Positions 1-59,227 of a stretch of DNA of 59,227 nt are shown piece by piece; within the stretch, counting starts at the first letter, position 1, and every line of letters starts with the position of its first letter. The DNA is from Candidatus Eisenbacteria bacterium. Lineage in GTDB: Bacteria > Orphanbacterota > Orphanbacteria > Orphanbacterales > Orphanbacteraceae. The notes beneath the pieces are model-generated. The model was given only the letters and a program-made list of their open reading frames with translations, was not told the origin of the DNA and did no database searches. The position numbers and the translations under genes are program-made. Location of the stretch: assembly GCA_016930695.1 (NCBI GenBank), contig JAFGGD010000053.1, forward strand, positions 1 to 59,227, read 5' to 3'.

Positions 1-245
1 AAATCCAGTCGCCCCGACCATACTTTTCTCACCGGTAATCCAATCACCAAGCAGAGCCTGGAAAGGCTGGTTCCGAGCTCTTTCGAGAGCCGGCGCCCTT
101 TTTTTGACCTTCCTTCTCCTTTCGGTTAAAATGCGCACGTGGAGCGGGCGCGCCGCGCCTCCTCTTCGGCAAGCAACCGGTTTTTCTTCTCGAGCGCCGT
201 CGTGGCCCCCGCCTCACGGCTCTTCTTTTAAGGGGAGAATACTCG
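1..245. other. Left-edge intergenic region
   Basis: No convincing gene is visible here. Open frames on both strands are arginine/proline-rich composition artefacts. The only structure is a terminator-like hairpin near 73-105, listed separately. The first real start (246) has the Shine-Dalgarno AAGGGGAGAA just upstream. Confidence 0.6.
73..105 (+). terminator. Candidate intrinsic terminator of a gene left of the window
   Basis: Stem CCG(A)GCTCT / AGAGCCGG closed by a TTCG tetraloop, with one bulged A. Five bases later comes a run of seven T (99-105). The spacing between stem and T run is slightly long, so confidence is moderate. Confidence 0.4.
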
Positions 246-695
246 ATGCAGATCGGCATCATCGGCGCAGGCAGCTGCGACGCCGCGACGGCCGGGAAGG
301 CGGAGAAAGTGGGGCGACTCATCGCGGAACGCGGGGCCGTTCTTGTCTGCGGCGGAATGGGAGGAGTGATGGAAGCGGCCGCGAGGGGCGCCCGCGAGGG
401 GGGAGGGATCGCCGTCGGCGTGCTCCCCACCGCGGATCCGGATGAAGGCAATCCTTATCTGACGGTGCGGATCGCCACCGGTTTCGGCCAGGGGAGAAAC
501 GTGCTGATCCCCCGCTCCTGCCACGGGGTGATCGCGGTGGCGGGCGGTTACGGCACCCTTTCCGAAATCGCCCTGACCAGAAAACTGGGGGTGCCCCTGG
601 TCGGAATCGACACATGGGATCCGGACGGTTCATTCCCGGTCGTTTCCGAACCGGAGGAGGCGGTGAAGCTCCTGTGGAAGCAGATGGGAGAGTGA
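246..695 (+). CDS. LOG-like nucleotide-binding protein (TIGR00725 type)
   Basis: 149 residues with a Rossmann-like fold. It starts IGIIGAGS, has the glycine-rich stretch CGGMGGVMEAAARGA at about 35-49 and AGGYGTLSE at 99-107. The last matches the PGGxGTxxE phosphate-binding signature of the lysine-decarboxylase-like/LOG superfamily, with A replacing P. LOG enzymes release the base from nucleoside 5'-monophosphates. TIGR00725 members are compact relatives whose substrate is not firmly known. ATG start with Shine-Dalgarno AGGGGAGA. The stop overlaps the GTG start of the acylphosphatase gene (GTGA), which indicates translational coupling. Confidence 0.85.
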   Translation: MQIGIIGAGSCDAATAGKAEKVGRLIAERGAVLVCGGMGGVMEAAARGAREGGGIAVGVLPTADPDEGNPYLTVRIATGFGQGRNVLIPRSCHGVIAVAGGYGTLSEIALTRKLGVPLVGIDTWDPDGSFPVVSEPEEAVKLLWKQMGE

Positions 696-979
696 GCGAC
701 ACGATCCGCAGGCAGCTCCTGGTGCGGGGCCGCGTGCAGGGGGTGGGATTCCGCTATTTCACACGCCTCGAGGCGGAGAGGCTCGGCCTGACCGGTTTCG
801 TTCGAAACCTCCGGGACGGCGGCGTCGAGGCGGAGGCGCAAGGTCCGACGGAGGACGTGAACCGACTGACCGAGTCGGTCCGCCAAGGACCGCCCGGGTC
901 GCGGGTCGACGGGGTGAACGTGCTCGCCCGTCCGGTCCGGGAAAACGAGGAAGGCTTCCGGATCGAGACCACGATCTGA
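692..979 (+). CDS. acyP: Acylphosphatase
   Basis: 95 residues, the usual family length. VQGVGFRY carries the catalytic Arg (R21) and GFVRNLRDG the catalytic Asn (N39), equivalent to R23/N41 of the family. It hydrolyses carboxyl-phosphate bonds of acyl phosphates and is cytosolic. The start chosen is GTG at 692, overlapping the previous stop by four bases. An upstream in-frame ATG at 614 would add 26 residues with no family counterpart. It sits 10 nt before the sigma-factor gene, probably in the same transcript. Confidence 0.92.
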   Translation: MSDTIRRQLLVRGRVQGVGFRYFTRLEAERLGLTGFVRNLRDGGVEAEAQGPTEDVNRLTESVRQGPPGSRVDGVNVLARPVRENEEGFRIETTI

Positions 980-989
980 AGGGGAAGGG

Positions 990-2012
990 ATGAACCGGGA
1001 ACCGCGGGAGAAAATGTCGGACCGGGGCCGCCATCTGATCCGGGAGGGCCGGAAAAGAGGGTATATCCGATCCGAAGAGATCGATGAGTTGGTCTCCTCC
1101 GGAAACCTGACCGATGACGATCTGGAATCCGTCCTGCAAGCAGCGGAGGAAATCCGTATCCCGATCCGGGAGGCCGAAGAGGAGAAACGGGAACCCAGAA
1201 ACGCGGACGAGGCGTCTCCCCTCAGAATCTACCTGGACGAGATCGGGAAGATTCCCCGGATCACCCCGGAGGAGGAGGTGGAGCTCTCCCGGAGGATACG
1301 CGCCGGCGACGAGGAAGCCCGCAGGAAGATGATCCTCGCCAACCTCCGGTTGGTGGTCACCATCGCCCGGCACTACTGGAGCCGCGGTCATTCCTTCCTC
1401 GACCTGATCGAGGAGGGAAACCTGGGATTGATCCGGGCGGTCGATAAATACGACGGAGATAAAGGTTATCGATTCAGCACCTACGGCGCGTGGTGGATTC
1501 GCCAGTCCATCTCCCGGGCGATAGCCAACCGGAGCCGCGTGATTCGGATCCCCATCTACATCGTCCAACTCGTGAGCCGCTTCGAACAGACGCGGCGCCG
1601 CTTCCACCAGGAAAACGATCGTGAGCCGACCGCGGTGGAAACGGCGGAGATGATGAACATCCCGGAGAAGCGGGCCCGCATGCTCTCCCGGTTGATCGAA
1701 AGCATCCGCGCCCTCGACTCGGTGGCGAGCATCGAAACGATGCAACGGATCGTGAGGCAGATTCCCGAACGTTCCGAGTCGAACCCCTACGAGCTGGTGG
1801 AGCTCCAGCTCGAGCACGAGCGCCTCAACCGGCTCCTGCAACGCCTCTCCTCGCGGGAAGAGTCGATCCTCCGGATCCGCTTCGGCTTTGACGACGGCAA
1901 CCCCAAGTCGCTGGCGGAGACCGGCGAAACCTTCGGTCTCAGCCGGGAGAGGATCCGCCAGATCGAGAAACGCGCCCTCGCCAAGCTGCGCCGCCTTTTA
2001 GACTTGACCTGA
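990..2012 (+). CDS. Sigma-70 family sigma factor, primary-like (RpoD/SigA type)
   Basis: 340 residues. An acidic N-terminal helical part (about 8-60, GYIRSEEIDELVSSGNLTDDD) resembles region 1.1. Region 1.2 is at SPLRIYLDEIGKIPRITPEEE. Region 2 follows with the core-binding and -10 recognition stretch (DLIEEGNLGLIRAVDKY, then RFSTYGAWWIRQ), then region 3. Region 4 ends in the helix-turn-helix LAETGETFGLSRERIRQIE. Having region 1.1 makes it the best candidate in the window for the housekeeping factor or a close group 2 paralogue. It is short because the non-conserved region between 1.2 and 2 is absent. Shine-Dalgarno GGGGAAGGG. A second RpoD-like factor (21142-22008) and FliA are also present. 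Confidence 0.9.
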   Translation: MNREPREKMSDRGRHLIREGRKRGYIRSEEIDELVSSGNLTDDDLESVLQAAEEIRIPIREAEEEKREPRNADEASPLRIYLDEIGKIPRITPEEEVELSRRIRAGDEEARRKMILANLRLVVTIARHYWSRGHSFLDLIEEGNLGLIRAVDKYDGDKGYRFSTYGAWWIRQSISRAIANRSRVIRIPIYIVQLVSRFEQTRRRFHQENDREPTAVETAEMMNIPEKRARMLSRLIESIRALDSVASIETMQRIVRQIPERSESNPYELVELQLEHERLNRLLQRLSSREESILRIRFGFDDGNPKSLAETGETFGLSRERIRQIEKRALAKLRRLLDLT

Positions 2013-2080
2013 AAAGGGGGTTGTTCCCCCTCCACGGCGGTGGTATTTTCCGGAGACGAAACCGGAGGAGGACGCCCATC

Positions 2081-2605
2081 ATGAATTGGAAAGAGCGACT
2101 TCGGGTGATCCGGGATTTCCCCAAACCGGGGATCGGTTTCATCGACATCACGACTCTGCTCGGCGATCCGGTCGCCTTCGAAGAAGCGGTGGAGGCGATG
2201 ACCGAACCGCTCCGATCGCGCGGGGTGGACAAGGTGGTTTGCATCGAGTCACGGGGGTTCCTTTTCGGCGCGCCCATGGCTCTCCGGCTCGGGGCGGGCT
2301 TGGTGCCCCTCCGCAAGCCGGGAAAGCTCCCGGCGAAGATTCTTCGGGAGGAGTACTCCCTCGAGTACGGCGTCGATTCGATCGAAATGCACGCCGACGC
2401 CCTCCGCGAGGGGGAGCGTGTGGTGATCGTGGACGACCTGCTCGCCACGGGGGGAACCGCCGCCGCCGCCGCCCGGCTCGTCGAAAGGGCGGGGGGGCGC
2501 GTGGAGGCGATGCTCTTCCTGGTGGAACTCGCCTTCCTGAACGGGCGGGAAAAATTAAACGGGCGCGAGATCCTCTCGATCGTCCGTTACGACACAGAGG
2601 CTTGA
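2081..2605 (+). CDS. apt: Adenine phosphoribosyltransferase
   Basis: 174 residues. It converts adenine plus PRPP to AMP and PPi in purine salvage, in the cytosol. The PRPP-binding loop is VVIVDDLLATGGTAAAA. The N-terminal LRVIRDFPKPGIGFIDITTLL and the mid-protein CIESRGFLFGAP are typical of Apt. ATG at 2081 has a good Shine-Dalgarno (GGAGGAG, 2064-2070). A longer frame from 2021 has no such support. It ends seven bases before the tRNA gene. Confidence 0.95.
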   Translation: MNWKERLRVIRDFPKPGIGFIDITTLLGDPVAFEEAVEAMTEPLRSRGVDKVVCIESRGFLFGAPMALRLGAGLVPLRKPGKLPAKILREEYSLEYGVDSIEMHADALREGERVVIVDDLLATGGTAAAAARLVERAGGRVEAMLFLVELAFLNGREKLNGREILSIVRYDTEA

Positions 2606-2612
2606 TCGGTTC

Positions 2613-2686
2613 GCCCCCGTAGCTCAGTTAGGATAGAGCGCCGGTTTCCTAAACCGGGTGCCCAAGTTCGAGTCTTGGCGGGGGCA
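2613..2686 (+). tRNA. tRNA-Arg (anticodon CCT)
   Basis: A complete 74-nt cloverleaf. The acceptor stem GCCCCCG pairs with CGGGGGC, the D arm is GCTC/GAGC, the anticodon stem is CCGGT/ACCGG around TTCCTAA (anticodon CCT), and the T arm is CCAAG/CTTGG around TTCGAGT. The discriminator is A. The 3' CCA is not encoded (TTT follows). It lies between apt and the STAS gene. Confidence 0.96.
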
Positions 2687-2712
2687 TTTCGACGAGTCCG
2701 GAGGGTCCGGGA

Positions 2713-3081
2713 GTGAAGGTGCAGCGGCGCGAACGGGACGGCGTGGTCGTCCTCGATTTGAGCGGCAAGATCCTCGGCGGCAACGACTCGGAGGACCTCA
2801 AAAACGAGATCGACCGCGCGATCGACGAGGGGATCCCCTCGCTTCTGATCAACCTGGGGGGAGTGGCGTGGATGAACAGTTCCGGGCTGGGCATTCTGCT
2901 CTCCGGTTTCCTTCGCCTGAAAGAGAAGGGGGGGGCGACCAAGTTTCTCCGCGTACAGCCGCGGGTCAAGGAGATCCTGGTCACGACCAAGCTGATTCAG
3001 GTCTTGGAGGTATTCGACGATGAGGAGGAGGCGATCCGCTCTTTCGCGGAGGGAGGAAGCCGAAGCGTCCCGCGCCCCTAG
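2713..3081 (+). CDS. STAS-domain anti-sigma factor antagonist
   Basis: 122 residues forming one STAS domain of the SpoIIAA/RsbV type: beta strand VVVLDLSGKILGG, then WMNSSGLGILLSGF, where S57 next to GLG is the expected phosphorylated serine. Such proteins bind an anti-sigma kinase in the unphosphorylated state and release the sigma factor. The matching phosphatase could be the SpoIIE-domain protein at 11630-14164 (inference). GTG start with GGAGGGTCCGGGA upstream. Residues after about 110 are poorly conserved and overlap the next gene. Confidence 0.88.
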   Translation: MKVQRRERDGVVVLDLSGKILGGNDSEDLKNEIDRAIDEGIPSLLINLGGVAWMNSSGLGILLSGFLRLKEKGGATKFLRVQPRVKEILVTTKLIQVLEVFDDEEEAIRSFAEGGSRSVPRP

Positions 3082-3298
3082 CGAAATCGCGGTGCGCGCC
3101 GTCCGGTTGGTCCTTCTCCTCGCCCTCGCCGGCTGCCTCGCGTACGCTTTCTACGTCTTCTGGTACGGCGTTCTTCCACGTACCGGCCCTTCCCCTCTTC
3201 GTTGGATTCTTCCCGCTCTTTTCGCGGTCAGCGTCCTCGTCCTTCTGCGTCGGGCGATTCGCACCGCCATCGAGATCCGAAAGGGACTCCGCCGATGA
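3020..3298 (+). CDS. Small two-helix membrane protein
   Basis: 92 residues if it starts at ATG 3020. It has a basic N terminus, then two hydrophobic helices (about residues 27-48, AVRLVLLLALAGCLAYAFYV, and 62-78). I recognise no family. The 62-bp overlap with the STAS gene is suspicious, and neither ATG 3020 nor GTG 3092 (68 residues) has a clear ribosome site. The stop overlaps the ATG of the diguanylate cyclase gene (ATGA), which argues that the frame is translated and coupled. Confidence 0.6.
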   Translation: MRRRRSALSRREEAEASRAPSEIAVRAVRLVLLLALAGCLAYAFYVFWYGVLPRTGPSPLRWILPALFAVSVLVLLRRAIRTAIEIRKGLRR

Positions 3299-4248
3299 AC
3301 GACCGCGGCCATCCATTGACGGACGAGGTTTTCATGCTGCTCGCGTCCCTCCGCGAACACCGCGGCTCCCGGGACCGCATGCTCCGGCATTTCCTTTCGG
3401 AGATCCTCGCCCGAAAGGGTTTGATGGACGCGACGATCCTTCTCCGCCTGCCCGGCCGGCGGGCGCTCCTCTGCCGCGAACGTCGGGGCGTTTTCGCCTG
3501 CGAGGAACGACCCGCGGGGACGGAACTCCCTTTCGGAGCGGAGGGGCGATTCGACGGATCCCCTCCCGAATGGATCGCCCCGAAAGGTGAGAGTATCCAC
3601 GCCTTCCCGTTGGGGGAGGGGATTTCGTCCCACGGCCTTCTGCTGGTCGGATCGGAAGGGGACCGTCTCGACACGGGCGTGAGGGAAGACCTCGTGCGGC
3701 TCGCCCGTTTCCTGGCGGTGGGCTTGGACAACGTCCACCTTCTCGACGAAGCGCGGCAGGAGAGCCGACTCGATCCCTTGACCGGTCTTTTTAACTACAA
3801 ACATTTAAACGAACAGCTCCGCCTGGAGATCGAACGGGCGCGGCGGTTCGGGAGCCGTCTCTCCATCCTGTTGGCCGATCTGGACCGGTTCAAGGATCTG
3901 AACGACCGTTTCGGCCACCCTTGGGGGAACGAGGCGCTCAAGGAGGTCGCCCGCCTTCTCGCCGATTCCACACGATCCATCGACACGGCCGCCAAATACG
4001 GAGGCGACGAGTTTTTGCTCATCCTGCCGAACACGGACCGACGCGGCGCCTGTCGCGCCGCGGAGCGGCTGGTGAAAAAGATGCGGGGGCTGCGGCTGCC
4101 GGGAGTGGGGGACCGTTTCCGGCTCACCCTCTCGGTGGGAGTGGCTTCCTTTCCGGAGGACGGAACGGATGTCCGCGCGCTGATCCGAGCCGCCGACGAG
4201 GCGCTTTACCGCGCCAAGGGGCGGGGCGGCGACAGCGTGGCGGCCTGA
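3295..4248 (+). CDS. Diguanylate cyclase, GAF-GGDEF
   Basis: 317 residues. The N-terminal half (about 5-150) looks like a divergent GAF sensor, and the C-terminal half is a GGDEF domain. The active-site motif GGDEF is at 236-240, preceded by the product-inhibition site RxxD (R227-D230) at the canonical five-residue distance. It should make c-di-GMP from two GTP under feedback control. LTGLFNYKHL and DLDRFKDLNDRFGH are typical. No membrane segment is present, so it is cytosolic unless tethered by the coupled membrane protein upstream. The window also holds PilZ proteins at 22250 and 18552. Confidence 0.93.
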   Translation: MNDRGHPLTDEVFMLLASLREHRGSRDRMLRHFLSEILARKGLMDATILLRLPGRRALLCRERRGVFACEERPAGTELPFGAEGRFDGSPPEWIAPKGESIHAFPLGEGISSHGLLLVGSEGDRLDTGVREDLVRLARFLAVGLDNVHLLDEARQESRLDPLTGLFNYKHLNEQLRLEIERARRFGSRLSILLADLDRFKDLNDRFGHPWGNEALKEVARLLADSTRSIDTAAKYGGDEFLLILPNTDRRGACRAAERLVKKMRGLRLPGVGDRFRLTLSVGVASFPEDGTDVRALIRAADEALYRAKGRGGDSVAA

Positions 4249-4306
4249 CCGAACCCACCATAGACGCCCGCCGGTCGCGACCGGGGCGCCAAAGGAACGG
4301 CTCACC

Positions 4307-5602
<1,296 letters not shown>

Positions 5603-5647
5603 GGGCTGCTCGTACCGGCCGCCGGAGAACGGAAGGACGCGCGGGGC

Positions 5648-6634
5648 ATGAATGACGTAATGGTCACCGGCGGAGCCGGTTTCATCGGATCCCATCTCGC
5701 GAGGCGGCTGGCCGAGCGGGGGGATCGGGTCCGGGTTCTGGACAACTTCTCAACGGGAAAAAGGGACAACCTGGCGGACATCACCGACCGGGTGGAGGTG
5801 ATCGAGGGGGACCTGCGGGACCTGGAAACGGTTCGCCGCGCCGCCCGGGGGGTCCGCTGGATCCTGCACCAGGGAGCGCTGGCTTCGGTCCCCCGTTCCC
5901 TGGCCGATCCCGTCGCCTGCAACGACGTGAACGTCGGTGGGACTCTCAACGTTCTGATCGCCGCGAAAGAGGAGAGCGTGGACCGCGTGGTTTTCGCCTC
6001 CTCGTCGTCGGTTTACGGGAACTCGGAGAAATCGCCGAAACACGAGGACGACCCCACGGACCCGCTCTCCCCCTACGCGGTCAGCAAGAGGGTGGGGGAG
6101 ATGTACGGCGGAGTGTTCCACGGGCTTTTCGGCGTCCCCTTCACGGCGATTCGCTATTTCAACGTCTTCGGTCCCTACCAAGACGAGAAATCGGCTTACG
6201 CCGCGGTGATCCCGATCTTCATCCGCTCTCTTCTGGCGGGGGAAAGGCCGACCATCTTCGGCGACGGGACGCAATCCCGGGATTTCACATTCATCTCGAA
6301 CGTGGTGGACGCCAATCTACTCGCCCTGGAGCGTCCGGACGCGGTCGGCCGGATCCTCAACGTCGCATGCGGCGGAAGCTACGACCTGAACCATCTCGTG
6401 ACGGTCCTGAATCGTCTGCTCGGGACGGATCACGAACCGGTCTACGAAGAGCCCCGCGCCGGGGACGTGAAACACTCGCGGGCGGACATCGAGCGGGCGC
6501 GACGACTGCTCGGGTACGAGCCGAAGGCCGGCTTCGAGGAAGGATTGGAACGGACCCTGGATTGGTACAGGCGGAAGATCGCCGCCGAGGAAGAGAGCTT
6601 CTCCACCGGCCGGGGGAAAAACCGTTCGGAATAA
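5648..6634 (+). CDS. NAD-dependent UDP-sugar 4-epimerase (extended SDR, WbpP/TviC-like)
   Basis: 328 residues. The Rossmann motif VTGGAGFIGSHL is at 6-17, the catalytic S/Y/K are in ASSSSVYG (about S119-S121), Y143 and K147 (SPYAVSKRVGE), and NVFGPYQ is typical of UDP-hexose epimerases. It probably interconverts UDP-GlcNAc and UDP-GalNAc, or their uronic acids, with the dehydrogenase 45 nt upstream. The tail after about 310 is low-complexity. Substrate cannot be fixed from sequence. Confidence 0.88.
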   Translation: MNDVMVTGGAGFIGSHLARRLAERGDRVRVLDNFSTGKRDNLADITDRVEVIEGDLRDLETVRRAARGVRWILHQGALASVPRSLADPVACNDVNVGGTLNVLIAAKEESVDRVVFASSSSVYGNSEKSPKHEDDPTDPLSPYAVSKRVGEMYGGVFHGLFGVPFTAIRYFNVFGPYQDEKSAYAAVIPIFIRSLLAGERPTIFGDGTQSRDFTFISNVVDANLLALERPDAVGRILNVACGGSYDLNHLVTVLNRLLGTDHEPVYEEPRAGDVKHSRADIERARRLLGYEPKAGFEEGLERTLDWYRRKIAAEEESFSTGRGKNRSE

Positions 6635-6674
6635 GTCGGGCGCGCCGCCCCGAACGCGCACCGCGGGTAGGCCC

Positions 6675-7827
6675 ATGACACCCAGTTCTCCATCACGAAC
6701 CCCCGCGGATGGGGCGCGGCTCCCCGCGGACCTGGTGGACTCACTCCACGTGGGTGTCCTTCTTCTCGATCCCTCGGGCCGCGTGGAGCGGATGAACCGG
6801 ACCGCCGAACGGCTGTTGCTCTGCGCGGGCGCGACGCGCGCCGCCGGCGTCGACTTTCGGGAGTTCCTCCCGCCGGAAAGCGTGGTGCGCGAGGCGATCG
6901 AGGAAACCTTCCGGGACGGGCGCGCCGTTCCGAATCGGGTCGGCCCCGTCTCCGGGGCGCGCGGCGCCCGAACGGTCCGCTGCATCACCTCGATCCTTCG
7001 CTCAGCCGCGGGGGAAACCGAGGGAGTGGTCTGCGAGCTGCAGGACGTGACCTCCACCACCCGCCTCGAGGAGGAACTCCACCAGCTGGACCGCCTCGCC
7101 ACGGTGGGGCGCTTCGCCTCCACCATCGCCCACGAGATCCGCAATCCACTCACCGGTATATTCGCCGGCATCCAATTTTTGGAAAAGACACTTCCCGCCG
7201 AGACGGAAGAGCAGAGGATGACTTACCAGATCGTGCAGGAAGAGGTGGAACGGCTGGGCCGCGTCGTGACCGACATGCTCGAGGCGGCGCGGCCGCCGAA
7301 GCCGAAACTGATCGAGTCCGACCCCAACCGTCTATTGGAGAAGGTGGCGCGGCTGCTCGCGGAGGACGCACGCCGGCGAAGAGTCCGTGTCGTGCTCGCC
7401 GCCGACGACACGCTCCCGCGCATTCGGCTCGACCCGGATCTGATCAGTCAGGTCCTTCTCAATCTGGGCCGGAACGCGGTGGAGGCGAGCCCGCCGGGAG
7501 GGAGCGTCACGATGGAGACTTCCGTTTCCGTCGGCGCGCCGACCCGCGGGATCCTCCCCCGGAGCGGCACCCTGCCCGGTATGGAGTTCCGCGTTCGCGA
7601 CGAAGGACCCGGGGTCCCCCCCGATGACCGGGAGAGGATCTTCGAGCCTTTCCACACATCGAAGGACGGGGGGACCGGCCTCGGTCTCTATATCTCCTTT
7701 CAGATCATGGAGCGGCACGGCGGCGCGCTCTGGGTCCGCACCGGTGAAAGGGGGGGGGCGGAGTTCGTCGCGCGCGTCCCTTATCTCCCGGTCGAAGAAG
7801 GGTCGGGCGGATGCGGGGGAGAGACCG

Positions 7828-7838
<11 letters not shown>
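6675..7838 (+). CDS. PAS sensor histidine kinase (NtrB/AtoS-like)
   Basis: 387 residues and no membrane segment, so a cytosolic sensor. The PAS domain is at about 20-125, the H-box IAHEIRNPLTG has the phosphorylated H153, and the N, G1 and G2 boxes of the ATPase follow (NLGRNAVEA, DEGPGVPP, GGTGLGLYIS). It overlaps the downstream response-regulator gene by 11 nt, so the two are a cognate pair. The signal is not apparent. Confidence 0.92.
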
Positions 7839-9246
<1,408 letters not shown>

Positions 9247-9731
9247 CGATCCCTCTCGTGCTTGTCTTCTCCGCGGGGTGTGGTTACAGCCTCTCCGGGA
9301 AGACGAACCCCCACATCCGCACGATCGCCGTTCCCCTGTTCGAAAACGAATCTCTCGAAAAGGGAATCGAGGAGATCCTCACCGCGGAGATCATCGACGT
9401 GATTCAGGAAAACCGTGTCCTCTCCCTGACGGGCGAACGGAACGCCGATTCGGTTCTTCTCGGCAAGATCGTCGACTACAGGCGGAGCGTCTCCTCCTAC
9501 GACGCGAATGAGGACGTGCAGGAGTACAAGGTGGAGATCGTCGTTTCCGTCGAATATGAGGATCGCGTGAAGAGGAAAACCCTCTGGAAAGAGCCTCGCA
9601 TGCACGGCTGGTCCACCTACTATGTAGTCCCCACAGCGGGTTATGAAGTGGAGGAAGAGGAGGACGCTCAGCTCCGTGCCGCCCGCAAACTCGCCGAGGA
9701 TATCAAGACCAAGACCGTCGAAGGCTGGTAA

Positions 9732-10633
9732 CCTACTTATTTATAATATATTTATGCCGTTTTTCGACCTTTTTTCTTAAGTTTCCCTCGTTTTCATCTG
9801 TTTTTATTCGTGTTATGCCGCTTCTTCCCTTAATCCTGAATCCTCTCCTCGCTCGTATCGACCTCCTAAGGGGTTTTCCTCGATGGAGCTGGTATATTTG
9901 CCCCTTTTCCACCTGTATTACGACTACAGACGCCGTACAGGCCTTAGAGGTACCCTCCACAGGGATGCACATCCGGAATCTCTCTCAAACCCACTCTTTC
10001 CGGCGTCTTAAGCGCGTTACACAGTAGAGATCCTTCCTTACCTCGGGAAAGCACTTCAATCGCTCGCCGTAAACATGCTGTTTTTCCTCGTTTCGCCTTT
10101 CATTTCCCGCTTCCTTTTCTCTCCATCTCTCTTCTTCTCTCCGTTTCTTCTTAGGACTTCTTCTCGCAACCCACTTCTATTTCAACAGTTACTTCCATTG
10201 GCGGGGAGGGAGGGTCTTCCTTTTCCCCATGCTTTCCACACCACTTCTATGTTGACATAATATGTATTCTACGACATATCAGAACTGTGGATAAAACAAC
10301 CCCTTCCATCGCCTTCCGCCAGAAAGTCGATCTATCAAAGCTCGACTCCCTGCCTCCATGAAACCGAATATCTCGTATCGGAGAAGCGGATCTTGGATTA
10401 TCCCCGGTGGGACCTCTGAGACGACTGGCGCCTCATCCGTCCGAAGTGACGGATGGAATCGTGCGCTCGATCGAATGGCCGACGCTCCTTCCGGCGGAGG
10501 AAAGTAAACGAAAGGGACGGAAGCGAAGGCGGTCCGGATCGAGGAAATTCACACGTGGACGGCGCCTTTCCCTTCCGGCATTCCGGATCGCGGAGAAACG
10601 TTCGAAAGCCGGATCGAGGGTATTGAAAAGGAA
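9732..10633. other. Long gene-poor region with polypyrimidine tract and DnaA box
   Basis: Roughly 900 bp without a credible gene, lower in GC than its surroundings. 9735-9760 is very AT-rich, and about 10078-10200 is a polypyrimidine tract on the plus strand. A consensus DnaA box (TTATCCACA) lies on the minus strand at 10286-10294, with weaker relatives at about 9903, 10232 and 10397. TTGACA at 10252-10257 could be a -35 element but its -10 partner is poor. A perfect 8-bp hairpin (CATCCGTC / GACGGATG) sits at 10434-10455. I cannot assign a function. Confidence 0.5.
10286..10294 (-). promoter_or_regulatory. Consensus DnaA box
   Basis: TGTGGATAA on the plus strand is the exact complement of TTATCCACA. 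One perfect box plus two or three relaxed boxes in an AT-rich non-coding gap is suggestive. Chance occurrence of a single 9-mer in 59 kb is also quite likely. Confidence 0.35.
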
Positions 10634-10657
10634 GAGCCGCCCCCAAAGAGGCGGCTC
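10634..10657 (-). terminator. Intrinsic terminator of the TPR gene
   Basis: A perfect 8-bp stem GAGCCGCC / GGCGGCTC around an 8-nt loop, 26 bp beyond the stop of the minus-strand TPR gene. On that strand it is followed by the U-rich TTCCTTTTC. Confidence 0.7.
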
Positions 10658-10682
10658 CTGAATGCAATCGGTCAAACCCCGC

Positions 10683-11411
10683 TCAGGGGGTGGATCGAGC
10701 CATGCCGTTGTCGGCGAGTTCCACTTCCTTCTTCAGCCAATCCAACCCGGCCAGATCGATGGCGTCCAGCTTCGTCTCGTCCAAATCGGCGAGAAGCGCC
10801 GCCGCCCGTGAAAACTCGCCTCCCGCCCGATAACACCGGGCGGCGGAAAAGCGGAGATGCGCCTTTCTCTCCGGGTCATCCTGAGACTCGCCGAGTTCCT
10901 CGTAGAGACGGGCCGCCTCCAAGGGTCGCCCTCGCCCCTCCTCCACGGCGGCGAGCCCGGATCGGGCGCCGAAGTGGATCGTATCCCCTTCCCGGGTCTT
11001 TTCAAGCGCCATCCGGTAGTACCTCTCGGCATCGTCCCAGCGATTCAGGTAAAAGTTGGAATCGCCGCAAACCAGCGCGGCATACCCGGCTTCGCCGTGA
11101 CGGGGATGGGACTGGAGGAAAGTGGAAAGACGATAGGCGGCGTCCGCGTAGTTCCCCGCCTGATACATGCCGACCCCCTGGCTCAGGAGAGCCTGGCTGG
11201 AGCGGACGGAACCGCTGCGGAACTGGATGAAGAGGAAAATCACCACGACGAGGAAAAGCGCCCCGCCGACGCCCAGAAGAACCTGGTTACGGTGGGACTG
11301 CATGTACCCCGCGACCTGAAATGTCGTGGTGACGAACTGATCCTCTTTCAGCTGTCTTTTTTTCAATCGTTTCCCGGTTGCCAACGCGCGTCTCGCTCCT
11401 TTCCTCGACAT
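10683..11411 (-). CDS. Membrane-anchored TPR protein (YfgM-like)
   Basis: 242 residues from ATG 11411. A basic N terminus, one membrane helix (about 44-64, VLLGVGGALFLVVVIFLFIQF), then a periplasmic tetratricopeptide region (GVGMYQAGNYADAAYRLSTFL, YYRMALEKTREGD, AARLYEELGES). The layout matches YfgM-type proteins that accompany the Sec translocon or envelope chaperones, but sequence alone does not prove that role. The frame runs upstream to 11606, but those residues overlap the divergent promoter region and look non-coding. A strong terminator follows. Confidence 0.75.
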   Translation of the reverse strand: MSRKGARRALATGKRLKKRQLKEDQFVTTTFQVAGYMQSHRNQVLLGVGGALFLVVVIFLFIQFRSGSVRSSQALLSQGVGMYQAGNYADAAYRLSTFLQSHPRHGEAGYAALVCGDSNFYLNRWDDAERYYRMALEKTREGDTIHFGARSGLAAVEEGRGRPLEAARLYEELGESQDDPERKAHLRFSAARCYRAGGEFSRAAALLADLDETKLDAIDLAGLDWLKKEVELADNGMARSTP

Positions 11412-11537
11412 GAGTACTTTAATTGAATGACGGTAACACAGCTCGAACGAAGGGGCAACCGTTCGATGCCCGAGGAGAAAAGAATCGCCGGCCTCCGCGC
11501 GTCCCTCTTCCGCACGCGGGCCGCCATCCGATTTTTC

Positions 11538-11567
11538 TTGACAGTCGTATCCGCATCTTCTTATTCT
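11538..11567 (+). promoter_or_regulatory. Sigma-70-type promoter of the SpoIIE phosphatase gene
   Basis: TTGACA at 11538-11543, 18-bp spacer, TATTCT at 11562-11567. It is 63 bp before the ATG at 11630, in the divergent region between the TPR gene and the phosphatase gene. Confidence 0.55.
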
Positions 11568-11629
11568 GTAGACACTTCGGGTCTCTCCTCCCGGAGCGAC
11601 CCGCACCCCCCCGATCCGGAGGCGGGAGC

Positions 11630-14164
11630 ATGAACGGCGAGCGGCACCCTCGACGAGGCGGATTCGCCTTCCGGGCGTTGGTGTTTTTCGCTCCCTTCCT
11701 GATTCTCTACGGCCTAAGCGGATACGCCACGATCGATCGCCTTCCCGACTACGGCATGCGGCAGAGGCTCTTTCAGGTTCTGCAGGTCGATGCGGGCAGG
11801 CCCGCGGACCGCGCCGGACTTCTGCCGGGCGACCGCATCGTCGAGCTGAACGGCATCCCCATCGACGATACGATTCGTCTCTTCAGCGAGAGCGCCCGGA
11901 TCCGACCGGGGGACGAGGTCACCTTCAAGATCCGGCGCGGCGAGGAGACGCGCGAAGTGACCCTCAGCCCCGATGCGCACACCCGGGACCACCGTCTGGG
12001 CGTTCTCGCCCGCGGACTAACGGGGATCGCCTTTCTCCTCGTCGGTCTTCTGGTTCTCTGGAACCGCTCGGACAGGATCGGCCGCACTTTTTATTTGGCC
12101 GGCGCCTGCTTCGCAATCACCCTCTTCGAGCCACCCGCGACGGGGAGCACCATCGCCCAGTACGGAATTAAGATCCTGCGCGACGCGGCGTTTTTTTTCC
12201 TGGCCCCCCTCTTCCTCCGGTTCTTCCTCCTCTTTCCGCGGGAAAAGAGAATACCCCGCTGGCTCGTTCCGCTCCGGCCCTGGCCGGCGGGCGCGAAGCG
12301 GCCTCTCTCCTTCCCTCTCTTCGGGATCAGCCTGATCCTGTGGATCGCCAGCTCTCTCATCTCGCTTCAGGTCTTCATCCGGGGCCGCGCCGACGTCACC
12401 CTCTTCGGACTTCTGCAATTTCTCGGCGCGATCTTCATTTTCTCCTGTCTGATCGGCGGGATCGCCTCCTTCTTTCACAGCTGGGCGCGAACGAAAACGC
12501 CGGCGCTTCGAAGCAGGCTACGCTGGGTCGTGGCCGGGACCGTGATCCCGCTCGGCGTGCTCGCGGTGGTGAACGTGGTGCAACAGGTCAACCCCGAGAT
12601 CATGCCTCCGGGGAGGCCCTTCTATCCCCTACTGCTTATCATCCTCCCCATCAGCTTCGCCCACGCCATCGTCCGCTACGGCCTCTTCGATTTCGAACTG
12701 ATCCTCAAGAGAAGCATTCTCTACACGCTTCTCACGACCTTTCTGGCGATGAGTTACCTGGTCTTCGTGGAACTCCTCAGCAGGCTTTTGCGGGACGTGG
12801 CGGGAAACACGGACATTCCCGCCACGCTGGTCTCTCTCTTCCTCCTGGCTCTTCTCTTTTCCCCCGCGCGGGACAGGATCCAGCGCTGGGTGGACCGCAC
12901 CTTCTATCCGGAGAAACACGCCTACCGCCGGACCCTGCAGGAGTTCAGCACGGCCGTCACCACCATACTGGACCTGGAGACCCTCGTCCCGCTGATGGCG
13001 CAGAGAATTTCCTCCTCGCTCCGGATCCCCAAGGTAGCCGTCTTTCTTCCCGGTGACGACCTCTCCCTCGATCTGCGCGCGGAAACCGGCTTCGGGGCAA
13101 TCGACCCCGCGCGGTTCCGCTTCTCCGAGGGGGAACGTGTCCTGGAGATGGCGCGCTCCAGCGCCGATGTTCTCCCGGTGGAGCAGATGTTGCACCACGG
13201 GGGCGCCGAACCCCTCTCGCTGCGGGAACTGACCCGTCTACAGGAGTTGGACACGTCTCACCTTCTCCCCCTCCACTCCGGTAAATCCCTGGTGGGCCTC
13301 ATCTCGCTGGGGCGCAAATCATCGCAGGAGGTTTTCTCCCACGAGGACAGGCAGCTTCTGAAAATCTTCGCCGCCCAGGCGGCGCTGGCGATCGAGAACG
13401 CCAAGCTGCACAGGAACACGATCGTTCAGGAGAAAATGCAGCAGGAAATGCGTCTCGCCCGGGAGATTCAAAAACAGTTTCTCCCCAGCGCACCGCCGCG
13501 GATCCCCTCCATCGAGGTCGCGGCGATCAACGATCCCTGCGAGGAGATCGGCGGCGATTATTACGATTACGTCGATCTCGGCGGTCGCAGTTTCGGAGTG
13601 GCGATCGGCGACGCGGCGGGAAGCGGCGTCACCGCCGCGCTGTTGATGGCGAGCCTCCAGGCCTCCTTCCGCGCCGAAGCGGTGAACAATCACTCCCCCT
13701 CGGACGTGCTGCACCGGATCAACAACTTCACGTTCCAACGGACCCACACCGCTCGCTTCGTCACTTTCTTTTACGGCTTGATCGACTTGAAGAGCGGTCT
13801 CTTCCGCTACGCCAACGCCGGCCACAACCCACCCATCCTGGTGGGAGCCGATGGCTCCTCCCGGTTTCTCACCGAGTCGGACCTGATCCTCGGAGTCGAC
13901 GCGGACGTGGTTTACCACGAACACGCCCTGCAGCTCCGGAGCGGCGACCTGGTCGTTCTCTTCACCGACGGCGTCACCGACGAATTGAACGCCGAAGACG
14001 AAAGTTTCGGAGAGGAGAGGCTGCGCGACCTGATCGTCCGCCACCGCGATCTCCCCGCGGCGGAACTCATCGAAAGGATCCTCGTCGAGGTTCGCGACTT
14101 CATGGGAGACGACCCGGGAGACGACGTCACCCTTCTGGCGCTCCGCTACCACCCAGGCCACTGA
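11630..14164 (+). CDS. PDZ / multi-TM / GAF / SpoIIE-type serine phosphatase
   Basis: 844 residues from ATG 11630 (Shine-Dalgarno GGAGGCGGGAG). Order: one N-terminal helix, a PDZ domain (about 45-125, AGLLPGDRIVELNGIPI), some seven to eight membrane helices (about 130-430), a GAF domain (about 460-600) and a PP2C/SpoIIE phosphatase domain. The phosphatase metal-binding acidic motifs are visible: EEIGGDYYDYVDL, AIGDAAGSG, FTDGVTDE and GDDVTLL. The linker EMRLAREIQKQFLP is typical of RsbU-like phosphatases that dephosphorylate STAS antagonists. The STAS protein at 2713 is a possible client (inference). A membrane PDZ sensor suggests a response to envelope or peptide signals. Confidence 0.9.
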   Translation: MNGERHPRRGGFAFRALVFFAPFLILYGLSGYATIDRLPDYGMRQRLFQVLQVDAGRPADRAGLLPGDRIVELNGIPIDDTIRLFSESARIRPGDEVTFKIRRGEETREVTLSPDAHTRDHRLGVLARGLTGIAFLLVGLLVLWNRSDRIGRTFYLAGACFAITLFEPPATGSTIAQYGIKILRDAAFFFLAPLFLRFFLLFPREKRIPRWLVPLRPWPAGAKRPLSFPLFGISLILWIASSLISLQVFIRGRADVTLFGLLQFLGAIFIFSCLIGGIASFFHSWARTKTPALRSRLRWVVAGTVIPLGVLAVVNVVQQVNPEIMPPGRPFYPLLLIILPISFAHAIVRYGLFDFELILKRSILYTLLTTFLAMSYLVFVELLSRLLRDVAGNTDIPATLVSLFLLALLFSPARDRIQRWVDRTFYPEKHAYRRTLQEFSTAVTTILDLETLVPLMAQRISSSLRIPKVAVFLPGDDLSLDLRAETGFGAIDPARFRFSEGERVLEMARSSADVLPVEQMLHHGGAEPLSLRELTRLQELDTSHLLPLHSGKSLVGLISLGRKSSQEVFSHEDRQLLKIFAAQAALAIENAKLHRNTIVQEKMQQEMRLAREIQKQFLPSAPPRIPSIEVAAINDPCEEIGGDYYDYVDLGGRSFGVAIGDAAGSGVTAALLMASLQASFRAEAVNNHSPSDVLHRINNFTFQRTHTARFVTFFYGLIDLKSGLFRYANAGHNPPILVGADGSSRFLTESDLILGVDADVVYHEHALQLRSGDLVVLFTDGVTDELNAEDESFGEERLRDLIVRHRDLPAAELIERILVEVRDFMGDDPGDDVTLLALRYHPGH

Positions 14165-14298
14165 GCCTCGGATCACAGATCAAACTTTTTACACCTTTGA
14201 ATAAAAATCGGTAAGAATCGGAACAGTCCCTGCAGCTCCCTTCCCTTCGTCTCCTCGAAACTCCTTATCAAACAAGGAATTCCCTTTCTTAATGACTT

Positions 14299-14314
14299 TG
14301 GCATCGATCCTGCA
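14299..14314 (+). promoter_or_regulatory. Sigma-54 (-24/-12) promoter
   Basis: TGGCATCGATCCTGCA has GG and GC exactly 10 bp apart, and differs from TGGCAC-N5-TTGCA only at two non-core bases. It lies in a 900-bp region without long genes and points at two tiny ORFs (14514, 14622) that end at a 13-bp hairpin. Confidence 0.6.
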
Positions 14315-14513
14315 ACTTTTCACTCTCGTTGGGCGGAAAGACGCCGCAATTCGTTGGATCGCAGAAAAAGCTAAAGCTCACGAGCCTCATGGTCGAGAAG
14401 CGGTTCGGAGCGCCCGACAAGAGGCGAAGCGCGATCCCAAGGGGGGTGAGGCCTATGGATGAAGTGATTCGCACCCGTTTTGCCCTGAACAAGGGAAAGG
14501 AGGTGGAATCACC

Positions 14514-14573
14514 GTGGATTATTTCCTCTTCACGTTTTGGGGCCTCTCCGACATTTTCTTCTGGATGAGATAG
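14514..14573 (+). CDS. Candidate 19-residue hydrophobic peptide
   Basis: GTG start eight bases after an almost perfect Shine-Dalgarno (AAAGGAGGTG). The peptide is VDYFLFTFWGLSDIFFWMR, extremely aromatic and probably membrane-seeking. It may be a leader peptide or small toxin-like membrane peptide. No family is recognised. Support rests on the ribosome site, the sigma-54 promoter at 14299 and the terminator-like hairpin at 14755. Confidence 0.45.
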   Translation: MDYFLFTFWGLSDIFFWMR

Positions 14574-14621
14574 TCGGGGCCCTAAGTAACAGCGCGAGCC
14601 ACACGAACAAGGGGGTCGATC

Positions 14622-14741
14622 GTGAAAACACTGGCCGCGACGCTCGGGATCGGAATCCTGGCGCTCCTCAGTTTCGGTTTCGACCTTTGGCAATGGCTGC
14701 CCGTCGGGTTGCCGGGTTGCCCGGCCGGTCTTCCGTTCTGA
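14622..14741 (+). CDS. Candidate 39-residue single-helix membrane peptide
   Basis: GTG start with AAGGGGGTCGATC upstream. The sequence opens VKTLAATLGIGILALLSFGF, a basic residue then one hydrophobic helix, and continues with a Trp/Pro/Gly-rich tail. It could be a signal-peptide-bearing microprotein or an integral micropeptide. It is the second ORF of the proposed sigma-54 transcript. No homologue is known to me. Confidence 0.45.
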   Translation: MKTLAATLGIGILALLSFGFDLWQWLPVGLPGCPAGLPF

Positions 14742-14754
14742 CCCGATCGATAAC

Positions 14755-14803
14755 GACTGGGGAGGCCGAACCGCTCGAGACGCACCTGGGGGCCTCCCCA
14801 GTC
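14755..14803 (+). terminator. 13-bp hairpin ending the small-ORF transcript
   Basis: GACTGGGGAGGCC (14755-14767) pairs perfectly with GGCCTCCCCAGTC (14791-14803) around a 23-nt loop, 13 bp after the second small ORF. There is no clean T tract, so it may be a stabilising 3' structure instead of a classical terminator. Nothing further is seen between 14804 and the stop at 15064. Confidence 0.5.
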
Positions 14804-15063
14804 GAACCCTACCCTTTCCGCCGCAGGTCCATCCTTTTCTCCGCTCGGGAAAACGCCACCGGCTTCCGTCTCCTCGCCTGAGCGTCCGCCCTTTCTTTCC
14901 CGGATCATCCGTACCCTCCCTGGCCGGACCTCGCCCCGGTGCAACGGCGTTCTTCTTCCATGAAGGGCGGGCTCCGGCGGCGGGCGACGCGCATCACCTC
15001 AAGAAGGGGAAAAGGGGACCGCCGAACCGGGTAGAGAGAGTGGTCCGATGAAAAGGAGAGAGA

Positions 15064-15816
15064 CTACGAAGACGGAGTGGAAACGAGTCGTACGGGCGGG
15101 ACGGGCGGGATGGTCCGCTTCCGTGTCTCCCGCGGTTCCGGGAGTGCGACGATCCAGCAGTTCCCCCCCTCGATGATCACGAGATCCCCCCCCTCCTCTC
15201 GCAGGAAGGATCGGGCCAGGGAGAGACCGGAGCGACACGGAGGCGCCAGGCGGCGGTCGGTGCGGCCGCCGCGGATCGTCGTCTCCACGCGGCCGGCGCG
15301 TCGTTCCGCCCGGATCAGCAGGCGCGAACGGGGCGGCGCGCCGCGCATCAGCTCGATGAGCGCAAAACGAAGCGTGCGAACCACGCCGGGACGGAGCGCG
15401 CTCAGGAGGATCGGTTCCTCCGGCAGGCGAAGAACGATGCGGACTCCCCTGGACCGGGCGGCGCATCGCATCTCTTCGGCTACGTCCCGTATCGCGAAAC
15501 GGAGATCGAATCGGTTCCGCTCCCCCTCTCCCCCGTTCCCGGCCGGCCGGCCGAGAAGATCGATCACGGCCTCCGCCGCCGAAAGAGAGTCCAAGGCCGA
15601 TCCGAGCGCCAGCCGATGAGCGGCTCCGACCGGTCCCAGCTCGCCGGAGAGAATGAACCCGATACGGCGCTCCGCTTCGCGCAGAGGATCGCGCAGGTCC
15701 GCGGCGAGATGTTCCGGCACCGGGCCGTCCGGATCCCCGTCCGGCTGAGCCGCGGGGGGTACGCCGCCCCCATCGACGATCCGCAGATGATCGCGCGTGG
15801 TACCGCTCCGGTTCAT
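15064..15816 (-). CDS. Degenerate histidine-kinase-like ATPase coupled to fliA
   Basis: 250 residues. About residues 38-90 resemble the dimerisation helices of histidine kinases (AADLRDPLREAERRIGFIL) but there is no phosphorylatable His. The C-terminal part resembles an HATPase domain with a remnant G2 box (SGLSLARSFLREEGGDLVI), and the N and G1 boxes are not recognisable. The start overlaps the fliA stop (ATGA), so it is co-translated. A regulatory, non-catalytic partner of FliA or of a receiver protein is possible. Function is otherwise unknown. Confidence 0.6.
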   Translation of the reverse strand: MNRSGTTRDHLRIVDGGGVPPAAQPDGDPDGPVPEHLAADLRDPLREAERRIGFILSGELGPVGAAHRLALGSALDSLSAAEAVIDLLGRPAGNGGEGERNRFDLRFAIRDVAEEMRCAARSRGVRIVLRLPEEPILLSALRPGVVRTLRFALIELMRGAPPRSRLLIRAERRAGRVETTIRGGRTDRRLAPPCRSGLSLARSFLREEGGDLVIIEGGNCWIVALPEPRETRKRTIPPVPPVRLVSTPSS

Positions 15817-16673
15817 GCGATCCCCAGCATGGCTCGAGCGTAATCCCTCTTTTCCTCTTCCCGGGTTTCCTCGGATAGGTTGAGCGCCCGCGTCTCTTCC
15901 TGAGCGGAGGCGAGCAACTCCGAGTCGGCGCGCAAACGGGAACGGAGGCGCGTGATGGATTTGGTGTGGATCTGGGAAACGCGGGATTCGGAGACGCCCA
16001 GAATGGAGCCGATCTCCTTCAGGGTCATTTCTTCGTAGTAGTACAGAATCAGGACCAGGCGCTCGCGCTCCGGCAGATTGTCGAGGGAGCCGTCCAGCAC
16101 CTTGCGCATCTTCTGCACCTCCAGAATGGCGATCGGATCGATCACGTCCTTATCCGGAACGGTGTCGTGGACCTGGGTCGGCGAGTTGTCGTCTCCGGAG
16201 ACGGAGTGCTCGTTCAGAGAGAGGAGCGTGGCGCCCCGGACGTCCTCCAAAAGCTGGAAGTACTCTTGCATGCCGATATCCATCGCCTTCGCCACTTCCT
16301 GATCCGAGGCGGCCCGCCCGTAGCGGCTCTCGAGACGGTTGTAGGTCTCCTCGAGCTGGCGCGCCTTGCGCCGGACCGAACGCGGCACCCAATCCATGGA
16401 GCGGAGTTCGTCGAGCATGGCGCCGCGGATGCGCGAGATGGCGAAGGTGGAGAACTTGTTGTCACGGCCCGGGTCGTAGCGCTCCACGGCGCTCATCAGT
16501 CCCAGCGTTCCCGAACCGATCAGGTCTTCGATCTGGACGGACGGCGGAAGCCCCACCGCAAGACGGCCGGCCACGTACTTGACCAGAGGCATGTACTCCA
16601 GAATCAATCTGTCGCGCAACCGCTTGTTTCTGCGAACCTGGTACTTCCGCCACACGGTTTCGATCGAATCCAT
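15813..16673 (-). CDS. fliA: Flagellar sigma factor FliA (sigma-28)
   Basis: 286 residues. Region 2 (LPPSVQIEDLIGSGTLGLMSAVERYDP, then FSTFAISRIRGAMLDELRSMDWVPRSVR) is diagnostic of FliA/WhiG. Region 4 is LPERERLVLILYYYEEMTLKEIGSILGVSESRVSQIH. It directs RNA polymerase to late flagellar and chemotaxis promoters. About 40 residues beyond region 4 are acidic and family-atypical. Shine-Dalgarno GGGGAGGCG. A strong sigma-54 promoter (16869-16884) precedes it, giving a leader of about 185 nt. A FlgM-like protein is encoded at 19299. Confidence 0.95.
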   Translation of the reverse strand: MDSIETVWRKYQVRRNKRLRDRLILEYMPLVKYVAGRLAVGLPPSVQIEDLIGSGTLGLMSAVERYDPGRDNKFSTFAISRIRGAMLDELRSMDWVPRSVRRKARQLEETYNRLESRYGRAASDQEVAKAMDIGMQEYFQLLEDVRGATLLSLNEHSVSGDDNSPTQVHDTVPDKDVIDPIAILEVQKMRKVLDGSLDNLPERERLVLILYYYEEMTLKEIGSILGVSESRVSQIHTKSITRLRSRLRADSELLASAQEETRALNLSEETREEEKRDYARAMLGIA

Positions 16674-16763
16674 AAGGTCGCCTCCCCAAGGGCACGGTGC
16701 CCGCTATGATCTGGTTGGGCTGTTCGTTTCGACGATCGCGCGTTCTTCTCCGGTCCGCGAATC

Positions 16764-16777
16764 GATCGCCTCCGATC
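16764..16777 (-). promoter_or_regulatory. Hairpin with purine loop in the fliA leader
   Basis: On the transcript GATCG-GAGG-CGATC folds as a 5-bp stem with a GAGG loop, about 90 nt before the fliA start. GGA-containing hairpin loops are what CsrA binds, and a csrA gene is nearby. The motif is short and the suggestion weak. Confidence 0.2.
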
Positions 16778-16868
16778 GGATGTCCTGTGTGACTGGGAGG
16801 CCCGAAAGGGCCGGTTGGAGTTCCATTCTTCTCCACTCTCACCAGAGGTCATCGCGGGCGTACGAAAC

Positions 16869-16884
16869 AGCAACCGGCATGCCA
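16869..16884 (-). promoter_or_regulatory. Sigma-54 promoter of fliA
   Basis: Read on the minus strand the site is TGGCATGCCGGTTGCT: TGGCA and TTGCT with the invariant GG and GC exactly 10 bp apart. It points at fliA. The rest of the gap up to 17099 is AT-richer and would suit activator or bending-protein sites. No gene is seen there. Confidence 0.8.
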
Positions 16885-17099
16885 CGCGGTTTTTTGAAAA
16901 TATTTGGATTGAACCTAATGAAAAATCAGGCGTTAGAAAAATCTTCCCGAGGGAGGGCTTTGCGGGTTGTGGATGGTATTCGAAGGCGGAAAACAGTACG
17001 ATTCTGATAACTATTTACAAAATCGCGCATTAAGGGAGATCAGCGTTGTGCATAAAATTTGACCGGTGGATGAAAATTGAGCAGGTACCGCGCACACAA

Positions 17100-17119
17100 C
17101 TCCCGGGAGGCGCCGGGAG
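17100..17119 (-). terminator. Hairpin downstream of the FleQ-like gene
   Basis: CTCCCGG / CCGGGAG, 7 bp with a 6-nt loop, 30 bp after the stop of the activator gene. It lacks a T run on that strand, so termination efficiency is doubtful. Confidence 0.35.
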
Positions 17120-17149
17120 CCGCCTTTGAGCACAAAAAGAGAGATTCGG

Positions 17150-18547
17150 CTAGGAGGAGGCCTTGCGGGCCTCGTACTGCCTTAGTTTCTCCCGGAGCGT
17201 CTGCCGGGAGATCCCGAGGGTCCTGGCCGCTTTGGTCTTGTTCCCCCTCGCCCACTCGATCGTGAGGAGGATCTGGCGCCTTTCCGCCTCCGACAAGGTG
17301 ATCGGCACGAACTCCTCGTCTTTGTCGTCCGCATCCAACATATCGGCCATGCCGGCCGAGATCTCCAGCGGAAGATGCTCGAGTAGAATCAGGTCCTCGC
17401 TCTCCAGGAGGATCGCCCGCTCGATCACGTTCCGAAGCTCGCGGATGTTCCCGGGCCAGGAATACTGCTGGAGCCTTGTCCTCGCGTTCGGGGAGAGCCC
17501 TCGGATGTTCTTGGAAAGTTCCCGATTGAACAGGTCGATGAAGTAGCTCGCCAGAATCGGCAGATCCTCCACCCGCGCCCGCAAGGGGGGGATGTGAATC
17601 GGCACCACGTTCAGCCGATAGAAGAGATCCTTGCGGAAACGCCCCTCCGCTATGGCGGTCTTCAGGTCTTGGTTGGTGGCGGCGGTGATCCGAAGGTCCA
17701 CCTCGATATCGACCGTCCCCCCCACCCGCTTGAACCGCTTGGTTTCGATCACGCGGAGAAGCGCCGCCTGCAGCTCGATCGGCATCTCGCCGATCTCGTC
17801 GAGGAAAAGGGTCCCCCTCGACGCCATTTCGATGAGTCCCTTCTTCTGGTGCTTCGCGTCGGTGAACGCGCCCTGTTCGTGGCCGAAGAGTTCGCTTTCC
17901 AGAAGATTCGCCGGTAGGGAGCCGCAATTGATTTCCATGAAGGGGCCGGTGCACTCGGGGGTGCTGTGATGGATCGCCTTGGCGATCATCTCTTTCCCCG
18001 TACCGCTCTCCCCTTCGATCAGCACCGTCGCCCTCGGGCTGCGGGAGACCCGTTCCACGATGCGGTATACGTCGCGCATCTTCCGGCTCCGCCCGAGAAT
18101 GAGCCGGTCCGTCTGCCGGTTTCCGATGATGATCGGGTCGAGCCGTTTCGCTTCCTCGCGAATCTGCGTGTCGGCGAGCAGGTCCCTCACGATGCCGGCG
18201 AGCCGCACGTTGTCGATCGGCTTCTCGAGAGTGTGGCAACCGCCCAGTTTCTCCGCTTCCGACGCGTCATCCCGGGATTCCTTGGAGGCGAGCTGGAGAA
18301 TGAGAACCTCCGCGTTCGCCTCCCGGATGCGGCGGACGCATTCACGGGCTTCACCGCCCGGAGGATCGAAATCCACGAGCACCAGTTGGGGATGGGCGAC
18401 GCCGACCTTCTCCACCGCTCCCGCCCCGTCTTCAGCCTCCTCGACGGCGTACCCCTCGCCGAGGAGAGCGGACCCCATGGACCAACGCAGTCCCTTGTCC
18501 CCACTGACGATCACGATACGGGAGAGATCCTTCGCCACCGTTTCCAT
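17150..18547 (-). CDS. FleQ/FlrC-like sigma-54 activator with degenerate receiver
   Basis: 465 residues from ATG 18547. The Shine-Dalgarno AGGAGG abuts that ATG, so GTG 18538 with nine-base spacing is an equally good start. The receiver domain keeps an Asp at the phosphorylation site (D59 in LVLVDFD) and EKP. Its acidic pocket is reduced (VSGDKG instead of the usual DD pair). The AAA+ domain has Walker A GESGTGKE, GAFTDA and LFLDEIGEM. The C-terminal Fis helix-turn-helix is KAARTLGISRQTLREKLR. Its position beside YcgR-like, FlgM-like and FliA genes makes a master regulator of flagellar sigma-54 promoters likely. Confidence 0.85.
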   Translation of the reverse strand: METVAKDLSRIVIVSGDKGLRWSMGSALLGEGYAVEEAEDGAGAVEKVGVAHPQLVLVDFDPPGGEARECVRRIREANAEVLILQLASKESRDDASEAEKLGGCHTLEKPIDNVRLAGIVRDLLADTQIREEAKRLDPIIIGNRQTDRLILGRSRKMRDVYRIVERVSRSPRATVLIEGESGTGKEMIAKAIHHSTPECTGPFMEINCGSLPANLLESELFGHEQGAFTDAKHQKKGLIEMASRGTLFLDEIGEMPIELQAALLRVIETKRFKRVGGTVDIEVDLRITAATNQDLKTAIAEGRFRKDLFYRLNVVPIHIPPLRARVEDLPILASYFIDLFNRELSKNIRGLSPNARTRLQQYSWPGNIRELRNVIERAILLESEDLILLEHLPLEISAGMADMLDADDKDEEFVPITLSEAERRQILLTIEWARGNKTKAARTLGISRQTLREKLRQYEARKASS

Positions 18548-18551
18548 CCTC

Positions 18552-19232
18552 CTACCGGTCGTCGCAATCCCTCTCCAGGAGCCCCGGATCGGCGGGCGGC
18601 TCCTCCTCTTCCCGACGCAACACCGCGTCGAGAAGCGCCTCTTTCTGGTCGGCTCCCAATGTCCCGACGGCCACGGCCATTTCGTAGCGGGAAGGATCGT
18701 CCGGGTCCTTAGAGACATGAACGACCCGCCCCTCGAAACGGATGGGGCGCCCGCCGTCCCGGCGAGCGGACAAGTGGAGCATCGTTCCCACATCAAAAGG
18801 CTCGGGAACCCCATACAGACGGATGCGACCTTCTTCCAACCGCACGGTCCGATCCGCCTCCCGAATCAGCCTTTGTTCGGGCGCGGTGTATTCCACCTCG
18901 AAATCCGCCTCGATCCTCGCGCTGGCGCACCGCTCCACGGGATCGAGCCTCTCCGGCCTTTGAATGACGACATAGGGAGAGGAGTCCTTAAAATGTTGGG
19001 CCAATCGCGCCGCGCCCACGTGCGGCTTCCCCCGCCAGTGGGTACGAAGGGAAACGGCGGTTCCCTTCAACAGATCCACGAAACGAAGGGGGTCGAAACC
19101 GGGAACGTGGAGCACCACGTTCCTTCGATCCGCCTGGGTCACCTGGGCGCGGTACAGCTTGTTGTCGACCTTCTCCCCGATGGTGATTTCGAGGATCTGG
19201 CCAACGAGAAAAGAATTATCCATCCCCATCAA
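18552..19232 (-). CDS. YcgR-like PilZ protein
   Basis: 226 residues. The N-terminal part (about 8-100, GQILEITIGEKVDNKLYRAQV) looks like the PilZN/YcgR-N beta barrel. The C-terminal part (about 105-205) looks like a PilZ domain with RPERLDPVERCASARIE for the RxxxR element. The second c-di-GMP motif (D/NxSxxG) is not recognisable; EEGRIRLYG stands in its place, so nucleotide binding may be weakened. YcgR proteins brake the flagellar motor when c-di-GMP rises. It ends four bases before the activator start. Alternative starts are at 19229 and 19223. Confidence 0.7.
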   Translation of the reverse strand: MMGMDNSFLVGQILEITIGEKVDNKLYRAQVTQADRRNVVLHVPGFDPLRFVDLLKGTAVSLRTHWRGKPHVGAARLAQHFKDSSPYVVIQRPERLDPVERCASARIEADFEVEYTAPEQRLIREADRTVRLEEGRIRLYGVPEPFDVGTMLHLSARRDGGRPIRFEGRVVHVSKDPDDPSRYEMAVAVGTLGADQKEALLDAVLRREEEEPPADPGLLERDCDDR

Positions 19233-19298
19233 TCCGCCGGCTGGGAGGAACGGCTGCCTATGCTTTCAGTTTATTCCGGGTTCGGGAGGCGGTCAAAG

Positions 19299-19490
19299 TT
19301 ATTTCGGGTCCGTGGAGGGGCGCCGGCCTTCGTCTTCGAGAAGCGCTTGGAGCAGCGCGTCGACGATTTGCGCGCGCACTTCGGGGCGATCGTAGTATCC
19401 TCTGGCGATTTTCCTCCGGACTCTCTGCACGCGCCATCGCGAGGATCGTCGCTTCCATTCCGGGTCGTTGGAATCCAGGTCCGGTCGCAT
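19299..19490 (-). CDS. Putative FlgM-like anti-sigma-28 factor
   Basis: 63 residues from ATG 19490, which has a good Shine-Dalgarno (GAGGG, seven bases). The C-terminal helix VRRKIARGYYDRPEVRAQIV followed by DALLQALLED resembles the FlgM segment (IxxGxYxVDxxxVAxxLL) that binds FliA. The N-terminal half is charged and probably disordered, as in FlgM. Similarity is limited to this short motif, so the call leans on context: fliA, fliW and csrA are all within 5 kb. The frame extends to 19571 without support. Confidence 0.5.
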   Translation of the reverse strand: MRPDLDSNDPEWKRRSSRWRVQRVRRKIARGYYDRPEVRAQIVDALLQALLEDEGRRPSTDPK

Positions 19491-19668
19491 CCTTATCCCT
19501 CGGGCATCCATCCGGCGCATGAAGCAACGACGCCGGGCGGGGGAAAACGGCCAAAGGCGGCGCGATTTCACGACGCCGGTTCCCGGCCCGCCCCGGGCGG
19601 GACCAAACCGGGCCCTCGATCGAATGTTCGACTGGGAAGAGGAAACGCTTGAACGGTTTCAGTGCGGC

Positions 19669-20121
19669 TCAGGCTTCGGCGGCCGCGCAGAGACGCATGA
19701 CCCCCTCCAACCGGTCGCGGATCCACCCGCTGTCGGGACTCCGCGACAGGGCGAAGGAGAAAGCGTCCGCGGCGGACCAGAAATATCCCTGGCGGAACAG
19801 GCAGTCCCCCATTCGGGCGTATCCGCGCGGACTCCGGGGCCGAAGTTCCTGATAGTGTTCGTAGAATCGGAGCGCCTCCTCGAAGCGCTCCACGGAGGCG
19901 AACAGATCACCCGCGCGCAAAAGGAGTCCGGGCTGCCCCGGATCCATCTCCAGGCTGAGGAGCACGCACTCCAGCGCCTCCTCCACCCTTCCTTGGACGG
20001 CGAAACACTTCCCCAGCCGGGCGAGCAGCTTGGGCGATCGCGGGAAACGGTCGAGCGCTTCCCGAAATCCTCGTTCCACCCGCGCCGCGTCCGATGTGCG
20101 TTCTCCCGGCCCCGGCGTCAT
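19669..20121 (-). CDS. TPR protein in the fliW-csrA operon
   Basis: 150 residues from ATG 20121, overlapping the csrA stop (ATGA). Three to four tetratricopeptide-like helical pairs are visible (RFPRSPKLLARLGKCFAVQG, ALECVLLSLEMDPGQPGLLL, EALRFYEHYQELRPRSPRGY). It is cytosolic with no signal peptide, and likely a protein-protein adaptor. A precise partner cannot be named. Co-translation with CsrA suggests a role in flagellar or post-transcriptional control. Confidence 0.7.
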   Translation of the reverse strand: MTPGPGERTSDAARVERGFREALDRFPRSPKLLARLGKCFAVQGRVEEALECVLLSLEMDPGQPGLLLRAGDLFASVERFEEALRFYEHYQELRPRSPRGYARMGDCLFRQGYFWSAADAFSFALSRSPDSGWIRDRLEGVMRLCAAAEA

Positions 20122-20372
20122 GCCTCTTCCTCCCCCTGCACGGCGCACAGGTCGTCCATTCCGGGAATGCGGGAGAGGGCGGCGCTCCGGTTCTCGGCGG
20201 CGATTTCCTCGACCAACTCCCTCGGCGCGATCCCGGCGGCTTCGGGCGCCCACACGCGCAATCTCACGCGGTCTTTCTCGATCTTTTCGACACGGATCTC
20301 CACGGCGTCGCCGATGAGAACGCTCTCGCCGGCGCGCCGTCCGATTTCTTTTTCCCGCACGCTACGTTTCAT
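20118..20372 (-). CDS. csrA: Divergent CsrA
   Basis: 84 residues. The core EIGRRAGESVLIGDAVEIRV aligns with the CsrA opening LTRRxGExxxIGDxIxVxV, but carries about seven extra N-terminal residues. The family MLxLTR start is altered to KEIGRR, which keeps R6. APEAAGIAPRELVEEI keeps R44, with Pro in place of the usual His43. About 20 residues are added at the C terminus. RNA binding is plausible because both key arginines remain. It overlaps fliW upstream and the TPR gene downstream. In fliW-csrA systems FliW sequesters CsrA until flagellin appears. Confidence 0.8.
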   Translation of the reverse strand: MKRSVREKEIGRRAGESVLIGDAVEIRVEKIEKDRVRLRVWAPEAAGIAPRELVEEIAAENRSAALSRIPGMDDLCAVQGEEEA

Positions 20373-20803
20373 ACCGTCAATAACTCCACCTGCTCCCGCT
20401 CCCACTCCTCCACGAGGAGGGCGCGCACGGGAAGGTCCTCGTCTTCCAAAAGGATCTGCGCTCCGATACCGGACTGTTCGTTCACCAGGAAAGGGGCTCG
20501 CATGTTCGCGGTCATGCCCCGAGCATCGTCGGGCGTATTGACCACCACGTAGGTCTCCCCCGCCTCCCGGAGTTCCAGTTCCTCTAAAGCGCCCGCGGAG
20601 ATTCGCGGCTGGTAATCGGGCCGGATCAGAAGAGGGTCCATCAGGGAGAAGCGGATCTGCGGTTTCTCCTCACTGACCAGAAGAGAGAAAGGATTCCCTT
20701 CGCTCGGACGGACAAGTCGATAGCGGGTGAGACCGGGAAATCCGATCATGCCGTGGGGGATCCATAGGGACAACCCCTCCGAAGCGCTCTTACTCGGTTG
20801 CAT
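20369..20803 (-). CDS. fliW: Flagellar assembly factor FliW
   Basis: 144 residues from ATG 20803 with Shine-Dalgarno AAAGGAGGCGACC. Typical features are IPHGMIGFPGLTRYRLV, PFSLLVSEEKPQIRFSLMDP and TYVVVNTPDDARGMTANMRAPFLVNEQSGIG. The Thr-Ala-Asn-x-x-Ala-Pro patch is characteristic of FliW. It binds and antagonises CsrA and is displaced by flagellin. It is first in an operon with csrA and the TPR gene, behind a sigma-54 promoter only about 15 nt upstream of the start. Confidence 0.93.
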   Translation of the reverse strand: MQPSKSASEGLSLWIPHGMIGFPGLTRYRLVRPSEGNPFSLLVSEEKPQIRFSLMDPLLIRPDYQPRISAGALEELELREAGETYVVVNTPDDARGMTANMRAPFLVNEQSGIGAQILLEDEDLPVRALLVEEWEREQVELLTV

Positions 20804-20829
20804 GGTCGCCTCCTTTCGGCAATCGAATC

Positions 20830-20845
20830 TGCAATGCCCGTGCCA
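20830..20845 (-). promoter_or_regulatory. Sigma-54 promoter of fliW-csrA
   Basis: The minus strand reads TGGCACGGGCATTGCA, a perfect match to TGGCAC-N5-TTGCA with correct spacing. The predicted start of transcription is about 20818, leaving a leader of about 15 nt that is almost entirely the ribosome-binding site. I see no gene in the remaining gap 20846-21090. Confidence 0.85.
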
Positions 20846-21090
20846 CGACGTTGCAAACGCTTTTCCGCGCGCCACAAGAAGAGGCGACCTTGTATCGTGT
20901 TGTCATATAGTCTGTTAAAAGCAGGACGGCGAGAGAGACTCCATGGGAGGAACATAGGAGAGGCGACAGAAAGCTGACCGGTAGACGCTTCTTGGCCGCC
21001 CTCTACGGCTCCCTTTTGGCCGGTGGCGGGCGAAGAGGGATTCTACGGCCGCGGCTGCGCGGAGAGGGCACACCGTGAAGAGAAGCACGT

Positions 21091-21109
21091 AAAAAACGCC
21101 CCGTGGGCG
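21091..21109 (-). terminator. Intrinsic terminator of the sigma-factor gene
   Basis: On the minus strand CGCCC-ACG-GGGCG is followed directly by six T. It lies 33 bp past the stop of the sigma factor at 21142. Confidence 0.7.
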
Positions 21110-21141
21110 ACCGGGAGAAAGGGAGGAGGAGAGGCGCGGGA

Positions 21142-22008
21142 TTAGGCGGCGAGATAACTACGAAGCGCCTCTCCGCGGTTGGAGCGACGGATCCGGCTCA
21201 TCGCCTGTTCCTTGATCTGGCGCACGCGCTCGCGGGATAGATTCATCCGGTGTCCGATCTCCTCCAAGGTTTCCCCATCGGTCCCGTCGAAACCGAAATA
21301 GGAGCGGATCACGTCCGCCTCGCGGGGGAGCAGATCCCCGAGCGCCGACCGCACGTCTCTTCGCAACCGGTCCTCGATGAGATTCCGATCCGGAGCGGGG
21401 GTGACCCGGTCCTCCAGGAACTCCTGAAGGGCGCTCTCCCCCTCTTCGCCGAACTCCGGCGCCTCCAAGGAACGGGCGAAGGAGGCGGCGTCCATCGTCT
21501 CTCGGATCTCCTCCTCCGAAAGGGCTACGGCATCGGCGACCTCGACGAGGCTCGGTTCGCGTCCGAAAGCCTGGCGCAGGCGGTCGGTTTCCCGCAGGAT
21601 CTTCTGCACCGATCCGCTCTTCCCCAGGGGAAGACGGATCAGACGGGCCTGGTCGGCGAGCGCCTTGAGGATCGCCTGTCGAATCCACCAGACCGCATAG
21701 GAGATAAAGCGGTTTCCCCGCTCCGGATCGAATCGCCGGGCGGCCGTGATCAGGCCGATGTTCCCCTCGTCGATCAGATCGGAGAAGGCCAGCCCCTGGT
21801 TCCTGTACTTCTTGGCGACGCTGACGACGAAGCGCAGGTTCGCCTGCACGAGTTGCTGGAAGGCGTTTTCGTCCCCCTCCCTCAAACGGCGGGCCAAACG
21901 AAGCTCCTCATCCGGGGCCAGCAGAGGAACGCGGGCGATCCTTTCCAGATACACTTTTAAAGTGCGATCGTTCTCACCCGGCTCGCCTTTTTTCCCATGC
22001 TCGCGCAA
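21142..22008 (-). CDS. RpoD-like group 2 sigma factor
   Basis: 288 residues from TTG 22008, chosen because AAGGAG sits seven bases upstream. A TTG seven codons earlier lacks this spacing. Region 1.2 is LKVYLERIARVPLLAPDEE. Region 2 is FSDLIDEGNIGLITAARRFDPERGNRFISYAVWWIRQ. Region 3 and region 4 (LEEIGHRMNLSRERVRQIKEQ) follow. No region 1.1 is present, so this is an alternative RpoS/HrdB-like factor. It is monocistronic: terminator at 21091, inverted repeat upstream at 22114-22134. Its place beside fliW hints at a motility or stationary-phase role. Confidence 0.9.
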   Translation of the reverse strand: MREHGKKGEPGENDRTLKVYLERIARVPLLAPDEELRLARRLREGDENAFQQLVQANLRFVVSVAKKYRNQGLAFSDLIDEGNIGLITAARRFDPERGNRFISYAVWWIRQAILKALADQARLIRLPLGKSGSVQKILRETDRLRQAFGREPSLVEVADAVALSEEEIRETMDAASFARSLEAPEFGEEGESALQEFLEDRVTPAPDRNLIEDRLRRDVRSALGDLLPREADVIRSYFGFDGTDGETLEEIGHRMNLSRERVRQIKEQAMSRIRRSNRGEALRSYLAA

Positions 22009-22113
22009 AAAAGATCTCCTTCCCAAAACCTCATGAACTTCCGTGGACCAAACGCGCTCTTCCTCTCTTTTGTTATCAAGACACGTTCCAAAAACCCCAA
22101 TTGATTACAAACT

Positions 22114-22134
22114 TTGTATTTCTTTTAAATACAA
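22114..22134. promoter_or_regulatory. Inverted repeat upstream of the sigma-factor gene
   Basis: TTGTATTT / AAATACAA, 8-bp perfect arms separated by 5 bp, about 110 bp before the TTG start. A TATAAT hexamer on the minus strand lies next to it at 22138-22143, with no good -35. The repeat would cover the start of transcription, as a repressor site would. Confidence 0.45.
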
Positions 22135-22249
22135 TTAATTATAGAGCTTTCATCGAAAGCCGCCTGCAATGGGACGGGCAGACTTTTCCCGATATCTGCC
22201 TAAACGGCAGAAAAAGAAGGCGGGGTTGACGTGCGATGGCGGCTCCGCT

Positions 22250-22630
22250 CTATTCGAGGGAGTCGAGGTATTCCTTGAGCAGGCCCTTCTTCTCCGGGGG
22301 GAGCGGCAGGAAAGCGCACCCGATTCTATAGCTCTCCCGGCCGGGGATCTCCGCCTCCGGGTCGCTCCAAACGACGATCATCTCGGTCTCGAAGAGCTTC
22401 TCCTCACGAACCCCGCTCTTCTGAGGAGCGGGCATCGGAAGAACCAGAGTCGCCTGGAGCTTGGTCATGAGAGGGATGTACCGTGGAACGAGGCAATAGA
22501 TGCCGCCCATGCTGATGTTCAAGCCCTCCGTGGCGATTCCCTGATCGTGTGAAACCGCCTCGGAACCGATCTTAAGCGCGAAGCGGGCGTCATGGCGTAT
22601 GTGCTTGCGTCGATCCTCTGGTCTTGACAT
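22250..22630 (-). CDS. Single-domain PilZ protein
   Basis: 126 residues from ATG 22630 (Shine-Dalgarno ACGGAGGGAGAG). The RxxxR element is in EDRRKHIRHDARF, and the second c-di-GMP motif is LNISMGGIY (NxSxxG). Both halves of the PilZ site are therefore intact, unlike in the YcgR-like protein at 18552. It is a cytosolic c-di-GMP receptor with no output domain and must act through a partner. Confidence 0.85.
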   Translation of the reverse strand: MSRPEDRRKHIRHDARFALKIGSEAVSHDQGIATEGLNISMGGIYCLVPRYIPLMTKLQATLVLPMPAPQKSGVREEKLFETEMIVVWSDPEAEIPGRESYRIGCAFLPLPPEKKGLLKEYLDSLE

Positions 22631-22768
22631 CTCTCCCTCCGTCGCCTGAAGACACTCTAACGGTATTTTCGCACGACAGGTGGGCGGGGTCCACCCTTTT
22701 GCCATGCGCGACGGAGAACGATTGTGGGGGACCGGCCCCGCGAAAGGGATCGGGGCGGTCCGCGAAAA

Positions 22769-22789
22769 AGCCCGGGGCATCCCCGGGCT
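22769..22789 (-). terminator. Intrinsic terminator of the Trp/Tyr-rich secreted protein gene
   Basis: AGCCCGGGG / CCCCGGGCT, 9 bp around a 3-nt loop. On the minus strand it is followed by TTTTTC. It lies 28 bp beyond the stop of the secreted protein. Confidence 0.8.
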
Positions 22790-22816
22790 TTCCCTTCCGG
22801 CCTTGGTGAGACTCCG

Positions 22817-23812
22817 TCAGCGGCTTTTCTTCTTCCCTCCCGACGAACCGGATCGCGAAGAACCGGAAGATCGGCTCGGCGAGGCGGGTTCCTTGGTCCG
22901 GGAAGCGCCCGTGGATCGGGAGCGGTTCACCGTCGGCGAAGGCGACTTCGAACCGCTCGAACGGCTCCTCACCTGCGGCGTGGAAACCGCGGTGGGGCTC
23001 TTCTTCCTCTCCGTCGCCCTGTACCGGTCGGTCGAACGGACGGTAGGCGATACGGCGCTCTTCCCGCGCGTGCCCGTCGCGGCACGGTAGCGGCTTTGGC
23101 TCGTTCCGGAAAGAGCCTTGGCGCGAACCGTTTTCTCTCTCGTGGAATAGGAACCTGTCCGAACCACGCTCGCGTTGCGCTCCACCTGAGTTTTCCTCTT
23201 CCAGGAACTCTGCGCCGCCGCGGCCGTGTGATAGGTTCTGCCGTGATCGCGATTCACCACGTAGTGGTCGTGATCGTACCAGTGATTGTAATGATAAACG
23301 GGCCAATAGACGGGCCGGTACCAGGACGATCGGAAATACCAGCTCGACCGATACCAGGGATAGTGGACATAAGAAACGTAATAGGGGGTTTCCCACCACC
23401 AGGGATCCCACCACCAGGGGTCGAGATCCACGTAGGTCACCGCGGGAACCGACCAGGGAACGAGCCGCACCACGACCTGGTTGGGACTCTGATAACGGTA
23501 GTAGCCGAGGTGGCTGGGAACGGCGGAGTATTCCTCCACCTCTTCCTCTTCCACGTACTCCGTCTCCCCCGAGGCGCTTCGGATCATCGCCTCCATCACC
23601 TTTTCCGGAACGCCCATCTCCTCCAGATCGAGGATGTCCTCGGTGGAGAGATCGAACTCCGAGCCGCTCTCCTCGATTTGCGCGATCACCACGCGCTCGC
23701 CGACACCCGCTTCGAGGAGGCGGATCACGTCGTCCACGGACATCCGCCCGCCGGCGAAAACGAGGGTCGGCGCGATCAGCAGCATCAGCGCGAATCCCAG
23801 TCGTCGAGCCAT
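22817..23812 (-). CDS. Secreted protein with Trp/Tyr-rich middle and Ser/Arg/Lys-rich tail
   Basis: 331 residues from ATG 23812. The signal peptide is RRLGFALMLLIAPTLVFAGG. A small helical domain at about 24-85 (VDDVIRLLEAGVGERVVIAQ and FDLSTEDILDLEEMGVPEKV) is often seen at the start of exported proteins in several phyla. Residues about 130-210 are crowded with W, Y and H (DPWWWDPWWWETPYYVSYVH). The last 120 residues are mostly Ser, Arg, Lys and Thr, without hydrophobic core. It looks like an extracytoplasmic matrix or adhesive protein; a mature activity cannot be named. Monocistronic, with a strong terminator. Confidence 0.75.
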   Translation of the reverse strand: MARRLGFALMLLIAPTLVFAGGRMSVDDVIRLLEAGVGERVVIAQIEESGSEFDLSTEDILDLEEMGVPEKVMEAMIRSASGETEYVEEEEVEEYSAVPSHLGYYRYQSPNQVVVRLVPWSVPAVTYVDLDPWWWDPWWWETPYYVSYVHYPWYRSSWYFRSSWYRPVYWPVYHYNHWYDHDHYVVNRDHGRTYHTAAAAQSSWKRKTQVERNASVVRTGSYSTREKTVRAKALSGTSQSRYRAATGTRGKSAVSPTVRSTDRYRATERKKSPTAVSTPQVRSRSSGSKSPSPTVNRSRSTGASRTKEPASPSRSSGSSRSGSSGGKKKSR

Positions 23813-24046
23813 GGTCACACCTTTCCTAAGGGGATCGTCCTCCGCTTCCTTATCAGAAGCGTAACCGACATCCCACATCTTGACAACCCGACCACCCCGT
23901 ATCGGTTCCACCCCAAAAACGTATCGTTCTATATTTCAACAAGATACGGACATCCGGCGCCGGGGAAAAACGCAACCGGCCCGATAGACGGGGGGATCGC
24001 TCCCTCCGATCCATCAGGCCGATACGCGATTGTTCCGTTCTTGCTT

Positions 24047-24226
24047 CTACAGATCCTGCGGCTTCAGCGTTTTGCGCTTGTTGGCGATCGCCCGCTTCTC
24101 CGCGTCCTGAATCATGTCCCGGACCTTCTTGTCCAAGGCGCCGTAAAACTCACCCGAGACGTTGCACTTCTTCGCCATCGCCTTGGTTCTCGACTTCGAG
24201 ATGATCAGTTCGGTCGGCTTCGCCAT
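24047..24226 (-). CDS. Bacterial singlet histone-fold protein
   Basis: 59 residues from ATG 24226 (Shine-Dalgarno CGAAGGAGAAAG). A short first helix (TELIISKSRTKAMAKK) is followed by a long central helix (VSGEFYGALDKKVRDMIQDA, EKRAIANKR). The loop KTLKPQDL matches the L2 segment R-K-T-x-K-x-x-D of archaeal and bacterial histones. The protein ends where the third helix would start, as in the short bacterial histones described in Bdellovibrio. It should dimerise and bind DNA non-specifically. A TTGACA -35 (24315-24320) and AATAGT -10 (24292-24297) precede it. Confidence 0.75.
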   Translation of the reverse strand: MAKPTELIISKSRTKAMAKKCNVSGEFYGALDKKVRDMIQDAEKRAIANKRKTLKPQDL

Positions 24227-24337
24227 ATTCTTTCTCCTTCGCGAAATGGGACGTCTCACCGAGGAGCGCTTCGCTCCCTACCCCGGATGTTACTATTCCG
24301 GCGTCGTAAGAGCCTGTCAACGGAAAAAAGGGCTTTC

Positions 24338-26287
24338 TCAGCCGTTTCCGCGCTTTCCCCGCCGGAGAAGCAGGGCGGCGAGGAGAGCGCAACCGATCGA
24401 AACGAGGATCCAGGTAGTGGAAAAACCCTCGATCCGTTCGAGGAAACGGTAGCGGCTCGACAGCACCACGAAGCCGTTGTAGAGGAAGTGCAGGGCCATG
24501 GAGGGGAAGATCGATCCGGTCCACACCGCCAGGGCTCCCGCCACCACGCCGAGAAGCGCGGTGGGGAGAATCCGGTAGATGCTCAGATGGAACAGACCGA
24601 AGAGAAAGCCGCTCAAGAGAACCGCCCGGACGGGGCTCATGGCCCGCCGGAACCTGCCGAGCAGCAGCCCGCGGAAGAGAATCTCCTCGCAGATCCCCGG
24701 ACTGACCGCTATGGCGAAGAGCATGACGGCGAGGCTGAATTCGGATCCCTCCATCACCTTCTGCAGCTCCGACAGAAGTTGCTCGGGAACGGGGAGAACG
24801 CGGCTCTGGAGCCGGAAGAGGAACTGCGCCGCGAGCATCGACGGCGAAGCGAGCAGCAATCCGGCGAGAACGTGCCCGACCCGCGGCCGGCGGAACCCCA
24901 GATCCTCTCGTCGGGAAAGACGTTGCGCGCGGGCGAAGAGGAGCGTCGGAACGAGCAGCAGCCCCCAAAGCGTGATCAGAAGACCGGGAATCAGCTTCCA
25001 AGCCTGTATGAGAGAGCCGAAGTAGTAAAGAGCCAGCATAATCGAGGCGTAAAAGACGAGGGCCGATCGGACCGACGCGGTCCCGCCGTCCGAAACGCCT
25101 CCCCGCCTCTCCCCGCCCACGCCGAGGATCACCGCTTCACCCGTCAAATAGTTACGGGCCCGGCGGAGGAGCCACGCCGCGCAGAGCGAGGTCGTGAGGA
25201 TGGTCACCGCGAGGGGCCAGACCGGGTACTCGCCGAGGAGGGCGTCCCGCACCGCGAGCGCCACATTGAGGATCGGCACCACCGCCAACACCGAATCGAA
25301 ACGGATCCCCGGCACTCCGGAGAGAACGGCGGGCAGAATACCGATGAACATGGTGGGGAGAAAGAGGGTTTGCGCCTCGCGGTAGCTGCGGGCGTGGCTC
25401 GACACGAGAACGAGAAAAGCGGAGATCAGGAAGGCGAGGGGGAGCGAGACGATCAGGACGATCGTCGCCGAGAAAGGCTCGATGACGAGGCCGCCGGAAC
25501 CCGTTTGATCGCCGATCCAGCCGAGCCGGGTCATCACGATGCTGGAAAGAAGGAAGAGCGTGGCCGCCGTGATCGCGGCGGTTACGACGGTGCCGAATTT
25601 ACCCGCCACCACCGATCCTCGATCGGCGCGCGACGTGAGGAGCGTCTCGATGGTCTTTCGCTCCCGCTCTCCGGCGAAGAGGTCCACCGCCGCGAAGGAA
25701 GCGCCGTTCATCAGAAGAAAGACGATGAGCGCGGGGATCAGTTTGGCGAGTTTGCCGCCGGTCATCCTCTCCTCGGTGGCGATGTTGGTCTTCCGGATCG
25801 GAAGAAGCGTGCTCGGGAGCGGAACGCCGAGCGAATCGAGCCTCGCGTCCCGTTTCTCCAGGCGCCACTCTTCCGCCGCGTCCCGGAGACGGCGCACCGC
25901 GTCACGGGAGACGTCCCGAGACTCGTCGAACAGGATCGTCGCCTCCGGTGCCGGCGTGCCCGGTTCGGCGAGGGCCGGCGGGAGGAGAAGCGCCGCGTCC
26001 GCCCCGCCGGATCGCACCACCTCCCGGAGGTCCGTCGCGTCGACGGGATGAATCAGCGAGTCGGAGAAGATTCTTTCGCGGAGCTCCGTGAGGCCATCCG
26101 TCGCCGCCACCCACACGGGCCGCCGCTCCATCCTCTTCTCCCCGTAGGCCTGCAGCTTCCCCATGCCGAAGATGAGAATCGGGTTCAGGAGAATCGGGAA
26201 GACGAACATGGCGAAGACGGACCGGCGATCCCGCAACAGGTCCGTCATTTCCTTGCGGAAAACGGTGAAGGTGACGTCGAGCCTCAA
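24338..26287 (-). CDS. NatB-type ABC permease fused to a CPBP (CAAX-like) protease
   Basis: 649 residues. About 1-400 is an ABC-2 permease of the NatB type, with one N-terminal helix, a roughly 130-residue extracytoplasmic part and the signature VDLFAGERERKTIETLLTS before five more helices. About 410-645 is a CPBP membrane protease with its three motifs: CEEILFRG (E534/E535), LFGLFHLS (H567) and ALHFLYN (H600). The overlap of four bases with the ATPase gene upstream shows a single operon. The fusion suggests substrate processing coupled to export. Confidence 0.88.
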   Translation of the reverse strand: MRLDVTFTVFRKEMTDLLRDRRSVFAMFVFPILLNPILIFGMGKLQAYGEKRMERRPVWVAATDGLTELRERIFSDSLIHPVDATDLREVVRSGGADAALLLPPALAEPGTPAPEATILFDESRDVSRDAVRRLRDAAEEWRLEKRDARLDSLGVPLPSTLLPIRKTNIATEERMTGGKLAKLIPALIVFLLMNGASFAAVDLFAGERERKTIETLLTSRADRGSVVAGKFGTVVTAAITAATLFLLSSIVMTRLGWIGDQTGSGGLVIEPFSATIVLIVSLPLAFLISAFLVLVSSHARSYREAQTLFLPTMFIGILPAVLSGVPGIRFDSVLAVVPILNVALAVRDALLGEYPVWPLAVTILTTSLCAAWLLRRARNYLTGEAVILGVGGERRGGVSDGGTASVRSALVFYASIMLALYYFGSLIQAWKLIPGLLITLWGLLLVPTLLFARAQRLSRREDLGFRRPRVGHVLAGLLLASPSMLAAQFLFRLQSRVLPVPEQLLSELQKVMEGSEFSLAVMLFAIAVSPGICEEILFRGLLLGRFRRAMSPVRAVLLSGFLFGLFHLSIYRILPTALLGVVAGALAVWTGSIFPSMALHFLYNGFVVLSSRYRFLERIEGFSTTWILVSIGCALLAALLLRRGKRGNG

Positions 26288-27036
26288 GACACCCGCTCCC
26301 CCCGCACAAGGGAAAGGAAGATCTTCTCCAGGAAGCGCTCCCCCGTCTCGCGCCGGAGATCCTCCAGCGAACCGACGGCGAGGATGCGGCCTCTGTGGAT
26401 GACGGCGATTCGATCACAGAGGCGCTCCGCCTCACTCATCACGTGCGTGGAGAACACCACGCACTTCCCCTGGTTCCGGCACTCCTCGATGTAGGTGAGG
26501 AGCGCATCGGCGACGAGGATGTCGAGCCCCGCCGTCGGCTCGTCGAAGATCAGGATCGGCGGATCGTGCACCACCGCCCGCGCGATGGAAACCTTCTGCC
26601 GCATGCCCGTGGAGAGCTTCTCGCAACGCGTGTCGGCGAACTCGCCCATCTCGAAGAGCGCGACCAACGACTCGATCCGCTCCTCCAACCGGTCCGCGGG
26701 GAAACGGTTCAGCCGGCCGAAATAACGGAGGATCTCACGGGGCGAGAGCCGCCCGTAGAGCCCGGTCTCGCCGGAGAGGTATCCGATCGACGCGCGAACC
26801 TGTTCCGGCTCCCGTTCCACCGACCAGCCGTTCAGCAACGCCTGCCCGGCGTCGGGCCGGATGATCGTGGCGAGAACGCGGAGCGTCGTCGTCTTGCCGG
26901 CCCCGTTCGGACCGAGAATGCCGAACACCTCCTTCTCGGTGCATCGGAAAGAGACTCCGTCCACGGCCCGCACCTCGCCCCTCTTGGAGTCTCGGTAGGT
27001 CTTGGTCAATCCGTCCACCGCGATCATGACTGCCAT
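26284..27036 (-). CDS. ABC transporter ATPase (NatA-like)
   Basis: 250 residues from ATG 27036 (GGAGG nine bases upstream). Walker A is GPNGAGKTTT, the signature LSTGMRQKVSIARA, Walker B ILIFDEPTAGLD and the switch His is in VFSTHVMSE. It powers the two permeases that flank it. Start and stop each overlap the neighbouring gene (upstream by 13 nt, downstream by 4). An upstream frame to 27258 is not supported. Confidence 0.92.
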   Translation of the reverse strand: MAVMIAVDGLTKTYRDSKRGEVRAVDGVSFRCTEKEVFGILGPNGAGKTTTLRVLATIIRPDAGQALLNGWSVEREPEQVRASIGYLSGETGLYGRLSPREILRYFGRLNRFPADRLEERIESLVALFEMGEFADTRCEKLSTGMRQKVSIARAVVHDPPILIFDEPTAGLDILVADALLTYIEECRNQGKCVVFSTHVMSEAERLCDRIAVIHRGRILAVGSLEDLRRETGERFLEKIFLSLVRGERVS

Positions 27037-28277
27037 GCCGAAGAACCTCCGCGGGAGAAAAGCCCCTTCCAGGGTGAGCGGCGCATGCCGGCGCCGGCGA
27101 TGACCAACTCCTCCCTCGCGAACACGCGCCTGGCCAGGAAAAGCGCCACCGAGAGATAGAGGGCGAGAGAAAGAAAGACGACGGCGGCGGCGAGGGTCGG
27201 GATCTTCCCGACCAGGGCGCCGCGGAGGAGAAGGGCCACGTTGGCGATCGGAATCCACGCGGTCTTCGTGGTCAGCTCCACTCCGGGAATGGACGCCGCG
27301 ATCGCCGGAAGAATCGTGAGCATATAGAAGGGGGTCAGATAGCCCTGCCCCTCCTTGAACGTGCGGGCGAAGGAAGCGACGAGGATCATGGAGGCGGAAA
27401 AGAAAGCGCCCAGAAGGAGCCCCGCCGCGAGAATGGTCGGGATCGCGTTCCAGGGGACGCCGACGCTGAACCCACCCTCCTCGCCGAAGAAATGAACTTG
27501 GTGGGCGATGGTGGCGAGCATGCTCGCCAGGTTGATCACCAGGGCGCTCATCGACGCCGCCAGCACGGTGAGGAACTTGCCCGCCACGATGCTGATCCTC
27601 GGCGCGCCGCTCGCGAGGAGGGTCTCCAGTGTCCGCCGTTCCTTCTCCCCCACCAATACGTCGATGGCCGGATACATCGCCCCCATGGAAAGCATGATGA
27701 TGAGAATCATCGGAAGAACCATGGAAAGCAGGAAGCGTCCCATTTCCTCCGGCGAGGCGATGTTCTCCTCCCGCACGTCCAGGACGCGGACCGATTCCAG
27801 GGTCTCTCCGAGCGGTTCGAGACGCTCTCGGAGCAGGTCCAGTCGGATGCGCGTACCGATCTCCGAGAGCCTTCTCCAGGCGACGGTGGACCGGTCCCGC
27901 GAGAGATCGAGAACGACGTGGATCTCCGGAGAGCCCCCCTCCCCCGCCTCGACCCGGAGCGCCGCGTCCAGCTCGTCCTCCGTCAAGGCTTCTTCCGGCG
28001 ACGGCGCCGGGAGCCGCGTGAAATGACTATCCCCGTGGACCGCTTCGAAAAAGAGGGGGAGGGCGCGCTCGTCCTTCTCACTCCAGGAAACGCGGGAGAT
28101 CTGCTTCTCCAGCGACCCCTCCCGATAGGTCATCCACTGGGCGAGCCCCCAGAATAGGGCGGGGTAGAGAAAAATCGGAACGATTAAGGAATAAACGATG
28201 ACATGGCGGTCCCGGAGTTCGGAACGAATCTCCGAAAGAAAAATGGTGCCGGTCATGGAGAGGCCGCGAAGCGACAA
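27024..28277 (-). CDS. NatB-like ABC-2 permease
   Basis: 417 residues. One N-terminal helix (VIVYSLIVPIFLYPALFWGL), an extracytoplasmic domain (about 45-180), then five helices with the ABC-2 hallmark IDVLVGEKERRTLETLLASG. It pairs with the fused permease and the ATPase as a Na+/drug/lipid-type exporter; cargo is unknown. The start used is TTG 28277 with GAGGG seven bases before it. ATG 28256 is an alternative without a ribosome site. Confidence 0.85.
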   Translation of the reverse strand: MSLRGLSMTGTIFLSEIRSELRDRHVIVYSLIVPIFLYPALFWGLAQWMTYREGSLEKQISRVSWSEKDERALPLFFEAVHGDSHFTRLPAPSPEEALTEDELDAALRVEAGEGGSPEIHVVLDLSRDRSTVAWRRLSEIGTRIRLDLLRERLEPLGETLESVRVLDVREENIASPEEMGRFLLSMVLPMILIIMLSMGAMYPAIDVLVGEKERRTLETLLASGAPRISIVAGKFLTVLAASMSALVINLASMLATIAHQVHFFGEEGGFSVGVPWNAIPTILAAGLLLGAFFSASMILVASFARTFKEGQGYLTPFYMLTILPAIAASIPGVELTTKTAWIPIANVALLLRGALVGKIPTLAAAVVFLSLALYLSVALFLARRVFAREELVIAGAGMRRSPWKGLFSRGGSSAWQS

Positions 28278-28360
28278 GTTCGATCCCTCTTGCGGCGCGC
28301 CCGTGCGCGCGCGCTCTACGCGCGTCCCGGGAATCGCTCCGCCGCCGGTGCGGGTCGCCG

Positions 28361-29590
28361 TCAGCCGGCGTCGCCCGTGAAAAGCCCCGCCATCCCCTCC
28401 AGAGCGAGGAGCTTCTCCTTGCGGAAAATCCCGCCGGAGAAACCGCCGACCCTGCCGGTGTGCGAGATGATCCTGTGGCAGGGAATCACCACCGGGATCG
28501 GGTTCCGGGCGAGCGCTCGACCGACCGCGCGCATCCCCCGGCTTTTCCCCACGTCCCGGGCGATCTGTTTATAACTGCGCACCGAGCCGAAGGGGACCCG
28601 GGCGCAGGCGTCGAGCACGGAGGCCTGGAAACCGCTCACGCCGATCAAACGCCACGAAAAGGTGAAGGCTCTGCGCTTCCCTTCGAAGTACTCCCCGAGC
28701 TGCCCGCGCGCCGGCTGCAGGGCCTTGGGATCTCGCTTCGCTTCGGCGGCGAGCGACGGCACGACGCTCCGGATCCACGCCTCCTCGGAAAGGTCGCCGA
28801 ATACGATCCGCACCACCGCCCCCTCCATCGCGCCGACGTAGAGGTCGCCGAGGGGGCTGGGGAAGCGGTCCCATCGAAGAACCGCGCCGTCCCCGGGCAG
28901 TTCCCGAAGCAGCCGCCGGCGCATCCTCTTCCAATCCCCCGCCCGGAGGGCGGATCGATAGAGACCGCCCACGAGGACGATCGCCTCGTCCAGCTCCGCC
29001 TGCGCCCGGGCGAGTGGAGGAGAGCGGTGCAGCGCCTCTTCCGTTTTCGCCGACCGCGCTTCGTTCCGCGGGCCGAGCCGTAGATCGAGAAGCGCTCCCC
29101 GAGGAACGATGCGCGTCGGCGTCACCTTCCCCCCCACTCCCGCCGCGGCGGCCCGGAAGGAGAGCAGTCCCCGCTCGATCCGCGCGGAAACCCGCTCCGG
29201 CTCCCAGCCGAGCACGCGGGCGACGGCCTCCGGGCTCAGCCCGCTCTCGAGACGGATCAGCGCGGCGATCCGTTCCGGAAGCGGGAGCCGTCGCCAGGCG
29301 CGCCGCCCCGCCGCCGTGCGTTCCCCCCCCTCCCCCGCCGATTCCTCCACTTCCACCGGGCGGTAGCCCGCCCGTTCCCGCCGGGAGCGCGTTCGCCGGA
29401 CGAGGCGGACCGCCGCCCCGTAGGCCTTCTCTTCTTCGAAAGCGCCGCTGCGGGGATCGAGAAGGCGGAGGAAAAGACTCCGGAATGAATCCTCCGCGTC
29501 TAAAGGATCATTCTGCAGGAGAAGAAAAAAACGGGCGAACTTCTCGCCATAGCGGTCGATGAGCTCTTCGGGTTTTCGGTCTGCCATCAT
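28361..29590 (-). CDS. Sigma-like domain fused to O6-methylguanine-DNA methyltransferase
   Basis: 409 residues. The C-terminal half (about 238-400) is a full Ogt/MGMT: FPSPLGDLYVG, the DNA-recognition helix FGSVRSYKQIARDVG and the active site VIPCHRII with methyl-acceptor C371. The N-terminal part resembles an ECF-type sigma factor. Residues 10-45 (LIDRYGEKFARFFLLLQNDP then DAEDSFRSLFLRLLD) match region 2, and 98-146 (RLPLPERIAALIRLESGLSP then EAVARVLGWEPERVSARIER) match region 4. Residues 150-235 link the two. In Ada a methyl-sensing activator is fused to the same repair domain, so a damage-sensing sigma factor is conceivable (inference). Start MMAD; either Met is possible. Confidence 0.8.
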   Translation of the reverse strand: MMADRKPEELIDRYGEKFARFFLLLQNDPLDAEDSFRSLFLRLLDPRSGAFEEEKAYGAAVRLVRRTRSRRERAGYRPVEVEESAGEGGERTAAGRRAWRRLPLPERIAALIRLESGLSPEAVARVLGWEPERVSARIERGLLSFRAAAAGVGGKVTPTRIVPRGALLDLRLGPRNEARSAKTEEALHRSPPLARAQAELDEAIVLVGGLYRSALRAGDWKRMRRRLLRELPGDGAVLRWDRFPSPLGDLYVGAMEGAVVRIVFGDLSEEAWIRSVVPSLAAEAKRDPKALQPARGQLGEYFEGKRRAFTFSWRLIGVSGFQASVLDACARVPFGSVRSYKQIARDVGKSRGMRAVGRALARNPIPVVIPCHRIISHTGRVGGFSGGIFRKEKLLALEGMAGLFTGDAG

Positions 29591-29845
29591 GTTGCCATCC
29601 GAAGTATGGTGTTCCCCCGTACTTTAGCCGATCCGTCCCCCCATGAAAAGCCCTTCCCTCGTTTCCCGGAGAACGGCCGCGCCTCCGGGCGGCGGTCGGG
29701 AGAGGGCGCCCTCCGCGACCACGCCCGGCGGGAAGCCGAAAGGGGCGCGTCCCCGGATCCGGGAATGCGACGCCCGCCGAAGGGGGCGCGCGGAACCCAC
29801 GGTTTCGCGCCTCCCGGCGGAGAGCCGCCCGAATCGGGCAAGAGA

Positions 29846-31258
29846 TCAATCGGCGGGCGGGGAGGAACGGGGACGGCCTCGGCCGCTCCGACGGCGGCTG
29901 ATGGCGGCGAGGTCGTACTTCTTGAAGAGATGCCACATGCTCCGCTCGCTGATGCCCAGCTCACGCGCCGCCCGGGCCTGCACCCAACCGTTGCGTTCCA
30001 GCGCCTCCACGACGGAGTTCCGTTCGAACTCCTCCACCCGCGCGCGAAGCGACCCGGGCGGAACGGCGATGGCCGCCGGCGCATGAAAGGAGGCGAAGAT
30101 GTGCGGAGGAAGGTCCTCTCGTCGAAGCGCTTCCCCCTCGCCGACCACGACGGCGTGCTCCACGGCGTTCTCCAGTTCCCTCACGTTCCCCGGCCAGGAG
30201 TACTGCTGCAGAAGATCGAGCACGTCCCGGGGAATCCGTTTTCTGGGAAGACCGTTCTCGCGGCAATAGAGATCGACGAAGTGTTCCACCAACGGGGGAA
30301 CGTCCTCGATCCGCTCCCGGAGAGGGGGAATCGTGATGGTGATGACGTTGAGACGATAATAAAGATCCTCCCGGAACCGCTGCCCCCGGATCTCTTCGAC
30401 CAGGTCCTTGTTTGTCGCGGCGATGATCCGCACGTTGACACGGATCGGGCGCCCCCCGCCGACCCGCTCGAACTCCCTCTCCTGCAGGATGCGGAGGACC
30501 TTGGACTGGGTAAGGAGGCTCATGTCGCCTATTTCGTCGAGGAAGATCGTACCGCCGTCTGCCTGCTCGAACTTCCCCACCCGCATGTCGACATTGGTGG
30601 CGATGTTCTTTTCAATGCCGAAAAGTTCGCTCTCCAGGAGCGTTTCCGGGATGGCCGCGCAGTTCACCTTCACGAAAGGACGGCGGAGGCGAAGGCTCTC
30701 GTGGTGGACCATCGCCGCGATCAACTCCTTGCCGGTGCCGCTTTCCCCGCGGATCAGGAGGGACGAGTTGACGTTCAGGATCTTGCGGGCGCTCTGGAGC
30801 ACCTTGCGGATCGCCGGTGAGCGCCCCACGATCATCCGATGCGGGGCGCGGACGGTCTCGCCTTCCGGCCCGGGGATGATCGCCGCCGTCCCGTTCCGCG
30901 GCCCCTTGGTGCGGTCCCGCGCGAACTCGATCAGATAGGGGAGCACGTCCAGCCGCCGGCGGGGAACGACGGTCACCCCCTCCCGTCCGTTCCCTCCCCC
31001 CTTCCCGTTGGAGCTGTCGGTGATCCAGACGAGGGGGAGATTGGGTAGGCGGCGCCTGAGCCAGTTCTGGAAGATGGCGTCCTCGAACATCCGCCCGATG
31101 ACGATCACCATGCCGAGGGTGGAGCGGGAGAGGAGCGCGGAGAGGTCCTCCGGTTCCTCGATGGAAAGGCAGTGAACCGTGCTCGTGGATCTCTCCTCGA
31201 TGAAGGAGCCGATCCGTTCGGCGCCGCGTCCACAGATGAGCACTTGTCGGGAATCCAT
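29846..31258 (-). CDS. NtrC-family AAA+ regulator with non-canonical L1 loop
   Basis: 470 residues from ATG 31258 (MDSRQVLICGRG). A GTG at 31351 would extend it but has no ribosome site. The first 120 residues form a receiver-like domain without the acidic pocket or phospho-Asp. The AAA+ core has Walker A GESGTGKE and Walker B IFLDEIGDM. Where GAFTGA should contact sigma-54 there is GIEKNIATNVDMRVGKFE. The C-terminal Fis helix-turn-helix is ARAARELGISERSMWHLFKK. It may be a divergent activator or one that does not remodel sigma-54. Confidence 0.82.
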   Translation of the reverse strand: MDSRQVLICGRGAERIGSFIEERSTSTVHCLSIEEPEDLSALLSRSTLGMVIVIGRMFEDAIFQNWLRRRLPNLPLVWITDSSNGKGGGNGREGVTVVPRRRLDVLPYLIEFARDRTKGPRNGTAAIIPGPEGETVRAPHRMIVGRSPAIRKVLQSARKILNVNSSLLIRGESGTGKELIAAMVHHESLRLRRPFVKVNCAAIPETLLESELFGIEKNIATNVDMRVGKFEQADGGTIFLDEIGDMSLLTQSKVLRILQEREFERVGGGRPIRVNVRIIAATNKDLVEEIRGQRFREDLYYRLNVITITIPPLRERIEDVPPLVEHFVDLYCRENGLPRKRIPRDVLDLLQQYSWPGNVRELENAVEHAVVVGEGEALRREDLPPHIFASFHAPAAIAVPPGSLRARVEEFERNSVVEALERNGWVQARAARELGISERSMWHLFKKYDLAAISRRRSGRGRPRSSPPAD

Positions 31259-31542
31259 CTTCAGCCGGGTCCGATCCGGATCCGGATCACGCGGGGGAGA
31301 GTGCGGCGGCACACGGGCCGATCCGGAATCCACAATAATGGAACGAATCACATAATAGTATAGAAGAGACGATGGAGCCGTGTCAACCGGGAGCGGGATC
31401 GGGGGGGGTCGACCGCGCCGCCGCGTATGGGGGCGCTCCCCTCTCCCGAGAGTCCGGACAATGCCCTTTCAAGCGCGCCTCGGGCTTACACGCCGTTGAC
31501 ATCGCGCGGATTCTCCCCTATCTTCATCCAATATTCTCGGGT

Positions 31543-31619
31543 GTCCCCATCGTCTAGCCCGGTCAGGACACCGCCCTTTCACGGCGGCAACACGGGTTCG
31601 AATCCCGTTGGGGACACCA
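31543..31619 (+). tRNA. tRNA-Glu (anticodon TTC)
   Basis: Acceptor GTCCCCA pairs with TGGGGAC, the anticodon arm is CCGCC-CTTTCAC-GGCGG (anticodon TTC) and the T arm is CGGGTTCGAATCCCG. CCA is encoded (31617-31619), unlike in the tRNA-Arg at 2613. A T-rich stretch (31620-31632) follows and probably ends the transcript. Confidence 0.96.
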
Positions 31620-31647
31620 TTTTTGTTTTTTCCCCGACCATTCATCG

Positions 31648-31881
31648 CTAGGAGCGATCCCCCCTCTTCATTCCCCTCAGACCGCTCAGATTGAGCAGCA
31701 AGGAGAGAAGAACGAAGGAGAGGGAGAGACCGTCGAGCAACCCCGCGGCGAAGGGATCGTCACCGATCAGAAACACCCTCGGCCCGAAGCGTCCGAGCAA
31801 CAGGCCGATGGCCAGGCTGAGCTGGCCGGCGGCGATCCGCCGCCGCGGATCACGGAGATGTCGTCGAAGCAGCATGGTCAT
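31648..31881 (-). CDS. Small membrane protein of the XRE operon
   Basis: 77 residues with two hydrophobic stretches (LSLAIGLLLGRFGPRVFLIG and LSLSFVLLSLLLNL) and basic ends. Shine-Dalgarno CGAGG is close to two in-frame ATGs (31881, 31872), so the start is uncertain. It is third in the operon after the XRE regulator and another two-helix protein. XRE plus small membrane proteins is a recurrent arrangement in bacteria, usually of unknown signal. Confidence 0.65.
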   Translation of the reverse strand: MTMLLRRHLRDPRRRIAAGQLSLAIGLLLGRFGPRVFLIGDDPFAAGLLDGLSLSFVLLSLLLNLSGLRGMKRGDRS

Positions 31882-31905
31882 CACCTCGTTCGGGATCTCG
31901 TCCCG

Positions 31906-32103
31906 TCAATTATTCCTTCGGTAATAAAGCAAAGCGCCGATTTTCACGATCGCCATGGCGAGCAGAATGATCATCAGATCCCACCGCATGACGTGTCTTC
32001 CGTACAGGTTGTAGAGCGCCCACCCCCCCATCCCTACGCCGCCGACCACGGCGGCCAGGCTGGTCGATTTCAGGCGGTGCATCAGGAAACGTTCATCGAT
32101 CAC
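31906..32103 (-). CDS. Small two-helix membrane protein
   Basis: 65 residues with membrane segments at about 13-33 (STSLAAVVGGVGMGGWALYN) and 42-61 (DLMIILLAMAIVKIGALLYY). The start overlaps the XRE gene by 11 nt, so the two are co-translated. I recognise no named family. Both membrane genes may be targets or partners of the regulator. Confidence 0.75.
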   Translation of the reverse strand: MIDERFLMHRLKSTSLAAVVGGVGMGGWALYNLYGRHVMRWDLMIILLAMAIVKIGALLYYRRNN

Positions 32104-32314
32104 GGTCTTCTTCCTCCCGATAGAACAGCTCGTCGGTGGAGCGGTGGAAAAACGCGGCCATGCGGAGCGCCAGCGCCAGGCTCGGCGTGTACTTCCCTCG
32201 CTCGATGGAGATGATGCTCTGCCGGGAGACGCCGACGGCCGCGGCGAGATCCTCCTGGGTCATCCCCCGATCCATTCGCGCCTCCCGAATGCGATTACTC
32301 ACTCGATCTCCCAT
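32093..32314 (-). CDS. XRE-family helix-turn-helix regulator
   Basis: 73 residues from ATG 32314. A single HTH_3 domain: VSNRIREARMDRGMTQEDLA, AAVGVSRQSIISIERGKYTP, SLALALRMAAFFHRSTDELF. It has no sensor domain. It is first in a three-gene operon. Two copies of a palindromic site flank and overlap its promoter, which indicates negative autoregulation. Confidence 0.92.
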   Translation of the reverse strand: MGDRVSNRIREARMDRGMTQEDLAAAVGVSRQSIISIERGKYTPSLALALRMAAFFHRSTDELFYREEEDRDR

Positions 32315-32324
32315 TTTTCCTCCG

Positions 32325-32346
32325 ATTGTCAAGCGCACTTTACAGT
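32325..32346. promoter_or_regulatory. XRE operator, proximal imperfect copy
   Basis: ATTGTCAAG-CGCA-CTTTACAGT, with 7 of 9 bases of the right arm as in the distal copy. It covers the -10 edge and transcription start. Its centre is 40 bp from the centre of the perfect copy, about four helical turns, so the two can be bound on one face of the DNA. Confidence 0.65.
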
Positions 32347-32372
32347 ATAGAGAGAGGCGCGCCAATTGTCAA
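32344..32372 (-). promoter_or_regulatory. Sigma-70 promoter of the XRE operon
   Basis: On the minus strand: TTGACA (32367-32372), 17-bp spacer, TATACT (32344-32349). The -35 lies within the perfect palindrome. A divergent plus-strand promoter (TTGACA 32379-32384, 17 bp, TATTAC 32402-32407) shares the palindrome but faces no gene. Confidence 0.75.
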
Positions 32373-32387
32373 GCCGGCTTGACAATT
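32364..32387. promoter_or_regulatory. XRE operator, perfect 24-bp palindrome
   Basis: Perfect dyad with arms ATTGTCAAG / CTTGACAAT around CCGG, extended by one A/T pair on each side. It overlaps the -35 hexamers of both outward-facing promoters. Confidence 0.75.
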
Positions 32388-32423
32388 TTCTTATCCTATT
32401 TTATTACAATGTGTTCAGTGAAG

Positions 32424-32461
32424 TTTTCGGGGCGCGGCTCGCGGGGGCCGCGCCCCGAAAA
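32424..32461. terminator. 15-bp hairpin after the S41 protease gene
   Basis: TTTTCGGGGCGCGGC pairs perfectly with GCCGCGCCCCGAAAA around an 8-nt loop, 17 bp past the stop at 32479. There is no separate U tract beyond the stem ends. It would insulate the protease gene from the XRE promoter region on both strands. Confidence 0.6.
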
Positions 32462-32478
32462 CGGGAGGAAGGAGCGGA

Positions 32479-33837
32479 TCAGGGTTCGACGGTACGCGCC
32501 GACTCGTCGGTCCGTCCGTCTTCATAGCGGCCGATCAGTTTGGTCGGTCGACCTGTCGTCGGCTCGAGCACCAATTCGAGGCGGAAGAACTCGACTCCCT
32601 CCAGTCCGAAGAGCGTGTCGGTGAGGGGGAGCAGACGCCGGCGAGGCATCTCTCCCCTCTGATACCAGAGATCGTTTCCATCGAAAGTGATTTTCCGCTC
32701 CCCGTAGAGACCGGCGTAACCGGCGAAGCGCGCGGGATCGGGCGCCGTCCCCTCCAGCTCGGCGTCCAGTCCGGCGATCACCCAATCGAGCCGCGCCGCC
32801 GGGGCGGGGTCCTCCGTCCTCTCTCGGATCCCGCGAAGCGCCATCCGGTAGGCGACGTCGAGCGCGTCCCTCCCCGGATCGACCATCTCGTCCGGTTGCA
32901 CGCCCGTTCCTTCCCAGTTCGAGCCGGTGATCGGGTTGATCGCCCGCCCATAGGGAACATTACAGACCACGCGCAGGTCGGGCCAAACGACCGTCTCCAC
33001 CGGATGCGCGCCCCCCCAGGTGACGCCGCCCACGAGAGTCCCACGCTCGAGCGCCTGCACGTTGTAGGCGAACTCCTCCGCCGCCGACCCGGTCCTCTCG
33101 CCGACGAGCACGTAAAGATCCGTCCCCGCCATCGATGGACCGGGCACCCAGGGGGCGGACCAGAACTGCTGATAATCGTTCTCCCTCCGCCTGTAAAAGG
33201 TGTTCAGATGGGTCGGCTCCTCCATAAGATAACCCATTATGAATTGGATCAGCGAAGGAGAGCCGCCGCCGTTCCACCGGAGATCGATGACGAGGGCGTC
33301 GCAGCCGGCGAGAAAGCCCATCGCCGCCGCCGCCGTCGGCCCGGAGAAGACGGCGTCCGCGAATCCATCGAAGCGGAGATAGCCCACGTTTCCCGCGAGG
33401 ATCTCCGCTTTTCGGAACCAATAGTTCTCCCGGGCGAGCTTCTCCCGTTGCGCCTCCCGCTCCTCATCCGTCTCCTCCGCGCCGAAGAGGAGCACCTGTC
33501 CGGGAGGCGAGTAGAAAACGGCCAGGTGGGGATCGCGGTGCGCCTCCTGCAGGTCCCGTGTGACCGCCTGGGTGAAATCGAAGAGGCGGTCCACGCCCTC
33601 GTATTTGCCGAGGCGCAGATTCTCCCGGAGCGCGCCCGCCATTTTCTCCGCAGCGTCCGGGAAGACATAGATCCTCTCCAGAGCGGCGCAGACCGAATCG
33701 ATCACCGCCGCCCGCGTCCGCGCGTCGACGGGAAAGGCGGTGTCCCCGGGGTTGATACGGATCTGTGCCCGCGAGCGGACGGGCGACGACGCCGCGACCA
33801 ACACGCACAGCAACAACAGAAACCCTCTCTGTTTCAT
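32479..33837 (-). CDS. Secreted S41-family peptidase
   Basis: 452 residues from ATG 33837. Signal peptide KQRGFLLLLCVLVAASSPVRS. An N-terminal helical domain (about 35-110, AAVIDSVCAALERIYVFPDA) of the tail-specific/IRBP type follows. The protease core starts NVGYLRFDGFAD and includes VIDLRWNGGGSPSLIQFIMG. The nucleophile Ser is in ERTGSAAEEFAYN, followed by LVGGVTWGGAHP. No PDZ domain is seen. A beta-rich C-terminal domain (about 375-445) follows. Its ATG overlaps the stop of the MarR-GNAT gene, so expression is linked to that regulator. Confidence 0.85.
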   Translation of the reverse strand: MKQRGFLLLLCVLVAASSPVRSRAQIRINPGDTAFPVDARTRAAVIDSVCAALERIYVFPDAAEKMAGALRENLRLGKYEGVDRLFDFTQAVTRDLQEAHRDPHLAVFYSPPGQVLLFGAEETDEEREAQREKLARENYWFRKAEILAGNVGYLRFDGFADAVFSGPTAAAAMGFLAGCDALVIDLRWNGGGSPSLIQFIMGYLMEEPTHLNTFYRRRENDYQQFWSAPWVPGPSMAGTDLYVLVGERTGSAAEEFAYNVQALERGTLVGGVTWGGAHPVETVVWPDLRVVCNVPYGRAINPITGSNWEGTGVQPDEMVDPGRDALDVAYRMALRGIRERTEDPAPAARLDWVIAGLDAELEGTAPDPARFAGYAGLYGERKITFDGNDLWYQRGEMPRRRLLPLTDTLFGLEGVEFFRLELVLEPTTGRPTKLIGRYEDGRTDESARTVEP

Positions 33838-34892
33838 CCTCTCTTCTCCTCCGCTTCTTCTTCCTTCTCTCTCCTCGCGCCGCCCCTTCGTCCCCGGCGC
33901 GGCGGCGCCCCTTCCAGCGTCAAGGTCATGCCGATGGTCGGCCTCGCGAACCGCTCCCGGTTCTCCCTCTCCCGGCTCGTGAGAACGAACCCGAGAGACC
34001 GGTAGAGGAGGAGCGCGCCGCGAAGCCGGCGGCTCGTAAAGAGAATCACCCGTCGCGCGCCGCGCCGTTTCGCGCGATCGATCGCCTCCAAAGCGAGCGC
34101 CCTTCCGATCCCCCGCCGGCGCGCCGCCCCGTCCACCGCCATCTTCGCGATCTCGAAGGTTCCGTCGTCCACGCGGATGAGAGCGACCGTTCCGACGATC
34201 TCGCCGCGCAGGCGAGCGAAGAGCACCTCCCCCCCCTTCCGCAGGATCCGCCCGCTCGGATCGTCCAGGATCCGCTCGTCCTCCGGCTCCACGGCGAAGC
34301 TCTTCTCCAACCATTCCCGGTTCAGCCGGCGGAAGTGCTTTTTGTAGGCGGGGCGATAGGAAACGATCTCCGCCTCGCGCGCCCCCGCGCCCCCCTGGAT
34401 CCGTTCACGGAGATCCTCCCCTTCGAGCGCCTCCTCGACCCGCGCGAGAGCGCCGATCAGGTCGACCCCGGCGTCTCCGAGGATCTCCTCGGTCCCCTTC
34501 CGGATCTTCTCCCGGATCGGGCGGAGCTCCTCCAACACCCGGCGCCCCCGGGCGGTGAGCGACAGGAGCCGACGCCGTTCGTCCCGCCGATCTTTGCGCG
34601 AACGGATCAGTCCTCCCCGCGCGGCGGCCGCGGCGATCTGGTGCACCGCCGGATGCGTCATTCCCAGACGGTCCGCCGCTCCGACGACGGCCATCTCTCC
34701 CTCCTCGGCCAGAAGCATGAGAAGAGGAAACCAACGGGGCTCCATCGGAATGCCCGTTTCCCGGTAGAGTCGCGCCGCGTCCCCGTAGAGGCGGTCGCTG
34801 AGACGCCGGAGCCGGCTCGCCAGGCCGAGTGTCCCCAGATGCCCGAAGTAGTCTTTTCTCCCGGAGACCACGATTCTCTCCTTTCCCGACAT
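33834..34892 (-). CDS. MarR-type regulator fused to GNAT acetyltransferase
   Basis: 352 residues. MarR winged helix at about 20-150 (SRLRRLSDRLYGDAARLYRE, AADRLGMTHPAVHQIAAAAA, KDRRDERRRLLSLTARGRRV). GNAT domain at about 175-320 with acetyl-CoA loop GAARRRGIGRALALEAI. This fused family is widespread, best known in Bacteroidota. The tail is Arg/Glu-rich. An inverted repeat lies 3 bp before the start codon and there is no Shine-Dalgarno, so the mRNA may be nearly leaderless and autorepressed. Confidence 0.9.
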   Translation of the reverse strand: MSGKERIVVSGRKDYFGHLGTLGLASRLRRLSDRLYGDAARLYRETGIPMEPRWFPLLMLLAEEGEMAVVGAADRLGMTHPAVHQIAAAAARGGLIRSRKDRRDERRRLLSLTARGRRVLEELRPIREKIRKGTEEILGDAGVDLIGALARVEEALEGEDLRERIQGGAGAREAEIVSYRPAYKKHFRRLNREWLEKSFAVEPEDERILDDPSGRILRKGGEVLFARLRGEIVGTVALIRVDDGTFEIAKMAVDGAARRRGIGRALALEAIDRAKRRGARRVILFTSRRLRGALLLYRSLGFVLTSRERENRERFARPTIGMTLTLEGAPPRRGRRGGARREKEEEAEEKRG

Positions 34893-34895
34893 TTA

Positions 34896-34909
34896 TGTAA
34901 GTGCTTACA
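34896..34909. promoter_or_regulatory. Probable MarR operator
   Basis: TGTAAG-TG-CTTACA, a 6-2-6 dyad ending four bases upstream of the MarR-GNAT ATG. It probably covers the transcription start. MarR proteins commonly bind dyads of this size. Confidence 0.55.
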
Positions 34910-35027
34910 CAATATTGACGCATCGGTTCCCTGCGGGGATCAAAAAAAAAGGGAAGGGACGGAAGGAAACCGGCCGAGTCGAAGGGCGTGTTCCCCCGGC
35001 GGCGGCCGCCGAGGAGGGGGCGGGGAA

Positions 35028-35060
35028 AACAAAAACCGGGGAGATCGATCCTCCCCGGTT
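35028..35060 (-). terminator. Intrinsic terminator of the phosphofructokinase gene
   Basis: On the minus strand a 10-bp stem AACCGGGGAG / CTCCCCGGTT with a 7-nt loop, followed by TTTGTTTTC, 29 bp past the stop. Confidence 0.8.
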
Positions 35061-35089
35061 CGATGATCGTTCCTTGGCGACGGCGCGGT

Positions 35090-36118
35090 TTACCCGAAGA
35101 AAACCTCCGCCATCCGGTAGAACTCCATGTCCACCTTCTTGGGCGCGTGAACCGCGTCCTCGAGGGGAACCAGCTTGATCTCCTCGCCGCGAAGGGCGAC
35201 CATTTTACCGAAACAACCGTCATGCACCGCCTCGACGGCGGCCACGCCGAAGCGGGTACCCAGAATCCTGTCGTAGGCGGTGGGCGTCCCCCCCCGCTGG
35301 ATGTAGCCGAGCATGGTCACGCGCGTCTGGATGCCCGTCTTCTCCTCGATCTGCCGGGCCACCACCGAACCGACGCCTCCGAGGCGGACATGACCGAACT
35401 CGTCCACCATGTCGGATTGGACGGTGTAGTGGTCCTGCCCTTTGGCGCGGGCTCCCTCGGCGATCACCACGATGGAGAAGCTCTTGCTCTTGTGGCGCTC
35501 TCCCAGGTTCCGGCAGAGCTCGTCGATGTCGTAGGGAACCTCGGGGATCAGGATCGCGTCGGCGCCGCCGGCCAATCCGGCCATCACGGCGATCCAACCG
35601 GTGTGGCGCCCCATCACCTCGACGACCATGATTCGGTGGTGCGACTCGGCGGTGGTGTGGAGCCGATCGATGGCCTCGCAGACGATCTGCGTCGCCGTGT
35701 TGAAACCGAATGTGTAATCCGTGCCGTTGATGTCGTTGTCGATCGTCTTGGGAACGCCGACCGCGGGGACACCGTCCTTGGCGAGACCGAGGCAGACCGA
35801 GAGGGTGTCGTCGCCGCCCGTGGCGATGACCGCCTCCAGCTCGTGCTTCTTGATGTTCGCCTTGATCTCGACCATCAGCTCCGGGTTCTTCAGAGGGTTG
35901 GTCCGGGAGGTCCCCAGGATCGTCCCTCCCCGAGGGAGGATCCCCGAAACCCGGGGAAGATCCAACACCTCCAGATCGCCGCTCACCAAACCCTTCCAGC
36001 CGTTCTTGATGCCCATAACGGTGTCGCCGTAGCGGACCATGGCGGTCCGGGTCACGGCGCGGATGACCGCGTTAAGACCGGGACAGTCGCCTCCGCCCGT
36101 AAGAATTCCGATACGCAT
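35090..36118 (-). CDS. 6-phosphofructokinase, residues of the PPi-dependent type
   Basis: 342 residues from ATG 36118. Phosphoryl-donor loop GILTGGGDCPGLNAVIR. GGDDT (101-105) has Asp at 104, and VPKTIDND has Lys at 124. Asp104 with Lys124, in E. coli numbering that coincides here, marks PPi-dependent enzymes (EC 2.7.1.90). ATP enzymes have Gly at both positions. The fructose-6-P site includes MGRHTGWIA. The reaction, fructose-6-P plus PPi to fructose-1,6-bisphosphate plus Pi, is reversible and can serve gluconeogenesis. Monocistronic, with its own terminator. The frame upstream of 36118 is not coding. Confidence 0.92.
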   Translation of the reverse strand: MRIGILTGGGDCPGLNAVIRAVTRTAMVRYGDTVMGIKNGWKGLVSGDLEVLDLPRVSGILPRGGTILGTSRTNPLKNPELMVEIKANIKKHELEAVIATGGDDTLSVCLGLAKDGVPAVGVPKTIDNDINGTDYTFGFNTATQIVCEAIDRLHTTAESHHRIMVVEVMGRHTGWIAVMAGLAGGADAILIPEVPYDIDELCRNLGERHKSKSFSIVVIAEGARAKGQDHYTVQSDMVDEFGHVRLGGVGSVVARQIEEKTGIQTRVTMLGYIQRGGTPTAYDRILGTRFGVAAVEAVHDGCFGKMVALRGEEIKLVPLEDAVHAPKKVDMEFYRMAEVFFG

Positions 36119-36243
36119 CGCAGTAAAAACCCTCCAGTAAGGAATCGGGTGTCTATCCAGCGCGGTACTGAGGAAGATTCTCTTGTACGGTACTCCTCGA
36201 AGCCCGGAGCGACAACCGGAAAAAACGCCGTGTCCCGGTCGGT

Positions 36244-37617
36244 TCAGGCCGGGTAGCTCCCCGCCCCTTCCTCCGAAACGCGCCCCTCCCGAAGGAGACG
36301 GATCAGGTCTTCCGGGCCGTGGAGGATGTGGAGTCTTTCCACTCCCGCCTCCGCGGCCGTCCGCTCCGGCGTCCAGTCGTCCAGGAAGAGCCCCACCGAG
36401 CGGGAGATCGCTTCGGCGGGGATCGCCGCGTCTCCGCGGACCCCCGCCGCGGCCAGGGCGCGCGCCACGTCCCGCCCGGCGAGAAGACCGGCGACGGTGA
36501 CGCCTCCGCCCAGAAAACCGTTCGGCGCGGGGATCGAAAAAACGCGGGCGCCGGTCCCCCTCTCCGCCCGCCGGAGGAGGGGCTCCAACACCGGGGCGAA
36601 GAGCGTTCCGCTCACCACCGCCAACTCCCGGATCGCCGGGCCGTCCCCGGGGGACACCCCATCGACGGCGTCGTCGAAGCGATCCAGAAAATCGCGGACC
36701 ATGCCCACGCCGTCCTCGAGCATGCCGAAATCCTCGTACGCATCGGCCGGAGGAATCGGCGTCCCCGTCAGAAGAAGAAACTCGTCGGCGGGGAAGACGA
36801 AGCGGGTCCCCAGACGGGGCATTATCTCCTTTCGGAGCCGGTCGATCGTCTCGAGCACGGCGCGTGCGGCGTCCGGCGTTACCGGATGCAGGCGGTCGTC
36901 CTCGCGCCGATGGCCGGAGAGACCGAGCGGGACGACGGCGACGCCGCGGAAACCCGGATGGAGCGCGGCGAGCCTCCGGACCGTGTCCTCGAGCACGGGG
37001 CCGTCGTTGATGCCGGGGCAGAGCACCACCTGCCCCCACACCTCGATCCCCCCCGCCAGCAACCTCTCCAGAACCGGGAGAAGGGGCCGCCGGGGCCGGA
37101 CTCCGAGGAGAAGGGCGCGAACCTCCTCGTCCACGGCGTGCACCGAAACGTAAAGAGGGGAAAGCCGCTGTTCCAGAATCCTCTCGATCTCGCGATCCCG
37201 GATGGTGGAAAGCGTGGTGTAGTTGCCATGCAGAAAGGAGAGCCGGATGTCCTCGTCCTTCACGAGGAGCGAGGGGCGTACGCCGGGAGGGAGCTGGTCG
37301 ACGAAGCAGAAGATGCAGCGATTGCCGCAGGTTCTCGGCCGGAACTCCTCCAGCACCAGGCCTCCGAGGGGGTCGGGACCCTCGGGGACCCGCACACGGA
37401 TCCTCTTCCCCTCGCGGTCCACGACCGCTTCCCAATCGCCGAGGGCGGCGTGAAAACGCACATCCAGGTGATCCTCCACGGGGCGTCCGTTCACCTCGAG
37501 AAGGCGGTCCCCGGCGCGAAAACCGGCCCGGCCCGCCCGGGAAGAGACCGGGACATCCTCGACGAGGACCCCCGGCGGCGGCGCTCCGTCATTCGGCCGC
37601 TCGGACCGCCGATCCAT
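36244..37617 (-). CDS. PDZ / radical SAM / DUF512 protein
   Basis: 457 residues from ATG 37617; TTG starts at 37629 and 37665 are possible. PDZ at about 12-75 (SRAGRAGFRAGDRLLEVNGR). A radical-SAM-like cluster motif is in CGNRCIFCFVDQLPPGVR, with cysteines spaced C-x3-C-x2-C. A DUF512 C-terminal domain follows (AVVSGTLFAPVLEPLLRRAE, FLGGGVTVAGLL). The family is conserved and linked by genome context in some lineages to GTPase Der, but its reaction is unknown. The gap to the phosphofructokinase gene (36119-36243) shows nothing notable. Confidence 0.88.
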   Translation of the reverse strand: MDRRSERPNDGAPPPGVLVEDVPVSSRAGRAGFRAGDRLLEVNGRPVEDHLDVRFHAALGDWEAVVDREGKRIRVRVPEGPDPLGGLVLEEFRPRTCGNRCIFCFVDQLPPGVRPSLLVKDEDIRLSFLHGNYTTLSTIRDREIERILEQRLSPLYVSVHAVDEEVRALLLGVRPRRPLLPVLERLLAGGIEVWGQVVLCPGINDGPVLEDTVRRLAALHPGFRGVAVVPLGLSGHRREDDRLHPVTPDAARAVLETIDRLRKEIMPRLGTRFVFPADEFLLLTGTPIPPADAYEDFGMLEDGVGMVRDFLDRFDDAVDGVSPGDGPAIRELAVVSGTLFAPVLEPLLRRAERGTGARVFSIPAPNGFLGGGVTVAGLLAGRDVARALAAAGVRGDAAIPAEAISRSVGLFLDDWTPERTAAEAGVERLHILHGPEDLIRLLREGRVSEEGAGSYPA

Positions 37618-37800
37618 CGCTTTCTGCAAAACGCCCCCCTCCCATCTGCGAAAAAGGCTGTTCAAAAGATATACGATTCGGGTCGAACGCCCAACAAATG
37701 AACAGCCGCCCGGGGTCCCCGGCGGCGGCGGCGGCGGACCACGCGCGCAACCGCTTCAAGGATCATCGATTCAGAAATCGCCCTCCGGCGCTTCTCTCCT

Positions 37801-37816
37801 TGGCACGCGCCTTGCG
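37801..37816 (+). promoter_or_regulatory. Sigma-54 promoter of the small secreted peptide
   Basis: TGGCACGCGCCTTGCG is a perfect TGGCAC-N5-TTGC match. Transcription would start near 37827, 56 bp before the ATG at 37883. The stretch 37618-37800 upstream holds no gene and could carry activator sites. Confidence 0.85.
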
Positions 37817-37882
37817 TTGGAGCCGTGTACAACCTCGAATCAACGGGATTCGCACCATGTGGTCAAGAGGAGGTAACGACCG

Positions 37883-38131
37883 ATGAAGAAAACGATCGCT
37901 CTCGTCATGCTCGTGCTGCTTTTGGTTCCCTACACCGTATTCGCGGGCCAGATGCCGAGCGTGCGGGACGCGCAGCCGAATTCGCATCACAGCTCCGTCC
38001 TGGGAGACCAGTCCACCGGTATTCAGGAGAACCGGGGAACGGTGAGTTGGGCCAACAATCTCTTCTGGTACCAACTGCTCCTTCTCTATCGCTGGGCCAC
38101 CCGGTGGGCCTACTTGGGCGGCGCGATCTAG
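37883..38131 (+). CDS. Small secreted protein under sigma-54 control
   Basis: 82 residues. The signal peptide is KKTIALVMLVLLLVPYTVFA, cut before GQMP, leaving about 61 residues. The first half of the mature part is polar (SVRDAQPNSHHSSVLGDQST). The second half is Trp/Tyr/Leu-rich (ANNLFWYQLLLLYRWATRWA) and could insert in a membrane. There are no cysteines, and no family is recognised. Shine-Dalgarno GGAGGTAACGACC. Isolated transcription unit between a perfect -24/-12 promoter and a strong terminator. Confidence 0.85.
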   Translation: MKKTIALVMLVLLLVPYTVFAGQMPSVRDAQPNSHHSSVLGDQSTGIQENRGTVSWANNLFWYQLLLLYRWATRWAYLGGAI

Positions 38132-38165
38132 TTTCTCTCCGTCCCGTCCCCCCCCCTCGCCGAAA

Positions 38166-38205
38166 GGCGGTGAGCCCCTCGGGGCTCACCGCCGAATTCT
38201 TTTTT
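38166..38205 (+). terminator. Intrinsic terminator of the small secreted protein gene
   Basis: GGCGGTGAGCCC / GGGCTCACCGCC, a 12-13-bp perfect stem with a minimal loop, followed by TTCTTTTTT. It lies 35 bp past the stop and also separates the convergent sulfatase-like gene. Confidence 0.9.
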
Positions 38206-38276
38206 CCGGTTTTCGCGAAAGACGGCCGCCCCGGACCGGCGGAAACGATTGCGGGCGGAAGAAGCGCCGCCTCCGA

Positions 38277-39896
38277 TCAGTTCAGGTAACCGAGGGCACG
38301 GAGCCCCTCCCGAGTGGCGGGATCGATCTCCACGGTGTCCACGCGGGCCGGCGCGCGCCCGGAGATCTCCCGGACCAAAGCGGCGAGCATCTTCCGGTGC
38401 TCCGCCGCCTCTTCGGCCAGGTCCCGGATGGCGTTCCGGGTCTCCTCCGGGTCCCGGAGGAGGTCGTAGAAGCCGTCGTCCAGATCCCTGGCCCCTTCAT
38501 ACGTAAAAGTCATCACGTATTTCCGGTCCTTCGAGCGCAGGCCCCGCATATCGTACGGCCCGTATTGGTTGAGGATCTCCTCGCAGTAGGCGCGCCGCTC
38601 CGGACCCGACTCTCTGCCTCCGAGGGCGAGGCGGAGAAGGCTCGAACCGCGCACGTTCCCGTCCGGTTCGATCCGGACGATGTCGAGGATCGTGGGAACG
38701 ATGTCCACGCTGGAGGCGACCTCCTCCACCGTCCGGGATGTGCGGCCCAACGGCGGGAAACGGACCGGAGAGGGGATCGATAGAATCAGGGGCACGTGGA
38801 TCGATTCCTCGAAAAGCGTTCTCTGGTGCCCCCACTCACCGTGTTCCCAGAATTCCTCGCCGTGATCGGAGGTGTAGACCAGAAGGGTGTTTCGATACTC
38901 GCCCCTTCTCTCCAACTCGCCGACCAACCGGCGAAGCTCCGCGTCCCAATAGGCGATGGAGCCGTCGTACTGGGCGAGAAGGTTGAAGAGGGTACGCGGC
39001 TCCGGCTCGCCCAGCTCGTGCTTCCAATCGCTCACCGGCCCGCTCTCCCACTCCGGATCGAAGAGGCGCTGGAACTCGGGGGGAGAGAGATAGGGATTGT
39101 GGGGGTCCACGTAGAAATGAAAAGCGAAGAAGGGCCGCACCGTTTGGTTGTCGAGCCACTCCAGGAACTTGTCGTTTACCATTCCCGCCGGCGTGTTCCG
39201 CCAGCCCGGGTCGTGCCCGAAGGTATCGAACCCCTGGCCGAAACCGACCCCCGGGCGGATGTGCGGATTGGTGGCGTAGGCGTAGGTGGCGTAACCCGCC
39301 CCTTTCAGATACTCCGAGATCAGCGTGAAGCGGTCGGAGAGCACGTCGGAATACCCCCGGATCCCGTGCTCGCTCGGGTAGCAGGAGGCGAGAATGCAGG
39401 GGGTGGTCACGATGGTGTGCGAGCCGGTGGAAACCATGTTGGTGAAACGGATCGACGGCATTTCCCGGAGGAAGGGGGTGGTGTCGCGGTCGTAGCCGTA
39501 GACGGAGAGGTGATCCGCTCGGGTGGCGTCGGTGACGAGGAGGAGCACGTTGGGACGCGGCTGCCGGTTCCAGGGGAGGAAGATCGCCAGGACGACCACC
39601 GGCACGACGAGGGCCGCGCCGACCCGGAGCGCCCGGGAAACGTTCTCGCGGGCGAACACGAGCCGGACGAGCGCGCCGCCGATCAGGGTGAGGAGGACGC
39701 CCGCGATGAGGAAGAACCCCCAGAAGAGAAGCGCCTGGTCCGCGCCGACGCCGCCGAAACGTAGCATACGGAGCTGGAGCAGCGCCCCGGCCGCGCCCGC
39801 GGCCGCGCCCATGGCGAGAAGGAAGGGCCAGGTACGCCCCGCCCGATCCTCCTCCGGTTCATTCGCGATACTCTCTCTCTGCTCGGTCACTTTCAT
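38277..39896 (-). CDS. Membrane-anchored sulfatase-like hydrolase
   Basis: 539 residues from ATG 39896 (GACGGGAG upstream). Three or so N-terminal membrane helices (about 23-110), then an alkaline-phosphatase-superfamily domain: VLLLVTDATRADHLSVYGYD (metal Asp), FHFYVDPHNPY and VYTSDHGEEFWEHG. In the nucleophile position (C/S-x-P-S-R in true sulfatases) it reads TTPCI, so Thr replaces the formylglycine precursor and the Arg is missing. It may be a phosphohydrolase or phosphotransferase acting on envelope glycans. Promoter TTGGAC-N17-TATACA at 39977-40005. Ends LRALGYLN, like its neighbour. Confidence 0.85.
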   Translation of the reverse strand: MKVTEQRESIANEPEEDRAGRTWPFLLAMGAAAGAAGALLQLRMLRFGGVGADQALLFWGFFLIAGVLLTLIGGALVRLVFARENVSRALRVGAALVVPVVVLAIFLPWNRQPRPNVLLLVTDATRADHLSVYGYDRDTTPFLREMPSIRFTNMVSTGSHTIVTTPCILASCYPSEHGIRGYSDVLSDRFTLISEYLKGAGYATYAYATNPHIRPGVGFGQGFDTFGHDPGWRNTPAGMVNDKFLEWLDNQTVRPFFAFHFYVDPHNPYLSPPEFQRLFDPEWESGPVSDWKHELGEPEPRTLFNLLAQYDGSIAYWDAELRRLVGELERRGEYRNTLLVYTSDHGEEFWEHGEWGHQRTLFEESIHVPLILSIPSPVRFPPLGRTSRTVEEVASSVDIVPTILDIVRIEPDGNVRGSSLLRLALGGRESGPERRAYCEEILNQYGPYDMRGLRSKDRKYVMTFTYEGARDLDDGFYDLLRDPEETRNAIRDLAEEAAEHRKMLAALVREISGRAPARVDTVEIDPATREGLRALGYLN

Positions 39897-39976
39897 CTCC
39901 CGTCGTGAGTCAAGAAGCGAAACGTCCGCAAGGAAAAGAGCCGGACAGATTCGTTCCAAAACAGCCTTTACCTAGA

Positions 39977-40005
39977 TGTATAATCGGGATCACTCTTCCG
40001 TCCAA
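39977..40005 (-). promoter_or_regulatory. Sigma-70-type promoter of the first sulfatase-like gene
   Basis: Minus strand TTGGAC (40000-40005), 17-bp spacer, TATACA (39977-39982), 81 bp before the start at 39896. Confidence 0.6.
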
Positions 40006-40033
40006 GCGGAAACGACGAGAGAGGACCAATTCG

Positions 40034-41887
40034 CTAGTCGAGGTATCCGAGAGCCCGCAGGCGCTCGCGCATAGCCCGATCCATCTCCTCCATCTTCGAA
40101 TCCTCCTCGATGGAGATATAGTCCCCCTTCTCGAGACGTTTCACTTCGCCCCGAAGAGTATGAATCAAGGCCTCGGCCTGGTCATTTTCGGTTCCGGCTC
40201 GATCTTCTCTCTCTCCCGGGTCGTTCCTTATATCGAACAGGAAAGATTCATTCGAAGCAAAGTCGTACACGGCCTTCCACTCGGTGTTCCTCAGTCCGTA
40301 TCGCTTACCCGAGTTTGCAATTACATATGGTCTCGGCGGCGCCCGCAAGCCATCGAATAATGGGGTCAGATCTTTCCCCTCTACACATGCCGGCACCTTC
40401 AGTCCAACCATGGAGAGAACGGTGGGTACGATATCGCGGTTCTCAACCATTTCCTCTATGAGCATTCCGGAGTCGATTCTTCTTGGCCATCGTATAATCA
40501 AAGGAACCTGCAAACCGGAATCGAAAACATCGTGGTGCGCGAAATAGGGCTCGTGGTCACCAAGATTCTCCCCGTGGTCGGCCGTATAGACAATGATGAG
40601 GTTCTCCATTAAGCCGCGGTCCTCGAGAAACCGGAAAAGAGAATTGATTTTCCGATCCGTCTGCGCGACTTCACCATCGTACTGCGATATATTTCTGGCC
40701 AGTAATTCTTCGTCTTTCCCTTGAAGAATCCAGAGTAGATCCCTGTCACGTATCGGTTCCGCTGGAAACATGCGTAGAAAAGGCTCCAGAGGCGTGTAGG
40801 GTGTGTGCGGGTCGAGCAGGTGCAGAAATATGAAAAACGGTTTGTCCTTCCGTCGCTTCATCCACTTTTCCAAACAGAGAAGAGTCTGATCCTTTGCCCC
40901 AAGATACTGATACGCGAGTTTATCGTATATTTCCTTCGCCAAGAGTGTTTGGAGAAGGAGTCCCGATTTCCAAGACGTTATCTTTTCTACGTGGCCTGAT
41001 TCCACGTAGGTATCGAAACCCTGACTGAAACCGAAGCGTGTCCCGATCAATGGATTGGTTACGAAACCAGCCGTTTCGTAGCCTTCATCACGCAGCATTT
41101 CCGCAATGGTGAAGAATGTATCACTTAATGTGTAAGCGTTCTCACGAACTCCGTGGGTTTGCGGTGCTATACCCGCGAGCATCGTGGCGTGCGATGGTCC
41201 CGTCGAAGGTACGGGACAAAAGGCCTGCAAAAACTGGGCTCCTTCCTTGGCAAGCCGATCCACGCGTGGAGAAACCGAACGAGAGTGGCCGTAGCACCCG
41301 AGATGATCCGCCCGCAGAGCATCAATTGATATAAGGAGCACAGAGGGCATCTTATCGGTCGCGCGGGAAGCGCCGTCCCTTTCGTGCCCGGAGAGGATTA
41401 GGGGAACGGTACACAACGGTATTCCCAGCACCAGGCAGATCGTGACGAGAAGCCGGTTCCGCAGCCTTCTCCTTCCGATTACGTCTCGTTTTTCCATCAT
41501 TCTCGAGAAAGGAAACGCGAGGCCAAAGCCCGATAGTATCGAGACGAGCAAAACCACCGAATCCCAAGCGAGGCTTTTCGGAGTGCGAAAGGGTTCCCCG
41601 GCAAGAAACCACTTGTTCAACCAATAGCCCAAAGCAAGACCGATAAAGACGGCCGCCCATCCCCCGCCGGCTATCCTTATGGTCCATCTCTCCGAAAGAA
41701 ACTTAGAAAATACGATGGCGGTGAGCGCGGCGCATATGCCTCCGATCAATCCGTATACCGAAGTGGATATGGAGTAAGCGATGAGCAAACGGGGGTTGAA
41801 TAGAAGGGTCCATAGTATACCGACAACAACTCCCGACAGGGCTCCCAAAAGGGCGGCTATTAGCCAATCCAGGCGATTTCGCATCAA
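40034..41887 (-). CDS. Second membrane sulfatase-like hydrolase, low-GC
   Basis: 617 residues. About five N-terminal membrane helices (8-165), then the hydrolase domain: LLISIDALRADHLGCYGHSR, FLHLLDPHTPY, VYTADHGENLGDHEPY. The nucleophile region reads PSTGPSHATMLAG, so Thr sits where sulfatases have Cys/Ser and His where they have Arg. It ends MRERLRALGYLD, as does its paralogue at 38277 (LRALGYLN). Codon use is markedly less GC-rich than in the flanking genes, which suggests recent acquisition together with the 5' part of the next gene. Candidate promoter: TATACT near 41905 with TTTAAA 17 bp upstream. Confidence 0.85.
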   Translation of the reverse strand: MMRNRLDWLIAALLGALSGVVVGILWTLLFNPRLLIAYSISTSVYGLIGGICAALTAIVFSKFLSERWTIRIAGGGWAAVFIGLALGYWLNKWFLAGEPFRTPKSLAWDSVVLLVSILSGFGLAFPFSRMMEKRDVIGRRRLRNRLLVTICLVLGIPLCTVPLILSGHERDGASRATDKMPSVLLISIDALRADHLGCYGHSRSVSPRVDRLAKEGAQFLQAFCPVPSTGPSHATMLAGIAPQTHGVRENAYTLSDTFFTIAEMLRDEGYETAGFVTNPLIGTRFGFSQGFDTYVESGHVEKITSWKSGLLLQTLLAKEIYDKLAYQYLGAKDQTLLCLEKWMKRRKDKPFFIFLHLLDPHTPYTPLEPFLRMFPAEPIRDRDLLWILQGKDEELLARNISQYDGEVAQTDRKINSLFRFLEDRGLMENLIIVYTADHGENLGDHEPYFAHHDVFDSGLQVPLIIRWPRRIDSGMLIEEMVENRDIVPTVLSMVGLKVPACVEGKDLTPLFDGLRAPPRPYVIANSGKRYGLRNTEWKAVYDFASNESFLFDIRNDPGEREDRAGTENDQAEALIHTLRGEVKRLEKGDYISIEEDSKMEEMDRAMRERLRALGYLD

Positions 41888-41993
41888 ACACCCCCAATGC
41901 GAAACAGTATACGGTTTTCCTAACTCGCTTTAAAGACAGCTTTTCGACTCCCCTCTCACCCCGCTCTTTTCTACGCACACCACGATCCGTAAG

Positions 41994-42009
41994 TGGCTTA
42001 TTTCTTGCG
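41994..42009 (+). promoter_or_regulatory. Candidate sigma-54 promoter of the giant secreted protein
   Basis: TGGCTTATTTCTTGCG keeps TGGC and TTGC with GG and GC exactly 10 bp apart. Transcription would start near 42020, 50 bp before the ATG at 42070. Confidence 0.5.
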
Positions 42010-42069
42010 ACGAAGAGTCATCACGGACCCCCCCAAGAGCAGGACAAAGCAAACGTGTTGGAACACAAT

Positions 42070-45000
42070 ATGTTTCGATTCCGGCGGTCGCGCCGGTCGA
42101 CATCGATTTCCGCAAAATGCGATTTTTCTCGCCTAGGTGCGCGACTGCTCGATCGTGGTGTTCGTCCGCTCTTCCTGTTTGGACTTCTATGGATTCTATT
42201 GCTATCCCTCGCCTCTCCCTGTAGCGCCGATTCCGCTCGTGTCCCCCCCATGGATCGATATCCACTGATATACGGCTCTCTGAAATTCCGCTTGGAGGAA
42301 TCCGATTTTACACGCATGAACCGTTTTGACATCATCGAAATAGGCACGTGGGCCCTGGACGGAGAGAAAGGTTACATCGACTCCCTGCGGGTTCTTCGGG
42401 AAAGAAATCCCGATCTCGTCGTTCTGCTCTACGTGGTATGCAGCTTCTATTGTTCGAATTGGGGCAATCAAGACCTGCCGGGAAAGGCCGAATGGGACGC
42501 GTTGCTGGCGGAACACGACGATGACTGGCTTTTGCGGGACGTAGACGGGGACTTGGTCCGCCAAGAGAGCGTAGAGATGACATGTGACAACGGTAGGCTC
42601 AACTATATCCATAACGACATGGCCAGGGCCTATGCACGATTCATCGCCGATTCCCTTTTTATGGAAAACGCCGATGTCCTTGACGGGATACGGTTAGATG
42701 CAATCGTCAGCAGTGTTTACTATATGAATAATATGTTGGAGCGTGCGCTCCCCGGCTTGGATTCTATCGACACCAATCAAGACGGTATTCCGGATAATCG
42801 CGAGGATCTTCTCGAGGCATGGAGTGCGGGCGTTGACACATTCACGACCACGCTACGAAGACAACTCGGACCGGAACGATTAATTACGTTTAACGGAGCC
42901 CCACCCCTCGAAGCGTACCAGTGGTTGAACGGTCGCTATGTTGAAGAGTTTCCATTCGAATATGGTGTGGGGTGGGAAGGGAGTATGCTTAATTCGAAAA
43001 AAGGCTACCTGTCTTGTCAGGAGGACTACTCGGATCAACCACGCCGTCTCTCCGGTGGATTCACACTCAATTGCGTCTCTCCACACGATTATGATCCGTA
43101 CCGCCTATCCACGAAGGACGAGCCTTATCCGCACCCAATGTTACCTCAATATCTTCGATTTACGCTCGGTTCGGCATTGCTCGGCGACGGCTGGTACACG
43201 ATGACCGGATGGGGGAACACGGTCGATTGGAAGGACGACCCCGTGCCAATCATCCGTTCGACCCTCTGGTGGTTCGACCTGTACGACACGCTCCGGACCC
43301 ACCTGGGAACGCCGACGGGAGAGGCGGTGCGGGACACCGCGAACGGGCTGGATCGTTTCGTCCGCGAGTACACGGGCGGAAGGGTGCGGGTCTACCCGCA
43401 GCTGGAGCGGGGGATCTTCGATCTGCGCCCCCACGTCGCTTTTCACGGGGAGACGCCGGAGACGGCGGTCCCCGGCGAGGCGATCCCGATCCGCTGGAGC
43501 GCGGAGGACCCCAACGGGGCCGCCCCTCTCGAGGTGGAACTGCGCCTCTCCCGCGACGGAGGCGCCACCTTCCCGGAGAGGATCGATCTCTTCGGGAGAA
43601 GCGATTCACTCACCTGGTGGACCGTGGACGGGGAGGCGGGGGAGAGCTGCGTCTTCCATCTCACCGCCGCCGACACCTCCGGCCTCAGCGACACGGTGAC
43701 GAGCGCCCCCTTCCTCCTCTCGGACCCGCGCGTCGCCGACGGAGGCGCCGCCGAGGTGCACCCCGCCTTCTGGATCGTGAACACGCCGGCGCTCTACTGC
43801 ACACTCTCGGTCGCCGTGGAGGACACGAGCGGGAAGGGATCGGGATGGGACCGCGCCGACCTGTTCCTCCCCGCGGGAATCGCCTTCCTCTCCTTCGCCG
43901 GCGCGGAGAGGGAGGGCGCCCCCCTCACCGCGGCCGCCTCCCGCGAAGAGAACGTGGTCCGGATCGCGCTCGCCCAGACCGCCGACGGACCGGAACCGGT
44001 CCACTTCCGCCTGCTCCTCGGCACTCCCTCCCTCCCGCGGCCGGACTCGCTCCTCTTCTCGGTCTCGGTGGAACACTCCTCGGCACCCGGCGAAACGCTC
44101 TGGCTCCCGCCGGGAAACGGAAACGGCATACCCGGGGACGGCGACGGGCTCGCGGTCCTCTGCGACTTCGGCCCGCCCGCCGAGCTCAGCGTGGAGCCCC
44201 CCTATGCGATCCTTCAGGCGGGGGACACCCTCCGATTCGACGCCGAGGGATGGGACCAGGCGGGGAACAGCGTCGAGGTGGAGCCGATATGGAGCGCCGT
44301 CGATTCGATCGGCGTCGTGGACGGGGGCGGGCTCTTCCTCGCCCTCCGCCCCGGTTCGCTCTCCGTGGCGGCCTCGGTGGCGGATCTGGAGGCGTACGCG
44401 ACGATCCGGATCACGGCGGGCGACCCGGAATCGCTCCTCGTCCTGCCGGAGAGTCTCGCCGTCACCACGGACGACTCGGCCCTTTACGAGGCGTGGGCAT
44501 GGGACGGCCTGGGGAACCCGATCGACACCGCCGTCGCCTGGTCCGTGGAGGACACGATCGCGTCCATCGACTCCGCCGGGCATCTCGAGCCGGAACGCCC
44601 CGGCTCGACCTTCGTGATCGCGACGCTCGGCGCCCTCGAAGCGCGCTCCCCCCTCCGGATCGCGCCCGGCGCGCCGGCTCTCGCGCGGATCGAGCCCCGC
44701 TCCCCGGCGATGGGACTCTGCGACTCCATCTCTTTTACCTGCGATCTTTTCGATCTCAAGGGGAATCCGACCGGGGGGACGGTGCTCTGGTCCGTCACGG
44801 ACGGGGTCGCGGCGATCGACTCCGCCGGTCTCCTCCGCCCCGTCGCCGTCGGCGAAGGGTGGGTGCGCGCCGCATGCGGCGCGGTCCGCGACTCGGTTCC
44901 CTTGCGGGTCCTCTCCTCCGCCGTCGTCTCCTGGATCCTCGAGCCGAGTCGCCCGACCGTTTCGGCCGATTCGACCCTTCTCTTCACGATGCGGGGCGTC

Positions 45001-46707
45001 TCCTGCTCCGGAGAGACCCTCGCCGTCTTCCCCGATTGGATCCTCGAAGGAGGCGCGGGGGCGCTGAACGATTCGGGCGTCTTCACCCCTCTCCTCGCCG
45101 GCGAAGCGCTCGTGATCGCCGACGCGGGAGCCCACCGGGAAACGACCACCGTCACCGTGACCCCCGGCGCGCCGGCGGCGGTCGCCATCGATCCTCGAGA
45201 GGCCGAAACGGAACCGGACTCGACGATCCTTTTCCACGCCGTGGTGACCGACCGGCTCGGCAACCCGATCGACACATCCGTGGCCTGGGCGGGGACGGAC
45301 TCCGTGGGATCGATCGACGGCGGAGGTCTCTTCACCGCGATCGCGCCGGGGAGGGCGCGGGTGACGGCGACCCGAGGCGACGCCGCGGACACCGCTTGGG
45401 TCACCGTGCGCGGGCCGGTAGATCCCGGTCCCGTGGAAACGGCCCTCTACCGAATCGTCGTGACGGACGCCCGCGCCGACGGCCCGGAGGGCGCGCGCGC
45501 CGACTCCATCCGCTTCACGGTCACCCCGCACGACTCCCTCGGGGATCCCTTCCCGGCCATCGGGCCCGAGTCTCTCCAAGTCACCTTCCGCCCCCTCGAT
45601 CCGACGCTCCTCTTCTGCGGCGGCGAGGCGGAAACCTTCGACCTCCACGTCCCTCTCCCCGCCGAGATCGCCCTCCCCGCGGGCGGCGCGGGCGGTTGGG
45701 GATCTTTCGCGATCGAGGCGACCTCCTCCCTCGCGCGTTTTTCCGTCGCCGACACGGCGGCGATCGCCACGGCGGACCCGAACGGCGATCTCCGCGCCGG
45801 ACTCGAGGACGCGGCGCTTCTCCTCGCCGACCGGGCGTCGGGCGGCTCCTTCCGTTCCGATCTGGACGGGAACGGCACGACGGATCTCTTCGACATGGAG
45901 GCGCTCGCCGCCGCATGGGGCGAAGGGTGCGGCGACCCGCCGGCCGAAGGAACCTGGCCCGGCGAGCTCCCCCTTTGGATCGGTCGGGAAGAGTTCGATC
46001 CGTCCTGCGCGGCCGGGTCGACCTCCACCCTGCTCAGCCTCTACGCGGGAAGCATCGACTCCCTCAGGGCGTTGGAGATCTCCCTTCCCAATCCCACGGG
46101 CGGCGTCTATCCCGTCGACCCGGTCGCGGGAATTCACTGGAAGGGTCCCGCGGTCTATCGGCTCCCGAGCGGGAAGGAAGAGATTCGCCTGTTCGTGGTG
46201 GACACCGTCGGCGCGCACCGCCCCGCCGGCGATATTCTTTTAGAGGTGCGCTTCTGCGGCGTCGAAATGGACGACTTCGCCGGCGGTCATTCTCTCTTCC
46301 GCACGCTCCGCTCCTCCGGCGTCGTCACGGACCGATGCGAGGCGCCCATCGAGTTCCATCTCGACACGGACGACGATGAGGAACCGGGCTTGGATCCGGA
46401 CGACGGCGGTGGGACCGACGCGCCCGTCGATTTCGCCCTCTTCCCGGCCCGCCCCAACCCGTTCCGGAGCAGCGCCTCGATCCGTTACCGGGTGGCCGCC
46501 CCCGGCGGCTCCGTCTGGCTCGGCGTCTACAACGTCCGCGGCGAGAGGATCGCCGTGCTCGAAAACGGCCACCGCTCCCCCGGCGAATACGACCGGAATT
46601 GGGACGGGCGGGACGTCAACGGCCGCTCCGTTTCTCCGGGCGCCTACTTCGTCCTCTTCCGCTCCCCCGCGGAGACTTTTACTCGCAAGGTCGTTCTGGT
46701 CCCCTGA
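42070..46707 (+). CDS. Giant secreted glycoside-hydrolase-like multidomain protein, chimeric composition
   Basis: 1545 residues from ATG 42070 (GTG 42055 possible). A signal anchor (RPLFLFGLLWILLLSLASPC) is followed by a TIM-barrel-like domain (about 55-420, LIYGSLKFRLEESD, DVLDGIRLDAIVSS), similar to putative glycoside hydrolases of the GHL15 kind. Then come a beta region, about five BIG2-like repeats (about 715-1115, each with W-S-x-x-D-S-I-x-x-I/V-D), a dockerin-like pair of Ca loops (DPNGDLRAG, DLDGNGTTDLFD), and a FlgD-like sorting domain (ARPNPFRSS, NWDGRDVNGRSVSPGAYF). Up to about 43200 the DNA is much less GC-rich than after it, so the N-terminal domain may be imported. Confidence 0.85.
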   Translation: MFRFRRSRRSTSISAKCDFSRLGARLLDRGVRPLFLFGLLWILLLSLASPCSADSARVPPMDRYPLIYGSLKFRLEESDFTRMNRFDIIEIGTWALDGEKGYIDSLRVLRERNPDLVVLLYVVCSFYCSNWGNQDLPGKAEWDALLAEHDDDWLLRDVDGDLVRQESVEMTCDNGRLNYIHNDMARAYARFIADSLFMENADVLDGIRLDAIVSSVYYMNNMLERALPGLDSIDTNQDGIPDNREDLLEAWSAGVDTFTTTLRRQLGPERLITFNGAPPLEAYQWLNGRYVEEFPFEYGVGWEGSMLNSKKGYLSCQEDYSDQPRRLSGGFTLNCVSPHDYDPYRLSTKDEPYPHPMLPQYLRFTLGSALLGDGWYTMTGWGNTVDWKDDPVPIIRSTLWWFDLYDTLRTHLGTPTGEAVRDTANGLDRFVREYTGGRVRVYPQLERGIFDLRPHVAFHGETPETAVPGEAIPIRWSAEDPNGAAPLEVELRLSRDGGATFPERIDLFGRSDSLTWWTVDGEAGESCVFHLTAADTSGLSDTVTSAPFLLSDPRVADGGAAEVHPAFWIVNTPALYCTLSVAVEDTSGKGSGWDRADLFLPAGIAFLSFAGAEREGAPLTAAASREENVVRIALAQTADGPEPVHFRLLLGTPSLPRPDSLLFSVSVEHSSAPGETLWLPPGNGNGIPGDGDGLAVLCDFGPPAELSVEPPYAILQAGDTLRFDAEGWDQAGNSVEVEPIWSAVDSIGVVDGGGLFLALRPGSLSVAASVADLEAYATIRITAGDPESLLVLPESLAVTTDDSALYEAWAWDGLGNPIDTAVAWSVEDTIASIDSAGHLEPERPGSTFVIATLGALEARSPLRIAPGAPALARIEPRSPAMGLCDSISFTCDLFDLKGNPTGGTVLWSVTDGVAAIDSAGLLRPVAVGEGWVRAACGAVRDSVPLRVLSSAVVSWILEPSRPTVSADSTLLFTMRGVSCSGETLAVFPDWILEGGAGALNDSGVFTPLLAGEALVIADAGAHRETTTVTVTPGAPAAVAIDPREAETEPDSTILFHAVVTDRLGNPIDTSVAWAGTDSVGSIDGGGLFTAIAPGRARVTATRGDAADTAWVTVRGPVDPGPVETALYRIVVTDARADGPEGARADSIRFTVTPHDSLGDPFPAIGPESLQVTFRPLDPTLLFCGGEAETFDLHVPLPAEIALPAGGAGGWGSFAIEATSSLARFSVADTAAIATADPNGDLRAGLEDAALLLADRASGGSFRSDLDGNGTTDLFDMEALAAAWGEGCGDPPAEGTWPGELPLWIGREEFDPSCAAGSTSTLLSLYAGSIDSLRALEISLPNPTGGVYPVDPVAGIHWKGPAVYRLPSGKEEIRLFVVDTVGAHRPAGDILLEVRFCGVEMDDFAGGHSLFRTLRSSGVVTDRCEAPIEFHLDTDDDEEPGLDPDDGGGTDAPVDFALFPARPNPFRSSASIRYRVAAPGGSVWLGVYNVRGERIAVLENGHRSPGEYDRNWDGRDVNGRSVSPGAYFVLFRSPAETFTRKVVLVP

Positions 46708-46725
46708 TCGCGGGATTCCGGGGAG

Positions 46726-46744
46726 GCCTTCGTCTTCCGAAGGC
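46726..46744. terminator. Hairpin between convergent genes
   Basis: GCCTTCG-TCTTC-CGAAGGC, a 7-bp stem between the stop of the giant protein and the stop of the ABC permease. It is usable in either direction, but no T tract follows. Confidence 0.4.
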
Positions 46745-47554
46745 TCAGTACTGGCCGAGGGTGCCGTCCTGCCGGGCCTTCCGTATGGCGAAGCGCGCCG
46801 AGAGAATGCCGAGAAGCAGGGCGGCGGCGGTGAAGATCAAGAGGGCGGCCAGCTCCTTTTTCAGCTCGCCGATCCCCGCGCCGGTCAGGAGCGCCATGCG
46901 CATCCCCTCCAGCGCGTAAGTGAGGGGAATCACCCAGGCCGCCTTCTGCAGCCAAGCGGGGAGAATCATCACCGGGTAGTAGACGCCCCCCAACAGCCGG
47001 GAGAGGGAAGTGAAGACCCAATTCACCGGGTTCCCGCGCTTCAGCACCAGGATGAAGCTGGCGGCCAGGATGCCGAGGCTGGAGAAGGCGATCACCGTGA
47101 GGCCCAGGAAAAGAAGCGCCGCCGGCAGATTGGGATGCTCCATCTCGAGACCGAAGAAGAGGACGCCGAGGAGCAAGTAGATCAGAATCTGAAAAGAAGC
47201 CCAGAGAAAACTCCAGATCGCCGACGAGAGCAGATAGGTCGAAAAACGGGTGGGCGTCGCGAGGACCGCCTCGAGCGTTCCCAGCACCTGCTCGTCCCGG
47301 ATCCGCGAGGAGAATGCGTTCAGCCCGGTGGAGAGGTAATTCGAGAGGGCCACGCCGATCAGCACGAAAGAGAAATAGTCCCCGCCGTACTTCCCGAGAT
47401 AGGGATTCATCGTCTGATCGATCAGTTTGGATAAAAAGTAAAAAAGGGTGAGCGTGAATGCGATCCCGAGGAGTTGCATGCCGAAGGCGAGCCGGTAGCT
47501 CGTCGTTACCTGCAGGTCTTTCCGGAGGAAAGCGAGCGGGCGCGCGATCTTCAT
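46745..47554 (-). CDS. ABC-2 permease of the RiPP exporter
   Basis: 269 residues with six predicted membrane helices and the ABC-2 features SRIRDEQVLGTLEAVLATPT and LLGGVYYPVMILPAWLQKAA. The start overlaps the ATPase stop by four bases. It is the last gene of the precursor peptide operon and presumably exports the modified peptide. Confidence 0.88.
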   Translation of the reverse strand: MKIARPLAFLRKDLQVTTSYRLAFGMQLLGIAFTLTLFYFLSKLIDQTMNPYLGKYGGDYFSFVLIGVALSNYLSTGLNAFSSRIRDEQVLGTLEAVLATPTRFSTYLLSSAIWSFLWASFQILIYLLLGVLFFGLEMEHPNLPAALLFLGLTVIAFSSLGILAASFILVLKRGNPVNWVFTSLSRLLGGVYYPVMILPAWLQKAAWVIPLTYALEGMRMALLTGAGIGELKKELAALLIFTAAALLLGILSARFAIRKARQDGTLGQY

Positions 47555-48555
47555 CGCCGGTCCTCCTCCTCGGCGAACCGCCGGTAAACCTCCTCCAGCG
47601 AACCCCGGCCCATCTCCATGCGAAGGATCTCATCGCACGACGCGCGAACCGCTTCGAGGAGCGCCGAGGCTCGGAAACCCTCCCGATCCGCCCGGACGCG
47701 GCAGGCGTGCGTCTCCCCCTCCCTCCCGTCCGGCGGATCGACACCCCGCACGCCCGGGAGAGAGGCGATCCGCTCCGTCCATTCCGCCGTGGGCCCGCGC
47801 ACCTCCAGGTCGATACGGATGGGAACGTCGAAACGGCCGAGGATCTGTTCCGGCTCGCCGCAGGCGAGCAGCTCCCCCTTGTGGAGAAAGGCGAGACGAT
47901 CCGCCACTCGATCCACCGCCCCCAGGTCATGGCTGGAGATCAGCACCGCCCTCCCCGTCTCGCGGGAGATGGAACGGATCCTCTCCAAAAAACGGCCGGC
48001 GGTGTAAGGGTCGAGTCCGCGGGTCGGCTCGTCGAGGAGGAGCACCGGCCTGCCCCCGAGAAGGGCGCGCGCCACCGAGAGCTTCTGGCGCGTGCCCGTG
48101 GAATAGGTCATGAAACGGTCGTCGATCTCGCCGATCCGAAGCAGCTCCGCCGCGTCCTCCAGGTCTCTCTCGATCCGTTCCGGCGGGAGACCGAGGAGCC
48201 GTCCGAAGAAGCGGAGGTTCTGCCGCCCCGTCAGGCGGTAGTAGAAGCTGCGCTCCTCGCTCATGCAATAGCCGATGCGGCCGCGGGTCTCCAGACTCCT
48301 CCGCGTCACGTCGAAACCGTGCACCTCCGCGCTTCCCTCGGTGGGAAGAACCAGCGAGGCGAGGATCTTCAGCACCGTCGACTTCCCGGAACCGTTCGGG
48401 CCGAGGAGGGCGACGATCTCCCCTTCCTCCACTTGGAAGCCGACTTCGTGAAGCGCGCGAAGACGGGACCGCCGGAAGGGCGCGCGCATCCATTCGCCGA
48501 GTCCGCGGCGGATCGGGTACCACTTGGTCAGGTTTCGGACCCGGACGGCCGGCAT
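47551..48555 (-). CDS. ABC ATPase of the RiPP exporter
   Basis: 334 residues from ATG 48555 (GAGAGGGAACTC upstream). Walker A GPNGSGKSTV, signature YSTGTRQKLSVARAL, Walker B VLLLDEPTRGLD, switch His in ISSHDLGAV. The last 90 residues (FDVPIRIDLEVRGPTAEWTE onward) form the regulatory tail common in ABC-2 ATPases. There is no peptidase C39 domain, so leader removal must come from the B2-type protease encoded in the same operon. Confidence 0.92.
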   Translation of the reverse strand: MPAVRVRNLTKWYPIRRGLGEWMRAPFRRSRLRALHEVGFQVEEGEIVALLGPNGSGKSTVLKILASLVLPTEGSAEVHGFDVTRRSLETRGRIGYCMSEERSFYYRLTGRQNLRFFGRLLGLPPERIERDLEDAAELLRIGEIDDRFMTYSTGTRQKLSVARALLGGRPVLLLDEPTRGLDPYTAGRFLERIRSISRETGRAVLISSHDLGAVDRVADRLAFLHKGELLACGEPEQILGRFDVPIRIDLEVRGPTAEWTERIASLPGVRGVDPPDGREGETHACRVRADREGFRASALLEAVRASCDEILRMEMGRGSLEEVYRRFAEEEDRR

Positions 48556-48565
48556 GAGTTCCCTC

Positions 48566-49741
48566 TCAGCGTGGCGCACGCAACCAGGCGATCAACAGGT
48601 GAAGAATCAGGTCGCCCGAAGCGTAGAGCCCGGCGAAGAAACGACGGAGCCGGGAGCCGAAGGGCGGCCGGCTCTCCTCGGAAAAATACACCTCGGCGCG
48701 AAACGTCTCGTCCGGAAAAAGCAGCCGGAAGAGAAAAACCGCCGGACGCCGATATCCGAAATGATACCCGCACCAGAGGCGGAGGCGAACCACACGTCCC
48801 TGCTTGATGCCGAAAAAGTCGGTCCAACGGAAACGGAAGGCGAAACGGCGGATTCGCGGGGGCGCCTCGCGCAGCCTCCTTTTGTCGCCGCGAAACTTGT
48901 CCAGGAAGAAGAGCGCCGTGCGCGCTTCCTCCTCGATCGACCACTCCCGGGCGCGCCCCAAAAGAGCGTCGCGGTTCACCTCCCCTCCCTCTTCGAGCAC
49001 CCGGTCCAGGTCGACGATCCTCTTTAACGACGTGAACTGGTCGAGTCGGAGGCTGGCGCAGAGAAAGACCGCCTCGTCCAGAGGGTTCAACACGCGGATC
49101 TCGCCGCCCCGGAACGGGATCTCTCTCCCCTTGCGGAAGAGTTCCGCCGTGTCGACGTTCCGATTCACCGGGAAGGGGAGGAGGTTCCAGTGAAGCTCCA
49201 CAACCTCCAGAGCGGCGCGACGGCGCACGAATACCAAGTGGAAGTGATGCCGCCTGTACCATGCCCGCGACTGCACTCCCTCGAACAGGTCATAGCCGAG
49301 ACGGCGCAGTACCCGTTCGCCCAAGGAGAGGCTCTCGGGGGGAATGAGCAGGTCCAGGTCCCTCACGTCCCGCCGCGCGGGATCGCCGAAATACCGCGCG
49401 CCGAAAGGAAGCCCCTTGAGAACGATGTGCGGAAGCCCCATCGCCCGGAACGCGCCGGTCACCTCGTCGAACTCGCTCTCCTTGACCAGGGAACGAAACG
49501 CGGCGCGCTCTCCTTCGCCGATGATCCGACCGGCGAGCGCGTCGGGGAAAAGGGAACGGATCGGTTCGTCGCCCGCCAGAATCGAAGCGGCGAGAGAAAC
49601 GGTGCGCGAGCAGAAAAGGAGTTCCTCGAGAAGATCCCAGTCGAACCAACGGTCCCGGGAGAGCGTCTCCCGGAGATGATCCGAATTCGGTTTCTTCCGG
49701 AGCAACTCCAGCAGGAACTCCGCCTCCCTTTGCCTGCGCAT
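48566..49741 (-). CDS. Nucleotidyltransferase-family protein (NTP_transf_5 type)
   Basis: 391 residues from ATG 49741. The diagnostic stretch HIVLKGLPFGARYFGDPARR is followed by DVRDLDLLI, giving K109, G110 and the metal-binding D128 and D130. The helical remainder includes ELHWNLLPFPVNRN. This family is recurrent in lasso-type and PqqD/HPr-kinase peptide clusters, where a nucleotidyl or other transfer onto the peptide has been proposed. Ten bases separate it from the ATPase gene, 20 from the B2-type gene. Confidence 0.85.
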   Translation of the reverse strand: MRRQREAEFLLELLRKKPNSDHLRETLSRDRWFDWDLLEELLFCSRTVSLAASILAGDEPIRSLFPDALAGRIIGEGERAAFRSLVKESEFDEVTGAFRAMGLPHIVLKGLPFGARYFGDPARRDVRDLDLLIPPESLSLGERVLRRLGYDLFEGVQSRAWYRRHHFHLVFVRRRAALEVVELHWNLLPFPVNRNVDTAELFRKGREIPFRGGEIRVLNPLDEAVFLCASLRLDQFTSLKRIVDLDRVLEEGGEVNRDALLGRAREWSIEEEARTALFFLDKFRGDKRRLREAPPRIRRFAFRFRWTDFFGIKQGRVVRLRLWCGYHFGYRRPAVFLFRLLFPDETFRAEVYFSEESRPPFGSRLRRFFAGLYASGDLILHLLIAWLRAPR

Positions 49742-49761
49742 CGGTCCTACCCTTCTTCCCG

Positions 49762-50247
49762 TTATTCGCGGCGCGGGAGCGTGAACACGCAGGTGTATCC
49801 CGCGAGGTCCTCTCCCCTCTCCAGGAACGGTTCGCCGCCGAGAACGAGCCATGCGTGCCCCTGCAAATCGGCGCGCTCGGGGCTGACCCCGAAACCGATC
49901 TCCGTTTCGAGGCCGCTCCCGCGCAACAGATTGGCGAGGATCAGCGCGCGGCGCAAGCAGGTTCTTCGGAAGGGGAACCAGCGCGCGCGCAGAAGACCCT
50001 CCGTGACGGCGACGGCGATGGCCGCCTTCTCGACGTCGAAGGGGAGCGCGGCGCTCGTGGAAGGGGGCGGGTAGAGCGCCTCCACGCGCCGAAAAGAGAG
50101 CAACACCGGTAGGCGGATCGCCTCCCAGGCGGCGCGCAGGAGAAAAGGGAAGTTCTCCGGATCGAAGAGCACGCGAGCGGGGAGAGGCTGCTCGAGGATC
50201 AGCCGCTCCAGGCGGGCCGGCGTTTCCTCGGTTGAGCGCTCGTTCAT
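49762..50247 (-). CDS. Lasso B2-type transglutaminase-like leader peptidase
   Basis: 161 residues from ATG 50247 (GGAGGAAGATCGG upstream). The conserved core is TCLRRALILANLLRGSGLE with catalytic C97, then GHAWLVLGGEPF with catalytic H131, the pattern of B2 proteins that cut the leader after the RRE partner binds it. The N-terminal 70 residues are less conserved. The longer frame to 50304 overlaps the kinase gene and is not needed. Confidence 0.87.
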   Translation of the reverse strand: MNERSTEETPARLERLILEQPLPARVLFDPENFPFLLRAAWEAIRLPVLLSFRRVEALYPPPSTSAALPFDVEKAAIAVAVTEGLLRARWFPFRRTCLRRALILANLLRGSGLETEIGFGVSPERADLQGHAWLVLGGEPFLERGEDLAGYTCVFTLPRRE

Positions 50248-50300
50248 CCGATCTTCCTCCCCGGGGAGAAGCGCCCCACCGGCCCCCCTTCCCCCGCCTC

Positions 50301-51269
50301 TCACCCGGAGGGCGCCTCCTGCAGCCCGGCGATCCTCTCCGGAAGCCGCCGTAGGTCCCTTCCGAAGAGAAGGCGATAAGAACGCACGCTCTCGACGAAC
50401 CGCGAGAGGATCCGGATGTGCCTCTCCATCGCGTCCCGCCGCGCCGGCAGAACGGACTGGGGCATCAGCCGGATCATCGCCTCATGCGGGGGGAGCGGCT
50501 CGAATTCGCTTCTCGCCCGGTTCACGATTTCCGGAAAGAGAAGCAGGCTCGGCGTGACGCCGGTGCGTCGGCCCGGACCGGGCAGCCTTTCTTCGGGAAG
50601 AAGGAATTTGCGTCCCGAGGGAACGAGATGTTCCTTCCATTCCGGGAAGAAGCGCGCGGTTCCCTTGCCGACCTTCACCGACTCGGGGAAGGAATCGAGC
50701 CGGATCGCCTCCTCTTCCAGGGAGACAAAGAGAGTGTCGTCTGCGACGAAGGGTGCCCCCGCGGCGATGGCCGAAAGCACGGCCGTCGACTTGCCGGCGC
50801 CGCTCGGGCCCGATACCACCACCCATCTCCGGTCGACCCGAAAACAGGATCCGTGCACCGGATAATGCCCGCGATGGCGCATCCATTCGAGCAGGGGAAT
50901 GAAAAAGAGCCTGTGGCCGATCACCCATCCGCCCGGCAGATGATCCGGATGAATCCTCCCTTCCACTTCACCCCGATCGAGTCGATAGCTCGCGATCGAC
51001 TTTCCGTCCACCACGATCCACCCCTCCTCGCCGGCGCCGTAGAGGGAGAAATCATGATAGGGGGACGCGCCCAGTTCCTCCATGCGATCGAAGTCGGGGA
51101 GGTCCCGTGCGCCGTCTTCGACGTGGAAGCGGAAGGAAAGGTCGGGAGGATCGTCGAAGGGTTCGGTGCGCAGCTGATGGGCGACGTCGAGGATTCTCTC
51201 CACGATCGTGGAGTCGGCGGAACGGACCCGGATGCGCTCCCCGAGAAGGGAAAGGTAAAGGTTCTGCAT
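50301..51269 (-). CDS. HPr-kinase-like peptide kinase
   Basis: 322 residues from ATG 51269, 14 bases after the PqqD stop. The HPr kinase C-terminal fold is recognisable: YPVHGSCFRV, then P-loop SGPSGAGKST (154-162), then FVADDTLFV. The first 130 residues are specific to this peptide-cluster family. In the paeninodin lasso cluster a kinase of this type phosphorylates the C-terminal Ser of the precursor. Here S29, T41, S42 and T46 of the precursor are possible targets. Confidence 0.85.
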   Translation of the reverse strand: MQNLYLSLLGERIRVRSADSTIVERILDVAHQLRTEPFDDPPDLSFRFHVEDGARDLPDFDRMEELGASPYHDFSLYGAGEEGWIVVDGKSIASYRLDRGEVEGRIHPDHLPGGWVIGHRLFFIPLLEWMRHRGHYPVHGSCFRVDRRWVVVSGPSGAGKSTAVLSAIAAGAPFVADDTLFVSLEEEAIRLDSFPESVKVGKGTARFFPEWKEHLVPSGRKFLLPEERLPGPGRRTGVTPSLLLFPEIVNRARSEFEPLPPHEAMIRLMPQSVLPARRDAMERHIRILSRFVESVRSYRLLFGRDLRRLPERIAGLQEAPSG

Positions 51270-51283
51270 AGGGAACCCGGAGG

Positions 51284-51568
51284 TCAGGAGGAAACGGTGA
51301 CGACGAGCCCCTGTTCGAGCATCCTCTCCGCCAACTCCAGGCAATCCCGGAGCGCTGTCTCCTCGTCCACCTCGAACCGATCCACGACTTTTCGCGCGAT
51401 CGCCGACAGAGGTTTGCCGCCGTCGATCTCGCCCCAAATCACTTGCCCTGTACGATTCAAGCTGAAATAAAATCCGCTGTCCAGATCGACGAGAATCCCC
51501 TTCCCCTCGATCGTTCGCCACGGGACGTTGGAGGATCGTTTGATAACGGTGTCGGGACCGACTTTCAC
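51284..51568 (-). CDS. PqqD-family RiPP recognition element (B1-like)
   Basis: 94 residues from GTG 51568 (MKVGPDTVIKRSSNVPWRTI). Typical PqqD signature: GILVDLDSGFYFSLNRTGQV then IWGEIDGG. The winged helix binds the leader peptide and presents it to the other enzymes. The frame continues upstream to 51688 through an intrinsic terminator, so that part is most likely untranslated. GGAAGGGAG lies 11 bases before the chosen GTG, which leaves some doubt about the exact start. Confidence 0.88.
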   Translation of the reverse strand: MKVGPDTVIKRSSNVPWRTIEGKGILVDLDSGFYFSLNRTGQVIWGEIDGGKPLSAIARKVVDRFEVDEETALRDCLELAERMLEQGLVVTVSS

Positions 51569-51615
51569 CTTCGCACTCTCTCCCTTCCTGATATCCGCCG
51601 CCGAACCGAGCCCGT

Positions 51616-51650
51616 AAAAAACGGGGAAGCCTTGCCGTGCTGGCTTCCCC
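51616..51650 (-). terminator. Intrinsic terminator between precursor and modification genes
   Basis: On the minus strand GGGGAAGCC / GGCTTCCCC, a perfect 9-bp stem with a 10-nt loop, then G and six T. It starts 35 bp after the precursor stop and lies before the PqqD start. Partial read-through would give abundant precursor mRNA and less enzyme mRNA. Confidence 0.85.
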
Positions 51651-51684
51651 ATCTTATCACGAGACCGCGAGACCGAATAACAGA

Positions 51685-51831
51685 TCAACCGCCGGTTTGC
51701 TTGGCGCTGGTCTCTTCCTTGCCGACGTAGAGGGCGTCATGCGAGAGCAAGGTGATCTCCTTCAGACTGCCGTGTCGGAGCAACTCCGGCCGCTCATAAG
51801 ATTCCCGCTCTCTCTTGTCCACGCTATCCAT
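51685..51831 (-). CDS. RiPP precursor with lasso-type leader
   Basis: 48 residues, ATG 51831 to TGA 51685. The leader contains YERPELLRHGSLKEIT, an exact fit to YxxPxLxxxGx5T recognised by lasso RRE proteins. Cleavage two residues after that Thr position rule (Thr at -2) would release a 20-residue core starting LSHDALYVGK and ending AKQTGG. There is no Asp/Glu at core positions 7-9 and no Gly/Cys at position 1, so classical lasso ring closure is unlikely. It is too short for ordinary gene finding. It is the first gene of the operon and is followed by a terminator. Confidence 0.88.
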   Translation of the reverse strand: MDSVDKRERESYERPELLRHGSLKEITLLSHDALYVGKEETSAKQTGG

Positions 51832-51970
51832 GGTTCTCTTCACTCCACCCCAAGTGCCCCCCGCCTTACCGAGAGTAACTTACTCACGGCTTCGGCGATC
51901 AAGCGGCGGACCGAGGTTTACCCGCCGCCTCAGGGGTCCATAACCTAACAGAAAAGCCTTCAGACTCTTC

Positions 51971-52000
51971 AATCTACACGCTGATAAAGAGGATTGTCAA
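51971..52000 (-). promoter_or_regulatory. Sigma-70 promoter of the RiPP operon
   Basis: Minus strand TTGACA (51995-52000), 18-bp spacer, TAGATT (51971-51976). The start of transcription would be near 51964, giving a leader of about 130 nt with a GC-rich hairpin region before the precursor ATG. Confidence 0.6.
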
Positions 52001-52002
52001 TC

Positions 52003-52022
52003 ACGTTCTTGTGCCGGAACGT
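52003..52022. promoter_or_regulatory. Inverted repeat just upstream of the RiPP promoter
   Basis: ACGTTC / GAACGT arms separated by 8 bp, ending 2 bp from the -35 hexamer, where a transcription activator would sit. An AT-rich tract follows to 52050. I see no gene from there to 52285. Confidence 0.4.
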
Positions 52023-52285
52023 ATATCTGTATATATGATTATATGTTGTGGTGTTTTCCTGAAGTTGTTTCTTGGCTTCCCCTCCCCTCCCTCTTTCCCC
52101 TCTTTCTACGGCCGGGCGACCCCCTTGGTCCGGAAGCGGAGAGAGACGTGAAGAGGATCCCCCGACATGCGTGGGTCGGTTCGCCACTCCGGCCCCCTGA
52201 ACCCACCCGCGTGTTCGTGGCTGTTCCGCTCCGCGACCGGATCGACGAGAACGCCGGTGGCGGGCGGCGCTCCGCGGGGCCGGGA

Positions 52286-52861
52286 TTATCGGGGCTTCTC
52301 CTCACCGCCTTCTCTCGCGCGATGCAGCCATCGCCGATACCAGAACCATCCGGCGATCACGAGGGCATGACCGATTTCCCCCCTCTCCACCATGCCGTCG
52401 ATCTCGTCGGCGCCGGCGAGAAGCACGTCGATCTCCTCGCCGGGATCGAGACGGAGTTCGTCGGTCTGAAGGGTGTTCTCGGCGAGAAAGGTGTAGCAGC
52501 GATTCGTCTGGAAAGCGGGATTCGGCTCCACGGTTCCGAGGAGAAGGAAGCGCTCCGCCGTGTATCCGGTCTCTTCCCGAAGCTCCCGCCGAGCCGCCGC
52601 TTCGGGGCCGCCGTCGGAACGATCCACCGCCCCGCCGGGAATCTCCACGGTGTACCGCCGCGCGCCCACGCGCCATTGCCGGACCAGGACGAAGAGCCCC
52701 TCGGGGGTGCGGGCCACCACGTTCACCCAATCGGAGCATTCAAGAATGGAGTAGTCCTTTTGGTATCCCGTGTGGGGCGAGACCGCGCGGTCTCTTCGGA
52801 CGGTGAAGATGCCGTGATCCCCGACCCGTGCCGTTTCGATTACCTTCCAGTCCGAATCCAT
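52286..52861 (-). CDS. NUDIX hydrolase, ADP-ribose pyrophosphatase type
   Basis: 191 residues from ATG 52861. The NUDIX box GGAVDRSDGGPEAAARRELR continues EETGY (GX5EX7REUXEEXGU with a small expansion). Preceding features of ADP-ribose pyrophosphatases are present (SDWVNVVARTPEGLFVLVRQ, TVEIPGGAVD), plus PNPAFQTNRCYTF after the box. It probably hydrolyses ADP-ribose or related nucleoside diphosphate sugars. The frame upstream of the ATG overlaps the divergent gene and is not coding. Confidence 0.9.
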   Translation of the reverse strand: MDSDWKVIETARVGDHGIFTVRRDRAVSPHTGYQKDYSILECSDWVNVVARTPEGLFVLVRQWRVGARRYTVEIPGGAVDRSDGGPEAAARRELREETGYTAERFLLLGTVEPNPAFQTNRCYTFLAENTLQTDELRLDPGEEIDVLLAGADEIDGMVERGEIGHALVIAGWFWYRRWLHRAREGGEEKPR

Positions 52862-52927
52862 TTTCCCTCCTCGCGACGAATCGGAGTATAGAGAGGGTGT
52901 CGGTCTTCCGCAAGATGGGCCGTCTCG

Positions 52928-52956
52928 TTGACTTTCCCGCCCGGCTTCAGTACGTT
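52928..52956 (+). promoter_or_regulatory. Promoter of the NUDIX-GT4 operon
   Basis: TTGACT (52928-52933), 17-bp spacer, TACGTT (52951-52956), 108 bp before the GTG at 53064. Confidence 0.45.
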
Positions 52957-53063
52957 CGTGAGGATGGTCGCGAGTCCCGCCGGAGCACGCGCCCCCCTCT
53001 CTTTGCGCGGCGGGCGGGGCGATCGCGCCCGACAAGCGCCGCCGGATCGGAGGGTCCTTCACC

Positions 53064-53834
53064 GTGAGCGATTGGTCTTTCCCGAACGGGGGCTTTGTCC
53101 CCGCTTTCCTCATCGTTCCCGTTCCGGAGAACCGGATGGATAAGCTTCGCGGCGCGACGGGCTCTCTCTTTCCCCAAACGGCTTCGGTCGTCGCCTTCGA
53201 TCGCTGGGAAGCTTCCTCCGCCCACGCTCGCCGGCGTTGGAACAAAAAGGTCCATCAGCTGGTTCTGAGCGGCCCGAACCTCGCCGACGAGGGGATTCCG
53301 ATACGCCGGGAAGGCGAACACTTCCGCATCGACGGCGAGATCCACGAGAGGCACGTACTCAATCTCCGCATGCCTACGCGCCGTCAGGTGAGCGCGGGCG
53401 GAGTGGTTCGCCACGGCACGCCGTCGAGTTCCGTTCTCCTGTTGATCCAGTTCGACCGAAAAGGGGCGCTCCGTTGGGAGATCCCCAAAGGGAAGATCCG
53501 GCGTAGGGAGACCTGCCGGCGGGCGGCGATCCGGGAGGTGCGGGAAGAGACGGGGATCACGGTGCCTCTCCTCTTACGCGACCGGATCGGTCGGGTGGAC
53601 TATACCTTCCCCTGCGGCGACGGCCGGCTCGTCTTCAAGACGGTGCACTATTACCTGATCGAAGCGGAAAGGGAAGGCGCCGTCGAACCGCGCACCGAAG
53701 AGGGGATCCGTGACGTCCGCTGGTTCTCCGCCGAAAACGCCCGGGAGATCGTCTCTTTTCCCAACCTGAGACCGATTCTGCGGCGCGCCGCCGAGGCGCC
53801 CGTGGGCGACGACGGGAAAAGGGCTTCCCCGTGA
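53064..53834 (+). CDS. NUDIX hydrolase with N-terminal extension
   Basis: 256 residues from GTG 53064 (GGAGGG nine bases upstream). Residues 1-105 match no family I know. The NUDIX domain starts RQVSAGGVVRHG and holds IPKGKIRRRETCRRAAIREV continuing REETGI (box intact). A Lys-rich IPKGK box is typical of Ap4A or nucleoside-polyphosphate pyrophosphohydrolases. The stop overlaps the GTG of the glycosyltransferase gene. The extension may mean a specialised substrate; ATG 53364 would give the bare domain. Confidence 0.8.
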   Translation: MSDWSFPNGGFVPAFLIVPVPENRMDKLRGATGSLFPQTASVVAFDRWEASSAHARRRWNKKVHQLVLSGPNLADEGIPIRREGEHFRIDGEIHERHVLNLRMPTRRQVSAGGVVRHGTPSSSVLLLIQFDRKGALRWEIPKGKIRRRETCRRAAIREVREETGITVPLLLRDRIGRVDYTFPCGDGRLVFKTVHYYLIEAEREGAVEPRTEEGIRDVRWFSAENAREIVSFPNLRPILRRAAEAPVGDDGKRASP

Positions 53835-54973
53835 ACGTGACGATGTTTCTCTTTCACACCTTTCGGAACGACCACCGGGTGTTGAAGGAGGCGCGGAGCC
53901 TGATCGGCGCGGGCCACCGGGTCACCCTGATCGCGATCCGCGAGGAGACGAAATCGCCGGAGTGGAGCACCGAGGAGGGGATCCGTGTCCGGCGGATTCG
54001 GCTTCATCGCTGGCCCTCTCCCAAGGGACGGTACGCCGAGTACTTCCTGCGCGCCGCGTGGGCGGCGCGCGCCACCCACGCCGACGTCTATCACGCCCAC
54101 GATCTGGACACTCTTTTCCCCGCCGTTCTCGCTTCCCGCTTCGGCCGGAAACCGGTCGTTTACGATTCCCATGAACTCTTCACCGAAACGCATTTTCTCA
54201 TCGGCCGGGAGAGGGAGAAGAGGATCTGGTCCGCCCTCGAGAGAAGACTGATCCGGCACGCCCGGCGGGTCGTGACCGTATCCGAGCCGATCGCCGAGGA
54301 ACTGAGTAAACGGTACGGGATCCTCCGGCCCGTCGTGATCCGCAACTGTCCCGTCTACCATCCTCCCCCCGCTCCGCGTCCTCTCTTCACGGAGAAACCC
54401 GGGGAGCCTCTCTTCCTCTGTCAAGGATATCTGCAGGAGGGGCGTGGTTTGGAAACTCTCGTCCGAGCGATGGCCTTCGTCCCGCGCGGTAGACTTCTCC
54501 TCCTCGGCGACGGTGACCGCATGCGTGAAGAACTGGAGCGCCTTGTTCGGGAGACGGGAGTCTCGGAAAGGGTCCTTTTCCAACCCGCCGTCCCGATCGA
54601 GGATCTCCCCTCGCGCACCGCGTCGGCCACGATCGGACTCATCGCCTACACCGCCGCGTCGCTGAACTTCCTTTACGCGTTGCCGAACAAGTTCTTCGAG
54701 TACATCATGGCGGGCGTCCCCGTCCTTTCCACCGATCTCCCCGAACTGCGGCGGTTGATCGAACAGCACGGCGTGGGAGAGATCGTCGAGCCGAGCACTC
54801 CGGAGGCTTTCGCCGGCGCGATGAACCGTTTGGCGGCCGACCCGGACCACCTGGGACGTCTTCGAAAACGATGTCTGGACGCGGCGCGGACTCTTCACTG
54901 GGGAGAGGAGGAGAAAAAATTGATCCATCTTTACGGAGAGTTTGAGGAGCAGGGTTCCCGTCGCGCGGGATGA
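53831..54973 (+). CDS. GT4-family glycosyltransferase
   Basis: 380 residues from GTG 53831. GT-B fold: an N-terminal domain with YHAHDLDTLFPAV and VVYDSHELF, and a C-terminal domain with QGYLQEGRGLETLVRAM and the donor-binding NKFFEYIMAGVPVLSTDLPE (E-x7-E pattern). It uses a nucleotide-sugar to extend a cell-surface glycan. The hydrophobic N-terminal domain suggests membrane association. Acceptor and sugar are unknown. It is translationally coupled to the NUDIX gene. Confidence 0.88.
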   Translation: MNVTMFLFHTFRNDHRVLKEARSLIGAGHRVTLIAIREETKSPEWSTEEGIRVRRIRLHRWPSPKGRYAEYFLRAAWAARATHADVYHAHDLDTLFPAVLASRFGRKPVVYDSHELFTETHFLIGREREKRIWSALERRLIRHARRVVTVSEPIAEELSKRYGILRPVVIRNCPVYHPPPAPRPLFTEKPGEPLFLCQGYLQEGRGLETLVRAMAFVPRGRLLLLGDGDRMREELERLVRETGVSERVLFQPAVPIEDLPSRTASATIGLIAYTAASLNFLYALPNKFFEYIMAGVPVLSTDLPELRRLIEQHGVGEIVEPSTPEAFAGAMNRLAADPDHLGRLRKRCLDAARTLHWGEEEKKLIHLYGEFEEQGSRRAG

Positions 54974-55049
54974 GCGGACGGCGACTCGATCGCTGAAAGA
55001 AACATCACCTTCCGTCCAGAACCCCGACTCGCATTCCTCTTCCGCACGG

Positions 55050-55310
55050 CTATCGAAGCCCGCTCCAACTTCACCGCCGTGCCTTCATGGTCGCGAGAAG
55101 CCGAACGACCGTGAAAACCTCGTGGGAGTGGCTATCGATTCGTGGCTCGTTCCATCCTCACCGCTAAGCCTTCATGGTCGCGAGAAGCTCAACGACCACA
55201 AAAAGCCCGGAAAAACCGCCATCGCTTTGTGGCCCGCTCCAACTTCCCGCCGTGCTTTCATGGTCGCAAGAACCCGAACGACCGTGAAAAGAAGTCCGGA
55301 AATAGCACTA
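55050..55310. repeat. Three degenerate tandem repeats of about 87 bp
   Basis: The element TTCATGGTCGCGAGAAG recurs at 55084, 55171 and 55257 (last copy TTCATGGTCGCAAGAA). Each copy is preceded by a TATCGA/ATCGCT...CCGCTCCAACTTC segment and followed by CCGAACGACCGTGAAAA-type sequence. Period is 87 then 86 bp. Frames through it are interrupted between copies 2 and 3, so it is not a coding repeat. There is no spacer/repeat alternation of CRISPR type. The gap 54974-55421 has no gene. Confidence 0.75.
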
Positions 55311-55421
55311 CCGTTCGGTTGAAACGAGCGCGGAGGAAAGAGCCGGGCGCTCGTCCAAGAGACGATACCGTGAAAAGCGATGCGAAACTCACGTCTCAGC
55401 CGCGCCGATCACCCGAGATAC

Positions 55422-56033
55422 TCAAAACCGCCTGAAAAGACCGACGACCTTCCCCACGATTCGGAACTCTTCGCTGGAGGGATCGACCGCAATCGGTTGC
55501 ATCGTTCGGTTCTCCGGCCGGAGTTCGATCCGGTTTCCCTTGCGATAAAAACGCTTCACGGTCGCTTCCTCCCCGATCAACGCCACGACGATCTCGCCGT
55601 TTCTCGCTTCGGAAGCCGGACGAACCAGGATCCAATCGCCGTCGTCGATGTGGGCTTCGATCATGCTGTCCCCGTTGACGCGGAGAAGAAACTCGTCTCC
55701 CCCCTTTCGGAAGGAGGGATCGACCACGATTTTCTCTTCAATGTTCTCCTCGGCGAGAATAGGCTGGCCCGCCGCGACTCGGCCGACGAGGGGAACCAGG
55801 TTCGCGTCCTCTTCCCGGTCGATATGGATCAGTTCCAGCGCTCTCGACTTACCGAGCCCCCTACGGATATACCCTTTTCTCTCCAGAGCGGTGAGGTGAT
55901 CCACCACCCCCTTGGTGGATCGAATCCCGAAGCGGAATCCGATCTCCCGGATCGTTGGGGGATAACCGTTTTCTCGGTAGTGCTCGACCAGAAACTCATA
56001 GATCTCGTTTTGTCTCTCGGTCAGCTCCTTCAT
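55422..56033 (-). CDS. lexA: LexA repressor
   Basis: 203 residues. Winged helix at 1-65 (ERQNEIYEFLVEHYRENGYP, GIRSTKGVVDHLTALERKGY). Cleavage site A88-G89 in RVAAGQPI. Catalytic dyad S123 (NGDSM) and K160 (ATVKRF). It represses SOS genes and self-cleaves on RecA filaments. Its ATG overlaps the stop of the DnaE-like gene (ATGA), so the repressor is the second cistron of an SOS operon. Confidence 0.96.
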   Translation of the reverse strand: MKELTERQNEIYEFLVEHYRENGYPPTIREIGFRFGIRSTKGVVDHLTALERKGYIRRGLGKSRALELIHIDREEDANLVPLVGRVAAGQPILAEENIEEKIVVDPSFRKGGDEFLLRVNGDSMIEAHIDDGDWILVRPASEARNGEIVVALIGEEATVKRFYRKGNRIELRPENRTMQPIAVDPSSEEFRIVGKVVGLFRRF

Positions 56034-58765
56034 GACACCTCTCTCTCTCCGGATGACGGAACGGCCGCACGGCGGCGGCCGCCCACTCCTTCGGCACGAT
56101 CGAGGAAGGGGAACGCGGTTTGCGAATCGGCCCTCTTTCCATGAACCCCTCCGTTTCTTCCGGCGAGCCTCCTCGCGGCCGCACTCTCCCTACGGGGAAC
56201 GACGGAACGTCCTCTGTCGGGAGGTCGGCGCGCGGGGACGGGCAGTGTTCCCCCCTTCTCGCCACTCTCCTGAAAGGCGCGCGCGAGCCGAAGCAGCTCC
56301 TCCCTCGGGAACCGATCGCGCGCCAAGCGTTCCAGTAGATCGGCGTTGGAAAGGAAAGGACCCTCACGGTCCCGCGCTCTCTCGAAACGCGCCGCCTTTT
56401 CCCCGTCCATGCCGGGCACGGCGACGAGGCCGATGCGAACCGCCCCCTCTTCCTCGAGAAAAGCGAAAACACTGCGGTTTCGATCGAGAGGAAGAAGCCG
56501 GATCCCCTCTCTGCGGTAGCTCGCCATCCTTTCCCTCAGCGTCTCCCTCCGCCACGCCGCCGCGTTCAGCGAAGCGCAGGCGAATCGCACGGGATCCACG
56601 CTCTTGCGCGCCGCGGCGCGCGCGATCCGCGCGGCGAGCGCTTCGAAATCCGCCCTCCTCGCCGCATGAGGAGCGAGGCCGAGAAGGATCGAGAAGATCC
56701 TCGCCGCGCGCGCCGGAGACGCGCCTCGATCCGCCGCCCGGCGCAAAAAGAGAGAGCGATCTCCCGCCAGATCCGCGCCGTTTCCGGCCCGCATTTTCCT
56801 GAGCAACCCTTCCGCTTCCTCCCATCCCCCGCCGGAAACGGAGCGGATGATCTGCAACAACTGTTCCTGATAGAAGGGAATTCCTTCCGTCTCCCTGAGA
56901 ATCGTTTCCAACCCGGCGGCGAGAGGAGGGGGTTGTCTCTCTCCCTCACGAATCCGAACGATACGATCGAAAAGTTCGGTCAACTGGCGGTTCCCTCCGG
57001 CCGCCGCCAAGAGAACGGTGAGGTCCGACACGGATCGAGGAGGAAAACGGCGCATTCCGGCCGCCATCGCGGCGCTTCTCCCCTCGAAAAGACCGGCCCA
57101 CTTCCCATCGCGCAATAGATAGAGAGGATCGGCGCCATTTCCTGGAATCGAGCCGCTCTCCCGTAGCGTTCCGAGAAGGGTCGATGCATGAACCGCGATC
57201 CCTACGGCTTCGGCGGCGCCCCGGCTTTCCGGATCAAAACGCCAAAGGTCGACCCCTCTCTCGACCCACACCAACGTTTTTCGATCCCTGCGGAAGCCGA
57301 CCACGAATCGATTCGCACTCGTCGTTTTATTCCCACCGAAAAGAGGATCCGGACTCGGGTTCCCTCGATTGTTCGCGTCGAAGGGTTGTCGGGTGGGTGG
57401 TTTTTGGTTCGTTCCGGATCCTTTTTCCGATGGGCCGATCGCTTTTCCCGCCTCCGATTCGTTGAGACGCTCCGCGAGTGTGACAGGGAGAAGGGCGGGA
57501 AGGACGCCGCCGGGGAATCGCCGCTCTAAAACCCCGGGGAGAAGGAGAGCGCTCTTGGGATCCGCCTCCACGAGAATCCGCGCCTCCCTCTCGGCGGACA
57601 CGAAGGAATCGATGGACGAAAGGACCTCTTCTCCCCCCATTTCAGCCGGCTGGAGCCCGGAAAGGCGTCCGATCAAACCGCCCGAGAGAAGGGAGGTGTG
57701 AAGTTCCGCGTCCGGCTCGCTCCTGCGGACTGTTCGGAAGGCCTCGGCCAGATAAACCGCCGCCGGGAGGAGACCGCTCTCCTCCAACCTCCACAGTTCA
57801 CTCCAGAACCGTCTCTCCGCTTCCCGCCTCCGCCAACGCGGCTCCTTTCCAAAGAGACGCCCCAGTTCCCGGAGACCGACGCGGATCATCTCGTCCCTTT
57901 CGGCGCCCCGTTCCCCCGTCCAGGGAACGTTCTCCCACTCCCGCAGACAACGCTCGGAAATCTCCAACGTCTTACGGAGAGGTTCCGGATCGTCCGCGTA
58001 ACGGAGCGACATCTCCTCCGATCCCGGCAGATGAGAGGCACCCTCTACGCGGAGGGGATCGATCCTCCCCTCCCCCTCTTCCCCCGCGAATCTCTCCCGC
58101 ATCCGTAGGAGCACGTTCCGATCCACTTCCTTAAGGTAGCGGACCGGATCGGCGGCGATGCGCGGCGTTCCATATCGGGATTCCAGGCGACGCAGAAATG
58201 GCTCCACGAGACTCTCCCGCGCGGAACCGGTCCGAGAGGTCTCCAGATAGAGGCGGGATCGATCGAAACGTTCCGCGAGGAGACCGGCGGCGCGGTGCGC
58301 CTCTCCCACCCTTCCGGCGGCATAGGCGCCGGAAAGCGGCCCACTCAGCCCCCCCGTCATCACGATCCACCCGCCGGCCGCCTCCGCCAGTTCATCGATG
58401 CGTGCAATCCCGGCGAAACCCGGCGCGCGATCCTCCCGGTGGAGCCTTTCTAGGAAGCGCCCGAGACGGTCCCTTCCCTCCGCACTCTCCGCGAGAAGGG
58501 TGAGCGTGTAGGGGGCGGTCATTCTCTCCCTCTCCCCCGGAATGGGGAAACGGACCTCCACCTCCGCGCCAAGAATCAGCCGGATCCCTCTCTCCCTCGC
58601 GAAAGAGGTCGCTTGAACCGCTCCCAAAAGCCCGCTCCGATCGGTCACCGCCGCCGCCCCCAACCCGGCGCGAGCGAGCGCCTCCACCGCCTCCTCCGGC
58701 TCGATCGCCGACAGGAGTGGTGAGAAGCGTGTGTGAATCCGAAGCGGGACGTATGAGGGGCTCAA
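56030..58765 (-). CDS. Inactive DnaE-like (Pol III alpha-like) protein in the lexA operon
   Basis: 911 residues from TTG 58765 (AAGGAG six bases upstream). The PHP domain is recognisable (YVPLRIHTRFSPLLSAIEPE, GLGAAAVTDRSGLLGAVQAT, ILGAEVEV). The metal ligands HxH and TDH have become LRIH and TDR. Where DnaE has GRGSAAGSLV and PDxDxDF there is SGGLIGRLSGLQP and VEADPKSA, so the polymerase carboxylates are gone. The later fingers/HhH part is conserved in outline (FYQEQLLQIIRSVSGGG, RIGLVAVPGMDGEK, GPFLSNADLLERL). It lacks the OB fold. A linker at about 485-525 is Pro/Asn-rich. It looks like a structural relative of ImuC/DnaE2. Confidence 0.8.
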   Translation of the reverse strand: MSPSYVPLRIHTRFSPLLSAIEPEEAVEALARAGLGAAAVTDRSGLLGAVQATSFARERGIRLILGAEVEVRFPIPGERERMTAPYTLTLLAESAEGRDRLGRFLERLHREDRAPGFAGIARIDELAEAAGGWIVMTGGLSGPLSGAYAAGRVGEAHRAAGLLAERFDRSRLYLETSRTGSARESLVEPFLRRLESRYGTPRIAADPVRYLKEVDRNVLLRMRERFAGEEGEGRIDPLRVEGASHLPGSEEMSLRYADDPEPLRKTLEISERCLREWENVPWTGERGAERDEMIRVGLRELGRLFGKEPRWRRREAERRFWSELWRLEESGLLPAAVYLAEAFRTVRRSEPDAELHTSLLSGGLIGRLSGLQPAEMGGEEVLSSIDSFVSAEREARILVEADPKSALLLPGVLERRFPGGVLPALLPVTLAERLNESEAGKAIGPSEKGSGTNQKPPTRQPFDANNRGNPSPDPLFGGNKTTSANRFVVGFRRDRKTLVWVERGVDLWRFDPESRGAAEAVGIAVHASTLLGTLRESGSIPGNGADPLYLLRDGKWAGLFEGRSAAMAAGMRRFPPRSVSDLTVLLAAAGGNRQLTELFDRIVRIREGERQPPPLAAGLETILRETEGIPFYQEQLLQIIRSVSGGGWEEAEGLLRKMRAGNGADLAGDRSLFLRRAADRGASPARAARIFSILLGLAPHAARRADFEALAARIARAAARKSVDPVRFACASLNAAAWRRETLRERMASYRREGIRLLPLDRNRSVFAFLEEEGAVRIGLVAVPGMDGEKAARFERARDREGPFLSNADLLERLARDRFPREELLRLARAFQESGEKGGTLPVPARRPPDRGRSVVPRRESAAARRLAGRNGGVHGKRADSQTAFPFLDRAEGVGGRRRAAVPSSGEREVS

Positions 58766-58813
58766 ATGGGACTCCTTTCCGGCGTGTCCGCCGTCCTGCA
58801 CAAAAGGTACTAC

Positions 58814-58869
58814 ACATTTGTACACACGGTCAAGGTTTTTTTGTCCGTCCGAGAAAAATCTACATTTGT
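58814..58869. promoter_or_regulatory. Candidate SOS operators upstream of the dnaE-like/lexA operon
   Basis: ACATTTGT occurs at 58814-58821 and 58862-58869. The first lies between a possible -35 (TTGACC) and -10 (TAGTAC) of the operon on the minus strand. A further dyad, GTTCGG-GTAA-CCGAAC, is at 58868-58883. No known LexA box type fits exactly; one of these is the likely autoregulatory site. Confidence 0.4.
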
Positions 58870-58883
58870 TCGGGTAACCGAAC

Positions 58884-59227
58884 GCGGAGGTCCGCCCCGG
58901 GAGGTTTTTCGGTAAAAGAGTCCTTCGATGCCGGGAGCATTCCGCTCCTCTCGTAGAAAATTTGGTACCGGAGCCGTTAGGGAAGGGGATAAATCGATAC
59001 CGATAGCAACACCGATACCGATAAAGGCACCCTCACCCTCTCCCGCCATCCCCTCCGCCTCCTCCCCGGACGGACGGCGTGATCCTTCGAGGAGAAGGGG
59101 CGGGACGGGGGCCCCCACCTCTCGAGGTGCGTGAGGAATTGCCGCGCGAGGTCGCACCCTTGTGGAAACTCCGTGGCGATCACGAACCCACCCAGGGGGC
59201 GGCACGCCCCGGACTCCGAGAGGGATT
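58884..59227. other. Right-edge intergenic region
   Basis: No credible gene. A short irregular repeat of ACCGATA/GATACCGAT occurs at about 58993-59025. The remainder is GC-rich with composition-driven open frames only. Confidence 0.5.

Follow-up and report, generated by a model that had tools for sequence, protein, structure and literature searches.

A precursor gene with a lasso-type leader beside a kinase and nucleotidyltransferase gene block without a linked cyclase

We analyzed a 59,227-nucleotide stretch of Candidatus Eisenbacteria DNA (henceforth the window), which corresponds to contig C53 in a genome of 3.8 Mb (G000), together with the rest of its phylum, which comprises seven genomes of a single family. 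The window encodes a 48-residue peptide, MDSVDKRERESYERPELLRHGSLKEITLLSHDALYVGKEETSAKQTGG, followed by a stop codon. Downstream of it lie, in this order, genes for an RRE, an HprK-like kinase, a B2 peptidase, a PF14907 nucleotidyltransferase, an ABC ATPase and an ABC-2 permease (Table 1). Synteny of this enzyme block extends to all seven genomes, and the block adjoins the same Nudix gene in each. Facing the permease gene is a gene for a 1550-residue protein with an FlgD-like C-terminal tail (42055-46707, plus strand), and FlgD-tailed proteins are also encoded near the block in several relatives. Elsewhere in the window, a 44-nt direct repeat, CCGCCGTGCCTTCATGGTCGCGAGAAGCCGAACGACCGTGAAAA, occurs in three copies at 55053-55290 (82-93% identical, spaced by 87 and 86 nt) in the intergenic region that separates a glycosyltransferase gene from a LexA-like gene; its centre gives 3 matches against 0 expected. 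The LexA-like gene and a large ORF with a PHP/DnaE-like start (55422-58825, minus strand) look by eye like an SOS mutagenesis pair.

Table 1. Coordinates of the precursor gene, its transcription signals and the enzyme block in the window.
Feature	Position	Strand	Basis
Sigma-70-like promoter of the precursor gene (TTGACA, 18 nt, TAGATT)	51971..52000	-	10/12 match
Precursor peptide, 48 aa	51685..51831	-	ORF translation, NF033521, independent profile, alignment
Intrinsic terminator or attenuator hairpin with T-run, between precursor and enzyme genes	51616..51655	-	Folding
Discrete RRE, PqqD fold, B1-like; start codon uncertain	51284..51571	-	PF05402 58.8 bits (cut-off 23.4); 7/7 genomes
Predicted HprK/PEPCK-fold peptide kinase, K-like; H139, GPSGAGKS 154-161, DD 177-178	50301..51269	-	Profiles, alignment, model
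B2 leader peptidase	49762..50247	-	NF033537 57.2 bits (cut-off 33); PF13471 55.5 bits
NTP_transf_5 nucleotidyltransferase, N-like, D-x-D at 128-130	48566..49741	-	PF14907 123.5 bits
ABC transporter ATPase, DrrA-like	47551..48555	-	Profile matches; syntenic in 7/7 genomes
ABC-2 type permease, DrrB-like	46745..47554	-	Profile matches

The initial annotation had described the ORF as a RiPP precursor with an exact lasso-leader motif directly ahead of a PqqD/RRE gene, and both points were borne out. The segment YERPELLRHGSLKEIT matches YxxPxLxxxGx5T exactly, and this strict motif occurs once in the six frames of the window, against a mean of 0.03 in simulated windows of the same dinucleotide make-up. 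When the peptide was compared with the NCBI lasso-leader models, as had been suggested, it scored 19.9 bits with NF033521 (lasso_leader_L3), for which the curated cut-off is 19 bits. We also built a profile from nine homologous peptides of other genomes, leaving out the genome of the window. Among 1136 six-frame ORFs of the window, this profile retrieved the precursor at E = 1.1e-12, and the next ORF at 0.1. The leader spans residues 1-28 and includes Y12, P15 and T27, and the predicted cut falls after Leu28. Placing Thr27 at -2 gives the core LSHDALYVGKEETSAKQTGG. It has 20 residues, begins with Leu and has neither Asp nor Glu at positions 7-9, all as previously described, and it ends in Gly. 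Ser30 of the precursor is core Ser2, an invariant position.

The precursor gene is flanked by transcription signals. The promoter scan found one promoter where 0.2 were expected. TTGACA promoters also precede a precursor gene in G004 (11/12) and in G001 (11/12), and a TTGAC promoter-like motif lies upstream of the precursors. The hairpin behind the gene was identified by folding (-23.8 kcal/mol, z = -3.9, equalled by 0 of 200 shuffles), having been missed by a simple terminator scan owing to its loop limit. Equivalent hairpins have z-scores of -5.3 in G004 and -4.6 in G001, and one stands directly 3' of each of the 11 precursors found in the phylum, although in the tandem pair of G004 the hairpin of the first gene comes after the second gene. 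Given a promoter on one side and a hairpin on the other, the precursor gene is probably transcribed by itself, and the enzyme genes would follow an attenuator or have a promoter of their own. The ORF is short and barely exceeds the NF033521 cut-off, as a chance ORF with a fortuitous motif might. However, homologues occur in six genomes and the position is kept in three genera, and the independent profile and the synteny rule such an ORF out; we give it practically no weight. Because the independent profile retrieves it at E around 1e-12, and because it is preceded by a sigma-70-like promoter and followed by a strong terminator hairpin, we conclude that the ORF is a real gene.

The enzymes of the block retain their catalytic motifs. 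The RRE is present in a single copy per genome. Among solved structures it is closest to the lasso RRE TbiB1 (5v1u; E = 2.4e-12), and it scores under the cut-offs of both NCBIfam lasso-PqqD models. In the kinase, His139, G154xSGxGKS161 and D177-D178 are invariant in eight proteins, and the structural model (pLDDT 90) has the PEPCK/HprK fold. The same elements (His, P-loop and Asp-Asp) matter in the lasso-peptide kinase BsfK (PMC10368454). The nucleotidyltransferase model (pLDDT 76) has a nucleotidyltransferase fold, with MenT1 and ANT(2'') as nearest structures; the D-x-D is invariant and a PF14907 protein is present in all seven genomes. The B2 gene starts with ATG at 50247, a GTG at 50304 being possible, and a Cys, a His and an acid are conserved. 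This acid is an invariant Glu, not Asp, at what we take from McjB to be the position of the triad acid, where Asp would be expected. The ABC-2 permease is 71-82% identical in six relatives.

We identified 11 precursors in six genomes of the phylum. Four are beside the block (the window, G001 and two in tandem in G004) and seven are elsewhere (G000:C13, G001:C20, two on G002:C2, G003:C41, G004:C2 and G006:C202); none was found in G005, which is 82% complete. The initial annotation would have been refuted by a leader not conserved in orthologous loci, and this check came out in its favour, although four of the seven genomes have no precursor next to the block; three of these four carry one elsewhere. 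Alignment of the homologous precursors likewise showed a conserved leader in which the Gly of the motif is nevertheless replaced by Glu or Asp in the nearest relatives, G001 and G004. The second precursor of G000, MEQQKAKLPYEKPEVVRHGNLKEITMTSFTPPDNQMKHSG, is encoded at G000:C13:45412-45534 (L067:7913-8035, plus strand), about 70 bp downstream of the gene for a 1267-residue FlgD-tailed protein, an arrangement that recurs in five genera. Six of the seven unlinked precursors lie about 70-110 bp downstream of a gene for a large secreted protein with an FlgD-like C-terminal domain, and they mostly precede a second FlgD-tailed gene, which encodes a BNR/sortilin-like protein.

All 11 precursors have Tyr(-17), Pro(-14), Ile(-3), Thr(-2) and Ser(+2) in common, and Ser(+2) is the sole invariant hydroxyl residue after the cut. 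The cores vary in sequence and in length, from 9 residues (G002b) to 22. The first core residue is L, V, I or T, an acid is present at positions 7-9 in six precursors and absent in five, including that of the window, and three end in Ser. In two species of one genus the leader is identical in protein sequence past residue 4 while the cores differ at seven residues. The leader profile gave no strong match outside the phylum in a search of 386 genomes; there were weak matches (E = 0.002-0.01), of which those in G231 and G208 are lasso-leader peptides in RiPP-like loci. The initial annotation overlooked the invariant Ser(+2) and the unlinked precursors, as well as the absence of a cyclase.

No homologue of Asn synthetase was found beside the block in any of the seven genomes, in a search of the block loci and their open frames. 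In G000, PF00733 is detected on other contigs only, and no protein of the phylum reaches the cut-off of the lasso-cyclase model NF033535. The Asn synthases with a readable N-terminus in G001 and G003 start with MCGI and so carry the glutaminase Cys; a further, partial match on G003:C1 has an unreadable N-terminus. From these sequences, G001 and G003 appear to have no Asn-synthetase paralogue resembling a lasso cyclase. The locus has the YxxPxL...Thr(-2) leader, an RRE (B1) and a B2 leader peptidase. Of the features that define lasso biosynthesis, it lacks a cyclase in the cluster and a consistent core Asp or Glu at 7-9, and therefore we do not file the block as a lasso cluster.

A true lasso peptide could still arise if the cyclase were encoded elsewhere, and one gene of G000 counts against a cyclase-less reading. 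This gene (G000:C23:66385-68274) encodes an Asn-synthetase-like protein whose SGGxD ATP site is intact and which lacks the glutaminase Cys, and it has homologues in G002, G004 and G005. However, it scores 54.7 bits with the lasso-cyclase model, for which the cut-off is 525, and matches Asn synthase and XrtA amidotransferase models better; the RRE, B2 and precursor are all absent beside it. No full-length homologue was found in G001, which has both precursor families, or in G003, which is listed as 100% complete. Moreover, positions 7-9 of the window core include no acid, and a core of nine residues, as in G002b, is too short for a ring and a tail. We therefore rejected this gene as the cyclase. 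As it fits other families better and is not matched by a full-length homologue in either G001 or G003, a cyclase acting in trans, and with it a lasso product, appears possible but unlikely.

Since none of the seven genomes has a cyclase in the block, the peptide of the window is probably not a lasso, contrary to the initial annotation, which had read it as an unusual lasso core. The features behind its claim of new core chemistry are as it described them, and the claim itself is supported only in part. For a non-lasso peptide, starting with Leu and having no acid at positions 7-9 would mean that the ring-closing rule does not apply, and not that the chemistry is new. Citrulassin A already carries Leu1, so Leu1 alone is within the range of known lasso cores.

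We consider it reasonably probable that this ORF encodes the linked precursor for a RiPP pathway of the lasso type that lacks a cyclase and has a linear phosphorylated product, which may also be glycosylated or nucleotidylated. The RRE would bind the YxxPx[LIV] leader and pass the peptide to the HprK-like kinase, which would phosphorylate a core hydroxyl, most likely that of the invariant core Ser2 (Ser30). B2 would cut after Thr(-2)-x(-1), which is Thr-Leu in this precursor, the nucleotidyltransferase would attach another moiety, probably at the phosphate, and the linear product would be exported through the ABC-2 pair. The same enzymes would serve the second precursor of G000 (on contig C13); that unlinked precursors use the block is suggested by the leader they have in common and by each genome having one RRE copy. 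The neighbouring kinase and PF14907 protein have predicted activities compatible with the +80 Da or nucleotidyl adducts that the initial annotation proposed to look for. Known pathways offer precedents. BsfK phosphorylates core Ser3 with the aid of the RRE BsfB1, which also assists BsfB2, and this RRE-stimulated phosphorylation precedes leader removal by B1/B2 (PMC10368454). In pseudomycoidin, the nucleotidyltransferase puts hexoses on the phosphate (reviewed in PMC8498205). The gene with its conserved leader, the syntenic block with intact catalytic motifs and no linked cyclase, the unlinked paralogues and the invariant Ser are observations; we infer the order of steps, the modified residue, the group added by the nucleotidyltransferase, the export and the biological role.

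The site of phosphorylation could differ. Ser(+2) could be a recognition residue, part of the site seen by B2 or the RRE, while the kinase acts on another Ser or Thr; paeninodin-type kinases act on a C-terminal Ser (PMC8498205), and three of the 11 precursors end in one. However, the window peptide ends in Gly and eight of the 11 have no C-terminal Ser, so we rejected the C-terminal Ser as the general site. Ser(+2) alone is invariant among the hydroxyl residues past the cut and the nearest pathway, bsf, modifies a Ser near the N-terminus, which leaves another phosphosite a small but appreciable chance. It is also conceivable, although we think it a slim prospect, that the product is no secreted natural product at all and that the leader is a tag on peptides serving as signal, carrier or small-molecule substrate, as PqqA does for PQQ. 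The presence of the block in every genome of the phylum, the hypervariable cores and the conserved location of a second precursor family, which mostly adjoins a gene for a secreted FlgD-tailed protein, would suit such a role. Against it, PQQ-like pathways have an invariant core, whereas here the Ser alone is kept, and the block has no downstream enzymes of small-molecule metabolism.

More broadly, and only tentatively, the phylum may hold a probably housekeeping RiPP class that uses a cyclase-free lasso leader/RRE/B2 module to make linear phospho- (or phosphoglyco- or nucleotidyl-) peptides from scattered precursors, one family of which is associated with a large secreted protein that has an FlgD tail. 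That all seven genomes have the block points to a physiological role rather than to a strain-specific antibiotic. If the cyclase-less reading is true, the module that recognizes lasso leaders has become separated from lasso formation and been put to use in peptide phosphorylation, and a single enzyme block can act on unlinked precursors. The system would also offer a simple test bed, free of threading, for the HprK-like kinase and the uncharacterized PF14907 nucleotidyltransferases. Because genome mining relies on the cyclase (PF00733) as the lasso marker, such pathways are missed or scored as false positives. Among roughly 8,000 discrete RREs of the lasso type, RRE-Finder reported about half to have no co-occurring leader peptidase and cyclase, and considered these possible false positives or uncharacterized RiPP classes (PMC7470986). 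No precursor, kinase or nucleotidyltransferase is given for those cases, whereas the window block is coherent, with a peptidase and precursors. In the literature, in which subscription journals were thinly covered, we found no description of a cyclase-less lasso-leader system with a kinase and a nucleotidyltransferase.

Related gene sets occur in other lineages. In G231 (L103, G231:C7:31000-47000, about 3960-10550), two tandem lasso-leader peptides lie upstream of a Mur-ligase-like gene and genes for an RRE, B2, a radical SAM enzyme, an HprK-like kinase and a PF14907 nucleotidyltransferase; there is no Asn synthase in the stretch. As G231 belongs to a different lineage, cyclase-less lasso-leader blocks extend beyond the phylum of the window. 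Two further loci (L032 in G048 and L033 in G046) group RRE-like, HprK-like, radical SAM and B2 genes in a SynChlorMet-like manner, with no cyclase in the stretch.

We compared the window block with known systems. SynChlorMet-type cassettes (TIGR04248/TIGR04249) share its PqqD-like, HprK-like and B2 proteins; they and the G231 block carry a radical SAM enzyme, which the window block does not, and the G231 block also shares PF14907, a lasso-type leader (on tandem peptides) and the lack of Asn synthase. The paeninodin and pseudomycoidin clusters combine K and N tailoring enzymes with B1/B2 as here, but they have a cyclase and are modified at the C-terminal Ser (PMC8498205), the target of other lasso kinases and unlike the site proposed here. 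The closest characterized system is the bsf cluster of Bradymonas sediminis (BsfA-B1-B2-C-D-K-N; PMC10368454). Both have a YxxPxL leader, a discrete RRE, a B2 peptidase, a nucleotidyltransferase and an HprK-like kinase with the H, P-loop and DD motif; the nucleotidyltransferase of the window is a putative counterpart of PsmN/BsfN. Phosphorylation falls on a Ser near the core N-terminus in bsf, and likewise in our proposal, at core residue 3 in the former and position 2 in the latter. Only bsf has the lasso cyclase BsfC, core Gly1 and Asp8, Ile(-2) and Ser3, whereas the window system has no cyclase, Thr(-2), Ser2, no consistent acid and extra, unlinked precursors, and an ABC-2 pair where bsf has BsfD (of whatever type). 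By this analogy, the pathway of the window would resemble the first half of a phosphorylated-lasso pathway.
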